Positions 1-64,000 of a stretch of DNA of 64,000 nt are shown here, piece by piece. The translations under genes were made by a program, and so were the position numbers. Within the stretch, counting starts at the first letter, position 1; every line of letters starts with the position of its first letter. The notes below the pieces were generated by a model, which worked only from the letters and a program-made list of their open reading frames with translations, searched no databases and had not been told where the DNA came from. The DNA comes from Russula earlei (Eukaryota; Basidiomycota; Agaricomycetes; Russulales; Russulaceae), in assembly GCA_025769875.1 (NCBI GenBank), contig JAGFNK010000003.1, forward strand, positions 124,001 through 188,000, read 5' to 3'.

Positions 1-1490
1 GCCTCAGAAATCTGAAACTCCACATCCTTCTACTTCTACTCCATGACATGGGGGCAACAGGGTGAGGACGGCGGCACAAGGCTTCCAGTCAGTGATGGAC
101 AAGTTCATGCGAGTGCTCACTCAGGTGATTGAGAGCAATAGAGATGTGGTTATGGACAGCATGGGGATTGTCATGCGATGCTTGAAATGATATGCTAGAG
201 AGGGAAAGTCATGCACAAGACAGAACCAGCCTGGCCGATGCTGAGCATTGCCTCCCAGAGGCACATGCAGGACAGGCAGGACAAGGCATGGGGCTCAAGC
301 CAAGATGGGCAAGCTGACAGTGAGAGGCTATGACATGAGTGGGCAGGATGACAATGAAGGCTGTAGGACAACGAGAGCCTGCCTGAAAGATGACAGGTGG
401 GGCAATGATGGGGGTGGAGGAACACGACTTGATTGCACTGGCCACAGATGCAAGGAGTGGGTGCATCAGGTGTCCAAGGCACAAGCAGCGATGAAGGATG
501 AGCAAGACTGGCCGAGAGTGAAGCCAAGGTGCAATGAAAGGAGAGGAAAGTTGAGGGAGGAGGAATGGCGCAAGGAAGGAAAGACACAGGGTGACTGAAA
601 GACAGAGTGAAAGGAAGGCCCAGTGGACCACACAGACATGGGGTGATCACCAGCACTGGTGGACAAGGCTGCATTGGTGGTAGTAGGAATCAAAGCTATG
701 TGTGGTGCAAGATGAGGAGGCAGACAAGACTGAGAGATGAGACAAATGGCACCATGCATTGGGGCATCAGCCAATTACCCCATGATTCATGAGATTCTGC
801 AATGAGCGGCAGTGGGAAATCTGCATTACATCGGACCTAGTTCTCTCAAAATATATGTGCAAATTCCATTGCTAACAACTAGTTGCCATGTGCTCCGGAA
901 ACCTTGCTGGTATTGCCCTGATTTCTGACCAAAATGGTTGCAAGCCTTTGATCAAATCATGACCAAATGCTCAAGAGTCTATGGTCATAGTTTAGCTTAG
1001 AAATGGCTTGACAAAGAATGTAGGGAGAACATATGCAATTACATCCAAGCTATGGCTGAAATCCTATAGCTCATCTTTGGGGAATAGCTTATACTTCATG
1101 TACAGTGTTTCCCTGCCCTCCAGCCACTGTGGGTTATAGGTGTTGAAAGGCAGGCCCAGGGGGGCATGTACCTTTTTGTGCACCTTCTGAGACCCAACAC
1201 ATAGGTGGGCAAATGCTCCGCACTTGTCATTGGACCAACCCTTGAGGTGGTTGCAATGGTGTAGTTGATCAAAAACCTTGAGCCAATTGTGCAAGTCCGG
1301 GTGTCACCAGTCCAGCTTGACAACTCCATATTTGATCTGATTGGTAGCTGGATCGAGATTGGATTCATCAGAGGACATTCCATTGACTCCTAATGTGTCC
1401 AAGATGGGCAGATGCCGCTGAAGTGGTTCATACTGTTTAGCAATGTCACGACAACGATGAAATAGCTACACTGCAGGTAAGCAACTGCGA
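1..1490 (-). repeat. Left arm of 1.49-kb inverted duplication
   Basis: Reading this stretch in reverse complement reproduces 14093-15582, with position p pairing with 15583-p. Every open frame of 60 codons or more in the outer 1.4 kb is identical between the arms, and I saw only isolated differences near the inner end (around 1455 and beyond 1487). The arm reaches the window edge, so its outer limit is unknown. It contains the decayed C-terminus of an Agaricomycete repeat-associated gene (1064-1428) and a C/T-rich tract. It ends abruptly beside the CpG-rich Crinkler locus. Confidence 0.93.
1064..1428 (-). pseudogene. C-terminal remnant of repeat-associated basidiomycete hypothetical gene (inverted copy)
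   Basis: This is the mirror image of 14155-14519. The frame reads a GMSSDES-type motif, then HNWLKVFDQLHH, and ends with GLPFNTYNPQWL and a tail rich in charged residues. I recognise this pattern as the C-terminal block of a family of unknown function that is very abundant in Agaricomycete genomes; that is recollection, not a search result. The frame contains a stop, and its upstream exons are absent from this arm, so it is not functional. Confidence 0.5.
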
Positions 1491-1715
1491 ATACTCGCGC
1501 ATCAGGTAATGAAAGCTTTTTCCCCCTTTGTTCGTTCCACTTATCGCCGGTGTTAGGACACGTGACGCACACTGGCTTACCAATCATTGGCTTGGAAGAC
1601 CATCCCAGCAGACCAGCCAACGGGTTGAGGTTGTCTGTTGTTCTCAATCCCCATCAGTCTCCCATCAGTTCCTACCGGCTCTCCCCCGTCTGTCTGTTTC
1701 TATGACCTCAAGCCA

Positions 1716-4245
1716 ATGAATCTGAAACTATTCGTCTATCTGATTGGAGGTCACTCATGTCAAGTAACGATTGACTGGTCGGAGTCCGTTTCGTCATTGA
1801 AAGAGGCAATAACAGAGAAATACCGTAACCAGTTGAAGGGTTTCGATGCCAACGCCCTCAACCTCTTCCAAGTCAGCTTCCCTGATAGCGGGAACCCTCA
1901 GGAGCTTGAGAATTCTGCTCGGGAAGCTTTGATTTCCACATCCATACCGCTTACAATGGCGTCTTCCCTCCTCTCTGAAATTTTCAAGGAGCCCCCCCCA
2001 AGAAAGACGGTCAGTATCGTCGTGACATCCCCAGACACCAGTGAGTGAGAGCGTGGCTGATAATGAGTGTTACTGATGACATCCTCGCTTCCGATATCCA
2101 TCCAATTCCAATGTGTCGACTGTCAACATTCTTGTGCGGTGACCATGTCGTTTTTACAGATCTCAGCGATTTGGATGATCAAATGGTTAAGAAACTCACC
2201 ACGATTCAAGTTCCGAATCTCAATTTATGGACTGCCCTTGGTGAAAGTGATCTTCGCTACAATAAAGTCAGGTGTGCTCGACCACCTTCAAAGCTTCGGG
2301 TTCGGGAACGTCTCCAACATCTGCGTTATATCAACACTGGTAGTGAAGATGTACGTGCAGTACTTCCTTGGTGCAGACTTACCTGACTTGTGTTGATCCA
2401 GATATACGCGGCTTTCCGTGAATTTGTCCGTTGTAATTCGAAGATCCCTGCATTGTCTTGGTCTTGGGACACGTATTTTGAGCACAAGGTGACAGAAGAA
2501 ACCCATCCATTGGAAACAGACGACATGTCCGTGACCGACAATGAACTTGGCCACTATATTAGCATCCTTAACAGCGAGTTAAGAAACCCGGACATTTATA
2601 AGCGCTATAAAGAATCACAAGTACGCGCCCTCCTCCTGGGATTCGTTCAAAGGCTTCAATGGAAGCAACACTCATGGGGTTTGTCAGTAAATGGATACAT
2701 CAAGTTACATTTACGTTACTCAATCCGACGTGACAGTGGTTCCCAGCTCCCTCTCCCTTTTGTAGTTGAATCAAAAAACGGATTCTCGAAGTACGCTCCC
2801 AAAAGTGACTTTCACATGTGTATCAATGGATTTCCCCACCTCCTCCTCGAAGTCTTTTCCGAACGAAATGAACGTGATCGATTCCGTATGCTTTTGCAAG
2901 CCTCCTGCATAACCCGAATAGCCAACTGGTTGCGAGCCTCAACAACCAAAGAAACCATTCTCGTCATGGCCATCTACATTGATCAGGATTTTCAAGCTCA
3001 TCAGTATCTTCTGTGGCAGCCTGATGAGACTCCCGAGCAGGTAGTGTAAAACCGGTTGACAGGATCGCTAAAAGCTAATGCAATAATTTTCAAGGTTCAT
3101 TACGACAGGACCTTATTCGATTTGACAGATCATCGAGGTGCATTTGACTTTATCTTTCAATTGTACAACTTCCTCTCCATAGCCAATGCTGACAATGCCA
3201 AATTCGACAACGACCATGCTAGTGAGCGGTTGGCAAAGGCAAAGGCCTCGGTGGAAAACAGTACGTACCCATCAATAACAAAGCGATTAAAGGATGAGAC
3301 TGGACGTAACTCTACACGTGCTCGTGGTCCACCCGCTGGTGAGGGGGCGAATGACAGTTTAGACAATTCATCAATACAGAGAGAGCTTGCGAGAGCGGGA
3401 TATACGCTCACCCAGCCGATATCAGAGCTCACGCCATTGACTCCTGTAAGTCGTAATTCCCATCGCTATGCCAGATAGTTGGTCTGACGAGCGGTATATC
3501 TATATCTAAGCTCAAACCTACAATGCGCCGAGCGACCTCGCGAGGTGGCGAGTTCGTTGTTCTGAAGACAATTTTTGACCCCAACGAGCCTCGATTGTTG
3601 CGGCACCTCAATAGTATCAAGGCAGGATCAAACCATACCATACCATTACTTGATGTCATCGACCTCAGTATTGGCAAAACAGTCGTCGCATTGCCATTGA
3701 AATCTCCCCTTGACGAGGTTTTACAATTCTGTGACCGTCCTGATAACGTTGTGTCCCTTTGTCTTCAATTTATCAATGGAGTGGCTTTTCTGCATCAGCA
3801 CAAGGTTGCACACCGTGACCTCAAACCCGAAAATGTCGTAGTTGATACGAAGTTCCAGTCGGAAACGTTCCCGCGGCTATTCATTATCGACTTCGACCTG
3901 GCACGGTTCGTCGAAAGCGAGGAAACAATGATGGAAGATTGGTGTGGGACGCCACCATGGATCGCTCCCGAGCTTGGAGACAGAGATGGGCCGATCCGGC
4001 GGTACAGTCCAATCCTAGCTGATCGGTGGGCTTGCGGGCAGATGGTCAAGCACTTTGCAAAACATTTCCCCCCGTCCAAGGACGAACGAAAAGCTACACT
4101 ACTAGCTTTCGCCCGACGACTTGTTGACGTTAACCCTAGAGCGAGGCCGAAATTGAAGGATTTGCAAGTCATGCATGGACCAACAAAGCGAAAATCAGCG
4201 AGACTTCAACACCAACCTAAGCCAAAACGTCATGCGGTGCTTTAA
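1716..4245 (+). CDS. Crinkler (CRN)-type protein with C-terminal protein kinase
   Basis: Five exons fit in phase: 1716-2040, 2160-2350, 2402-3040, 3095-3445 and 3511-4245, giving 746 residues ending in TAA. All introns are GT-AG (119, 51, 54 and 65 bp). Residues 1-106 match the fungal Crinkler N-terminal ubiquitin-like header: LKLFVYLIGG, SLKEAI, DANALNLFQVSFPD, LSEIFKEPPP and a terminal SIVVTSP strand. Residues 300-345 show D308, E322 (LLLEVF) and Q338 spaced like a PD-(D/E)XK nuclease core, which is only an inference. The kinase occupies about 507-720, with VLK (K521), HRDLKPEN (603-610), DFDLA in place of DFG (629), GTPPWIAPE (648-656) and DRWACGQM. The tail (727-746) is basic and could be a nuclear signal. 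There is no classical signal peptide. CRN-kinase fusions are known in fungi and oomycetes and act inside nuclei. The start was chosen because the header begins there. The gene lies between an inverted repeat and a retrotransposon, yet it has no stops or frameshifts. Confidence 0.85.
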
Positions 4246-5144
4246 TCATCGTCCCTGATTGATTCTTGCCTTTCACTGCACCTGGACTCACTCTCGACTG
4301 ACCTCACCCTCCTTTCATTGCTCCCCCCGCCTTGGTCACTTGACGCGCTTGCCCTTTATCTCTGTGGTCATCGCAATCGGGCTTGCCCCCTTTCACTTTC
4401 ATCTTCCTCCACACACGTCATCGCCTCCGCCCGTCGCCTTTCATCGTCGTCTCCCTGGTCGTCCCGACTCGAACCCCACGCCCCGTCCCACCTGTCTCGC
4501 GTGCGCCTCAGTCGCCGTCGCCACCCTGCTGGACGCAATGGCGCTCTGCCCTGACGCTGTCGTCGCTTCGCGGACTTGGAGTAGAAGGTTTTGGGTGTTT
4601 CGGATTCCTGAGGCACGATACTCGTGTTCTGGCCTTTCCCTTACGATTACTGCAGTTCTCTTGTACTATACTTCGCCTCCACTCATCCCTGATCGCTCCA
4701 TATTTTGCACTCCGTTTGTCCATTGACCCGACCAGTTCCACTCACGATCCGCATCTTGGCCGTTTGCTCCCACTCTCGTGCTATGTTTCCCCACTTCGTT
4801 TTTTCAGTCCCGCCTTCGCCGTCCCTCTCGATCGTCTCGCCTTTACTATAAATACGTCGTAGCAATTCGCGCAATGTGATTGATGAACCCCCTCTTATTC
4901 TGCCTGTGTTTGAGAAGCCCGAGTCGCCGTCCAGCTCCTTCAGCAAGCTCTACCACCTCCGCCGTTCCGATCACCCTCTTGACTCTCCCCCTTTGTCTCA
5001 CCTTACGGCCCTCAACTCTCGCCTTGTGTCTTGTACCAGTCCTCTTCGTCGCTCTCCTCTTCTCGTCGTCCCCCTTTCGCGTTTCTCCCCGTAGCTTCGA
5101 GCTCCTTGCCGACTCGTACTCTGCTCCCGGCTCTGGACGGCCGT
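4246..5144 (+). repeat. CpG-rich copy of dispersed C/T-rich repeat (left part)
   Basis: This non-coding stretch resembles 15050-15900 in the same orientation. Shared landmarks include a block with GTAGAAG and TCCTGAGGCACGATA (TTCTGAGGCACAATA in the other copy), followed by a shared block ending in GCACTCC-TTTGTC. At many matched places CG here is TG or CA in the 15-kb copy. The open frames are low-complexity, overlap in several phases and are not credible genes. The copia element at 5150 splits this repeat, which resumes at 10752. Confidence 0.5.
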
Positions 5145-5149
5145 ATGCT

Positions 5150-5692
5150 TGTAGAAACTATGGGGTTTAACGAGAGTGAGAGAAACGACAGTTTTTTGTG
5201 AGTGAGTGCCACGTCCGAAGGGAGGCCTACACGTTCGCACTCGCGAGGGTCGCTGAATAAGCAATGACTGTGCTCAGTGACTCGCGCGCGTAAGCGATCA
5301 CTGAAGATATATTACCTGAATAAGCAATGACTGTGCTATCCAGGTATGAGCTCTTATGGAACGTAAGAAAAGGGTAGCTAAAGGAACGTACCTCAGTGAC
5401 TCGCACGTGTAAGTGATCACTGAGGGAAGGTAAGTATTTTGTCTACTCATATAAGTAGGAAACAGGTGTGGATTCTGTAAGTCCGCGGACGAAGGGTATG
5501 CAAGAAACGGGACAATGATCGAGCCAATAGACATCCAGACTAGTTAATTAGTCTAGGTACTAATTGTTGTAAATAGCTAGATCCACTTAGGGTGGCCTAA
5601 TGGCATGGGTATATGTATTGACTGAGGGGACAACTCACTCGTTCTCGTGCGCTCACGATTGAGTTCACTCGCAGCTCGGGAATTTTACAACA
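5150..5692 (-). repeat. Copia-1 3' LTR
   Basis: On the plus strand it reads TGTAGAAACT to TTTTACAACA, so the element strand has the usual TG...CA ends. It contains two internal repeats: AATAAGCAATGACTGTGCT occurs twice, and a block running from CAGTGACTCG to TGATCACTGA (or CGATCACTGA) occurs twice, with inverted CAGTGA/TCACTG ends that could fold. Confidence 0.95.
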
Positions 5693-8600
5693 CTCCCCCT
5701 CGCTTTGTGGACAGGCTGAGTCCTGATGCAAAGTGTTTGACCTTCACGGAAGGGAGCACCTTGGTGAGCGCGTCGGCGAGCATGTCATCTGTTGGGCAAT
5801 ACACGAGTCGCGCAGAGCCTTGCTCAATGACCCATTGAATCCAGTGGTACTGGACGTCGATGTGTTTGGTCCGGGCGTGATACTGATGGTCACGTGCGAG
5901 CGCGATAGCTGACTGATTGTCAGAGAAAAGGGTGGTGGCGTTAGAGAGGGGGCCAAAGACTTCTGAGATAAGGCTGCGCAGCCATAGCGCTTCCTTCATC
6001 CCGTGAGTGGCCACAACGTATTCACTCTCTGTGGTTGAGAGCGAAATGATCTCCTGGCGCTTTGAGGACCAAGAGACAGCACCCCTGTCGATGAGGAACG
6101 CGTAGCCTGAGATGGTGCGCCGATCCTCGGCCATGCTGCCATCCGCGTCCGCATATCCTTCGAGGATGTGCTTTGTTTCGCTGTAAGTGAGCCACAAGTC
6201 ACGTGTGCCAGACAAGTAATGGTAAATTCGCTTGACTGCATGCCAGTGCGCTGGGCCTGGGTTTGTGGCGAACCGTGCTACTGGTGGCCACTGCAAAGGC
6301 GATGTCCGGGCGTGTGGAAAGTGCAGCCCAATTGAGGGCACCGACAGCCTCATGGTATGGTACATCGCGCATGGCGGCAGACTCAGCCGCGCTTGTTGGC
6401 GACTGCTCGCGCGTGAGGCGGGACTGTATGTCCATGGGTGTAGAGAGTGGTTTGAGCTCGTCTAAATGATAGCGACGAAGGATCGAGTCAATATATGCTT
6501 GCTGTGACATGTGGATGGTGCCGCCCGCGCGGTTGCATTGGATCTCAATACCGAGCATCCAATGGAGCTCGCCCAGGTCAGTGACCTCGATGTGCTCGCG
6601 CAGGCCATCCTTGAATTCAGTCACAAGTTGCTCGCTGCTCGCCGCGATTGTGCAATCGTCAACATGCACAGCGACGACCGTTATGTTCGCGCCCAGCTTG
6701 TCTGGACTTGTAAAACACGGCTTGATCAACAGAGCACTGTTTGAAACCGAGTGAGGCAAAAATGGAGGAGAGTTTCTGGTACCAACGCCTCCCAGATTGT
6801 TTGAGCCCATAAAGTGTCTTCACGAGACGTAGGACGCGTGTGCCTGCCCCTGGGTCTCGGTAGCCCGGGGGGTGTTGCATGTATAGAATTTCTTGGTTGT
6901 TGAGCACTGCCTGTTAAGGTAGGCCCCTTTGATATTGACCTGGTGGAGCTCAAGATGGAGGCGATTTGCCATGGCTATGATGGCGCGCGACGACGCAAGA
7001 CAGGCTACTGGTGCATAAGTATCATCGTAGTCAATACCTCCGATTTGGCTGAATCCTTGGGCGACAAGCCGCGCCTTGTAGCGTGTGATGTTGCCGGCTG
7101 CATCCTTTTTGGCCTTGAAGACCCATTTGGAACCAATGATGTTGGCTCCTGGGGGTGGTTCTTCGAGTCGCCAAGTGCCTGCAGTCTTTAGGGTAGCGAG
7201 TTCCTCTTTGATGGCCAGCTCCCAGAGGGGCCAATCAGGCCTCCACTTCGCTTCAGGTGAGCGAGTGAGGCTCCAACGCTTCTGCATCAGAAGTTGCAGT
7301 GGCGAAGGCATGTTCGAGGCCAGCGAAGTCTTCGAGGAGCATGGGCAGGCCATCGGCAACCGACCATGCTCCCCCTGCTTCCTCAGTGTCGAAAGAGCCT
7401 GGCAGGTGGATGCCGTGCGGTATGTGGGGAGCCCCACGGCGTGCGGAAGTAACGCCTTCAGCCTGCCTGGAGGTCACGGACGGTGCGTGAGGGTTTGCAA
7501 AGGTGGGTGGAGCGTCGAGGGCCATCTGTAATGCTGGTTTCAACTTCTTCTTCTGATGCTGGATATTGAATTGGTGCAGGCAGGGGTTCAGGTGATTGAG
7601 GTGGAATGGATGACTCTGGTGTGAGGTCAGGGTTGGGGTCAGGTTCCTCTTCAGGATGTTCGGAATGGGTAGGCGTTTTCGGGGACTTCATGCAGGCCTG
7701 GGGTCCTCAGCGTGCCACTTGCTTCCAGCGGTTGGGACCACGATGCGCTGCTCCCCCTCAAGCGGTGCACGGGATGAGAAATAGATGTCGTGCTCGACGC
7801 TTACAGTTCGAGTGGTGGGCCAATAGATTCTGTGGGCATGTGAATCAGTGTCTACCCTGAGCCATTTGCCTTCGCGTGCTCTAGGGTTCAACTTAGAACC
7901 CTTGTTGTTTGTGTGTACCCATACACTGCAGCCCCACCGGTGAAGGCCAGGACAAATCCGGCGGTTCCTTATGCAGTGCTTCATATGGTGTTTTGCCGTC
8001 TAGTGCGCGGGTGGCGGTGCGATTCTTGAGCCAGACAGCATGCCGCAGCGCTTCTCCCCATAGAGATTTTGGGAGCCCACTTTCGTGAGAGAGGGCACGC
8101 ATGCATTCTAGCAGAGTCCTGTTAAGGCGCTCTGCGATCCCGTTGTGCTGTGGTGTGTCATGGGTGGTGAGCCTGCCGCGTGGTGCCAGCCGTGGCCAGG
8201 TGCTTGTCAAAGGCGCCACTTAAGTACTTGCCTCCGTGGTCGGAGCGGAGCACTTTGATCGCACTGCAATGACCTTGTGACTTTGCCCATGCCTCAAAGG
8301 CTCTATACATTTCGAAGGCTTCAGATTTCTTGGTTAACAGGAAGGCGACTGTATAGCAAGTTGCAGAGTCAGTGAATGTAATGAAGTGTTTTTGACCCTG
8401 GTGTGTTGCAATGGATGCAGGCCCCCAGAGATCGCTGTTGATCTCTTCCCCAAAATGCTGAGCGGGAGTGCTGCGACGCACTTTCAGTATGGGGAGGCGG
8501 GTAGCGCGGGCGAATATACATGCTTCGCAGTCACTTGGCTTGGATGTAGTGTCAATGGTAATGCCTCGAACTGCTCCTGTTTGAACTAGTTTGAGGGCAC

Positions 8601-9160
8601 TTCCGATTGCGATGTGACCAAGGCGTCTATGTAGCTCCATGACTGAAAGTTCAACAGAGTGAACGTATTCAGTGCTGCGCTCTACATGATATAGTCCTCG
8701 TGTGCTGCGGGGTATGTGAGCTACTCGCCCACCTGTCGGAGCGACAATGTCCAAAAATCCATTATGCAGCTCCATGCAATAGCCCTCCTGATCTAGGGCT
8801 CCGAGTGAAACAAGCGTGTAGGCAACTTTCGGCGCATGGAGAACTCCTCGAAGTGTTAATGTGCGCCAGCCACCCACATCTGGTACCTGCACGGTTAGCG
8901 ATCCAACACCAATCACTTGAAACTGCTGCTGATTTGCAGTGATGAGAGTTACGGGTGGCGAAAGGGGGTGATAGCCAATGAAGTCCCCTCTATAGGGGCT
9001 AATATGCTTTGTGGCTCCGGAATCGTAGAGCTCGATGCGGGTCTCACTGCTGTTGACAACAATGGACGTGGCCATCTGCTGCATCCTTTCAGGTGAGTTC
9101 GAAAGCTCCCCCGCAGTTGTACTTTCAACACATGCGTCTCCCTGTAAGGAGCAAGTCAAG
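5685..9160 (-). pseudogene. Copia-1 pol (protease, integrase, RT, RNase H), frameshifted
   Basis: Read on the minus strand from 9160, the parts are: aspartic protease with DSGATKHIS; GAG-pre-integrase zinc motif around HRRLGH...CEAC; integrase core with DLWGP and SDHGGKYLS, then, after a frame change near 8200, NGIAERLNRT; reverse transcriptase from about 7250 (GSKWVFKAKKD, ARLVAQGF, TLYGLKQSGRRWYQKL) with catalytic VHVDD near 6660; and RNase H from about 6250 (YADADGS, TTESEYVV, DNQSAI, ADALTK), ending inside the 3' LTR. The frame changes at least four times (near 8200, 7950, 6900 and 6800), so no complete polyprotein can be made from this copy. Confidence 0.93.
5693..5703 (-). other. Copia-1 polypurine tract
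   Basis: On the element strand GCGAGGGGGAG lies directly upstream of the 3' LTR, the expected place for plus-strand DNA priming. Confidence 0.75.
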
Positions 9161-9339
9161 TCACTGGGTGAAATGTGAGCAGTGCCGTCTGCCTCCTCGG
9201 CCAGCCAAAACCCGTCTGCTTCAACCGCATCGTCGGCAATGGCGTTTGCTGACCTGACTGGTCGGGTTTCTGCTTTGGTGGGTGCTGGGGTGCTGCCAGA
9301 CTTGGGTGCGGGCTGCGCTCCTGCATTCCCCTCCTTCTT

Positions 9340-10200
9340 CAGGGAGCGGCACTCACGCGCCCAGTGTCCTGGTTTCCCGCAATTGTGGCACTTGCCTCGG
9401 CGACGCTTCTTCCTAGCGTCGTCGGACCCATGAGCAGCTAAGGCCTCGTCCGGCTGCTGGTCCCTTCTGCCTGAGCTTTGGCTATGTTGGCCGCGCCCAC
9501 GGCGGGTCTTAATTCAATCCGCTTCTTTGCATATAGAGGTGATGAGGGAGTCCATGGAGACTTGGCTAGTAGTGTTGGTAAGTCGCGCCACTGTCATAAG
9601 TCCGGACGCAAATTGCGCTAGCTGCTCAGGGATGCTGCGAAGGACGGTGCGCTGGTATTCCGTGTCGGAAACACTGACTCCAGACACATGGAGCTCCTCA
9701 CACTTGAAACAGAGATCTTGTAGGAAGATACAAACGTCCACGCCCTTAGCGCAATGGCTCTCCAAGAAGGCTTAGAGCCGGTCGCTCTGCACATATTCAC
9801 TTTTTAGCTTGTACTCCTGCGAGACTAAGTTTCAGCATGCCTCCGCGGTGTTGAGATGTCCCACGCATACTGTGACAGCATTGGGGAGACGTTGGCAGAG
9901 CAGGAACCGTGCGATGCGGTCATTGCGGTCCCAGGCCTTCACAGCCAGGTCTTCATCGGCGGTTGGACTCTGCGGGTTTGCTGGGGCAGGGCGTGTGGCG
10001 GTTCCGTCAAAATACCCCATTCTGTCGGTTGCCTCCATAGCTTGTGTGAAGCGCATGGTGAACACAGCCCAGTTGGAGCCGTTCAGTTCGAGATGAGGGA
10101 TAATGGCTGGGAGTTGATCAAAAGTCCCAGGTGCAGGCGCGGGCAACGGAGTTGTGGGTACAGCTGAGGATGTGGAAGCCATCTGAGGGCTAGGGCCCAT
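9340..10200 (-). pseudogene. Copia-1 gag, interrupted by stops
   Basis: The ATG at 10200 overlaps the primer-binding site; a second ATG at 10182 may be the real start. The N-terminal part (LELNGSNWAVFTMRF, then MEATDRMGYFDGT) is typical of copia gag in the UBN2/DUF4219 group. Translation stops at 9832 and again soon after. The frame then continues with CFKCEELHVSGV and SIPEQLAQFASGLMTV and reaches a CCHC zinc knuckle (CHNCGKPGHWAREC) near 9355-9400. The stops could be CGA-to-TGA type changes, in line with the CpG decay of this copy. Confidence 0.88.
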
Positions 10201-10204
10201 AACC
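10193..10204 (-). other. Copia-1 primer-binding site
   Basis: On the element strand GGTTATGGGCCC follows immediately after the 5' LTR end. Its position is diagnostic; the tRNA that matches it was not determined. Confidence 0.6.
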
Positions 10205-10746
10205 TGTAGAAACTATGGGGTTTAACGAGAGTGAGAGAAACAACAGTTTTTTGTGAGTGAGTGCCACGTCTGAAGGGAGGCCTACATGTTCGCACTCGCG
10301 AGGGTCGCTGAATAAGCAATGACTGTGCTCAGTGACTCGTGCGTGTAAGCGATCACTGAAGATATATTACCTGAATAAGCAATGACTGTGCTATCCAGGT
10401 ATGAGCTCTTATGGAACGTAAGAAAAGGGTAGCTAAAGGAACGTACCTCAGTGACTCGTGCACGTAAGCGATCACTGAGGGAAGGTAAGTATTTTGTCTA
10501 CTCATATAAGTAGGAAACAGGTGCGGATTCTGTAAGTCTGCGGATGAAGGGTATGCAAGAAACGGGACAATGATCGAGCCAATAGACATCCAGACTAGTT
10601 AATTAGTCTAGGTACTAATTGTTGTAAATAGCTAGATCCACTTAGGGTGGCCTAACGGCATGGGTATATGTATTGACTGAGGGGACAACTCACTCGTTCT
10701 CGTGCGCTTGCAATTGAGTTCACTCGCGCTTGGGAATTTTACAACA
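10205..10746 (-). repeat. Copia-1 5' LTR
   Basis: This is a near copy of 5150-5692. I count about 18 differences by eye. Apart from a one-base indel they are transitions, and almost all fall where one copy has CG and the other TG or CA, for example CGACAG/CAACAG and GTCCG/GTCTG. Confidence 0.95.
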
Positions 10747-10751
10747 ATGCT

Positions 10752-11244
10752 CCCCTCGCCACACACGCGTTTCAAAGGTTGGGCTCTTCACTTCATATCT
10801 TCTCTCTAAATTTTCCTTGGGTTTTACAGCCTTGCTCCAAGTCCCTTGTGCATCCCCGGACGCACTTCAATACTCCTGATCACGGGCACCATCGTGCCCT
10901 GGCCTGCTTTCACTGGCATCTTTTCGTCGAGTTCTTTTGCCCTCTTGTCTCCCAATCCGACGAGTCTGACACAAGCCCTGTTAGATCATGATGACGTACA
11001 AGGCACTCGCTTTTCGGGACTCGTCATCACCGCCCGCCCCTGCCATTGGCCGACCGCTATTGCCATCACCCCTTCTCTGTAAGCCCTCAACATCAATCAC
11101 CATCGCAGTTTGCGCTCAAGGGCGCATTTTCCATCACAATGAATGCCGTTGGATGCCAATGCTATGCCTATCGGGATCGATGAAGTGGTGGTGATGGCGA
11201 GATGTGTGTCGGCACATTTCTGTGCCTGTTCTCAATTACTATAA
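10752..11244 (+). repeat. CpG-containing C/T-rich repeat (right part)
   Basis: This continues the repeat broken by Copia-1. It is pyrimidine-rich with overlapping low-complexity frames and no recognisable protein. Removing Copia-1 and one ATGCT rejoins it with 5144. It ends at the MITE insertion. Confidence 0.45.
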
Positions 11245-11247
11245 TAA

Positions 11248-11801
11248 GGCCCCTTTTACCAACCGAGAATTCTTGAATCTTGAACTTGAACTTGGATTTC
11301 GGGATTTTCCAGGAGTGACAGGAGTGACAGGTGTGATGTAAGTGACATAATAAACTAATATGAGTCTATTTCAAATATGAGTTATTTTTCGGTGTGATTT
11401 GCTGGGTTTACATGTGATATGTAAAATATTTTTTCTAACCCTTCCTTCCACTCCTTCCAAGTGGGGTATTGCAAGCATGTCATTAAGGCAGAATATGTGT
11501 CACCAATGTGTGGGTGCACATCTTTGTGCAAATTTTGTATGTGCAGCTCTGGTGAAAATGGGGCTGCAAGCACCCAGATGTTGAGCTCAAGTTGGACTGC
11601 TCAACTCCAAGTTTGACACTGACACATCATGTGTAACCCCATATATGCAAATATGCAAATGACAACAGAAGAAAATGCATATTAATTTATTATATACATC
11701 ATATCACTTACATCACTCCTGTCACTCCTGTCACTCCCAGAAAATCCCGAAATCCAAGTTCAAGTTCAAGATTCAAGAATTCTCAGTTGGTCAAAGGGGC
11801 C
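11248..11801. mobile_element. PIF/Harbinger-type MITE, 554 bp
   Basis: The termini are inverted repeats of roughly 100 bp starting GGCCCCTTT and containing the GAGTGACAGG repeats. The element is flanked by TAA on both sides (11245-11247 and 11802-11804), the Harbinger target preference. Its termini closely resemble those of the full element at 41890-45099 (shared blocks CAACCGAGA, TTCTTGAA, CTTGAACTT and AGTGACAGG), but the interior is unrelated and has no transposase. It is therefore probably mobilised in trans by that family. Confidence 0.9.
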
Positions 11802-11804
11802 TAA

Positions 11805-12285
11805 ATATTGGTACGATATTTTATGATATGTCACTGTCGCTGTCTTAATTGCGATGCACATTCCCAACCCTCCATTCTTTACCACATCATGCTCATCCCC
11901 TCACTGCTGCAGTTCACACCACGACTGCACCAAGGCAGTACAGTGCGCAAACAACTGCAAAGCAGAATTTGACCAACAATGTCCTTCTGTCTCTGCAGAA
12001 CAGTGTGCTGATATAGCAATAATGCACGTATTGATCTAGAATCACATTACAACCTTTTTTGGAAGACAATGATGGTTTTCTCACCATTGTTACGACTCAC
12101 AGCTATAAAATATGTATGTTACCTACATGTCTGGGCAGCCTTTCTCAGAGTTTTCAATTGTTTAGGAGCCTGCTCTGAAAGTTGGAAGTGCAGTCATAAC
12201 CTATGGCACAATATATGACTATGTCTGATGATGGGCAAATTGATGTCTGCCTACCCAAGATTTCTCTTTGTCCTAGATCTAGTAA
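11805..12285. other. No gene seen
   Basis: AT-rich, CpG-poor sequence with no sustained coding frame or repeat boundary that I can support. Confidence 0.5.
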
Positions 12286-14519
12286 GTGTCACCAATATGG
12301 GATCAACCAACAGGATTTACTGACCATGAGCTGTTGAAGAAAGGACTGGTAGTCCAGCTTTCAAACTTGTCAATAGCCGCCACAAGGGTCAGCACATTGG
12401 TGACCTCCCACATGCACAGGTTGCAAACCCATTTGAGGCAGATGACAAAGATGGTTGGGAAAAAGGGTAGCATGGATGAGACCAATTGGTATGCACATCA
12501 TGCCACAACACCTGTGAAACTTGTAAAACAGCACAGTTCTCGTTCAGGAAGTGGTGAAGTTTTCCTTTGCCTGAGATGAGTGTGGCTGATTTATGTTGGC
12601 ACAGACTTGGAGCCAATCTTGGAGCATGACCAAATGCATAAGCACTCATCCCCATGTCATCTACTACTACATTCTGTTAACATGTTTTCAAGCTCAAGCG
12701 AAGAAACGATTCCATGGAAGTATCTCCAGGAGAAGTGACTCACCAATAAATCAAAGCCAGGATATTATGGTCATGGTATGCCTACTTTTCCATTATTTGC
12801 TAGCAGTTGCATATTGCTTGAGGAAATCCAGGCTACACCATGGGCTATAGTACCTGGCCCTAATCAAATAAAAGAGGATGTGACCCAGACTTGTAGTTCT
12901 CAATCTATTGACAGTATGATGACATATGCAGGGTGGGTCCAAGAGGACAGAGTATGGACTCCAAAATACACCCAGAGTACAATATTTGATCTCTTTCCTA
13001 TAGACCAGCATCTGTGCAGGATCTGGGGAAATATGAAAGGACTCATGCAACAGAGGTTTGGCTGAGGTGGAAGATATCTCACCAACTGATGAACATATGC
13101 AGGACCCATGGAGATTCTATGCCTCAGATTCGCCAATATTCTGCAATTCTGATTCAGAGGAAGAAGTGTATGCATCAGTTAATGATGTCAAGAAGGCCCT
13201 CAAGCCAGAAGACCAAGGTTGTGACTAAGTTAGGAGCAGTTCCACAGGATCATATGTGAGTTAACCTCACTTTACTTCCACATGTCAAATTAATGTAAAA
13301 ACAACTCCAAAGCTACCGAAACAGCCTGGACCACCCCACACACCTGAAGATGTGCCCGCAAAGCCCATATCACTACCTGCACCATCCCTGTCAACAATGC
13401 ACCAGCCAACATTCTCTTTACAGCTGGAAGCTAATTACCTACTGCTAGGCCAAAATTGGCTTACAAGTCAACTGGGGAGTCATGCTCCTGTTGTTGGCCT
13501 ACCCTACCAAACACTAGAGAGCCAAAACCATGACACCAGGAGTGTTGGCGGCAGGAATAAGAATGCCAGATGCAGATGAAGTCCACAACAGCGTGGGATT
13601 CAAGAAAAGGTACTAGCTGTCAGTACCCAAATCAATCTTTGCAATATCCTTCCGAGCTGATTACCACCCAAGTAGAAATTGATCTGGGTTGAACTTGCTT
13701 TGCTTTTAATAGCAATACCACCATACAGCAACACACCTGAGCCTTCTCGTCTTGTCACATTCACAACTGAATGGAAGTGCACTGGCCAAGGTGCAAGGGC
13801 TTGCAAAGCCACCACAAGCGACTTTATGATTGATATAGCGGGTACCCTGAAGTCTCCCTGGAATGTTTCTGCTGGCTGAGTGTTTACTAGTTATCTGATT
13901 GAGAAGGTGGGTTATGATGATACAGAAGGAATGCAGAAGGCAATAGAGAAGATGTTTTGCACCAGGATAAAGAGTCTAAAGTCATGTCATAAAAGAAATG
14001 TGCTGTCACATGCAGAGAAAGCAGTGGAGAAATCCAAACATAGCCAGTGGCAGTGTAAATACCAGGTGATTGTCATTTCATTTCCACAATACTTGCAGTT
14101 GCTTACCTGCAGTGTAGCTATTTCATTGTTGTCGTGACATTGCTAAACAGTATGAACCACTTCAGTGGCATCTGCCCATCTTGGACACATTAGGAGTCAA
14201 TGGAATGTCCTCTGATGAATCCAATCTCGATCCAGCTACCAATCAGATCAAATATGGAGTTGTCAAGCTGGACTGGTGACACCCGGACTTGCACAATTGG
14301 CTCAAGGTTTTTGATCAACTACACCATTGCAACCACCTCAAGGGTTGGTCCAATGACAAGTGCGGAGCATTTGCCCACCTATGTGTTGGGTCTCAGAAGG
14401 TGCACAAAAAGGTACATGCCCCCCTGGGCCTGCCTTTCAACACCTATAACCCACAGTGGCTGGAGGGCAGGGAAACACTGTACATGAAGTATAAGCTATT
14501 CCCCAAAGATGAGCTATAG
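12286..14519 (+). pseudogene. Decayed repeat-associated basidiomycete hypothetical gene
   Basis: Short coding-like stretches appear in shifting plus frames. The best preserved part runs from about 13895 (YDDTEGMQKAIE, then RIKSLKSCHKRN and AEKAVEKSKHSQWQ) and continues into the C-terminal block at 14155-14519 (GMSSDES, HNWLKVFDQLHH, GLPFNTYNPQWL). I recall this combination from a very common Agaricomycete family of unknown function. The upstream part (12286-13600) gives fragments I cannot identify. Stops and frameshifts are frequent. The 3' block is duplicated in inverted form at 1064-1428. Confidence 0.45.
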
Positions 14520-15582
14520 GATTTCAGCCATAGCTTGGATGTAATTGCATATGTTCTCCCTACATTCTTTGTCAAGCCATTTCTAAGCTAAACTATGACC
14601 ATAGACTCTTGAGCATTTGGTCATGATTTGATCAAAGGCTTGCAACCATTTTGGTCAGAAATCAGGGCAATACCAGCAAGGTTTCCGGAGCACATGGCAA
14701 CTAGTTGTTAGCAATGGAATTTGCACATATATTTTGAGAGAACTAGGTCCGATGTAATGCAGATTTCCCACTGCCGCTCATTGCAGAATCTCATGAATCA
14801 TGGGGTAATTGGCTGATGCCCCAATGCATGGTGCCATTTGTCTCATCTCTCAGTCTTGTCTGCCTCCTCATCTTGCACCACACATAGCTTTGATTCCTAC
14901 TACCACCAATGCAGCCTTGTCCACCAGTGCTGGTGATCACCCCATGTCTGTGTGGTCCACTGGGCCTTCCTTTCACTCTGTCTTTCAGTCACCCTGTGTC
15001 TTTCCTTCCTTGCGCCATTCCTCCTCCCTCAACTTTCCTCTCCTTTCATTGCACCTTGGCTTCACTCTCGGCCAGTCTTGCTCATCCTTCATCGCTGCTT
15101 GTGCCTTGGACACCTGATGCACCCACTCCTTGCATCTGTGGCCAGTGCAATCAAGTCGTGTTCCTCCACCCCCATCATTGCCCCACCTGTCATCTTTCAG
15201 GCAGGCTCTCGTTGTCCTACAGCCTTCATTGTCATCCTGCCCACTCATGTCATAGCCTCTCACTGTCAGCTTGCCCATCTTGGCTTGAGCCCCATGCCTT
15301 GTCCTGCCTGTCCTGCATGTGCCTCTGGGAGGCAATGCTCAGCATCGGCCAGGCTGGTTCTGTCTTGTGCATGACTTTCCCTCTCTAGCATATCATTTCA
15401 AGCATCGCATGACAATCCCCATGCTGTCCATAACCACATCTCTATTGCTCTCAATCACCTGAGTGAGCACTCGCATGAACTTGTCCATCACTGACTGGAA
15501 GCCTTGTGCCGCCGTCCTCACCCTGTTGCCCCCATGTCATGGAGTAGAAGTAGAAGGATGTGGAGTTTCAGATTTCTGAGGC
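14093..15582 (+). repeat. Right arm of 1.49-kb inverted duplication
   Basis: Inverted partner of 1-1490. On this side the homologous sequence continues upstream (13870-14092) and downstream (15583 onward) in the same repeat. This suggests that this arm is the donor and the left arm is the inserted copy. Confidence 0.93.
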
Positions 15583-17454
15583 ACAATATCCACAATTTGG
15601 CTTCCCTTTATGATTACAACTTGTTGTTTCTTTGGTTCCCCTCTATGATACTCCCCTTGCATCTGCCCCTGATCATTTGTATTTGCACTCCATTTGTCTG
15701 TTGAGTCTCATTTACAGTGTTCCTTGCACATCTTATTGTTTTGAACCCCTGCCTCCACCCCTCTCACACTCTGCTTTCCCTTCTGCCTCTCTCACCTTGT
15801 GTTTCATCCTTCTTCTGAATCATAGTGTCATGATAGTATAAAAAACTAGATAGAAAATTTGCTCAAATGTCAGTTCACTGTTGTCTTTGTGTCCACTTTA
15901 TTCTCTCTTTGTGTGCCTAAGGAGCTGGAGTCACTGCTTGACTCCTCCTGTGAGCCTTTGGATTCTGTTCATCTCTAATTTGACAGCCTTGCCACCATCA
16001 CAACAGCCTTCTTATTTGTCCTCACCCTGCCACCTGCCTCTCACCTCCAGCTGCCTCCTCGACTTTCAGCCTTCACTGCTCACTGCTTGCCACCTCCTCT
16101 TCCCTCTCTTTCCCTTCTCCAACTTTCCCCTCCTCTACTTTCTCGCATTCCAGCTCCCACACCTCAGACTTGGACGACCACCAGGTAGTCTTTCTATGGT
16201 CACACAACACCTTTGGGGTTCAAGACACCCATTCTGGCTAAGTCACACCTGGCCACATGAGATCTATGATTTCACAAATATTGACATCAACTCTACCTGC
16301 AATTGTGTGGAGCAAGGGGAATGGGGAGTATTGGCAAATATGGCATCCCCAGTTGGACAGTCATGCTATGTCCCTGTGAACTCAGAGCCCCTACTGGCAA
16401 ATGTCACAGTGACAAACAGCATGTTTTTTTTTTATTTCACCACACAATGCATTTTTCACCAGAAAGTTGTATTGATGTGTAGGTAGAGAGTACTATGATA
16501 GGTGTTAAATAAGAAATTTGTGAGTAATTGATGGTGTCCAACTGAGGGTGCCAGAACAGTACTCAACAGAATGGATTAGTTCAAGGACAACAAGGCCTGG
16601 ATACATGAATGGGTGTCGGTCCCTACACTGACTGACATGAATGGTCATGAATTGGCTTTGGCTGAAAAGAGCAGACAATAGGTATCCTTTTGTAGATTGC
16701 CCATGCCTTAGAGGATAAGAAGAGGGGGACCGAGGCATTGGGTTGGCATGTGTGAGGTCCATGAGGTGCACAAGAGGGCTGACAGATCACAACAGTGCAG
16801 GAGTGGACATAAGGTCAAGTGTTTGTCAGAGCATAATCATAGGCGAGAGGCAAGATTGTCAACTAACAAGAGCATGGTCTTGGTCTTGAATCCATGTGAG
16901 GGGCAGTTGCTAATTAACTCATGATGTGAGGTGGACCTCATTACACCAGGTTCCTGTCACATCATATGTTGTAGTCAATCCTCTGCACACATGGCATGCA
17001 TGCCTGACAGCTGAATGGACCTGAAGATGGTCAACCTTCATGGTTTCACACATCATTTGATTTTGGTTGGACGTGCTCTATTTTGTCCAACATTGAATGT
17101 TTGAGCATCCTGATTCTCACTCATTTTTCTAGTCTCGTCCCCTCAATTCAATTGTGAGGTGTTGAGTTGTGTTTCACTTATCATTACTGTGTCAAGCCTA
17201 GCCATTTGACACTTTTTGTGGGTGGCTGACTTCACCTTCATGCCTTCCCTCACCTCTCCAAGTCACCTCTGTTGGCCAAAAGACCGCAATCTTCAAATGT
17301 AGGGCAACTCAGTTGAATGGTGAAAGCTGTGAACAATGTGATCCTGCTAGAAGTTCGTGCCAGCTGACTAGTATTACCCTTGAGCCCTTTTTGACACCAC
17401 AATGGATGAATTCCCAGTGTGTCTTTGGCACTCAGTGCTGATACTGACTCATCT
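15583..17454 (+). repeat. CpG-poor continuation of C/T-rich repeat, then unassigned repeat DNA
   Basis: 15583-16200 continues the dispersed pyrimidine-rich repeat that is also present at 4246-5144, with CG sites mostly changed to TG or CA. Around 16630-16690 a short segment (GGCTTTGGCTGAAAAGAG, then GACAATAGGTATC) resembles 22320-22360. The rest is CpG-poor with no credible gene. Confidence 0.4.
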
Positions 17455-18003
17455 TGTTACAACATTTTCCTTTTATGTTTACCTCTTACCTTTGCTATGG
17501 ACTGCTTGCTTTTGTACGTCCCTTTACCTACTGGTCTCATGATCTCTTATGTCTTGTGATCTCTTCTGTGTTATCATGTGATCCATACACATCCAGGTAA
17601 CACTGGATTGCTGTTACTTTCCCTTTGTTTGGTTTTCTTTCCATTTATATTTACTTCCTAGTTTTGACTGTGCAATGCTGCGCACTTACTGTGCAGTGAG
17701 AAGAGCTCTCCTCCTTCAAGACATACCTTCCTCTCTCTGCATGTTCAAGGTCTACGACAAACTTGAACATATATAGCTAGTGGAACCAGCCCTAGTCTAT
17801 CCCATTACAAACTTACCCTAGCTTCTCAACAGACCGAGTCATACTAGGAAGGGTCTATTGTCCATAACCTGTTTAGCATAAAACACTTTGACTGCTGCAG
17901 GGATCCTTACTCTTTACAATGGGAACCAGCCCATTTTTCAAAACACACTTTACTATCAACTCGACTTCAGGCTTGAGAACTGACATGGCTCGTTACCATG
18001 ACA
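17455..18003 (+). repeat. Solo LTR, family D (short copy D2)
   Basis: It runs TGTTACAACA to ACCATGACA, 549 bp, with CATCT before and CATCG after (4 of 5 target bases agree). It matches 33755-36567 once the nested LTR-B copies there are removed, but lacks a stretch of about 320 bp corresponding to 34965-35285. It preserves the unoccupied site ACCCTAGCTTCTCAAC that is filled by LTR-B6 in the other copy. Confidence 0.82.
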
Positions 18004-18379
18004 CATCGAGGCACTCACACGGGCTAATTAGAACCTTCACCCTTTGCATCCCCTGTGCTAGTCATCTACACAGGCTGATTGGGCACTACTTTCAATGTTT
18101 TCCAGGAGCATAATGGATGTTGTATTGTCCTCCAATGTTTCCTCAACTGTCAACCTTATGTACTTTGATGGGGATCACTGGTCTTTTGATTTCCTTTTCT
18201 GAGCTGTCTCTTTGTAGCTTGTGGATGTCATGATGCCAGATTTAAGGGCCAATATGTGTAACTTCATGTTTTTCCCACTGATTTATCCCAGTCTATTGCT
18301 TTCTAGAGTTCTCTTTCAACAATGGTTATACACCACCACCTGCTCCTTGATGTTGGCATGAGTGCTTACACACCTCTCA
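18004..18379. other. No gene seen
   Basis: CpG-poor sequence between LTR-D2 and a coding remnant; no frame or boundary that I can support. Confidence 0.4.
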
Positions 18380-18449
18380 GTTGCAAATTCAACTGGTTGA
18401 ATCCCTATCTTTGACACACAGAGTAAGCATGGAAAGGTTGCCAGCTACT

Positions 18450-18793
18450 TGTGGCCAAGAGTGCCTTGGTGAAAGCTTGACCACACTTTCAATGCAGATT
18501 TACCTGTACAAGAGAGTACCATCCATCTGCCTTACATCAATATTGAAAGGTTGTTCTCTATGCCCAGTCCCACACCACCAGAGGTATCTGATACCTTTAT
18601 TAAAGTCTCTGGCCACATGCTTTTGGTGTCAGGCTATTTTGACAACCGTCTCAAGCAAAACCCAAATTTAAAATGTGACTTTCCTCTCATCCCTTGGCAT
18701 GGGGAGATAGCAGTACTCTTTGTTGGAAAATGGAAGCCATTTTTGAAAAGGGGCCCACCTGAGCCTGTCATTCATTTTGCTATTGCACAGTGA
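18450..18793 (+). pseudogene. Fragment of unidentified repeat-borne gene
   Basis: A plus frame reads STIHLPYINIERLFSMPSP and continues to HMLLVSGYFDNRLKQNPN, GEIAVLFVGKWKPFLKRG and a stop at 18791. It looks like the conserved end of a real protein (composition and absence of simple repeats), but I do not recognise a function. The sequence upstream is decayed. Confidence 0.4.
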
Positions 18794-19536
18794 GTTTTAT
18801 CTGCTACTTGGAATGTGAGCTCACCTGCTGTACATATGTAGATATAGGGGGGTATGCTTAGCTTATGCTGAGCTTGGCATGCCTTTTCCTGCCCATTTGA
18901 GGATATTTGTATGTTTTCTCTTCAGGTTCAGCTAATCTAGCTTCTGACACAATCTCACCCCACTAGTGATGGGACCTGACCCATCTGGTGAATATAGTGG
19001 AGGCAATTAAGCTGCATTTGTTCAATATGCATATGCCATGTGGCATGTGTGGACATTCTAAAGTGGCAGTACAGAAATATTTTTTCTCTTTTCAAGATTC
19101 CTTTACTTAGTGAAACATGCATGAAGAGTAGGATAAGTGTAAAGGATAATGAAGAGTACCATGAGCAGTAGTGTGGTGTGCCTTACTCCCCAAACACACC
19201 ATGATATTCTGCTTGCCCATACCCATCTGACCTGACAAGTTCATTTCGACATGATTCCAGTCAGCAGACTCCAACATTCAAGCACCACCTTACTAGCCAT
19301 AGCCATTCATCTGCCACCTTCCATCAGGCTAGTGCCTAGCTTTGTCAGTATCCCACCAACAACAATGGTCCTCTCATGATCATTGTATGACCAAAAGAGA
19401 ACTATTGCTGCCTGTCCAAGCATCTAATTGGCTTTGACTTGAATAGGTCAGAGGGTCTATTTGTCCAACATAAATGAAACAAACACCTTGCCTTGCTTGT
19501 GTTTTCATGTTTCTTGTCAGAATCCTTCCCTGTTAA
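18794..19536. other. No gene seen
   Basis: CpG-poor intergenic or decayed repeat sequence. No frame or repeat boundary supported. Confidence 0.4.
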
Positions 19537-21250
19537 ATGGGCCATTACATGCTGAAGAAGACTCTTAGCAAGCATTATGATTCCTTCAACACTTTAGCAT
19601 TCTCACACAATGGCTCACTCTTTGCCAGCAGTGCTGATGATGGTCTCATCATCATTTTCCAGGGCAATGGCAGTGGCCATGAGATTCGCCAATTCCAAGC
19701 CAAGGCACCAGTAACAACATTACTTTGGCACTCTCAATTTGGTTTCACTGTGTTGGCTGGTGATACAAGTGGCAATGTGCATACATTGTGCCTCCAAACC
19801 ACAACATCAGTAAGTATTTCTTACACTACATTCAGGCAACAACTGAAGCTCCAGGTATAGCAAAACTCATTCTATCATGTCCTCAATAGCATACCCAGCC
19901 CAGTTCACTGTATGGCGCAGAGTGGTGTTTGGTTGGCTATCAGTTCAGGCAAAGTTGTTCAACTAATCAAGCAAGGAACCATTGGTCCATTCGAAGGGGG
20001 TCTTGTGGGCCTCCTAGCTGACCCAGGTAATCAACAGCTATTTGGAAAAGAGTTGCGCTCCTCCCAGACCCACCTAGGTTCTCAGAACTGGAAGGAGAGC
20101 TGCTAGAACCCATGGTGCATTCCCTCCATTTCTTGGGAGCTGATGACAAAGTCCTACTGGTGATGTACCTCAACCATGGCATCATGTGAGTTCTACATAA
20201 CGTCACTTATGATATACTAACTATCAGCAGCGCATGGAACCTAAAGACTCTTGAGACAAATTGGTGCATCCACCTGTGCTCATGTAAAATGTATGACCAA
20301 CCACTTCTGCCACTTTCCTGTTGTCCTCAGATTGACACAGAGGCTGTTCTGTGGTATCTCCTGATGAGACAACACTTGCCATTACAAACCTTTATGACAG
20401 CATTGACTGGTATTCCCTCAGTTCCAATCACTTTATGGATGCCTTGTTCCAACACACTACGACTCATCCAACACTGGAGAACATCATTCTCCCCATGGCT
20501 TTCATCCATGCTGGTAATGCCATGTTGTTGGGAATGTCATATGGATGTGCCTGACTCACCAGCGCAAAAGATTGGGGCTTGATAGAGAAGCTTCTGCATG
20601 AGTGTGGGTGATTTGACTTTTTCCAAACAAAAGTGAGTCTGTGACTGTTTCTAAACAGCTGAAGGCATTGTGCAAGCTGTGGTACATGTTTATTAAAATG
20701 TTGGTCTGGTTTTGACATTTGACAGTTTATGTGGCATGCTTCACTTAGGCCTACTCCTCTGGTTGGCATGCTTGCCAAATTGTGACAGGTGTAGCTGAGA
20801 GGGGTTTGGAGTCTGTAATTCAATATTGGATCCAGGAGCATACAGTGAAAAAGTGTCCGGAACCTGGATCACAATCAGCAAGGAAGCAAGTTCAGGGGCA
20901 GGCTTTAGATGTAATACCATGACATTGTATGTGTGTTGTGACCAACTAACCTACCCTTTGCAGACTTGGAGGCAGGCTTCAGTAATGGCCATCACCATTC
21001 TTGGTCTAGCCATCCTTATCGCCTTCTGGAACCAGGATACATAGTCCAACTATTCATGGCCCAACTATTGGCCTGGCAGCCGTCAGGAGTTCAGGTATGC
21101 AAAGCCAAGCCTTTTGAGATCACTCAAGTCAAAATGAGAGGGATGGTTACAATGGGCTTCAGATAAGAATAGTGGTGGCCACAAGCATGTCCCAGCTTAC
21201 CCCTGGGAACACCCAGATGAGGATGATACCAATGCTGACCTGTCAAGTTG
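19537..21250 (+). pseudogene. WD40-repeat protein, decayed
   Basis: The first exon (19537-19809, followed by GTAAGT) encodes a WD40 blade: SFNTLAFSHNGSLFASSADD, then GLIIIFQGN and TTLLWHSQFGFTVLAGDTSG. Later exons in other frames continue the same protein: CMAQSGVWLAISSGKVVQLI near 19908, LLEPMVHSLHFLGADDKVLL near 20100, SPDETTLAITNLYDSIDWYS near 20355, ILPMAFIHAGNAMLLGMSYG near 20490 and RGLESVIQYWIQEH near 20800. The order and spacing fit one intron-rich gene of a WD40 family that is repeated many times in Agaricomycete genomes. Stops and frame changes make this copy non-functional. CpG is depleted throughout. Confidence 0.72.
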
Positions 21251-21536
21251 AGGTTGCCTGCACTTCTCAACTTTAGCTTTTGTACATGTATGAATTACAA
21301 GTCAAAATCAACCTTAGTAAGCATGGGTGCCACCCACTGGCATTGCACATGCACATGTCCATGCGCCAAACTGATGAGAAAGCCTTGGCCTTTTGAAAAG
21401 AGCCACCAACAATGACAGAAGTCATTCAATTGTGGTTCCAGCTATTTGCTGATTTTCATTTCACTCACAAGCTCAACATGTTCTGGTACCCCCTCTTTTG
21501 AGGCCTTCTGTAGGCACATATGTGCAGCCTGTGGCG
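21251..21536. other. No gene seen
   Basis: CpG-poor sequence up to the target site of LTR-A1; nothing identifiable. Confidence 0.4.
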
Positions 21537-22157
21537 TGTTAAGGCTCCAAAGTGCCTTAAATAAGATCAATGGTCGCGTCTATGAACACGTCCTACCAAT
21601 GCAGATATGCTTGAGTCAAGCAAGCAATACTCATGGAGGGGAAGGAGTGTTAGATCCTTCTGGAGTATGGCAACAAGATGAGAGGGGCTCTGCAGATGGG
21701 GTAGGAGTCAACTGTTTGGGATTGGCAAACTAAGTCGAGCTTAGGGCTCAACTGTTACAACTGGGGGCCTTATATAGCCCTACAGGGATAAGGTTTGTGC
21801 TACTGTAGTACCGGTTGGTGCTATAGAAGCAAAACACGGCTCATAGAAGCGAGGTTGCTTCTATGTAAAACGATCTTGGTGCTGGAAGCATTAAGTGCTT
21901 CCCTAGTAGCAATCTCGGTGTCATAAGTACCTTCCTAATCAAGGAAGCGATGTATGTGGCAGTACAGGAACATCTGGGACAGAAGCAATGCTACTCATTG
22001 CTTCTTTAGTACATCTTCTGAAAGGTATGATCAATGCGTTCCGAACATGACATCAATGGACATAAATGGTCAAGATCTGACGCACACATGATGCAAACAA
22101 TGCAGTCCATAGTTCAGGTGTTCCGGCATCTTCCGGACCCCAAACCACTCGGCAACA
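21537..22157 (-). repeat. Solo LTR, family A (A1)
   Basis: TGTTAAGGCTCC to GGCAACA, 621 bp, with perfect target duplication TGGCG (21532-21536 and 22158-22162). The TATA-like box reads TATATAAGG on the minus strand, which suggests the strand. It contains a strong hairpin motif, GAAGCAATG-CTACT-CATTGCTTC, and repeated GAAGC words. No internal retrotransposon region is attached. Confidence 0.93.
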
Positions 22158-22162
22158 TGGCG

Positions 22163-22391
22163 GCGGTAGTTTGATTCCACCAACTCATGTGTTGCCTGCA
22201 CCGGAGACCAGCTTTGGACAAAGGTATGGTGCTGGTGCTACTCTAGCTAGAGCAGCACTCGGCCTTCACCAGCTTCACCAACCAGATGGCTTGAATGTTG
22301 GATGAATGACCTCATGAATCGGACTTGGCTGAAATGAGTGGACAATAGGCATCTTGATATATGCAAGGTTGCTGTGAATCGGTGCCAGTGA
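22163..22391. other. Spacer between solo LTRs A1 and A2
   Basis: Unique-looking sequence with slight similarity to 16630-16690 and no coding frame. Confidence 0.4.
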
Positions 22392-22396
22392 TAGAG

Positions 22397-22984
22397 TGTT
22401 AAGGCTCCAAAGTGCCTTAAATAAGATCAATGGTCGCGTCTATAAACGCGTCCTACCAATGCAGATATGCTTGAGTCAAGCAAGCAATACTCGTGGAGGG
22501 GAAGGAGTGTTAGATCCTTCTAGAGTATGACAACAAGATGAGAGGGGCTCTGCAGACGGGGTAGGAGTCAACTGTTTGGGATTGGCAAACTAAGTCGAGC
22601 TTAGGGCTCAACTGTTACGACTGGGGGCTTTATATAGCCCTACAGGGATAAGGTTTGTACTACTGTAGTACTAGTCGGTGCTATAGAAGCAAAACATGGC
22701 TCATAGAAGCGAGGTTGCTTCTATGTAAACGATCTCGGTGCTGGAAGCATTAAGTGCTTCCCCAATCAAGGAATCGACGTACGTGGCGGTACAGGAACAT
22801 CTGGGACAGAAGCAATGCTACTCATTGCTTCTTCAGTACATCTTCTGAAAGATACGATCAACGCGCTCCGAATGTGATATCAAGGAACATAAACGATCAA
22901 GATCTGACGCACGCATAATGCAAACGATGCAGTCCATAGTTCAGGTGTTCCGGCATCTTCCGGACCCCAAACCACTCGGTAACA
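22397..22984 (-). repeat. Solo LTR, family A (A2)
   Basis: 588 bp, TGTTAAGGCTCC to GGTAACA, with perfect target duplication TAGAG (22392-22396 and 22985-22989). Compared with A1 it lacks about 33 bp just before AATCAAGGAA. Confidence 0.93.
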
Positions 22985-23115
22985 TAGAGTTACACCTTGC
23001 AAGTTCAAGTTCAAGTTGAGATTCATGATCAAAGGGCAGGAACAGCTAGAAGCTCCCAGAGAAAGGGAGACAATGGTCATGTGAAGCCGTTGTATTATCC
23101 ACACTGGACAATAAA

Positions 23116-24301
23116 TTGGACCTTGAGATTGACCAGCATGTGTTGTTTCATCATCCCATTAATATTAACAATTGCTTCCAAGCTATGTCATCACCATACA
23201 CATCCATAGCTGCTATGGACCCCTCAAGCGACAATGACAACAACAAATGCTTCTCAGAGCAACTAGATGGTAGTCAAGTGTCTCCAAATGCTCAGAAGGT
23301 TACCAGCTATCACATTCTCAGTTTCAATATTAGTATCATATTGATGTGTGTTCTGATCAGACAATTCTCCGGCAGAGGTTCACTATGAGGCAATATAATC
23401 TGGAGCATGACAGTTGGCTTACAAACTTTGTGAAACCCACAGAGCGAGTCCTCAATGATCTGTGACATGCTCAATCAAGTGACCATGGTTAGACAGCCCT
23501 TTGACAAGCTTGCCCTTTGTTCAACATCATCTTCTAACCCTGCTAGTATGATAAATGAGTCCATCATAGCCATACTGCAACCACACACCTCCTCCCTGTC
23601 AATGCATATCATTGCTTGTGCCATAATCAGTCTCATTGCAGGAAACTTTGGTGATGATGACCTTGGCCAGATTTTGAATGCCCAACTTGACACCTTGGCT
23701 ATTTCTCCTCAAGCAAAACAAGCTATCATACCCACTCTTTTTGGTATTTCGAAGTTGATAGAAGTACAATCACAAGGGTAAGGTGATGCTGTCTTCATCT
23801 CAGTACATTGCATTCTCACTGCTTTTATGAATATACTAGCATACCCATGCCTCAGTTGCAGTTTCAGCCTGTGTCAGCATCGTTGTGTTTCAACTGCAAG
23901 GTAGCCATGAACACCCACCCTATGGGCTCCTTGGTCTTTTATCAGATGCACCATTGTCCATTTACTTCCAACTCTGGAAGTGGCTACACTACCTGGTTCT
24001 CTGGCAAGTCCAATACAAACATTCCATTGCCACCCATGGTTCCTGAAGCCAAGACTGGAGATCTTTATGTCCACTTTAACACATCTATGAATGGCTACCA
24101 ATACTGGATGCTTGACAGAAATAATCAGTGGGAAAGCATCTCAAAAGGTGTGGAGAACCCTCTGAACCATGACCAGGTCCTCTCAATTCACTCTAATGGT
24201 GAACCAAGTTGGGTCACTCAAGCATCGACAACCACTACACAAGGCAGAAAGGAGAGAGAAATGCAAGAGAAGTCAGTGCCAATGCATGTGTGCAAATCAT
24301 A
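23116..24301 (+). pseudogene. Basidiomycete hypothetical gene remnant
   Basis: Coding-like pieces in the plus strand include MSSPYTSIAAMDPSSDND near 23184, ISPQAKQAIIPTLFGISKLI near 23700 and a longer block at 23841-24276 (ASLCFNCKVAMNTHPMGSL; GDLYVHFNTSMNGYQYWMLD; QWESISKGVENPL; SNGEPSWVTQ). The last block resembles an Agaricomycete family I have seen only as 'hypothetical', which has a conserved GD(L/I)Y-H start and WVT end. The pieces probably belong to one gene with introns that also includes the DUF6532-like part further on. Several stops interrupt it. Confidence 0.4.
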
Positions 24302-24969
24302 GCTACACTTGGAATTGTGCTCAGTTTATGCCAAACAACCCCAATGAAGTCTTTCATAATGTACAATGCATTTTGCTACATGATGATGATGTGCAACAAA
24401 CTTGAAGGGCACTGGCATGTGGCCCAGGTGAGATTTAGGCAGATCCCATTGCCAAACCATTAAAACAAATTTTGGAGCATGTGGCCCTCTTTTCAATGGG
24501 TGGCTCTCCCCCTCCTCCACTCCAAGTCACCCTTTTCCCATCCCCTTGGTGCATGCTACTTATGTTTTTTTTTCTTGCTCCTTTTTCTTGCTCCTTCTGA
24601 CCTCCCCTCACAGTGACAGCATCAACCCAGTACACTTTTCTTCCTTTTTTACTCACTCTTTCTAACCTCTTCTCACCCAGAATGTCTCATGATGTGGGAC
24701 ACCAGTACTGCTGGCACCACAGCCAAGACCCCTGAGGGCTATGACCAGTTCCCTCAAGAACTGTGCCCCTGTGCACAACACAGGTGTGGTTTTTTTGTCT
24801 TTCTTCTATTTCTGTGCATTTTCGTTGCCATTCATTTTCATGCATGCAATTTTTACTTTTTGTCTTCACACGTTCTCTCTCACATCCCCTCCTTCCATTC
24901 TTCACTCAGTATGTTTTTCTCTTTTTTCTTCTCTTTTATTTCTGATGATTGCTATTCCTGACCTCTCTT

Positions 24970-25610
24970 CACAGAAGGCAATGCCATGCCAACTCTCTCA
25001 ATGCCTCAAGATCAAGAGGACCATTCCTTTTCCCCTGGCAGCCACCTCTGTGACACATATGTGTGGGATGCTGCTGAGGGATTACCCTCACTACCCATTG
25101 GCCTGCAACAGAACCCATTGGCATGTCACAGAGCGTAGCTGGTGTCTAATCAGAGGTTGGTGTGCCAGGTCAACGGATTCTCCTTCCATGAAGTACATAA
25201 GCATGATGTGCAGTGCAGCGGATGTTATGCCATTGGTGCCTCCTGCCCCTCATAGCCTGTGACAAAAGCCTTTGGCATGTCACAGAGCATAGCCAGTGCT
25301 GAACCACCTTGGTATCATTTTTGCAAAAGACCCAGTAGACCTTGGAGATGTATAGGCTCCATAAATGGTTGTAATTAGAGCCAAATTGCAATCTGGGAGC
25401 CTCATAAATGCAATGCCATGCTGACTCTCTCCACACCTCAAGATCAAGAGGACCATTCCTTTTCTCCTGGTGGCCACCTTTGTGACACATATGCATGGGG
25501 TGCTTCTGAGGGATCACCCTTAGTGCCCATTGGCCTGCACTGGAAGCCATTGGCACATTGCTGAGCATAGCTGGCTGTGCAGCCAATGTATACCCCACTT
25601 GCAAAGAAGG
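24970..25610 (+). repeat. Local duplication in pseudogene region
   Basis: About 180 bp at 24976-25155 recurs at 25404-25585, with a shared frame containing PQDQEDHSFSPG, HLCDTY and PIGL. A third, shorter piece (CATGTCACAGAGC...AGC) lies at 25274-25300. Substitutions are common, so the duplication is old. Confidence 0.6.
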
Positions 25611-25819
25611 CATGAAAGTCCAGTGTGCTGCAGAAGTCCAGTGTGTCACATGGTATCATAGATGTTGTATGTGTTGACTTGGATTCAAAGGTCTTGGATA
25701 TCAAGGAGGGAATGATGATTGTGGGGGCATTGCCATGCCCATGCCAAGGCAGTTGGAGTGAAGTGCATGCATATGCTGACAAATAAGGTTTGTCACCAAA
25801 CAAACAAACCATTGATGGT

Positions 25820-27708
25820 TCATTTTTTTCCTCCTCCCCAGTGTCCACTTTCTATGGTGATAGTGGTGGTGCACATGCCCATCGTCTTGTAACCAAACCT
25901 GTCAAAACTGAAACCACTGGTGACAATAGCAACCTGGAGTCAGAGACTGACTGGCTTAAGGACCTGGAGTCCACCCAGCAACCATCCACAAAATGTTCTG
26001 AGGTGATGGTAATTGAGGTGCATCTGCGACATCATTTTGTCTCTTCTAAAACTCAAAGCTGTGCATGTAGAGACCATCATGGTCAGCTTCAGCTGCCCCT
26101 CCTGGGCCTTCTGCCTCAGATGGTGCACTGCCCAGCAGCCAAACTTGGACAACTGATGATGTTCCATCTTCTTGAGATTGTCAAAGCAGCGCTACTGCTT
26201 TGGCTTCTGAATTTCATTGGCCTGCTAACACCAATCTCATACTTACTCCAGATCCAAACAAGGTAACACTGTCTAAGCAATGCCCACTAATTCACCTCAT
26301 CCTTCAAGATGCAGTGGATAGTGTTCAAGCCAGTTTTCTCATTGATCATGCATTCCCTGATGCCCCTACTGTTCTTGCAGTGATAAAGGCTGCTCTTTTA
26401 TCAGCTGCTTCTTCCCATCCTGGTTCCTCATTCATCCATCAGCACCTCCAATCCAATCATGAATATGTGACCAAAATTATCCCTGTGGTAAGTTCCTCAA
26501 GCAGAGAGATCGTGTTACTGATGGAATCAACAGCTGCGTGGTCGCATCCCCCTTTTCTGACATGAAGCCAAAGAACGCTACACTACCATCATCTTGGCTG
26601 AGTTGCCAGTCATCACCTCACAGGCATTAATTGTTGCAATTGTTGAGAAGCAGTTGATGGACTACAACTATACATTTCCAACCAGCAAAAGTGTAAGTGG
26701 ACTTATTCTTATTTGATACCATCTAATGTCTGGTTAGGGTTCATCGAACTTTGGTCTCATAACATGTTCATATCCTTATCGGAATACACAGATCATCAAT
26801 GTGATTCACAATTTGTATTTTGCTGGAGGTATTAACTCATTTGTCAGTAAATTTGGACACCACTTTCCAACACATCAAGATACCCTTGGGGTGACAACAT
26901 GTGAAGTTCCAATACCAATGGTCACATTGGTAGCAATGGCGGTAAGTCTAGTTTAGTCTTGTCTTCAAAAGTTGTTCTAACTAGATATGTAGCTCTATGC
27001 TGCCCTGCATGAGTGGAATACTGGTGTCCACCAGGCCATGGACTTTTCAGCCAATGCATACCTTGATGTCTATTGTGGCCATATTGGCACATTCAACCAT
27101 ATCCAGGAGCATTGTGGCAATGTATTTGTTAAGATCTGACTGATCTTGTTACCAACTCTTAGTGAAAGAGTTGCTTGATATAGTTCAAGCACTAGACTTT
27201 GAACCCCTTTGATATTATCTCAGGAAGAATAGATGTAAGAGAAGAGAGGGACCTCTTTCACTTAGGGTGATCACTATAGTTTTTGTTTAGAGAGTTGACA
27301 AGATAGTTGTTTTTTGTAAGAGAGTAAGTTGAGTGTAAGGCTCGACTTCTTGGTACAACAGAGTATTTATACAATATCTCAACAACGGCTGATCTGATTT
27401 GTATGAAACTTGGGATGCACATAGCTGAGGACCAGTAGTATCCAAAACCATAGAGTGCAATTCGAAAGTATCAGAAATGACTCATGCATGAGTCATCCCT
27501 TCCTAGTATCTGTCATCAAATGGTAAGTGGTGAGTAAGCAATCAGTAAGCCAACCACTAAGCAAATCACTAAGCAATCACTAAGCAGAAGTAAGCACAGA
27601 TGAGTAAACAGAGATGAGTCACCAAAGCATAGGTAAGCAGATGAGAATGCAAGAATCCTGACAGCATTCCACACAATGATGGTGGATATTTTTACAAAAG
27701 CACAGTGA
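25820..27708 (+). pseudogene. DUF6532-like gene, split by solo LTR-C1
   Basis: From about 26200 successive plus-frame exons read LILTPDPNKVTLSKQCPLIH, ASFLIDHAFPDAPTVLAVIK, SNHEYVTKIIPV, ERYTTIILAELPV, VEKQLMDYNYTFPTSK, IINVIHNLYFAGGINSFVSK, FGHHFPTHQDTLGVTTCEV, PIPMVTLV, YAALHEWNTGVHQAMDFSAN and AYLDVYCGHIGTFNHIQEHC. I recognise this order as the Agaricomycete DUF6532 domain, whose function is unknown. The frame is cut at 27126 by LTR-C1 and resumes at 27669 with FHTMMVDIFTKAQ and a TGA at 27706-27708. Removing the LTR and one target copy restores the local frame. Introns (for example GTAAGT after 26938) are visible. An apparent stop and frame shifts upstream make it a pseudogene. Confidence 0.7.
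27127..27663 (-). repeat. Solo LTR, family C (C1)
   Basis: 537 bp, TGTTAAGATC to AATCCTGACA. The flanks GTATT (27122-27126) and GCATT (27664-27668) differ by one C/T change, so they are a decayed target duplication. A TATAAATA box lies on the minus strand. The 3' half is crowded with AGTAAGC/ACTAAGC words. Confidence 0.88.
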
Positions 27709-28217
27709 GCAAATCATATTATACTTTGTTTAACTAATCTACCTTCATGGCAGCACTTCAGTGTTGAGAACCTTGGTTCCAATTGCTGGACTCAACCTTG
27801 AAGAACTCAACAATTGAGCAAGCTCACACTGTCCTTGGTCCCTCAAACCAATGGTGACATTATACCCACTCATATTGTTCTCTTGGACAAATTATCATTC
27901 TCATACATCTACACTTTTTTTCAGTTTGGCATTTTAAAATGTCTACATTAGTATTCCTGTCATAGCATAGCTGAATGGACTGCAAAATTATTGCACTATT
28001 ATCAGCGCATATTATCAATCATGTCATGAACTATCCAATCCAAAATTATAGAACAAGAACCATGAATTATCATAATAGCAAAATTATTATCCATAATGAT
28101 GATAATGGTCGATAAAATTATTGGGGGTAAACTGGTGATGATAATTTCAGTTTTTGATAAATGTCGCTAGCAAGGGATAATAATCTCTCACCAGTGCAGG
28201 AGGTTTTTCCTGATGAC
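27709..28217. other. AT-rich sequence, no gene seen
   Basis: Very AT-rich stretch (especially 27900-28150) with no coding frame. Confidence 0.5.
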
Positions 28218-29952
28218 TGGTTGCAAGAGGTGGTCATGGTAGGAGAGTGCCAGAATTACTAGATAGGGTGGTCACAAAGGGGTACCCTCAGTTAATAGGA
28301 GTGCTGCAATCAAATGGACAGTCTGAAGACTGTCTACTACTTTATTGAGCACTTATATACTACAAGGGAACTACTAAATAAAGACCAAGCCATAACCTTG
28401 TTATCAAGCACAATAGGATGATGAGTAAGGCATCAGGGAATGCTAAGTAAGCATGCTCAGTCATGCTCAATAAGCTGCTGAGTAAGATGATGAGTAAAGG
28501 CCTTTAGAGTCCACATGTTCACTGTCTAGTGCATATGCAAAGCACATGATTCATTTGCTGTAAGTGTTAGTTTAGGGCCAGTCTTTCAGAGACTTGGAGT
28601 ATTTGATAGTGAGGAGGTGCTCCTTATAATACCCCTTATAAGGTTCTATTGAGGTGTCTAGAGTTGACCCTAACATTAGTATTAAGGTCCCTAGTGTTGC
28701 CTTATAGTTTGTTCTAAGGTTATTAGAGTCAGTCTAATAACATGTTCTAAGGCCTATAGTGTCATGAACCATTTCCTGGAGAGGGCCCTTGAAGGACCCT
28801 TCCTTATTAGAGGAAACCCAGCCTCTATGATGCCACCCCATTCACATGGCCAAAAGGGGTGAGTAAAGGTGTCCACAATATCACACATGCATTGTTGCGC
28901 AATTGATTCTAGGCACAATTGACATACAGCAAGCCCTACTTAGTGGCAACCCTTCTAGCTATAAAAGACAGTATTAAAGACTCTCTAAAGACCCTTTAAG
29001 ACGACCTCAAGTGCCTTACATTGGACGACAATGAAAATACTATAGGCCTTAGAACATGTAATTAGACTAACTCTAATAACCTTAGAACAAACTATAAGAC
29101 CATACTAAGGACCTTAGTATGGTTATTAGGGTCGACTCTAAGCACCCTTATAGAACCATATTAGGTGCCTTATGGGCATCACTAGTCCACTGACAAAATA
29201 TCCCAAGTCCTCAAAAGACTGGCCCTAAACTAACCAGCAGTAAATAAAGCAGATGCTTTGCACATGCACTAAGCAGTGAACACATGGACACTAGAAACCC
29301 TTACTCAGCACTATGGGCCTTCTTACTCAGCAGCTTACTGAGCATGACTGAGCATGCCCACTAAGCATAGCCTGACTGAGCATGCCCACTAAGCATAGCC
29401 TGACTTCTTAGTCATCTGTCAATTGTGCTTGATAACAAGGTTATGACTTGTTCTCTATTTAGCAGTTCCCTTGTAGTATATAAACACTCAATAAAGTAGT
29501 GGACAGTCTTCAGACTGTCCATTTGATTTGTGGCACTCCATTACCAAGGGTACTCCTTTGTGACCAACTGACCATGCTATCTAGTACAATCTGGCCCTCT
29601 CCTTTTGTGACCATCTCTCACAGCCAGTACCAGTCCCCCTCTAGTACTTGCTACTTGTTTGGACTGTGCTCTTTGCCAACTTCGTCCTTGAACTCAGTTG
29701 ACTTGTCTCTGAGCTCTTATCTTACTCTTGAACTGAATTGTTCAACAGTGAGTTCTGACATATAGTATCCTTTTTAGTCTTTAGTTAGGGAACTTTAGGG
29801 TCATCTTAGAGGGTCCTTAGAAGGCCTCTAATGTTGCCCTTCAATGCTAGATAGAGTGCCAACAAGTAGGGCTTGCTGTATGTTGATTGTGCCTAGAATC
29901 AATTGCACAACAATGTGTGCATAATATTGTGGACACCTCTGCTCACCCCTTT
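28218..29952 (-). repeat. LTR family B, truncated copy B1 (interrupted by B2)
   Basis: 28218-28759 plus 29766-29952 together form an LTR-B copy. It lacks its outer end on the left and stops at CTCACCCCTTTT on the right, where B3 begins. It carries the family hairpin at GGACAGTC-TGAA-GACTGTC and the TATA box in reverse orientation. B2 inserted at TATAG. Confidence 0.75.
28760..29760 (+). repeat. Solo LTR, family B (B2), nested in B1
   Basis: 1001 bp, TGTCATGAACC to GTTCTGACA, with perfect target duplication TATAG (28755-28759 and 29761-29765). It is the longest and most diverged full copy of the family. It lies in opposite orientation to the copy it entered. Confidence 0.9.
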
Positions 29953-30917
29953 TGTCAAGACTCACTGTTGAACTATCCAGTTCAAGAGCAAGGAGTAAGC
30001 TTGAAGACAAGTCGATAGATGTCCAAGTTGGCGTGGGCAAGGAGTAGAGTCCAAATCAGTAGCAAATACCAAAGAGGTATAGTTACTGGTAGAGTTGAGC
30101 AGGTACACAGGGAAGAAGCCAGAATAATCACAAAGGGGATGGTCCTTAAAGGAGTATCCCAGGGATAGAGAGTGCCATAAACAAATGGACAGTCTGAGGA
30201 CTGTCCGCTACTTTATTGAGCACTTATATACTACAAGAGAACTGCTAAATAGGGAACAAGTCGTAACCTTGTTATCAAGCACAATAGAGTGATGAGTAAG
30301 AAGTTGGAGTATGCTTACTGAGCATGCTCAGTCATGCTCAGTAAGCTGCTGAGTAAGAAGGCTTCTCTTGATGAGTAAGAGCCTTTACTGTTCACGTGTT
30401 CACTGCTCTAATACACGTGCGAAGCACCTGATTCATTTGTTGTTAGTTAGTTTAGGGCCGGTCATTGGAGGACTTGTAATTTAGTTCAGGGATTATAGTT
30501 GCCTGTAAGGCCCCTTATATAATTCTATTAGGGTCCTTAGAGTCGACCCTAATACTTCTATTAAGGTCCTTAGTATTGCTGTATAGTTTGTTCTATAGTT
30601 ATTAGAGTCAGTCTAATAACATGTTGTAGGGTCTTTAGTATTGTGTTAGTGCCTATTGTCCAGCACTTATAGTTGTCCTAAAGGGTCCTTAGGGAGGCTA
30701 TAATACTGTCCTTTATTGCTAAAAGGGTTGCCATTAAGTGGGGCTGGCTGTATGTTGATTGTGCTGAGAATTGCTCGCGCAACAATGTGTGCACGATATT
30801 GTGGACACCTCTACTCACCCCTTTTGTCCATGTGAACAGGGTGACACCATAGAGGCCAGGTTTCCTCTCATAAGGAAGGGTCCTTCAAGGGCCCTCTCCA
30901 GAAAATGGTTCATGACA
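29953..30917 (-). repeat. LTR family B (B3), no target duplication
   Basis: 965 bp, TGTCAAGACT to GTTCATGACA in plus-strand reading. The flanks (CCTTT and AGACC) do not match, and the left flank is truncated LTR-B1. The left end was therefore probably made by recombination or deletion between LTR copies. Confidence 0.85.
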
Positions 30918-31418
30918 AGACCAACATTCCTGGATAGTTGGGACGGTGGTTTGAATTGGTGTGAGGGGTCGAGGGGCAAGACTTGAGGCTTCGAGGATTG
31001 CTGGGACTGAGTAGTACGCAGGAGGACCAGTATATGAGGGGTCTGGGCTGGTGATCACCCAAGGTTGATTGTAATCTGCATCGTATAACCAAGAGTTAGT
31101 TTCCCAATCAAAAGTGTTGTGTATTCCTGGTACAATAACAAGTTGGATGTAAGATTGGTTTTCCCTTTGTATTCTGTCGAGGCGTAAGTGGTAGAACTGG
31201 ACTGTGAGGCGATAGTAGCTAATATATGTCCAAGCCAAATAGAACAGGTGATATCCTGTTCTCAGAGAATGAATGATGAGGTGATCGCATGGTTGAATGA
31301 TCCTGGTCCAGAGATTTAGCTCACTGGAGCATAGAGATTGGTAGTCAACTGGTTGTCCTTGAATGTTTCTTGCTTGAGCAAGGTGCCAATATAATAACTG
31401 TTGTTGTGCTGGTGGCAA
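30918..31418 (-). pseudogene. Retroelement-associated ORF fragment (gag-like?)
   Basis: A minus-strand frame of about 166 residues starts at 31418 (QQQLLYWHLAQARNIQGQPV) and has many aromatic residues (TGYHLFYLAWTYISYYRLTV), followed by a proline-rich segment. It runs straight into LTR-B3, which replaces its end. I do not recognise a domain. Its place upstream of an LTR-bearing region and its proline-rich tail suggest the gag N-terminus of a Gypsy element. Confidence 0.4.
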
Positions 31419-31715
31419 GAGTCAACTAAGGGTTTCAAGATATAATGCGTGTTTGTCATGGCTTAGGAGTTGTCTGAATGGTAAGACTTCAAGGAATTCT
31501 TTGACAACAAGGTGAGGGAAATCTTCATGGGGTGGTTCAATTCCTGGTACGTCATGTAGGTTGGTTAAAGTGGTGACAGGGAATGCAGTGGAGGCCCAGG
31601 TTCAATAGTGATTTAGACTTAAGATGTGTCTGGTGATAGCGTTTTCTTCTTCTTCTTCTTCTTCTTCCTCTAATGTGTACTCTCATGGCACTTTAGTAAA
31701 GAGAAGAAGGAAACT

Positions 31716-32684
31716 TTAAACAATCTTTATTGAAGTGTTACAAGGATGGTTCTTACTCTTTAAGAACCACGCGCAAGATCTATGGTTTTGAGGTGGTACC
31801 TCTCGAATTAGTTTGAGAGGGTTAGCAGGAATACAAGGTATAAAACAAAAGCAAAGTAGCTGGGGGTTGAATCGTATGGTGTTGAATGTGTAAGTCAAGT
31901 AGTGACGTAGGGATACATGATTACTACCTTCTTTGAAGTGTAGGTATCCATATGCAAAAGCTAGGTGTCCATCCAGGAAATCATGTACAATAGACAAGCA
32001 AAAGGACCCTTCATAAGCAGGATGGTAAATGGCAGGTAAGGTAAGGAGCTTCCTAAACAACGATGTATTAAAAATGTAAGCGATACGTCTGAGGGGGAAG
32101 TCAGCATCCGGGGCCATCCCGACATTAGAGCAAATGCCAAAGGGGATGAGGTTATATTCAGTGGCAAGGGCAGCATTGGAGGGTTCCACAGCAAAAGTGT
32201 GGACGATGTGTGCATGAAATGTGGTGGTGAAGGTGTCAGTGAAGGTGCAACAAGCTAGTTGGTCTGTGGTAGGGATGCATGACAAATAGTCTTGATGATT
32301 TGAGTTGTGGAGGGGTCGCCACTGCTTGTGGGAGCGGTTGGTGGTGGGGAGAACGAAGTACTGGTGCGGGTGGAAGTGAAATGCTGTGCAGGGGGGACGA
32401 TTGAGGAAACCTTCAGGCAAGGGAGGATGGTCCACTTGCTGTTGCTCGTTCTGCGCTGGAGGGGGAGTGCCAATAGGGACAAAGTCACCTGGGATAGGCT
32501 GGGGAACATTGGGAGATGATGGTGGGGCTTCTGGGGAGTACATGATGCTGAGGGGTAGTGAGGACGTGTCAGCTGGTCCAAGGTCCTCAGTGAGGAGGCG
32601 AAGGGTGGTGCATGGAGTGGGCTGGAGAGGAGAAGGGAGGCGCAGGGAGGTGTTGACAAGAGTGGGAGAGTTGGGAGTAGACAC
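31716..32684 (-). CDS. 322-aa ORF of unknown function, probably retroelement-borne
   Basis: This is the longest uninterrupted frame in the CpG-poor region. The N-terminal 100 residues are proline/serine-rich and low-complexity (PEAPPSSPNVPQPIPGDFVP). The remainder is globular-looking, rich in H, F, Y and C (FHFHPHQYFVLPTTNRSHKQ; LATEYNLIPFGICSNVG; GSFCLSIVHDFLDGHLAFAY). I do not recognise it. An LTR-like stretch lies just upstream on its own strand (32690-33370), so it may be the first ORF of a Gypsy-type element (gag position). Its survival without stops is notable here. Confidence 0.4.
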   Translation of the reverse strand: MSTPNSPTLVNTSLRLPSPLQPTPCTTLRLLTEDLGPADTSSLPLSIMYSPEAPPSSPNVPQPIPGDFVPIGTPPPAQNEQQQVDHPPLPEGFLNRPPCTAFHFHPHQYFVLPTTNRSHKQWRPLHNSNHQDYLSCIPTTDQLACCTFTDTFTTTFHAHIVHTFAVEPSNAALATEYNLIPFGICSNVGMAPDADFPLRRIAYIFNTSLFRKLLTLPAIYHPAYEGSFCLSIVHDFLDGHLAFAYGYLHFKEGSNHVSLRHYLTYTFNTIRFNPQLLCFCFIPCIPANPLKLIREVPPQNHRSCAWFLKSKNHPCNTSIKIV

Positions 32685-32689
32685 TTGAG

Positions 32690-33370
32690 CATTGGCTGGT
32701 CAATACAGGAATGATGAGAGACTGTCCAGATGTCAAGACATGTACTGCTGATCCTTAAGGACTCAGGAGCCAGTGGGCAAGGGTCGGAACAGATGGTACA
32801 CGGCATAGGCAGCATTTAACAAGAGGACAAGCCAAATGAATAGAATGTACCAGAGGGGGACTGGTACATGTTGCTGGAGGCAGAGGCGAAGATTAGAGGC
32901 CAGTGCAGCAAAGGGGCTTTAGACAAGGCAGTCGTTGAAGAGTACCTTGGAGGCAAGGGAAGTCTTTAAACTGAGCAGTCACAGGGGAGTACCCAGGAAG
33001 ATGAGAGTATCACAAATGGACAGTCTGATGACTGCCATGCTACATTGGGGCTTATATACTGTGTACAGGGTCAATTACAAAGAATAGGAACTACTCTAGA
33101 CTCTTTGGTACCATCCAATAGGGCTACAGAGGCATAAAATTGCTTGTGTCAGGTTTCAGGCTTACTGAGTGTATTACTGGTCATTGGGGAGCAATGACAT
33201 GCTTATGATGTCACTGTGGAGCGCTTAGTGAGCCGATGAGGTCACTGTGGAGTCGCTCAGTCAGCCATGATGTCATTGGGACTTAGATGACATCATATGA
33301 GTTATGCAACAGTTTGTAGGAGTTCATGCCACTGTTTCGGGTTCTTGGTGGCTGTGGCCATGTGGCTGCC
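32690..33370 (-). repeat. LTR-like remnant (family E, related to B)
   Basis: The core at 32990-33070 shares the family-B arrangement (GGAGTACCCAGG, ACAAATGGACAGTCTGATGACTG, then GGGGCTTATATACTG), while the ends are different. The limits are approximate because no TG/CA pair with a target duplication was found. Confidence 0.4.
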
Positions 33371-33992
33371 ATGCGATGATTACCCGATTAGGAAACGGGT
33401 GCCTGGTCGTGTTATAGTGCCTTTGCAATAGCAATATCTTGTATCACAGGAGGGATAGCCCAGAAAACAGAAGTGCATTGACAATACAAAGCGAGATGGG
33501 TCTTTCTTGAGTAAAGTAGGACAATATATGGCCAGGACCTGGCCTTGGTTCATAACACCTTCTGTTTGGTGGACATCTTCTTTATGGACACAGAGGAGGA
33601 GCTCTTGTTGTAGGTAGGAGGGGGCAATGTGGATCATCCAGAGACAGTGCTTTTGTTTCCACTGTCCCCTGAGTCGTCCTCCTTCTCCATTTCCAGGGCT
33701 CAAGCCTTTCCTTTGTCCCTTGGGTTACTTGATTTCTTCTTGACTCTGTCCTTGTGTTACAACATTTTCCTTTTACACTTACTTCTCACCTTTGCTATGG
33801 ACTGCTTCCTTCATACATCCCGTTACTTACTGGTCTCATGATCTCTTATGTCTTGTGATCTCTTCTGTGTTATCATGTGATCCATACACATCCAGGTAAC
33901 ACTGGATTGCTGTTACTTTCCCTTTGTTTGGTTCTCTTTCCTTTTATACTTACTTCTCAGTTTTGACTGAGCAATGCTGTGCACCTACTGTG

Positions 33993-34953
33993 TGTCAAGA
34001 CTCACTGTTGAACTATCCAGTTCAAGAGCGAGGGATAAGCTCGAAGACGAGTCAATAGACGTCCAAGACTGCGTGGGCAAGGAGTAGAACCCAGAGGAGT
34101 AACAAATACCAGAGAGGTATTGTTACTGTGAGAGTAGAACAATCACGCAGGGAAGAGGCCAGGATAGTCACAAGGGGATGGTCCTTAAAGGAGTATCCCA
34201 GGAATGGAGAGTGCCGTAAACAAATGGACAGTCTGAGGACTGTCCGCTACTTTATTGAGCGCTTATATACTACAAGAGAGCTGCTAAATAGGGAACAAGT
34301 CATAACCTTGTTATCAAGCACAATAGAGTGATGAGTAAGAAGTCGGAGGACGCTTACTGAGCATGCTCAGTCATGCTCAGTAAGCTGCTGAGTAAGAAGC
34401 TTCTCTTGATGAGTAAGAGCTTCCATTGTCCACGTGTTCACTGCTTTAGTACACGTGCAAGCACCTGATTCATTTCCTGTTAGTTAGTTTAGGGCCGGTC
34501 ATTTGAGGACTTGTAGTTTGGTTATGGAATAGTGTTATCTTATAAGGCCCTTATATAGTTCTATTAGGGTCCTTAGAGTCGACCCTTATACTTCTATTAA
34601 GGTCCTTAGTGTTGCCTTATAGTTCGTTCTATAGTTATTAGAGTTGGTCTAATAACGCGTTGTAGGGCCTTTGATACTAGGTTAGTACCTATTGTAGAGT
34701 TCCTAGGGTCGTTCCAAAGGGTCCTTAGGAAGGCTCTAATACTGTCCTTAGTTGCTAGAAGGGTTGCCTTTAAGTGGGGCTTGCTGTATGTCGATTGTGC
34801 CGAGAATCGCTCACGCAACAATGCACGCGCGATATTGTGGACACCTCTACTCACCCCTTTTGCTCGTGTGAACAGGGTGGCATCATAGAGGCTGGGTTTC
34901 CTCCTATGAGGAAGGGTCCTTCAAGGGCCCTCTCCGGGGAATGGTTCATGACA
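33993..34953 (-). repeat. Solo LTR, family B (B4), nested in LTR-D1
   Basis: 961 bp, perfect target duplication CTGTG (33988-33992 and 34954-34958). Very similar to B5, B6 and B8, including the AACTATCCAGTT terminal palindrome and the GGACAGTC-TGAG-GACTGTCC hairpin. Confidence 0.95.
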
Positions 34954-35421
34954 CTGTGCAGCACAGTCACTTCGTTCTGACTCATTCATGGCCTCATTTC
35001 TATGACTCCGACTTATTATGACTCCTACTATACTAATAGCACAGTCAAAGCACAGCTACTGCTGCACTTCTCCTGTATATATAAGCTCAGTACTTTGTGA
35101 CCAAAGCCCTAAGCTTGGTCTCTTGTAGAATCCAACCTACTCTTGTCCAAACATATTCACCTGCAACCCACTCCACTCCTAATCCTCAAACCACATCCAC
35201 CTCTCCATTTCATCAACTCTTCACACACACACACCATCTACCATCTACTCTTCACCTTTCCCTTCCTCCCTAAGAGTCTCTCTTCACTCTACCAAGAAGA
35301 GATTTCCTCCTTCAAGACATACCTTCCTCTCTCTGTGTGTTTAAGGTCTATGATGGATTTGAACGCATATAGCTAGTGGAACTAGCCCTAGTCTATCTCA
35401 CCACAAACTTACCCTAGCTTC

Positions 35422-36383
35422 TGTCATGAACCATTCTCTGGAGAGGGCCCTTGAAGGACCCTTCCTTATGAGAGGAAACCCAGCCTCTATGGTGTCACCC
35501 TGTTCACATGAGCAAAAGGGGTGAGTAGAGGTGTCCACAATATCGTGCGCACATTGTCACACGAGCGATTCTTGGCACAATCGACATACAGCAAGCCCCA
35601 CTTAATGGCAACCCTTCTAGCAATAAAGGTCAGTATTAGGGCCTTCCTAAGGACCATTTAGGATGACTCTAGGTGCTCTACAATAGGCACTAACCTAGTA
35701 TCAAAGACCCTACAACGTGTTATTAGACTAACTCTAATAACTATAGAACGAACTATAAGGCAATACTAAGGACCTTAATAGGAGTATTAGGGTCGACTCT
35801 AAGGACCCTAATAGAACTATATAAGGGCCTTATAAGATAACACTATTCCCTAAACCAAACTACAAGTCCTCAAATGACCGGCCCTAAACTAACTAACAGA
35901 AAATGAATCAGGTACTCGCATGTGTACTAAAGCAGTGAACACGTGGACAGTGAAGGCTCTTACTCATCAAGAGAAGCCTTCTTACTCAGCAGCTTACTGA
36001 GCATGACTGAGCATGCTCAGTAAGCGCACTCTGACTTCTTACTCATCACTCTATTGTGCTTGATAACAAGGTTATGGCTTGTTCCCTATTTAGCAGTTCT
36101 CTTGTAGTATATAAGCACTCAATAAAGTAGCGGACAGTCCTCAGACTGTCCATTTGTTTATGGCACTCTCTATCCCTGGGATACTCCTTAAGGACCATCC
36201 CCTTGTGACCATTCTGGCCTCTTCCCTGTGTACCTGTTCGACTCTACCAGTAACTATACCCCTTTGGTATTTGTTACTGCTTTGGACTCTGCTCCTTGCC
36301 CATGCCGTCTTAGACGTCTATCAACTCATCTTCAAGCTTACTCCTTGCTCTTGAACTGGATAGTTCAACAGTGAGTCTTGACA
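35422..36383 (+). repeat. Solo LTR, family B (B6), nested in LTR-D1
   Basis: 962 bp, perfect target duplication GCTTC (35417-35421 and 36384-36388). The homologous LTR-D2 at 17455-18003 shows the empty site. Confidence 0.96.
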
Positions 36384-37586
36384 GCTTCTCAATGGACTGA
36401 GTTGTACTAGGAAGGGTCTATTGGCCATAACCTGTTTAGCATAAAACATTTCAACTGCTGCAGGGATCCTTACTCTTTATAATGGGAACCAGCCCATTTA
36501 TCAGGACACACTTCTACTATCAACTTGACTTCAGGCTTGAGAACTGACACAGCTAGTTACCATGACACCTTGTCAGGACAGTTCTGGCTAATATGCCCTG
36601 CCTTCTTGCAGATGAAGCATTTTCCTTCTGCTAGCAGTTTCTTCTTCTCCTCTGTCAGAGGAGGGCAATGCTTGGTCTTTGCTGCATCAGTGGATACTGA
36701 GACCACTTCCATAGCATTGGGGTCTCTGTGGTTTCACCTTTTCCCCTCCTTTAGGGATCTCATGCAATTTTCTCTGGTGGTCAACAATCCACCTCCTGAG
36801 CCAATATTAGCTTTCATAAGCTGGTCTCTGGCTTGTTCAGCATTGATCCATGCTTGGAGGTCATTGATGGCAGGTATGTCTCTGACTGGTCAATTGTAGA
36901 TTCATTGCACCAGCCAGGTGATCAGTCCAGCTTTATAGGCTTCAACTGCTCCTGGTGAATTCTGATCCCATCCTGCTTTACTGAGCTGTGGTGTCTTTGA
37001 ATTCTCTGAAGAAGTCATCCACAAATTCGGTCCAAAAGAGCATGTCAGTTGGATCCAGCTGCACAGGTGCATAGGGCGACGGCAGGTCCCCATTCCTTTT
37101 TGCTTCTACCAGGTTTGTCTGGTTGACTACCCATTCATGCACTTTCTCTCCTTTGATGTAGGTGAGAGCCAAGGCTACGCACTTCATTGGAATGGTCATG
37201 GTCGGGTTGTCATTGTTAAGCAGATTCCATAGATTGAAATCCTGGATGAAGTACTTTGTCTTCTTTCTGTCTCCTTTGAAGACTTCAGGAGGGTCTCCTC
37301 TCAGAGATCCATTGCCTCCATGGGGGCCTGGTGCCAGTTGGGGCACCAGGTTCACTCCTGGTCCTACAGGAGGTGCTGCAGGTGGTCCTCCTGCTGGAGG
37401 GCCTCCTCCCAGTGGGCCTCCTCCTGGGGCTGGTGGGCCTGTGGGTCCAAAAGGGACTCCTCCACCTCCAGGTGGTCCTCCTGCACCAGGTGGACCGCCT
37501 CCAGGGTTTACTATAATAGTAGGCTCTGTTCTTCCACCAGCTGTCTGGGTGGCAATAGTGGCTGTCTGTGTCACTGCAATGGTAGC

Positions 37587-38549
37587 TGTCAAGACTCACT
37601 GTTGAACTATCCAGTTCAAGAGCGAGGGATAAGCTCGAAGACAAGTCGATAGACGTCCAAGACGGTGTGGGCAAGAAGTAGAGTCCAGAGTAGTAACAAA
37701 TACCAGAGAGGTATTGTTACTGTGAGAGTCAAGCAGTCATGCAGAGGAGAGGCCAGGATAGTCACAAGGGGATGGTCCTGAAAGGAGTATCCCAGGGATG
37801 GAGAGTGCCGTAAACAAATGGACAGTCTGAGGACTGTCTGCTACTTTATTGAGCATTTATATACTACAAGAGAACTGCTAAATAGAGAACAAGTCATAAC
37901 CTTGTTATCAAGCGCAATAGAGTGCTGAGTAAGAAGTCAGAGTGCGCTTACTGAGCATGCTCAGTCATGCTCAGTAAGCTGCTGAGTAAGAAGGCCTTTC
38001 CTGATGAGTAAGAGCTTTCATTGTCCACATGTTTGCTGTTCTAGTGCACGTGTGAGCACCTGATTCATTTTCTGTTAGTTAGTTTAGGGCCGGTCATTTG
38101 AGGACTTGTAGTTTGGTTAGGGAATAGTGTTATCTTATAAGGCCCTTATATAGCTCTATTAGGGTCCTTAGAGTCGACCCTAATACTCCTATTAAGGTCC
38201 TTAGTATTGCCTTATAGTTCATTCTATAGTTATTAGAGTTGGTCTAATAACGCATTGTAGAGTCTTTGATACTAGGTTTAGTACCCATTGTAGAGCACCT
38301 AGAGTCGTCCTAAAGGGTCCCTAGAAGGGCCCTAATACTGTCCTTTATTGTTAGAAGGGTTGCCAATAAGTGGGGCTTGCTGTATGTCGATTGTGCCAAG
38401 AATTGCTTGTGCGACAATGCACGCGCGATATTGTGGACACCTCTACTCACCCCTTTTGCTCATGTGAACAGGGTGACACCATAGAGGCTGGGTTTCCTCC
38501 TATAAGGAAGGGTCCTTCAAGGGCCCTCTCCGGAGAATGGTTCATGACA
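37587..38549 (-). repeat. Solo LTR, family B (B5), in Gypsy-1 gag
   Basis: 963 bp, perfect target duplication GTAGC (37582-37586 and 38550-38554). Excision on paper restores the gag frame. Confidence 0.95.
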
Positions 38550-38961
38550 GTAGCCATTTCGACTGATTCTTCTGGTTCTTCAACTATTGTTGGTTCAATG
38601 GGTGAGACATGTACTGTCTGCTCCAATCTTTCAGCTAGCTCCAATACTTCTGGTGCTTCTGCTTTCTGGTCTGTAGTTGGTGGGTCCAACTTCTCTGTTT
38701 CTCCACTTGATGACTTCTGTATCAATGAAGCTGGGTCATCTACTTCTGGGCTTCTGGGTTCCCAATGAGTAGTATAAGGATCTGTCTTGATTCCTAGACC
38801 TAGAACCTTATATCCATCAATATCTTCGTCCTCTTCTGTGTAAGGACATCCTCTGTGGTAGTCGATGAAGTACCACTGATCATTGATATATTCGCAAGGA
38901 AGGTAGGTTCCTCTATATCAGACCTTGTATCTGTTAGGTCCTTCTTGGTCTGCCCAATACC

Positions 38962-39925
38962 TGTCATGAACCATTTCCTGGAGAGGGCCCCTGAAGGACC
39001 CTTCCTTATGAGAGGAAACCCAGCCTCTATGGTGTCACCCCATTCACACAGACAAAAGGGGTGAGTAGAGGTGTCCACAATATCACGTGCGCATTGTCGC
39101 ATGAGAAATTCTTGGCACAATCGACATACAGCAAGCCCCACTTAATGGCAACCCTTTTAGCAATAAAGGACAGTATTATGGCCTCTCTAAGGACCCTTTT
39201 AGACGACCCCAAGTGCTCTACAATAGGCACTAACACAATACTAAAGACCCTACAACACATTATTAGACTAACTCTAATAACTATAGGACAAACTATAAAG
39301 CAATACTAAGGACCTTAATAGAAGTATTAGGGTCAACTTTAAGGACCCTAATAGAACCATATAAGGGGCCTTATAGGCAACTCTATTCCTTGAACCAAAC
39401 TACAAGTCCTCAAATGACCAGCCCTAAACTAACTGACAGCAAATGAATCAGGTGCTTCACACACATACTAAAGCAGTGAACACATGGACAGTAAAGGCTC
39501 TTACTCATCAAGAGAAGCCTCCTTACTCAGCAGCTTACTGAGCATGACTGAGCATGCTCAGTAAGCATACTCCGACTTCTTACTCATCCATCTATTGTGC
39601 TTGATAACAAGGTTGCAACTTGTTCCCTATTTAGCAGTTCTCTTGTAGTATATAAGTGCTCAATAAAGTAGCAGACAGTCTTCAGACTGTCCATTTGTTT
39701 ATAGCACTCTCTATCCCTGGAATACTCCTTTAAGGACCGTCCCCTTGTGATTATTCTGGCTTCTTCCCTGCGTGCCTGCTCAACTCTGCCAGTAACTATA
39801 CCTCTCTGGTATTTGGTACTGCTTTGGATTCTACTTCTCACCCACACCATCTTAGACATCTATCGACTTGTCTTCAAGCTTACTCCTCGCTCTTGAACTG
39901 GATAGTACAACAGTGAGTCTTGACA
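38962..39925 (+). repeat. Solo LTR, family B (B7), in Gypsy-1 gag region
   Basis: 964 bp. The flanks ATACC and ACACC differ by one T/C change, consistent with a decayed target duplication. Confidence 0.9.
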
Positions 39926-40355
39926 ACACCAGATGGCAGTCCCTTTGATTCCTGAGGGTAGATGGTCTCTCTCTCTAGGCTTGAACCAACCAAATTTGGT
40001 TCCTTGCTTCAATTTCTGGTTGAACTTTATGTGTATGCAATGTTCTCCTTTAATCTCCAGTTTGTCCGCTGGCCACTGCCTTTCCTAGGGAGTAGGGACT
40101 TGTGTGCCCACTTACCACTGTCTATGCCAATGACAGGAGGGGTCTTTACAGAAGTATGCATGTGTCCAACCGTGCTGCTCATCGAGAGTCACATAGTACA
40201 CCTTCTTCTTGTCATGGAGAGGTCTGTATAGATTCTCTCCCTTGACTACTTCAGCCTAGGTAGCTGACCATATGATGACTAGATCCTAGTCCTAAGGCTT
40301 TCTGCCTAATTCTGGTTCGCTTTCACAGTGATGTCTGTGATAGAAGCTCAACTTA

Positions 40356-40976
40356 TGTTAAGGCTCCAAAGTGCCTTAAATAAGATCAATGGTCACATCT
40401 ATAAACATGTCCTACCAATGCAGATATGCTTGAGTCAAGCAAGCAATACTCATGGAGGGGAAGGAGTGTTAGATCCTTCTAGAGTATGGCAACAAGATGA
40501 GAGGGGCTCTGCAGATGGGGTAGGAGTCAACTGTTTGGGATTGGCAAACTAAGTTGAGCTTAAGGCTCAACTGCTACAGACTGGGGGCTTTATATAGCCC
40601 TACAGGGATAAGGTTCATGCTACTGTAGTACTGGTTGGTGCTATAGCAGCAAAAGGCAGCTCATAGAAGCAAGGTTGCTTCTATGTGAACAATCTCAGTG
40701 CTGGAAGAATTAAGTGCTTCCCTAGTAGCAATCTCGGTGTCATAAGTACTTTCCTAATCAAGGAAGTGACATACATGACAGTACAGGAACATCTGGGACA
40801 GAAGCAATGCTACTCATTGCTTCTTCAATACATCTGCAGAAAGATACAATCAATGCATTCCAAACATGATATCAATGAACATAAACTATCAAGATCTGAT
40901 GCATGCATGATGCAAATGGTGCAGTCCATTGTTCAGGTGTTCCAGCATCTTCTGGACCCCAAACCACTTGGTAACA
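40356..40976 (-). repeat. LTR family A (A3), at a chimeric junction
   Basis: 621 bp, TGTTAAGGCTCC to GGTAACA, very like A1 but more CpG-depleted. The flanks ACTTA and CATCA do not form a target duplication. The left neighbour is the Gypsy-1 5' region and the right neighbour is a hAT gene, so recombination or deletion is likely. Confidence 0.88.
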
Positions 40977-41889
40977 CATCAGCAACAATTGAAACTGTTG
41001 ACGATGTGGATATGACAGATGCTGAGGAGAACATATATTTCAAGGGTATGCTTTTTCCAATCATGGCAGTTATCTGCATAAACTCAAGTGCCTGTTGATT
41101 TAGGGAAGAAGAAAAGTGCAACCCTTGGCAATCCACAAGCAGTTGATGCTGACAGCCTACTCATCAATGTGGATGTTTGATTGGTCAATGACAATCTGAC
41201 TACATGTGAAGATAAGCGACAAGATGTTGATCATTTCTTTCATCTCACCATTGTCAAACATGTGAATGGGAAGTCTAAAAAGTTTTGTGCATGCAAACTT
41301 TGCCCATGAGTTCTTCCATTTTTTAATTCTGTCACATATATTGATGTGAGATGTGTAGGGGCAACAAGAGCATCATTGATGAAGTCACAACATTACAACA
41401 CCATCTTGAAGTGGGTCATGCAGTATGTTATTTTTGCAACTTTTCTAAAATTTCTTAGTTCTCATCTATTTAGGGCAATTATTGCAACTGGGCAAATGGG
41501 GCCAATGTCATGTCTAAGCTTCCTGGGGACATCAAAAGGTGGAAGGCAGCAGCAGAAGAAGCAACACACACACTGGAGCATGACCTTAGAGAGAAGCCTC
41601 ATTCAGAGCGGGTCATCCCTTACTCAGACAAGCTGTTCCCCCATGCAGCAATAGAGTGGCTTGTGGCGACAGATCAGGTATGGAATTCATTTTTACAACT
41701 TTTTCTGGTTTAATCATCTTTCTTCCTAGCTGATCCATGCCCTTGAACATCCTAAGTTCAAGGAGATGATAGACGTTGCTTCTTGTGCAACAAATGCAGT
41801 GAAGATCCCAGGATAGAAGGCAACCTGTGCAGAAACAATGTGCATGTTCAAGAACCACCTTACATCATTGAAATCCAAGCTCAATGTAA
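40977..41889 (+). pseudogene. hAT-type transposase, N-terminal part, truncated
   Basis: Plus-strand pieces read DVDMTDAEEN, DVDHFFHLTIVKHVNGKSKK with a partial BED-type zinc finger (CACKLC, near 41290), then SKLPGDIKRWKAAAEEATHT, VIPYSDKLFPHAAIEWLVAT with DQ at an intron (GTATGG), and LIHALEHPKFKEMIDVASC from 41731. This order matches hAT transposases common in basidiomycetes. It has stops (for example after NVDV near 41180) and is cut at 41889 by the Harbinger end, exactly where its own reading would enter GTAAG. The catalytic RNase H-like core is missing. Confidence 0.7.
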
Positions 41890-42157
41890 GGCCCCATACA
41901 GCAACCGAGATTTCTTGAAACTTGAACTTGGAACTTGAATTTCAGGATTAGCTGGGAGTGACAGGTGTGACAGGTGTGATGACAGTGACATGTCATATGA
42001 TTAAGTAATATCAGTTGTTTTTGTCTGTTAACTGTAATTCACATATTTGTTGTTGTAATGACTGATGCACCCAAAAACTTTTTATGCCCCTCCGAGTCAT
42101 GGCCGATTTTTTACCCCCCGATTTCAAGTTGTCACTGTCCGTCCCCTGGTCAATGCT

Positions 42158-43509
42158 ATGGCTGATTACCTTGATCAGGAGAGGCTGTATCTGCAGCAGG
42201 TACAACAGCGACACCAACAACTTCTAATGATTTTATATTTTACAGGTTATGCCCTTTATGGCTTCCAGGCCATACTGTCAATACTCAAACCCCGTTCTCC
42301 TCCTATTCCATATCACACCTCCACCCTCACTGGTCTTTCCTGGGTCCATGAACTACTCACCAGCCACCCAGAATGCATCTGGAATGAACTTGGGGTCCAT
42401 AAACATGTGTTTCACAAGCTCCAGCAGACTCTCCACAACTTTGGTGTTGCATCATCTCATCATGTCCGAATTGAAGAACAGGTTGCCATATTTCTCCATG
42501 CCACTTCCACCGGGCTGTCAAAAACAAATATTGGAGAGCATTTTCAGTGGTCACCAAGCACGGTCTCAAAGTACATATCCCATGGTTTCCTTCTATATAT
42601 CTTCTGATGGATATCCAGATATTTTAAAAAGATACTTGGAGTTCTCGCAACCCCCCCTTTCTACACCACCTTTGTACAGCTTCCTGATGCCAATTCCCCT
42701 CCTCACTCCTTTATCCAAGGGAATCCCAATTTTTTTCCCTTTTTCAAGGATGCCCTGGGTGCTATCGACGGCACCCACATCAGTTGTTACTCCACTGCCG
42801 CAGAGCACAGATGCAACAAGAGACCGCAACAGCATTCTCTCACAGAACTGCCTTGCTGCTTGTTCATTTGACCTCTGCTTCACATATCTTTTGACTGGTT
42901 GGGAGGGCTCCACCTGCCAACTCAACTCTTTTCCACGATGCCCATCATTCTGATTTCCCCATCCCAAGAGGGAAATACTATCTCACTGATGCAGGCTTTG
43001 CCTCATCAAACACACTGCTTGTTCCTTATCGAGGTGTACGATATCATCTATCTGAGTGGGGTCATGCTGGCATACGGTGTGTTCTCTCTTTCTTTCCCAT
43101 CTTCTCACTAATTTTTACGCTTGTCCTAGGCCACGCACACCCCAGGAATTATTCAATCTGTGCCATGCTCAAGCTCACAACGTCATAGAGCATATGTTTG
43201 GGATTCTCAAGCAGCAGTTTCAAAATCCTTCGGTACCCCCCTGAGTATAACATGGACATTCAAGCATGCATCCCATTGGCACTTGCAGCCCTTCACAATT
43301 TTATTCGCCATTATGATCACAGTGAGATTGATGTATTTGATGACAGGGTAGACCCTCAGATGGGTCATCATGAAGCAGCTGGTGAACTGGGAAGAGGGGT
43401 AGTGACATGCTATGAGAGGGAGCAAGCAAATATCAGGCAAGACAGGATTGCAGGTGAGATGTGGGAGCAGTATCAGAAAACACTTGAGGATCGCGCAGCA
43501 GGTATTTAG
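42158..43509 (+). pseudogene. Harbinger DDE transposase, frameshifted
   Basis: The start ATG GCT GAT TAC gives MADYLDQERL, and EEQVAIFLHATSTGLSKTNI with STVSKYISH follows, typical of the helix-turn-helix part. The catalytic residues are visible: D at 42767 in GAIDGTHI, D at 42988 in YYLTDAGF and E at 43188 in NVIEHMFGILKQQF. Other family marks are QNCLAACSFDLCFTYLLTGW (near 42835), LVPYRGVRYHLSEWGHAGI and MDIQACIPLALAALHNFIRH. An intron lies at about 43078-43129. Frame changes near 42820, 42915 and 43235 mean no full-length enzyme is made from this copy, although the DDE triad itself is intact. Confidence 0.9.
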
Positions 43510-43595
43510 TTCAGACACATGTCCACATGTTTTCAGAAAATGAAAGAACACTTCATGGCATTCAACAAATTATGATACATGCGTGTGATGGGTGA

Positions 43596-44934
43596 CTACT
43601 GTAGAAGTACAACTACAGTCAGGACGTCCTGGCCTTCTCCAATAGATCCTTTGATGTAGTTGCGTGCAATCTCGCATGACAACACTGACCCATTAGTCAT
43701 AAGCACAATATAAATGTCTATGCGCATGATGTCACAAGATCCCAAGATATTGATCACAGGGACAACATCATCCATGGAGAGCCATTCACCATTCAGTTCA
43801 ATATCCTTGGTAAGATGTTGAATTGCCAGTGACCAACGGGTGGTCTCGGGAAGTGCCGAGATAGTTATGATGTCATTTGAAGGCGACATATGCATGGCCA
43901 GAGGTGGGGCTGGGGCTGGGTTTGAGGGGAGTGCCAGCAACATTGGGGGTGGGGATGAAGCAATGAATGCATGCATGGTTGAGTTGAAGTTATTGGCAAA
44001 CCTCTCCATGGTTGACTGCATGCCATGGACAGCAACTGCTGTGGAATCAGACTTGAGTTTTTTGGTAAATGAGGAAGATGTTTCGGAGGCGACATCCTTG
44101 ACCTGAGATACTTTGTGTTTGGAATGAAGGACACTGGATGAGGAGGAAGAGCGATCTGGCACCAGAGATGACAAGGAGTCCCCACTTTGACATTCAAATA
44201 AATTAGGATTGGGGGACAGCAACGCAGATGACTGAGGGGGAGTAAAATGGGCTGTCAACTGCATGCCCCAATATGAATGTTGGCCTCTTGCACTTGATGG
44301 CATCAGAGATTTCATGATGCTGCGATGCAGCCAGCCTTTATCCCTGTACTTCTTGTATTCTTGATTATTCTACAGTACTAATGATCAGATGGCATTGACA
44401 AATTAGATGTTATGTACGCACCTTGACTAGATCACTCCACACCGATTCCATTTCAGGTGGAACAACAATTCCATTCTCATCAGTCCATAGGTGCCCAACC
44501 CCAGACTCATTCCTGAGAGCAACGATTAGCAAGTGCTCCTTCTTCATCTAGTAGTAGACAATGTTAGCTGCATGATATGGCAAAGCAAAAAAATTTTGTA
44601 CCCTTTGCCATTTTGATTTGCACATAGGTCCAGTCTTGATAGGACCCTTCTCATGCATGGGCTTAATAGAATTGGCTGCTTGGTTGAAGGTAAGGTCCTT
44701 GAACATGGTGTTGGAGGTCATGTTTCCTTCTTGTTTCCACTCAACAAGGAACAGTAGAAATGCAGCTTCCTCTTCAGTTGTCCATATAGCCTTGTTACTT
44801 TCTGAGATTAGACTTCCTTCCATGGAATCTGGACTTATTGATGAGCAGGTCTGCATCATATAGGGTGGTGGAGGTGGGGGTAGAAAGATTGACGCACCAA
44901 TTGTTCCTGAGCCCAAGTCATTACATGACATCAC
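43596..44934 (-). CDS. Harbinger accessory protein with SANT/Myb-like domain
   Basis: Three exons join in phase: 44602-44934, 44422-44547 and 43596-44369, giving 410 residues. Both introns are GT-AG (54 and 52 bp). The N-terminus is proline-rich. The trihelix/SANT-like region spans about 48-150: IWTTEEEAAFLLFLVEWKQE, CKSKWQRV, then WTDENGIVVPPEMESVWSDL and KYRDKGWLHRSIMKSLMPSS. The C-terminus is serine-rich and low-complexity. In PIF/Harbinger elements the Myb-like partner binds the transposase and helps it enter the nucleus and reach the TIRs. The gene starts 6 bp inside the right TIR and converges on the transposase gene. It has no stop or frame change, unlike its partner. Confidence 0.85.
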
Positions 44935-45102
44935 ATATGCAAATATGTGAATTACAGTTAACAGACAAAAACAACTGATATTAGTTAATCATATGACATG
45001 TCACTGTCATCACACCTGTCACTCCTGTCACTCCCGGCTAATCCCAAAATTCAAGTTCCAAGTTCAAGTTTCAAGAAATCTCAGTTGCTGTATGGGGCCT
45101 AA

Positions 45103-48100
45103 GAATTCTCTATCCCAAACTGGGTAGTTCCTTTCTGCTTTGTTGAACGCATGCAACATGTTCCCAATCATTTTCCTTTTTCCCCTTGGGTCTTTTTGGA
45201 ATAGGATTGCTCCAGTGGCGAACTGTGAAGTGTCAGTTTCTAGTTCATATGGGAGGTCTGGGTTGGCAGTGTACAGCTCAGGGTCATCACAGATCGCGGA
45301 TATCAGAGTTTCCAGGGCAGAGGTTGCTTCTGGGGTCCAATTGAAGGAGGTCCCCTTCTTGATGGTGAAAAAAATGGGGCGAGCGATTTTAGTGAAATCT
45401 CGGATGAATGGTCATTGGTAATTGAGGGTGCCCATGATTTGTTGTACCTGTTTCATGTTGTTTGGGGGTCTTGGCCAACTTTTGAGGCCAGTCCATTTTT
45501 ACAGGGTCGATTTTGAGTGTTCCTTGATTGATTCTAAAACCCAAGAAGTCGATTTCCTCTTGTTCAAAGGCACATTTGGATGCTTTAAGGAAATAGGAAT
45601 CCCTTTCCAGGAGATCAAGGAATTCATGTGTGATTTGTCAATGTAGGCATTCTTCTCCAGATCCTGTGGCTATTGCTACGTCATCCAGGTAGTTACAGGT
45701 GTTTTCTGGGTATTTGAGGAGCCAAGGTCTAAGGGTGTGGTTCATTGCTCGTTGAAAGGCTGCCAGTGCATTGGTGAAGCCAAAGCCCATTACCATAGGG
45801 ACGAAGGTACCAAATTGGGTTTTGAAAGCCCCCTTGTGTTGATCTTCCAGATGAATCAGAATATTGTTGTAGCCAGCCCTGACGTCAAACTTGCTGAATG
45901 TAGTTTTGCCCCTTAGTCGATGTAACTGTTCTTCCATGTTTGGCAAGGTGTGGTAGTCAGGAACTGTGGCATTATTGAGTTTTTGGTAGTCTACTACCAT
46001 TCTTGGGGCAGTGCCGTCCTTTTTCTGGACAAAAAAGATAGGGCATACAAAGTCCAAGGTGCCGTCCTTGATGAAACCCTTAGCTAGGTCTTCCTGAATT
46101 TGTCTTGACAACTCTTGTTTTTCATTCTGTGGGAGGGGGTAAGTCTGGCAATCAAGGAATTTGGGGGCGTCTGGTTTCAGGGTGATTTTGAAGTCAAGTT
46201 CTCCTCGACTAGGTGGGAGTCATTTGGCTGCTTCTTCTGAAAAGACCTTCTGATGGCATGAGTATTCTGGGGGAATGGAGGTCATTCCTGTCATGAACCA
46301 TTCTCCGGAGAGAGCCCTTGAAGGACCCTTCCTTATAGGAGGAAACCTAGCCTCTATGGTGTCACCCTGTTCACATGAGCAAAAGGGGTGAGTAGAGGTG
46401 TCCACAATATCGCACGCGCATTGTTGCGCGAGCGATTCTCGGCACAATCGACATACAGCAAGCCCCACTTAAAGGCAACCCTTCTAGCAACAAAAGACAG
46501 CATTAGGGCCTTCCTAAGGACCCTTTGGAACGACCCTAGGAACTCTACAATAGGTACTAACCTGGTATCAAAGGCCCTACAACGCGTTATTAGACCAACT
46601 CTAATAACTATAGAACGAACTATAAGGCAACACTAAGGACCTTAATAGAAGTATTAGGGTCGACTCTAAGGACCCTAATAGAACTATATAAGGGCCTTAT
46701 AAGATAACACTATTCCTAACCAAACTACAAGTCCTCAAATGACCGGCCCTAAACTAACTAACAGGAAATGAATCAGGTGCTTGCAGGTGCACTAAAACAG
46801 TGAACATGTGGACAATGGAAGCTCTTACTCATCAAGAGAAGCTTCTTACTCAGCAGCTTACTGAGCATGACCGAGCATGCTCAGTAAGCGTCCTCCGACT
46901 TCTTACTCATCACTCTATGGTGCTTGATAACAAGGTTATGACTTGTTCCCTATTTAGCAGTTCTCTTGTAGTATATAAGCGCTCAATAAAGTAGCGGACA
47001 GTCCTCAGACTGTCCATTTGTTTACGGCACTCTCCATCCCTGGGATACTCCTTTAAGGACCATCCCCTTGTGACTATCCTGGCCTCTTCCCTGCGTGATT
47101 GTTCTACTCTCACAGTGACAATACCTCTCTGGTACTGTATTTGTTGCTCCTCTGGACTCTACTCCTCGCCCACGTGGTCTTGGACGTCTACCGACTCGTC
47201 TTCAAGCTTATCCCTCGCTCTTGAACTGGATAGTTCAACAGTGAGTCTTGACAATTCTAACTTGTGCGATTCGGATCTTTGGTGGGCTCGTTGGAGATAC
47301 AGGGGTGAGAAGGACCCCTAAATGGTTTCTAAAATGACCGGTGCTCCAGTTGACAAGGGGGTTTAATGCCTTTAGGAATGGATAGCCTAGGATCATTCTG
47401 TCTTCTCCTAAGTTTGTAACATAGAAGGTGAGAAGTTGTGTGGTAGGACCATGTCATACAGCCATGTGAGCATAATGGGTTAGTGCTCCTCCTTGATTGT
47501 TTGTGCCATCTACATTAATGATGGGTCTGGGGGTTCTGAGGGTTTGAAGTGGGATTTGTAAATTTTCCACGATTCCTTGACTAATGAAGTTTTCTGTTGT
47601 GCCACTGTCTAGGAGCACTTGGCCAGTCTTCCCATTGGTTGTGATCATAAAAGGAACTTTCATTGAGTTTTCCTTATGGTTGACAATGGTATCTATTTGG
47701 GCCATAGTACTGACTGTTGTACCTTGGCCTAGAGAAAATCCTCCTTGAGGATGAGGTCCCAGAGCTTGGCTCTATCCTTTGCTGGTAATGCTTTCATACG
47801 GGCCACCATGGTGAAAGCTTCTTCCTCCTTGGGCAGTTCTGGGGTTGGTTCAAGTGGTGCGGGCCTTGGAGGGGGTGGAGGTTGTGTTTTTGGGACATTC
47901 CTTGCTTAGGTGGCCTTTTTCTCTGCAACAGAAGCAGCGCCCTTCTTTGGCTAACTGTTTCCTTTCTTCTTCCATAAGTTTCTTAAAGTTGGACTTGGCA
48001 GCATCCACTTGCATTCGGTCAGGGAGGTGAGTTCTGTGTTCCATGGTGGGGAAGGTCTTCCTTCCTTTGAGTTTCTCTCTGATGGTGATAAAGCAGCGGT

Positions 48101-49218
48101 GTTGTCTTCTAGCCTCTTCTTTCCATTCTTGGAGGGTGGTGGGCCAGGTATCTCTATTGAGGATTGCGGTGTAGAGTCCTCATTTGAGCCCATTCTTGAA
48201 ACTTTCAATGGCAATTACATCAGTTTCAGGCCATCCAGTTTTGGCCAATAGTTGTTCAAAAATGGAAATGTAGTCATCAAGAGACTCTTTCATTTCATGT
48301 TTAGTAAGAGCTGCCTGAGCGTCTTCCTTTTCTGCCATGTTGGTGAATTTGAATGTGAAATCTGTGACAAAGTCATTCCACAGTGCTTCATCCATTCTGT
48401 TGACAGGGTTTTGGGCCCTGTTCACCTTCTCCCTGAGTGCGGTTGCCTGTGAGTTGACCCATCCTTCCACTTTTTCTCCCTGAATGTAGGAGAGGGCCAG
48501 CATTGTTTGTTTGAAAGGAGAAACCATTACTGCCTTGTCATCATTAAGGCCCCAGTACAAGTTAAATTCCATGAAGTGTTTTGTTTTGTTTCTTTCCCCT
48601 GTGAATGCTGAAGGTTCTTTGCCACTAAGGGACCCATTGGTACCTTGCAGTGCTGGAGCAGCTGCCTGAGGAGGTGGGGCGACGAACTGGGGGGGCCTGA
48701 GCAGCCATCCGAGGGGCCTGAGTGGTGGCCTGGGGTGGTTGTACAGCAACTTGGGGTTGGGTTGCCATAATGGGTTCAGGGGGGTTCTGTGGTTTGAGTT
48801 CTAGGGTTTCAATGGGTTCCTGGTTTTCAGGGTGGTCTTCTGGTTCTAATGCAGGGGATTCAAAGGGTGTCTGAGTTTCAACAGTGTTTTCTGGTTCTGG
48901 GGGTGTGCCTTCTATTGAAGAGGCTTCTGACTCTGATGGTGGTTCGTAGAGAGGATCGTTTTCCCTCCAATAGCCTAATCCAAGGCTGTTTCTGATGAGT
49001 TCTAGATCCTGGTGGGTGTAGAGCTGTCCTCTTCTGAGTTGTTGCTCAAACCAACAGTTGTTGATAAATTCAACCAGTAGTTCCTTGTTGTTTTCAGTGG
49101 TGACATAACAGAGAAAGGTGTGGAAGCTGTCCCAAGTGGCAGTTCCTACAACATGTTGGGGGAGGTCTGGGGAGGGTCTAGGTTGGACGCGGATCCAGCT
49201 GGTTTGTTGGTAATTCAA
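45103..49218 (-). pseudogene. Gypsy-2 gag-pol, truncated and interrupted
   Basis: On the minus strand from 49218: gag N-terminus (WDSFHTFLCYVTTENNKELL; proline/glutamate-rich linker), capsid-like GERNKTKHFMEFNLYWGLND and ALSYIQGEKVEGWVNSQATA, zinc knuckle CFCCREKGHLSKEC (47910-47950), aspartic protease VLLDSGTTENFISQGI (near 47600), LTR-B8, then the RT N-terminal block (AKGFIKDGTLDFVCPIFFVQ), RT core (KFDVRAGYNNILI, MGFGFTNALAAFQRAMN, catalytic NYLDDVAIATG near 45690) and RNase H (ETDTSQFATGAILFQKDPKG) ending at YPVWDREFL, where the Harbinger element begins. Stops occur (for example near 46220). The integrase and 3' LTR are missing. Confidence 0.92.
46289..47253 (+). repeat. Solo LTR, family B (B8), in Gypsy-2 pol
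   Basis: 965 bp. The flanks ATTCC and ATTCT differ by one C/T change. It sits between protease and RT of Gypsy-2. A TATATAAGC box, then TCAATAAAGT, lies at 46974-46990. Confidence 0.92.
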
Positions 49219-49255
49219 GGTTGATCTCCAGAATGGAGTAGGGAAGCTTAGCTTG

Positions 49256-49850
49256 TGTTACGGCGTCGCAGCCATAGGAGCGTTAGCTCAAGGTTCAGTG
49301 GGGCCAAGTCCCTGTGACTTGGTTCAAAGGTTTGGTGGGGCCGGCTCAAGGAGACCGGATCAAGGGTTTAGCATCTCAAGGTTGAGTCAGACAATGACTC
49401 AGTCTGCAGACAGAGTCAATCTTCTGGTTTCACAGAAGAGGAGGACAATGATAGAGCAAGAGAGGAGTAAGAGGAACGCAAGAGTTCCTCCTAGTGTGTT
49501 GATGTCAAACAAGGTAAGAGCCAGCACAAACAAGTTGTGATTTGAGAGAGGATACAGGGCAAAGGGATGCGACAGGAAATGGGACAAAGCTAAGCTTTTG
49601 GGGCATTCCCCAGCTTCTACAGGCACTTAAATACTGTATCTAGCAAGGCTGTACAGTACCATATGCAGAACAATAGATAAAGGTGAACCAATAGCAAAAT
49701 GAACTCTAAACAATAGGTGAAACACAATAGGTGAAACAATAGGGACCATCAAGATCAAGGGATGAAACAGTAACCAAGGGGATGAGGGTGAAAGTAGAGA
49801 ACAATAAGAAGTGTCTTAGGGATGAACCAAAAGAGGGGTAGATCACAACA
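49256..49850 (-). repeat. Gypsy-2 5' LTR
   Basis: On the plus strand it reads TGTTACGGCG to GATCACAACA, 595 bp. Its right end cuts the Copia-2 gag frame exactly at 49851, and its left end lies 38 bp from the Gypsy-2 gag ATG. A TATTTAAG box on the minus strand fits the direction of gag-pol. The partner LTR is not in the window at the expected place. Confidence 0.75.
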
Positions 49851-50831
49851 ATTGCAGCCCACGCTTTGGTCTCCACTAGCTCAGCTGAAACGGCCATATC
49901 CTTTGGCCCAGCATTGGATTTCTTCCGTCCACCATCCTTCCCCTCACGCTGTCTTGGCCCTTGACCCTCCTTGCCGCGTCCTTTTGCCCAACAGTCAGAC
50001 TTCATATGCCCCTTTTTATGGCAATTGAAACATTCAATATCAGTGTTTCTTGCCTTTCTTCTTTTGGGCATCAGCAGTAAAGGCCTCTTCTTGGGCCTTG
50101 GAATTGGCATCTAAGGTACGTTGATCAAACTCATCAGTGATCAGTTTGATAATTGTGTCAGCAGTAACTGCATGTCCACCAATATAGGCAGAAGTGGCAA
50201 TGGCATTGCATGAATGTCAATAGGAAGGGGGCAGTGATCCCATCAAGATCGCTGCATATTCGTCATCAGGTATGGTTTTTCCCATGGATCCGAGTTGCTC
50301 TCAGAGGTCAGCCACCTTCTCTAGGTGCATCCGAACATTATCTTCTTCCCCGCAACGCATTGATTGTAGTCGCTGCTTCAGGTCAACTATTATCATTTGG
50401 GTGTGCGTTTCAAATAATGCTTTGAGTGCGTCCCACACTTCTTTAGTGTTTGTTTTATTTCTGATTTGCATAAAGATGCTATTGGGGATTGATGCCCCTA
50501 TTAGCTGTTTTACTGTGGCATTGTCCATATCCCATCAGGCTTGCAGCATCAAGTGGCCCATGTTGCCAATAGCGGTGTATGCTGCCGAGATGCTGACTTT
50601 GGTAAGATGTTCTGTCAGCCCTCGAGATTGGAAAGTCCACATCATGCAGTCACAGTAAGTGACCCAATTACTGCCATTGCTGGCCAACTTTTCAATAGGG
50701 ACTTTAAGGTTGTCCATTGTATTTGTTACAAGTGAATGAATGGAAGTTTTAGTTTTGTTAATGGCAATAAGCAGGGCCCATAACCTGGTGAGAAAGGGTC
50801 CAGGTACAGGTGATGAAATGGTGGAAATCAC
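49851..50831 (-). pseudogene. Copia-2 gag, interrupted by Gypsy-2
   Basis: Minus-strand frames from 50831 read LKVPIEKLASNGSNWVTYCD and FQSRGLTEHL, then MDNATVKQLIGASIPNSIFM, NTKEVWDALKALFETHTQ and DLKQRLQSMRCGEEDNVRMH (UBN2-type copia gag), and finish with a zinc knuckle CFNCHKKGHMKSDCW (near 50010) and ELVETKAWAAI. There the Gypsy-2 LTR begins. Frame changes and stops separate the pieces. Confidence 0.85.
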
Positions 50832-51086
50832 TTGAATTCATGGGCCCACGTGAGGGCCATAGTTAAATCACAAGTACACTACAGGCTTGGTAATCGTACA
50901 CCAAAGTACATACTGTAAGTAATTTTTTTATGACTTTATGTATGATGTCATATGAGATCATAACAAACAGAACGTACATATTCATCATGGATACAAAATA
51001 TAAATATAATATACGTGAGCATGTGAAACATATAACAAAAAAACATACATTTACATCATCTACTGTATGTACAATGCCCTTAAGTA

Positions 51087-51629
51087 TGTTAAGATCTGAC
51101 TGATCTTATTACCAACTCTTAGTGAAAGAGTTGCTTGATTTAGTTCAGGCACTAGACTTCGAATCCTTTGATATTATCTCAGGAAGAATAGATGTAAGAG
51201 GAGAGAGGGGGCCTCTTTCACTTAGAGCTGTTACTATAATTTGTTTAGATTGTTGACAAGATGATTGTTTCTTGAAAAGAGTAAGTCAAGTGTAGGGCTC
51301 AACTTCTTAGTACCACAGACTATTTATACGATATCTCAACAACTACTGATCCGATTCATATGAAACTTGGGGTGCACATAGCTGAGAACCAGTAGTATCC
51401 AAATACGTAAAGCGCAATTCAAGAATGTCAGAAATGACTCACGCATGAGTCATTCTTTCCTAGTATCTGTCATCAACCAGTAAGTAGTGAGTAAGCCATT
51501 ACTGATCAATGAATAAGCAGATCAGTAAGCAATCACTAAGCCAGATGAGTAAGCACATATGAGTAAGCAGAGATGAGTCACCAAAGCATAGGTAAGCCAA
51601 TGAGAGCGCAAAACACAAGAATCCTAACA
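51087..51629 (-). repeat. Solo LTR, family C (C2)
   Basis: 543 bp, TGTTAAGATC to ATCCTAACA, with perfect target duplication AAGTA (51082-51086 and 51630-51634). Same AGTAAGC-rich 3' half as C1. Confidence 0.94.
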
Positions 51630-54460
51630 AAGTATCTGAGAGTGTCCCTAATTATTTTATCTGTAATTACTATCAAACTGTTTTCACAATCACTTTGTGC
51701 TAGCTACCGATTGTGTTAGATCATACTATCAATTTGCTATTGTACACATTGCAGCAACTGAGCTGAAACACTTAGGTGGCCTGGGCCTGTGGACTGCCCA
51801 GACAGTTTGAGCCAATGCATCAACACCTCGGCTACTCTTTATCTCAACACCAACCAGATGAGTTCTTGTAGGCCTCCACCCACTTAGTCAAATTCTTTCT
51901 AAACAACCCCTTTGTCACATCCCTCCTTTGGACAAACCCTGCCACAGCCATGCCAACCAAAGAGCTAAACACACTCCAGATAAGGTCTACCAGTCTGGAG
52001 TCCATGCTTACCCAACTGGTGAAATCCACAACTGATGCTAGAATGGATATCCACACATCAGGAAAAAATGAAAATGCTATGTAGCGCTATATAACTACCA
52101 TAGCGTCTGTAGCAACTTTACAACCATCAAGGTTTCATGTCTACATAGCAACCTACCAAACTCTATATAGCCGCCACCAGGGTTATATAGAGCACCATTG
52201 ACTACATTTCTTCTACCAATGCTACATAAATCATACAATGTTATATCAACAACATAAATATACATTTCTTCCCATCATCAACCATACCTATGTAGCCTGC
52301 CACATGCTTATGTTCTACCGATTGCAACATTGTTATGATAAACAACTCAGGCACTTAAATTCACACAAATGTCAGGAAACAATATATATTTCACATATCA
52401 ACGCTAACTAATATTTTTGAACTACAGTCAGATACTCACCTCCGTGGCACTGTTCCAGCTCTCACACGTGGGCACTTCTTGGGACTGCACCCGTAGCCAT
52501 TATCGTCATTTGCATATGCATTCTAAGTGGCGTCTCGTTGTTGCTCCATATGTCCATTTCTCCCCCTGAGCACTTGACGAAAGGCTGGAGAGTATGAGAG
52601 AGTGCACAAAAACAAAAAGGAATAACGCACCTGTTCACTGTTCATCGGCCTGTGCCCGGGAGTGAGGGCCACCTTCTCTCATTTCTTGGACTTGGACAGT
52701 GGTGTCGGTGGCTTTGTCACGGTAAGAGGAGGCATCAAGGACAATGCAGAAGACAGCACCAGGGTACAGGTAAGTCGAGACATGAACGTGTGTTCAACAT
52801 TTTGAAGCCGTGTGAAGCCTGTGCAAAGGAAAGCAGAGGGGAGTGACAAAAAAATAAAAAGCGAAAAAAGGGGGGGAAAGGGTAATGCACAGAATGCATA
52901 AGACACTCATTGAAGATGCCGAGCATGGTTGTACTTGTCACTGTGACAGTGAGATTGCACAAGTAAAAGGAAACCCGAAACGCACATTGGCGAGACCTAG
53001 GGAGAGGGTCGCACTTTCGTTTTCTGTGATGTGCCCATCCCCTGAAATACCATTTCCTGCGTGCGGGAGCTCGCTTTCAGTTCAAGCATACTTTACCTTC
53101 AAGCAATGCATGTTTTCCCCTGCACGCGATTTTACTTAAGTTGTTTGTGTGCATTTTTTTTTCTTTCACTTAAATACAAGTCCTCTCATATGTCATTGTC
53201 ATCCCCATCATCACCACTGCAGTGACACAGAAGAAGGGAGTGAGAAGGCAGCTTGAAGGCCAACAAGAGGCTGTTTAGTAAGAAGGAGAGGGGAGATGAT
53301 GAGAGAGTGCGTGAAAACAAACAAAAAACACACCCGTGGAAACAACATGGCATGGGAAAACTCGAAAACTTGAATGACTTGGGTAATAGCTGGTGAAAAC
53401 TTGATGAAACTGGCAGCTTGGGAGTCTTGAACTGGGACCATGGGGAAGGAAGAGTGGGGAGGAGAGGGGAAAGAGGGGAAGAATGATGGCAAAAGAAAAT
53501 GAATGCGATTAGTAAAAATGAAGAGGCCGTCGTCAAAAAAGGTTTGAAGTCGATGAGTTGCACATGGTTGGCCTTTCTTACCTTGTGCCTTGCCATCACA
53601 TATGTCAACATCCCATTGCATACTCACATAGACAAGCAAGCAGCATTTTTGACCACTCTCACTTGCATGTTCCCCATGTGCTCTCTCCCCTCTCCTCTCC
53701 TTTGCACTGTAAGGTGAGTTGCGGGCTTGGACATGGATCACGGTGGACTGGCCAACACTGACCAAGCGTCACCCACACCCACCACAAGAGACAAGTCAAC
53801 AAGTCAACAGCCGAACGCCCAACACACGTGCCTCACAACTCCCTCTCTCCACCATGTCACACACACAAGCACACCACACCCTCTGCCTCTTGCCTCCAAT
53901 GCACACACTCACTCCTCCGCCTCCAACGTTGCTACCACCCACGTGCACCTGTACGCATACCCCCATGCTCACCCCCATGCGCACACACACTTGCCTGCAC
54001 ACCCGCCACTGCCTCATCAGGCAGAAGTCCCCAATGCTCGAGACCTGGCCGACCACCCCTTCATGGCATTTCAGCCACACCAACTAGTGCCCACTCATTG
54101 CTACAGCCCCCTTTACTATACCCTTCCAAAGCCTAGCTTTGTTACACCTGTCGCCTCAAACGCTGCGATCACATGCATCCATACCCATTTATCTCAGAAT
54201 ACATTTACCTCTCTTTAGCTACTCTCATTCTAGGATACCATTTAGTCTGGCTCCAGTCCCAATGTACATAAAAACCAGCCTTTGTCTCTAGGACGAAAGC
54301 AAGAAAGGAAGGAAATAGAAAGAAAGCAAGCAAGCAAGAAACCCTTTCCCCCCACTTCGACTGACTCACGCGTGCAGCCACCTCCCATCAGGAGAGGAGA
54401 GGCGAGAAAGAATGGCCACCATCAGTAAGGCTTGATAGTGCAATATAATTATAATAACCA
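51630..54460. other. Decayed repeat DNA, no assignable gene
   Basis: A minus frame at 51844-52056 (SMDSRLVDLIWSVFSSLVGM; LTKWVEAYKNSSGW) looks like part of a real protein, but I cannot identify it. 52050-52400 is AT-rich, and GCTATATA/CTACATA words are frequent. 52600-54250 has low-complexity overlapping frames (His/Pro/Thr-rich near 53830-54080) that are not credible genes. A purine run lies at 52840-52880. Confidence 0.4.
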
Positions 54461-54575
54461 ATAGTCTCCATAGAGCAATGTAATGAACAATTGTCTCCAT
54501 AGTGCAATGTAATAAACCGATTGTCTCCATAGTGCAATGTAGTAAACTGATCATCTCCATAGAATATAGTCATAA
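54461..54575. repeat. Minisatellite, about four 30-bp units
   Basis: The unit is built around TTGTCTCCATAGTGCAATGT followed by A(A/G)TAAAC(C/T)G. Successive GTCTCCATAG starts are about 30 bp apart. The units diverge towards both ends. Confidence 0.75.
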
Positions 54576-54675
54576 ACTACTGGAACTACATTGAGCAATA
54601 TAGACTTACTATGATGCTATAGAGCACTACATAGTATGTTGTTGTGCTATGGTGTCTATGGTGTCTACACAATTA

Positions 54676-57562
54676 TTGCCGTTTTCAGCGCACTTGGCGG
54701 AGCTTGAATTCCACCCAAATTGGCGCAGAAACCCCCTCAAACATGTGGGATGAATATCTCCCTCAAAACAGCTTCAATTCATATGAAACTTATTGTCCCT
54801 GAATCGCCTGAATGAGAACTAGGCAGCCCCATTGTTTTCATGAGATTTGAGTGAGAATTGGTGGAGCTGGACTCAAGCCACCTCCACATGTGTATTAGAT
54901 GAATTACAACTCAAAATCATGGTCTATATCTATTATTTTTCCCTCATGTTGTACCCATGGGCTGTCTTGAGGCAGCCCCATAGTGTTTTTGACTCAAGTG
55001 TTGTGGTGTGCAACATTGTTTTCAGTGTGATCGGAGTGACGGCCAGCCACTCATTGCCCCTCTTACCTCTCCATTCTGACCATACACATACCCTGCACCC
55101 ATGCCCACTCCAGCCTCCATCCCTACATCATGCACCATCGCCTCCACCTCACCTGCCTTGCCCATCGTCCCTGTGGTTCCCACCTTGTCCACCGTTCCTG
55201 TCACCTCGTTCACTGCCGCCATCCTCGACTCGCCAGCCATCATTGCCTCGGCTCCACCTGCCCTCGCCGTCCCAGCATTGCCCCGCATTCGCCATCATTC
55301 GCCACCTCATCTGTCCCCACCACCATAGCCTCAGCCATGACATCGCCTATCACCACTGTCCCCGTCTTAGCCCAACCAGCTCCTGCGCCCTCAGTGTCAC
55401 CTGCTATGGCCACTGTCTCAGCTCCATGCACAACCACCATCTCAACCTCGCCCACCAACATTTTAGTGCCGCCCGCCACTTCAGCCCTCGCAGCCTCAGT
55501 CTGCCACCCCTGCCTTCGTCTCATCCACTCCCGCGCCCTCAGTCGTCTCGTTGCCCTCAGTCTTGTCCGTCGCCTCGTCCGTCGCCACAGTAGCCTCAGT
55601 CGTGCCAGCTGCCGACTTCGCATCAGTCTCCATCTTAGCCTCGCCCAGTACTCGTCAGTTCAGCCTAGTCCGTCATAGCACCAGCATCGCCAGCCACCGC
55701 CGTCTCCACCCTGCCCTCAGCCTCAGCCTTCTCAGTCTCAGCCGCTGCCACCGCGCCCCTAGTTTTGCCAGCCGTCTCCATTGCCCCAGCTTCAGATCAG
55801 TCAACCGCCGCCACCACGCTCTTAGCCTTGCCAGCCGCCTTAGTCTCGTCAGCCGCCACCATAGCCTCAGCCTCAGCCACCGATGTCTTAGCGCCACACG
55901 CCACCGTCTCCACCACCGTCTCACAAGCCACCGCCGCCACGCCCTTGTCAGCCACAGCCACCATCGCCCCTGTGTTGCCCTCAGTTGTCGCCTCCGCCCC
56001 GTCCACCTCCACCATCGCACCAGCTCAGTCCACTGCCACCTTCTCAGTCTCAGCCTCAGTCTTCTCAGTCTCAGCCGCTGCTTTAGTAGTTTCACACGAC
56101 ACCAGCACCGCCGCACCGTTGCAACCCCTCGCCACCAGCACCACCCCAGAAGACCAAGAAGGCCTCGGCCATGAACTTAGCCACAACACGCCACAACAGG
56201 AGCAGAAGCCGCTGCCGCAGGAGAAGCAGTTGCCGACACCAACAGCACACCGCACGCCGCCTCCCACATTGCCTCCCCATCCATTCGTGCGCTCTCGCCC
56301 ACGTCTGCTGCCGACACCTGCAGTGGAGACGACCCCGCCACCGCGCAAGCCGCCCAACACATCCTCTTTCTCGAGTCCTCACCACCTACATCTCTATCTA
56401 CGAACTCACGCTCACCGCCTACACCTTCACTCCTCGTCCATGCCTGCTGCCACCACCTGCAATGGAGATGACCACGCCGCCACCGCCACAAGACAACACC
56501 ACCACCACGCAGCCGCCATCTCGTCACCGCCACCCTTGTCTCCATCGCCTCCATTTCCCATCGCCCTCGCCTCTTCCGTCATTGCCATCACCGATCGCCA
56601 CCTTCGCCTCTTCCGCAGCACGCGTCTTCCGCAGCACAAGCAGCCGTGACCGCTGCCTCAATTCAGATGTGAAAGGCTCAAAACACTCGCATTCAGACGC
56701 TTGACTGAGGATGGTCAAAGTTTCAAGCCCCTGGGAGGTGTAAGGAAGATTATGGCTGGCCTCGAAATCACATGTGAAAATGCGACACGACACGACATGA
56801 GACTGACACCTCAGCTCCCTTTCATCCCTTGCCACCTCCCTCTCGTTCCAGGCAGTCCACTGACTGCACACCACAAGCCATCTCGTGTGCGACATCAAGA
56901 CCTTGATTGCATCGCCCAGCCCTTGCCACCGACCATGCGCGCATGCACACCTCAGCACACTAGACGTGTTCGCGTCTCAAGCCTTTCATGACCGCCTTGA
57001 CCGTCTCAACCAGTCTTGATTCACTTTCATGCCATTCATCTCTAGTACCTCTCTCCTGTATATAAAAACACCCTAGCTACTCTGTAGTAGAAAGAGTTCA
57101 GAATAGGACCCCTCTTTGCAACCCACTCCTCTCTGTCTGTGAAAAACAAGAAGGATGGTCAGAATCGAGAGGTGAGAGGGGTGATGAGTGGCTGGCCACG
57201 ACTCCAATCGCACTGGAAACAACGTTGCACACCACAACACTTGAGTCAAAAACACTATGGGGCTGCCTCAAGACAGCCCATGGGTACAACATGAGGGAAA
57301 AATAATAGATATAGACCATGATTTTGAGTTGTAATTCATCTAATACACATGTGGAGGTGGCTTGAGTCCAGCTCCACCAATTCTCACTCAAATCTCATGA
57401 AAACAATGGGGCTGCCTAGCCCTCATTCAGGCGATTCAGGGGCAATAATTTTCATATGAATTGAAGCTGTTTTGAGGGAGATATTCATCCCACATGTTTG
57501 AGGGGGTTTCTGCGCCGATTTGAGTGGAATTCAAGCTCCGCCAAGTGCACTGAAAACGGCAA
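54676..57562. mobile_element. 2.9-kb element with long terminal inverted repeats, family unknown
   Basis: The left terminus 54676-55082 and the right terminus 57160-57562 are inverted copies of about 405 bp with scattered substitutions. The outermost bases are TTGCCGTTTTCAG, flanked by TA on both sides (54674-54675 and 57563-57564). A TA duplication would suit Tc1/mariner-like or other TA-targeting groups, but no transposase was found. The core (55090-56640) is a C-rich, quasi-repetitive stretch, and a TATATAAA box lies at 57058. Confidence 0.75.
55083..56650 (+). repeat. Low-complexity Ala/Ser/Thr/Pro-coding core of the TIR element
   Basis: The plus strand is built of degenerate CC-A/G-T triplets (GCCTCAG, GCCACC, TCAGTCTCAGCC). 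Pieces in three frames encode Ala/Ser/Thr/Val/Pro-rich chains (for example VVPTLSTVPVTSFTAAI, then SPAMATVSAPCTTTISTSPT and SVLSVASSVATVASVVPAAD). One longer frame (55765-56649) is open mainly because of composition. The pieces may descend from one repeat-rich ORF broken by frameshifts. Confidence 0.5.
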
Positions 57563-57564
57563 TA

Positions 57565-57984
57565 AGCGGTGTCTATGGACCGGACTGGTTTTTCCTGATG
57601 CACCCTCACTAAAAAGCCCCTCCCTGCTCCTAAGGCCAAGGGTGCCAAACCTTCTGCCTCCAGTCTCAACTGTCTCATGCCCACTTACACAGTGAAGGCT
57701 GCCTCACCTCCGTGCCCCAGCATGGTGTTTGAGGCCACTGCCTTTTCCTGGCCAGATGATGCTAGGCCCAAGCCAGCTGACATCTGTGCTACTGCTAACA
57801 CCACTCTAGTTGGAAAATTGAGAAGTCCATTACAATTGATTAGTTATATAATTGAATTATATACGTGGTTATTATTTCAGACACCCATCCATTTAGTTGG
57901 TTATGAGAAGATCATGATTTATATAAAGTCGACTCCATCCCTGACTACAACTACAAGTCAACTACTCAGAGGCATCAGAGCCTG
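57565..57984. other. Transition from repeat to gene space
   Basis: CpG-poor until about 57950. A plus frame at 57677-57800 (SMVFEATAFSWPDDARPKPA) could be a remnant of a repeat-borne ORF, but I cannot identify it. Confidence 0.35.
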
Positions 57985-58312
57985 TGGGGCCTTCAAAGCC
58001 CAAGAAAAGGAGGGTGACCGTGAGGCCGAAGGTTCTGGAGCCTGAAAACGTGAATCAGAAGCCAGTTATCCGACAGTTATTTTCAGGCCACGGCCCGACG
58101 CCAAGGATGATTTCGACGGGTTTACCACCTTCTTGCTTGCGGATCTCTTTTACGAAAATGTCTCAGGACGGAGATGTGGAATCTTACAAAACACTTCACT
58201 TCTGGAGCGTCTGCTTGAGCCTCACGACTCGTTCGAATTAAAGGATGAGCCAAATAAAGGCAAGAATGCGAGGAAAGCGAGGCGGAGGATGGCGCCATTG
58301 ACCCTCCCGTAG
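57966..58312 (+). pseudogene. Truncated 3' end of an unidentified gene
   Basis: A plus frame with good coding character reads SEASEPVGPSKPKKRRVTVR and PKVLEPENVNQ. After a frame change near 58080 it reads RPDAKDDFDGFTTFLLADLF, YENVSGRRCGILQNTSLLER and LLEPHDSFELKDEPNKGKNA, with stop TAG at 58310-58312. CpG content is normal here, unlike the sequence before 57950, so this seems to be the surviving 3' part of a host gene whose 5' part was lost or replaced by repeats. No usable intron explains the frame change. Function not recognised. Confidence 0.5.
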
Positions 58313-58931
58313 TCATGTGATATTCACCTCCCAGACCCAAAAGAATGAAGGAGAAGGGTTCGGAATCCTGGCGTTCCCAGTTGATTGATTTTTAATGGTA
58401 CTTACTACAGTGTATAAATGGCAATCAATACCGTAAATGGTCGAATCAACGATGTCCTTCTGTCCGAGGTATAAGACCATATATCTATCTATGAAGTTAT
58501 GAGCCATGGGAATGAATCCTACCATCAGGAGATGCAAATTTCGTGTTTGTGATGACATGACAACTCTTCGGATCATGTGGCCCCCAAACCAGACTCCAGA
58601 TTTGCCTTTGTTCAGGTCTGTACCACTATAAACAGTGCTTCTCATGTGATTTAATGTGTACGCTAACTGCGCAGCAGCCTCTATGAGACGGAACTTTGAA
58701 AGTCAAGACGGATTTTAACGTGGCGTTAATCCCCTTGGCACAATGAATCGTGAGGCCGATAACGACCGACAACCGCTGTATGTCACGTTCTCGTTTAACG
58801 ACACCACTTTCGAAATATTTGCTGCGAGCTTCAAGCCGTGAGCAAATTTGGTTAGCATTGAAGGATTGTGTAATGTAACAGTTAAACAGTTCGGGTGTCT
58901 ACATCATCTCAATCAGCTTCCCAACCACGTC
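58313..58931. other. Intergenic, no gene supported
   Basis: CpG-normal intergenic sequence between the gene fragment and the convergent REEP-like gene. A 110-codon minus frame (58313-58645) has no recognisable motif. Confidence 0.5.
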
Positions 58932-59812
58932 TCAGTTGTTGACGGTTTCGGCACCGACATCGTAGCCCACGGGACCGGAGGCACCATAATGGGTAGCAGC
59001 AGGTGACAAGGCGGAATCAAAGCTTGCCCTCGACTCAGCGGACTTTCCGCCGCCTGGCGCCGAGCCGCCCAAAAAGGCAGACTGGGTGAGCGCGCCCCAC
59101 AGGTCTAGCGCCGAGTGGAAGGCCTTCTGATGGACTGGGGAAGACCCGTTCGTCGGAGCGCCCTCCTGAAAGGGAGAGGACGGCGAGGTGTGCTTCGTCA
59201 CGACGGGGGTCTTGCTCAGCAGGCTGTAGAGGATCTCCCAGAGCGCAGAGAGGCGCGATTGGAGGAATTGCAGGGTTTCGTCGCGCGCCGAGGCAATGCC
59301 CGCGTCGATGTCGGGCTCGTTTTGGACGAGGTAGGGTTCCACGTAGGTCTTGTAGACGTAGGTCGAGCCCTGCGATTCGCGATGGGATGAGCGGAGCGTC
59401 ACAAATAAATGGAATTTGCGGCACGTGCCTCGAATTGGGGCAGGGAGAGGAACAGCAGGGCGAGTGTTTTGAGTTCCCAATAAAACGAAAACCTATAAAA
59501 GATCATGTGAGCAATACGTCATGTCCACCCTTGGTGTGATAGCGATATAGAACGCTCGAATTGGGCTCACCAGCATAAGAGCCACTCGGCGGTGTGCTCG
59601 AAAGCGGCGATTATGGCGATTACTACCCAGTAGCTAGCCCATTTCTCTATCTCTCGTTCGTGGGAAGTACTTTTCTTGAGCGCCTTGAAGGTCTTGTACG
59701 ATGGAAGGAGGAAAGTAAACCACGCTCTGAGGATGTCGACAGTCAATGACTATTGAGAGAGGGTTGAAAAAGAAACTCACGCAAGAAGACGGGAGAATAC
59801 GAATACAAGCAT
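58932..59812 (-). CDS. TB2/DP1/HVA22 family (REEP/Yop1-like) membrane protein
   Basis: Four exons on the minus strand: 59781-59812, 59571-59726, 59429-59492 and 58932-59369, giving 229 residues. All junctions are in phase. The introns at 59727-59780 and 59493-59570 are GT-AG; the third (59370-59428) is GC-AG (GCACGT...CGCAG). The family core is clear: AAWFTFLLPSYKTFKALKKS (11-30), YWVVIAIIAAFEHTAEW (43-59), FYWELKTLALLFLSLPQFEG (66-85) and STYVYKTYVEPYLVQNEPDI (86-105), then a helix with RDETLQFLQSRLSALWEIL. Proteins of this family insert hydrophobic hairpins into the ER membrane and shape tubules. The C-terminal 90 residues are Ser/Gly/Pro-rich and family-variable. It is divergent from the Zn2Cys6 gene, with a 0.94-kb shared intergenic region. 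Confidence 0.93.
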
Positions 59813-60754
59813 GTTTTGAGATGCGTTTTATCTAGCCTCGGCTGAGACCTCAGATGGTAACAAGTTTGGAGAAGTTACTGGTGACTCCGCAAGCGACTCG
59901 TTGTGTTTCGTCGGCCACGACTACAGTAAGAGGTGCGTGGGAGTGCAGGATGTAAGCATTAATTACATAAACCGTGTTTGCGGCATCACATTACGTAATA
60001 TTCCAAGTTTGACCCACACAAAACACCCACAAAAACCGGAACTCGAAACGTGTGAGCGCGCAGAATTGACGGTCTGAAACCGGGGCCGGAACATCTCTTT
60101 TCCATAGCCCGAAAGGGGAGTGTGATTCAAAGACCGAAGAACGGGATTATGTCGGCATTGAGAAGCTGCCTTGGCTCGCTCTGCCTCTGAGAGGTGGCGG
60201 GATGCACGCGCGCGGAGTGCGAGAGCTGACACAGATTGATTCCGCTCTGTATACTTTTACCTCCGTCGTCGCTTCCCAGCTGACACGATCCCGTGACGAT
60301 TTGAGCATATCCCCGTCGACCTAGTGATGACGGCTTGCGTGCGTTTCGTGCATGATTCACGGCCTTGCAACGGCCTCTTCGAATGAAACGCCCACGGCCA
60401 ATGTGAATGGGGAAAAGTCCGGTCAGGAAGTCCAATTTGATTTAGCGATAAAGAGCCGGGTACTGCCGTGGGATTCGACAATTGAAGGAAGAATTGGGGG
60501 TCAGTTTTTGGAGAGTGGTTGGACAGATAGGTTAGGAGAGGAAAAGCAGAGAGATGAGGGAGAAATGCGAGTGAGGGGAGGGAAAGAACAACCTGATCTG
60601 GGAGGGAATGGCCTCGGCCTGCTTTACCGCCCGACATTCATCATCGTTGGGGGGTCCGAGTAGAGCAATCTTAACCACATCGCTGTCTGCTCGGTCCTTA
60701 ACCCTTAACCCCCACATCACCTCGTCCCGGACTCCGTCCCACAGTCGACTGCCC
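59813..60754. promoter_or_regulatory. Divergent intergenic region of REEP-like and Zn2Cys6 genes
   Basis: 942 bp with no credible gene; the open frames on both strands are short and overlap each other. It must contain the promoters and 5' leaders of the two divergent genes. A C-rich stretch (AACCCTTAACCCCCACATCACC) lies at 60699-60720 just before the ATG at 60755. No specific operator is claimed. Confidence 0.55.
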
Positions 60755-63700
60755 ATGAATATCGTCAACGGCGCTGGTCCACCCGGTCCTCAGCTCGTCA
60801 AGAAACTGGAAGCCATCGAAGATAGAGGCGGTGGGAAAGACATCAAACCCGTCAAAGCTACCCTGAACAGGGTTCCCCGTTCGTCCCACACTGCCCTTGC
60901 CATTGCTCTTTCCGCTGACTTGAGCCCTTTCTCGCCTCTAGGTGCCTGCGTGCGTTTCTTGCAACGCATCTCCTCGCCATCATTCTGACCTCCTGACCTG
61001 ACAACAGAATGCCTGCAGAAAGCAAAAGATGCGGTGCGAGGGCGCGGAGAACCCCCCTTGCAAGCGATGTCGACAACAGTCCCTCGAATGTCTCTTCGAG
61101 AAACCGAACCGTGAGGCCTCTTTGACCGGTGAAGCTGGCTTAGAGTGCGTGCTCTGCCCCGTCTTTCTCGCGTATCCTTCATTGTGTTAGGCGGATCCGG
61201 AGCTTGGAGTCTCATGTTATGGACATTCGACAATCTCAAACTGCCATTCAGAATACCCTCGTGGAAATCGTCAACCACCTTCGCGCCGGACCAGCAGGCA
61301 TAATCCGCTCCCCTTCAGCTTTCCCATCTACGTACATCCATCCTTCTCATACGGATTCACCTGCGTCTATGTCGACTCCCGTCTCTGCGCGGCCACCACT
61401 GGATGCTGGTCATGCCATCATGACCACTTCCCAACCGGGTTCATCAGTGCGTCTGTTAATATTACGACCAATCCCAACCCTTTAACCCTCTTGAGCAAGC
61501 AGATGTATCCTAGTCCTTCCATGGCATCTATGCGGCCCAATAACGATGGACAGGTATCTCAGGTACAACCAGGAACCACCGCATACTCGTCCATCAATTC
61601 CCAATATCATATGCCTCCTGGTGTCCCTCCGACTTTACCACCACTATCTAGTATAGATCATATGGGTCCCCGCCCTCAACCTGATAACCTTTCTTCAGTA
61701 AGGCATCAGCACACTGACAATGGCCATTCCCGACATTTCGATAAGCAACCTAGTGTCCTGGGTGGGACCGGAGCTGCAAAGAGGCCCTTCCCAATATCGA
61801 CTACAACGAGCGCGGACTCGTCAGACGAGGACGATGATGGCGGTGGGCTCCCAGCTTCCGGCCTCGTGGCACCCTGGGAGGTACTGCGCGGGTTGGCCGA
61901 CGTCGCCATTCAACGGGCTGCCAAGGCAAGTCAATGCAAACATCCTTTCAGCTTATTTCATTCTCACACCGCCGTTGTAGGAGAGTGGCGAAGCAAGTGA
62001 ACCACAAAGTCGCACGAGGTCGCCTTCTCCAGACCCCAGGTCACGTCGACCATCCAAAAAACGGAGGGTCCATCATATGCCGCCCCGCGTCCTCAAATTC
62101 CCTGACGGTATGCAAAACCTCCTCTAAGCGGTCCGGATACCTGCTAATCCAGATGTGCAAGTCGTGTCCAAGGGCATTATACCCGAAGCTGAGGCTCTAG
62201 ATCTGTTCAAGATGTAATTTTCGCTTCCTAACTCCTCTGACCCTTCTAATTTTTTTTCTTTGGAGATTCTTCCATGGCTGCTCTACTTTCCTCCCTGTTT
62301 TCGATGCCTCAGTTGACACGTTTGCATCTTTGCACGAGCGGTCGCCTTTTGCTGTTGATAGCATCTGCATGGTCGCTGCCAGGGTCCGTGACGGTGGAGG
62401 TGAGATCTCTAGTCCTTGTCAGAGAAGAAATGGCGTTAAGCTTATTTTCGCTTCCTCAGGCAAGCCCAGCGATGTGTACAACAAATGCTTGCAAGAGGTT
62501 CAGAGCATCTCATGCGCAACCCTATTCGCGCCGGTATTGCGCGTAGAGGCTGTCCAAGCAATGAGTGCGTGATTTTTTGGTATTCCAGTCACGTCCCAAG
62601 GCGAGCTCCGATCATATAGTCCTTGTATCTGGATGGTCCGATAACGGCTGGCTGAGCGGTGGCCATGCCGTTCGAATGGCTTTGGAGCTCTGTGAGTCTC
62701 CCTAATATCTCGATGTACAATCGTGGCTAAGCGAAGTAGCTTTGCACAAGTCCTGGCCAAAACTTCTGCGTCGCATAGAAGGCAACAAAGCCTTGAATGG
62801 ACACGAAGACAGGGAGCTCATAATCGCGGCTCGTACCTGGTTCTGTCTGTACCTTTTCGAGCACCAGTGCGTTTCTTTTCTTCTGGATTTGTTCGCCATC
62901 TAATGATCTGTGATAGGATGTCGTACGGCACCGGGCGTCCCGCCATTCTCACCGATGATGAGAGTATTTGGCAGTGCCGCCAATTGCTACAACATCCTTT
63001 GACTATCGAAGATGACATGCGTCTTGTCTCTATGGTAGAGCTGATGGCAATTCGGGAGCGGATCACTAATCATCTATCACCCTTCTCGCATGGACCTGTT
63101 GATGAACGCACCTTTGAGATACTGGGAAGAGCTTATGCGGAGTTCCAGCATTGGTACCAGACCTGGGATCAGGCTTTCTCTCAGAAATATGAGGACGCTA
63201 GTATGAGTATCACTCTCGAGTACCATACTCTCGACTCACTGTTTACTTAGCGTTCTACCGCCAGAGCCTGCAAATTCAACAGCTTCATGCCGAACTGTAC
63301 CACAGCGCGACGGCTCTTAGAGGCATTAACGGCCCTGAGGACGTCCAGAAGATGCCTAACTCTCAGAGGGAAGTCGCCATCAAGTCAATTCAGATTGCCC
63401 GTCAAGGTTTAGATATCACAGTCAAGTCGCATTCGTATCGAGAGGGGATGAAATATGGTGGGTTGTCCGGGAAGCGCAAGCCTACCTGGTCTGAAAAACA
63501 TTTTAGCTGTCCACTATACCCATGCCACTGCCACATTTGCTGCCTCTTTCCTTCTTCGCCTCGCGCGGTTATTGTAAGCTCTCACAGGGGGCTTTTGCTC
63601 TAGTTACGACTGACCTCTCCATCTCCCCTAGCCCCAATGAATGTAATGTTACCGAGATAAGAGGGCAGGTAGAAACGCTAGCCTCGCTCATGTCGGAAAG

Positions 63701-64000
63701 TAAGAATATGACATCAAAGGATTGTTCGTCTTAACTAACACATATATCATCAAGTCCCAGGCAAACGCTACGCCTTAACCCTACAGCTCATGCTGAAGAG
63801 GAACATGAAACGGAAGTCAGGGTCTTCTTCTTCCCGCTCCCCAAAACTCCCCCGTGATTCGTACCAACCCAAAGTCGAACGCCCAGCAAGCATGGCCGTC
63901 AACCAGGTGGTCAATCCGACACCAAACGTCTACGACCCGTCTGCTAGTGCTATGGTCTCGCATCAAGGTCATCATGTATACCCCGCGGGACATCCCGGCT
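60755..64000 (+). CDS. Zn2Cys6 fungal transcription factor, 3' end beyond window
   Basis: Sixteen exons join in phase: 60755-60878, 60942-60949, 61008-61144, 61191-61446, 61503-61925, 61981-62107, 62153-62213, 62266-62399, 62460-62564, 62620-62691, 62740-62866, 62917-63200, 63251-63457, 63507-63573, 63632-63699 and 63755 to the window end (about 815 residues visible). The binuclear cluster uses Cys 44, 47, 54, 62, 65 and 72 (RACNACRKQKMRCEG, then CKRC and C); the 8-nt second exon supplies the first Cys. A coiled segment follows (ERIRSLESHVMDIRQSQ), then Pro/Ser-rich and acidic (SSDEDDDGGG) regions. From about residue 375 the fungal-specific factor domain reads FHGCSTFLPVFDASVDTF, AVDSICMVAARVRDGG, AVQAMILVSGWSDNGWLSGG, ARTWFCLYLFEHQMSYGTGR and IEDDMRLVSMVELMAIRERI. 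The intron at 61926 is GC-AG. It presumably binds CGG-type sites in the nucleus; its targets are unknown. The acceptor at 61499/61502 is a NAGNAG site. Confidence 0.93.

Follow-up and report, generated by a model that had tools for sequence, protein, structure and literature searches.

A Crinkler-type gene of Russula earlei with a nuclease-like middle region and a kinase, probably assembled by swapping

The best-studied Crinklers come from oomycetes, in which recombination of the C-termini takes place after a fixed motif of the header. A gene of this type in Russula, a genus taken to be ectomycorrhizal, joining a Crinkler header to a nuclease-like region and a kinase and lying between repeats, raises the question of whether it is a functional gene, how its parts came together and what its product might do. 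The window, that is, the whole stretch of 64,000 nucleotides analysed here, covers 124001-188000 of contig C3 in the 66.6-Mb R. earlei genome, for which our literature search found no paper.

The Crinkler gene at 1716-4245 is real and apparently intact (Table 1). Its five exons, with exon 3 read through from 2402 to 3040, amount to 2241 nt (746 codons and a stop). As the initial annotation had claimed, no stop occurs in any exon, each checked singly, and GT/AG is found at all four junctions, in phase. The number of exons given there, five, is probably one too few. An apparent GT-AG intron with an in-frame stop splits the nuclease exon in two paralogues, C140 and C120, and at the same site the window gene carries a GT...AG stretch of 54 nt (2683-2736), which was missed at first because it is open and in frame. 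Around this stretch, residues 81-111 of exon 3 are modeled with low pLDDT. The comparison suggests that 2683-2736 is probably an intron, giving six exons.

Table 1. Features of the gene and its surroundings, in window coordinates
Feature	Position	Strand	Description
Left arm, inner end	1..1488	.	Inverted duplication; extends beyond the window start, to C3:110672
Exon 1	1716..2040	+	Ubiquitin-like Crinkler header, PF20147; end in phase 1
Intron 1	2041..2159	+	GTGAGT...TTTTTACAG, 119 nt; proposed swapping joint
Exon 2	2160..2350	+	63 whole codons
Exon 3, first part	2402..2682	+	Lead-in to nuclease region, mostly helical
Probable extra intron	2683..2736	+	54 nt, GT..AG, open and in frame
PD-(D/E)XK-like core (rest of exon 3)	2737..3040	+	D308 codon 2807-2809, E322 codon 2849-2851
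Exon 4	3095..3445	+	Probable end of nuclease region, linker and start of kinase N-lobe (inferred; no Pfam match)
Exon 5	3511..4245	+	Protein kinase and basic tail
Kinase motifs	Lys codon 3565-3567; HRDLKPEN 3811-3834; DFD 3889-3897	+	Exon 5
Copia-type LTR element, 5.6 kb	5150..10746	-	RVT_2 match E 6.8e-13; LTRs 96.5% identical
Right arm	14095..25574	.	Same inverted duplication

Both ends of the protein are as annotated at the outset. In the Pfam search, residues 4-103 of exon 1 match the Crinkler header PF20147 (E 1.4e-13, 52 bits against a cut-off of 24.6) and exon 5 matches the protein kinase family PF00069 (E 3.9e-21, 76 bits), with no significant match in exons 2-4; a QRICH1 match (E 0.041) was rejected as below its cut-off. 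The header belongs to a large family: the genome contains 69 header matches, every one above the Pfam cut-off, compared with none in 14 control genomes. Depending on the merging, they make 63 loci or 61 loci on 43 contigs, counts that take in partial and stop-bearing copies. At 24 of the 63 loci, a nuclease and then a kinase match follow the header in that order, 38 of the 62 kinase rows having been used. Among the matches found in this genome there is no second full copy of the window gene. Other arrangements occur in the family. The headers of L061 and L063, on C433, lie within one open frame of ~380 aa with no evident intron behind the header, and in L042 (C18:119313, protein P0088) the C-terminus is of another, kinase-like type and the middle contains an E-F-K motif; this Crinkler perhaps represents a second nuclease-kinase class within R. 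earlei.

Such a protein might be a symbiosis effector, secreted or translocated into host root cells and acting in the nucleus there. There are precedents in the oomycete CRN8, for which this has been shown (in the available text of PMC3426532), and in RiCRN1 of an arbuscular mycorrhizal fungus, for which it has been proposed (PMC6131194, likewise available in part), and named relatives come from Russula and Lactifluus (3 of 70 matches). Nevertheless, a 2016 analysis, as reported in the accessible part of PMC5289972, ruled out signal peptides for these headers, and the ~61 header loci, with their partial and broken copies, would also fit a conflict internal to the genome. We consider the effector role unlikely; a conflict role is plausible by analogy with the family.

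In the middle region, D308, E322 and Q338 had been annotated as spaced like a PD-(D/E)XK nuclease core, and a nuclease fold had been deduced. The first two residues, numbered here on the five-exon model and falling by 18 if the stretch 2683-2736 is spliced out, are indeed conserved (D308 in 80 and E322 in 77 of 88 sequences), but the position of Q338 holds Q in just 33 of the 88. The position of the motif Lys, two residues after the Glu, is F in the window gene, N in 64 of the 88 sequences and K in one. A structure model of exon 3 was built from the 88 sequences, a first one from 18 sequences having been dropped (pLDDT 43.8); it has a block-mean pLDDT of 70-87 across residues 121-210 and an order of strands and helices as in PD-(D/E)XK enzymes. 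The top Foldseek match against the PDB has E 2.6e-3 (prob 0.96), and among the best 50 of 419 matches at E <=10 there are 45 that we take, mainly from their titles, to be nucleases of the PD-(D/E)XK fold or related ones. The 50 viral structure matches listed comprise 19 with nuclease names, 19 nameless, 11 uncharacterised and one tailspike. The inferred fold is thus favored by the model and by hit lists in which PD-(D/E)XK enzymes dominate, while on the other side no Foldseek hit has E 1e-3 or better, VIA Z remains below 8 in all comparisons, which covered a set list of folds outside which others could fit too, and the Lys is absent. As for sequence profiles, that of the 88 rows has no match at E 10 among PDB sequences, and a Pfam scan of all 88 gave weak, scattered matches with at most seven members per family (Las1, best E 0.015). 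The predicted structure supports, with moderate confidence, a PD-(D/E)XK-like fold from which the motif Lys is absent.

The missing Lys, together with the replacement of the Glu equivalent to E322 in 4 of 17 close relatives, would also suit a protein with its kinase as the effector, in which a middle domain of nuclease fold binds without catalysis. Retention of the Asp and Glu in most of the 88 sequences argues against it, and some nucleases of the PD-(D/E)XK superfamily, BamHI and BglII among them, do without the motif Lys. The CRN8 kinase is active, as this alternative would have it; in the conclusion of the CRN8 study, cell death does not result directly from kinase activity (PMC3426532, in the text available). 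On balance, we find a purely binding middle domain rather unlikely.

The kinase retains its catalytic residues (the VAIK-type ATP Lys, the HRD, the Asp of DFG and the APE), the Gly of DFG being replaced by Asp, and the HRDLKPEN and DFD motifs are where the annotation had placed them. The DFG site was surveyed in 33 distinct kinase-match rows from fetched loci, after dropping exact duplicates and rows below 25% identity. Thirty rows cover it, with DFD in 25, DFN in three and DFG in two, these last being loci found via the first motif search and without a Crinkler hit. Since 25 of the 28 rows from Crinkler-type loci covering the site have DFD (the other three have DFN), it is a family trait and not a sign of decay. 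Compared with its counterpart in the nearest paralogue, C71 (L080), the kinase is under constraint, judging from a dN/dS of 0.47 (p 0.0017); the value for the header is 1.01. A basic C-terminal tail follows the kinase in exon 5.

Loss of the nuclease is seen in several relatives. C71 is without window positions 2245-3382, hence nuclease-less, and its kinase contains a stop; the loss of the nuclease looks like a single deletion. The two introns of C71 that can be compared are less diverged than the synonymous sites of its exons. In C491 and C204b, the kinase is open and most of the nuclease is gone; as these copies are near-identical, they represent one event of nuclease loss. Retention of an open kinase in these two copies recalls Spok, a single-gene killer and antidote with a nuclease followed by a kinase, in which killing depends on the nuclease and resistance on the kinase (PMC6660238, PMC9972908, PMC12693581, each available in part); a gene of that kind would kill nuclei or spores without it and protect its carriers. 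We consider this quite improbable for the window gene: its N-terminus differs, being a Crinkler header, it has no counterpart of the catalytic Lys that Spok killing requires (according to the portion of PMC6660238 at hand), the two kinase-retaining copies count as one event, and the nuclease-less C71 is broken in its kinase as well. Moreover, the seemingly broken nucleases of C140 and C120 read as introns, and decay of the nuclease with a kept kinase was dropped as an explanation of their stops because these fall in GT-AG introns.

What, then, of the repeats around the gene? The 1.49-kb inverted repeat annotated on one side proves to belong to a ~11.5-kb inverted duplication, whose inner end it forms and which has arms on both sides: 1-1488 pairs with 15582-14095 at 99.87%. 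The inner 8.3 kb of the arms are 99.9% alike (1488 nt at 99.87%, 6815 nt at 99.88%), and further out they are 91-98% alike. The 12.6-kb spacer between them contains the gene and the LTR element, the retrotransposon noted on the other side; its RVT_2 match is to a Copia-type reverse transcriptase. The element is flanked by ATGCT 5-bp repeats (5145-5149 and 10747-10751) and starts ~0.9 kb past the stop of the gene, which it does not enter. As the LTR element inserted separately, with a 5-bp target duplication of its own, and the inverted arms belong to a larger rearrangement, the repeats do not support the earlier suggestion of a selfish module beside them. The segment 893-1485 has six diverged copies elsewhere, one cut by a contig end and five ending at 1476-1485, so that the inner edge of the arm is probably the end of a repeat. 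The left arm also holds a ~950-bp repeat that is absent from the right arm, and seven copies of a ~965-bp repeat, in both orientations and 75-96% identical, lie within 19 kb at 28760-47254. Neighboring Crinkler genes less than 30 kb apart are oriented oppositely in nine cases and alike in seven (p 0.80); inverted pairing was accordingly dropped as a family feature, and a palindrome like the one enclosing the window gene is not established as a habit of the family. That the gene is dying, an intact-looking remnant within a repeat-rich spacer, is very doubtful, since every exon is open, the kinase has kept its catalytic residues and its dN/dS is 0.47, even with repeats all around and the nearest paralogue broken (2245-3382 missing, stop in the kinase).

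The preferred reading, a header-nuclease-kinase gene that is probably swap-assembled, draws on intron 1, which among divergent Crinkler genes is better conserved than the exons on either side of it. Between the window gene and C71, this intron is 94% identical, whereas exon 1 and exon 2 are each 76% identical (exon 2 over 85 aligned nt). It occurs at 19 places in the genome, the window included. As all 19 are at Crinkler loci, a dispersed introner was rejected; 18 lie beside a header match and one (C85:115772) before a nuclease-kinase copy without a header match. In the fetched loci, many of them overlapping, intron 1 has 33 matches, while the 119 nt of exon before it, exon 2 and intron 4 each match C71 only, and introns 2 and 3 have none there; at the protein level, a search of the other fetched loci with the 63 whole codons of exon 2 drew nothing at E 0.01. 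A 301-nt part of exon 3 matches six loci and a 201-nt part of exon 5 thirteen, every one from the close C71/C140/C204/C120/C11/C491 group; the C118 type, matched by intron 1, is absent from both sets. Between the window gene and C118, intron 1 is 80-81% identical; in the header, the figure at third codon positions is 56%.

An alignment of 15 introns, their halves split by eye, adds a further distinction. In its 5' half, the C118 intron shares 88% identity with C18 and C191, which have another C-terminus, and 86% with C306, but in its 3' half the identity to these genes is 37-44%, about the level of unrelated DNA; for the window-gene intron, the corresponding values are 74-77% and 36-40%. The protein annotated for C18, P0088, matches C18 in pieces at 97-100%, and its tblastn match is gapped at the place matching intron 1. 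The domains, in turn, point to mixed origins. The header of the window gene is closest to that of C71 (59%), followed by C191, C18, C556, C1215 and the C118-type headers (38-47%), and the C140 and C120 headers were not found with it at E 0.01. These two headers are faint (26 and 33 bits), with other DNA behind them, yet C140 and C120 are nearest to the window gene in nuclease and kinase (50-58%), together with the kinase of the deletion copy C71 (79%).

The window gene is thus probably a chimera, with its header and intron 1 from one Crinkler lineage and its nuclease and kinase from another. A 5' half of the intron common to Crinklers with other C-termini, a 3' half that is not, and the mixed lineages suggest swapping at or near intron 1; the simplest reading is that several classes have exchanged payloads at this intron, and it places the window gene's own exchange at the 3' end of the intron or just beyond. 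More tentatively, and with slightly less than even confidence, we propose that the phase-1 intron behind the header serves as a joint through which nuclease, kinase and other payloads are exchanged among Russula Crinklers. Recombination inside the intron would couple one stock of headers to different C-termini, and its likeness beyond that of the exons would come from constraint or conversion due to this joint use. Against this stands the PKL class, in which, on these alignments, the introns of the pair C18-C191 (0.92 and 0.94) show no more likeness than do their third codon positions (0.91).

Some further properties of intron 1 deserve mention. The region 1900-2400 has no Rfam match at E 5, and a structured RNA found little favor (covariation term 0.04, a double change in 1 of 22 pairs, 13 sequences). 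In C551 and C9, the counterpart of the intron is 102 nt long and in frame, and it may be retained there. A protein search with the C551 frame running through it found two proteins, P0088 and P0089. The latter is a partial Crinkler from the oomycete Phytophthora idaei, and its match to the C551 header frame (E 3e-7) extends over 16% of its length. In the literature searched on Crinkler exon shuffling and on Russula Crinklers, we found no description of an intron as a swapping joint.

All together, we regard it as fairly probable that the gene encodes a header-nuclease-kinase Crinkler-type (CR) protein of R. earlei, assembled by swapping, in which header and intron 1 of one lineage would have been joined to the nuclease-kinase of another at or downstream of intron 1. 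From its basic tail, the protein would act in the nucleus; the middle domain would cut or bind DNA, and the kinase would regulate this activity, in keeping with proposals for the class. With ~61 header loci, an apparent intronic exchange point and an intact copy with a nuclease-less nearest paralogue, R. earlei offers a concrete system for asking how such modules are swapped and, in a fungus that is not a known pathogen, whether symbiosis, defence or drive is what they serve.

Header-nuclease-kinase Crinklers are already a published class, so the window gene adds a member and its arrangement is not new. According to Zhang et al. 2016, via the available part of PMC5289972, REase plus kinase make up about one-sixth of Crinkler (CR) C-termini, the nuclease being believed the toxic part and the kinase its regulator; the same source states the hypothesis that helitrons mediated the recombination of Crinklers in P. 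infestans, and recombination after the HVLVXXP motif is mentioned for Crinklers in the text at hand of PMC3426532. By published description, the window gene shares with that class the Ubl header, the REase-type middle and the C-terminal kinase, but differs in a core of E-V-N/F, not E-x-K, and in the conserved intron that joins the header. With CRN8 of Phytophthora infestans (PMC3426532), also compared by description, it shares the Crinkler header, a C-terminal RD-type Ser/Thr kinase and a basic nuclear signal, although it is fungal and its kinase has DFD. SPOK of Podospora, as described in the accessible portions of PMC6660238 and PMC9972908, likewise combines nuclease and kinase, in that order, in one protein, with killing assigned to the former and resistance to the latter, but it has a coiled-coil N-terminus, a nuclease with the catalytic Lys and a kinase closer to ELKs, in place of the Crinkler header and Lys-less core found here. 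Within R. earlei itself, the product annotated as 'protein kinase PKL/ccin9' (P0088, from C18) likewise has a Crinkler header (PF20147, E 4e-21), the same position of intron 1 and a similar 5' half of it, whereas its C-terminus has only kinase-like Pfam matches below the cut-off and the 3' half of its intron is unlike that of the window gene.
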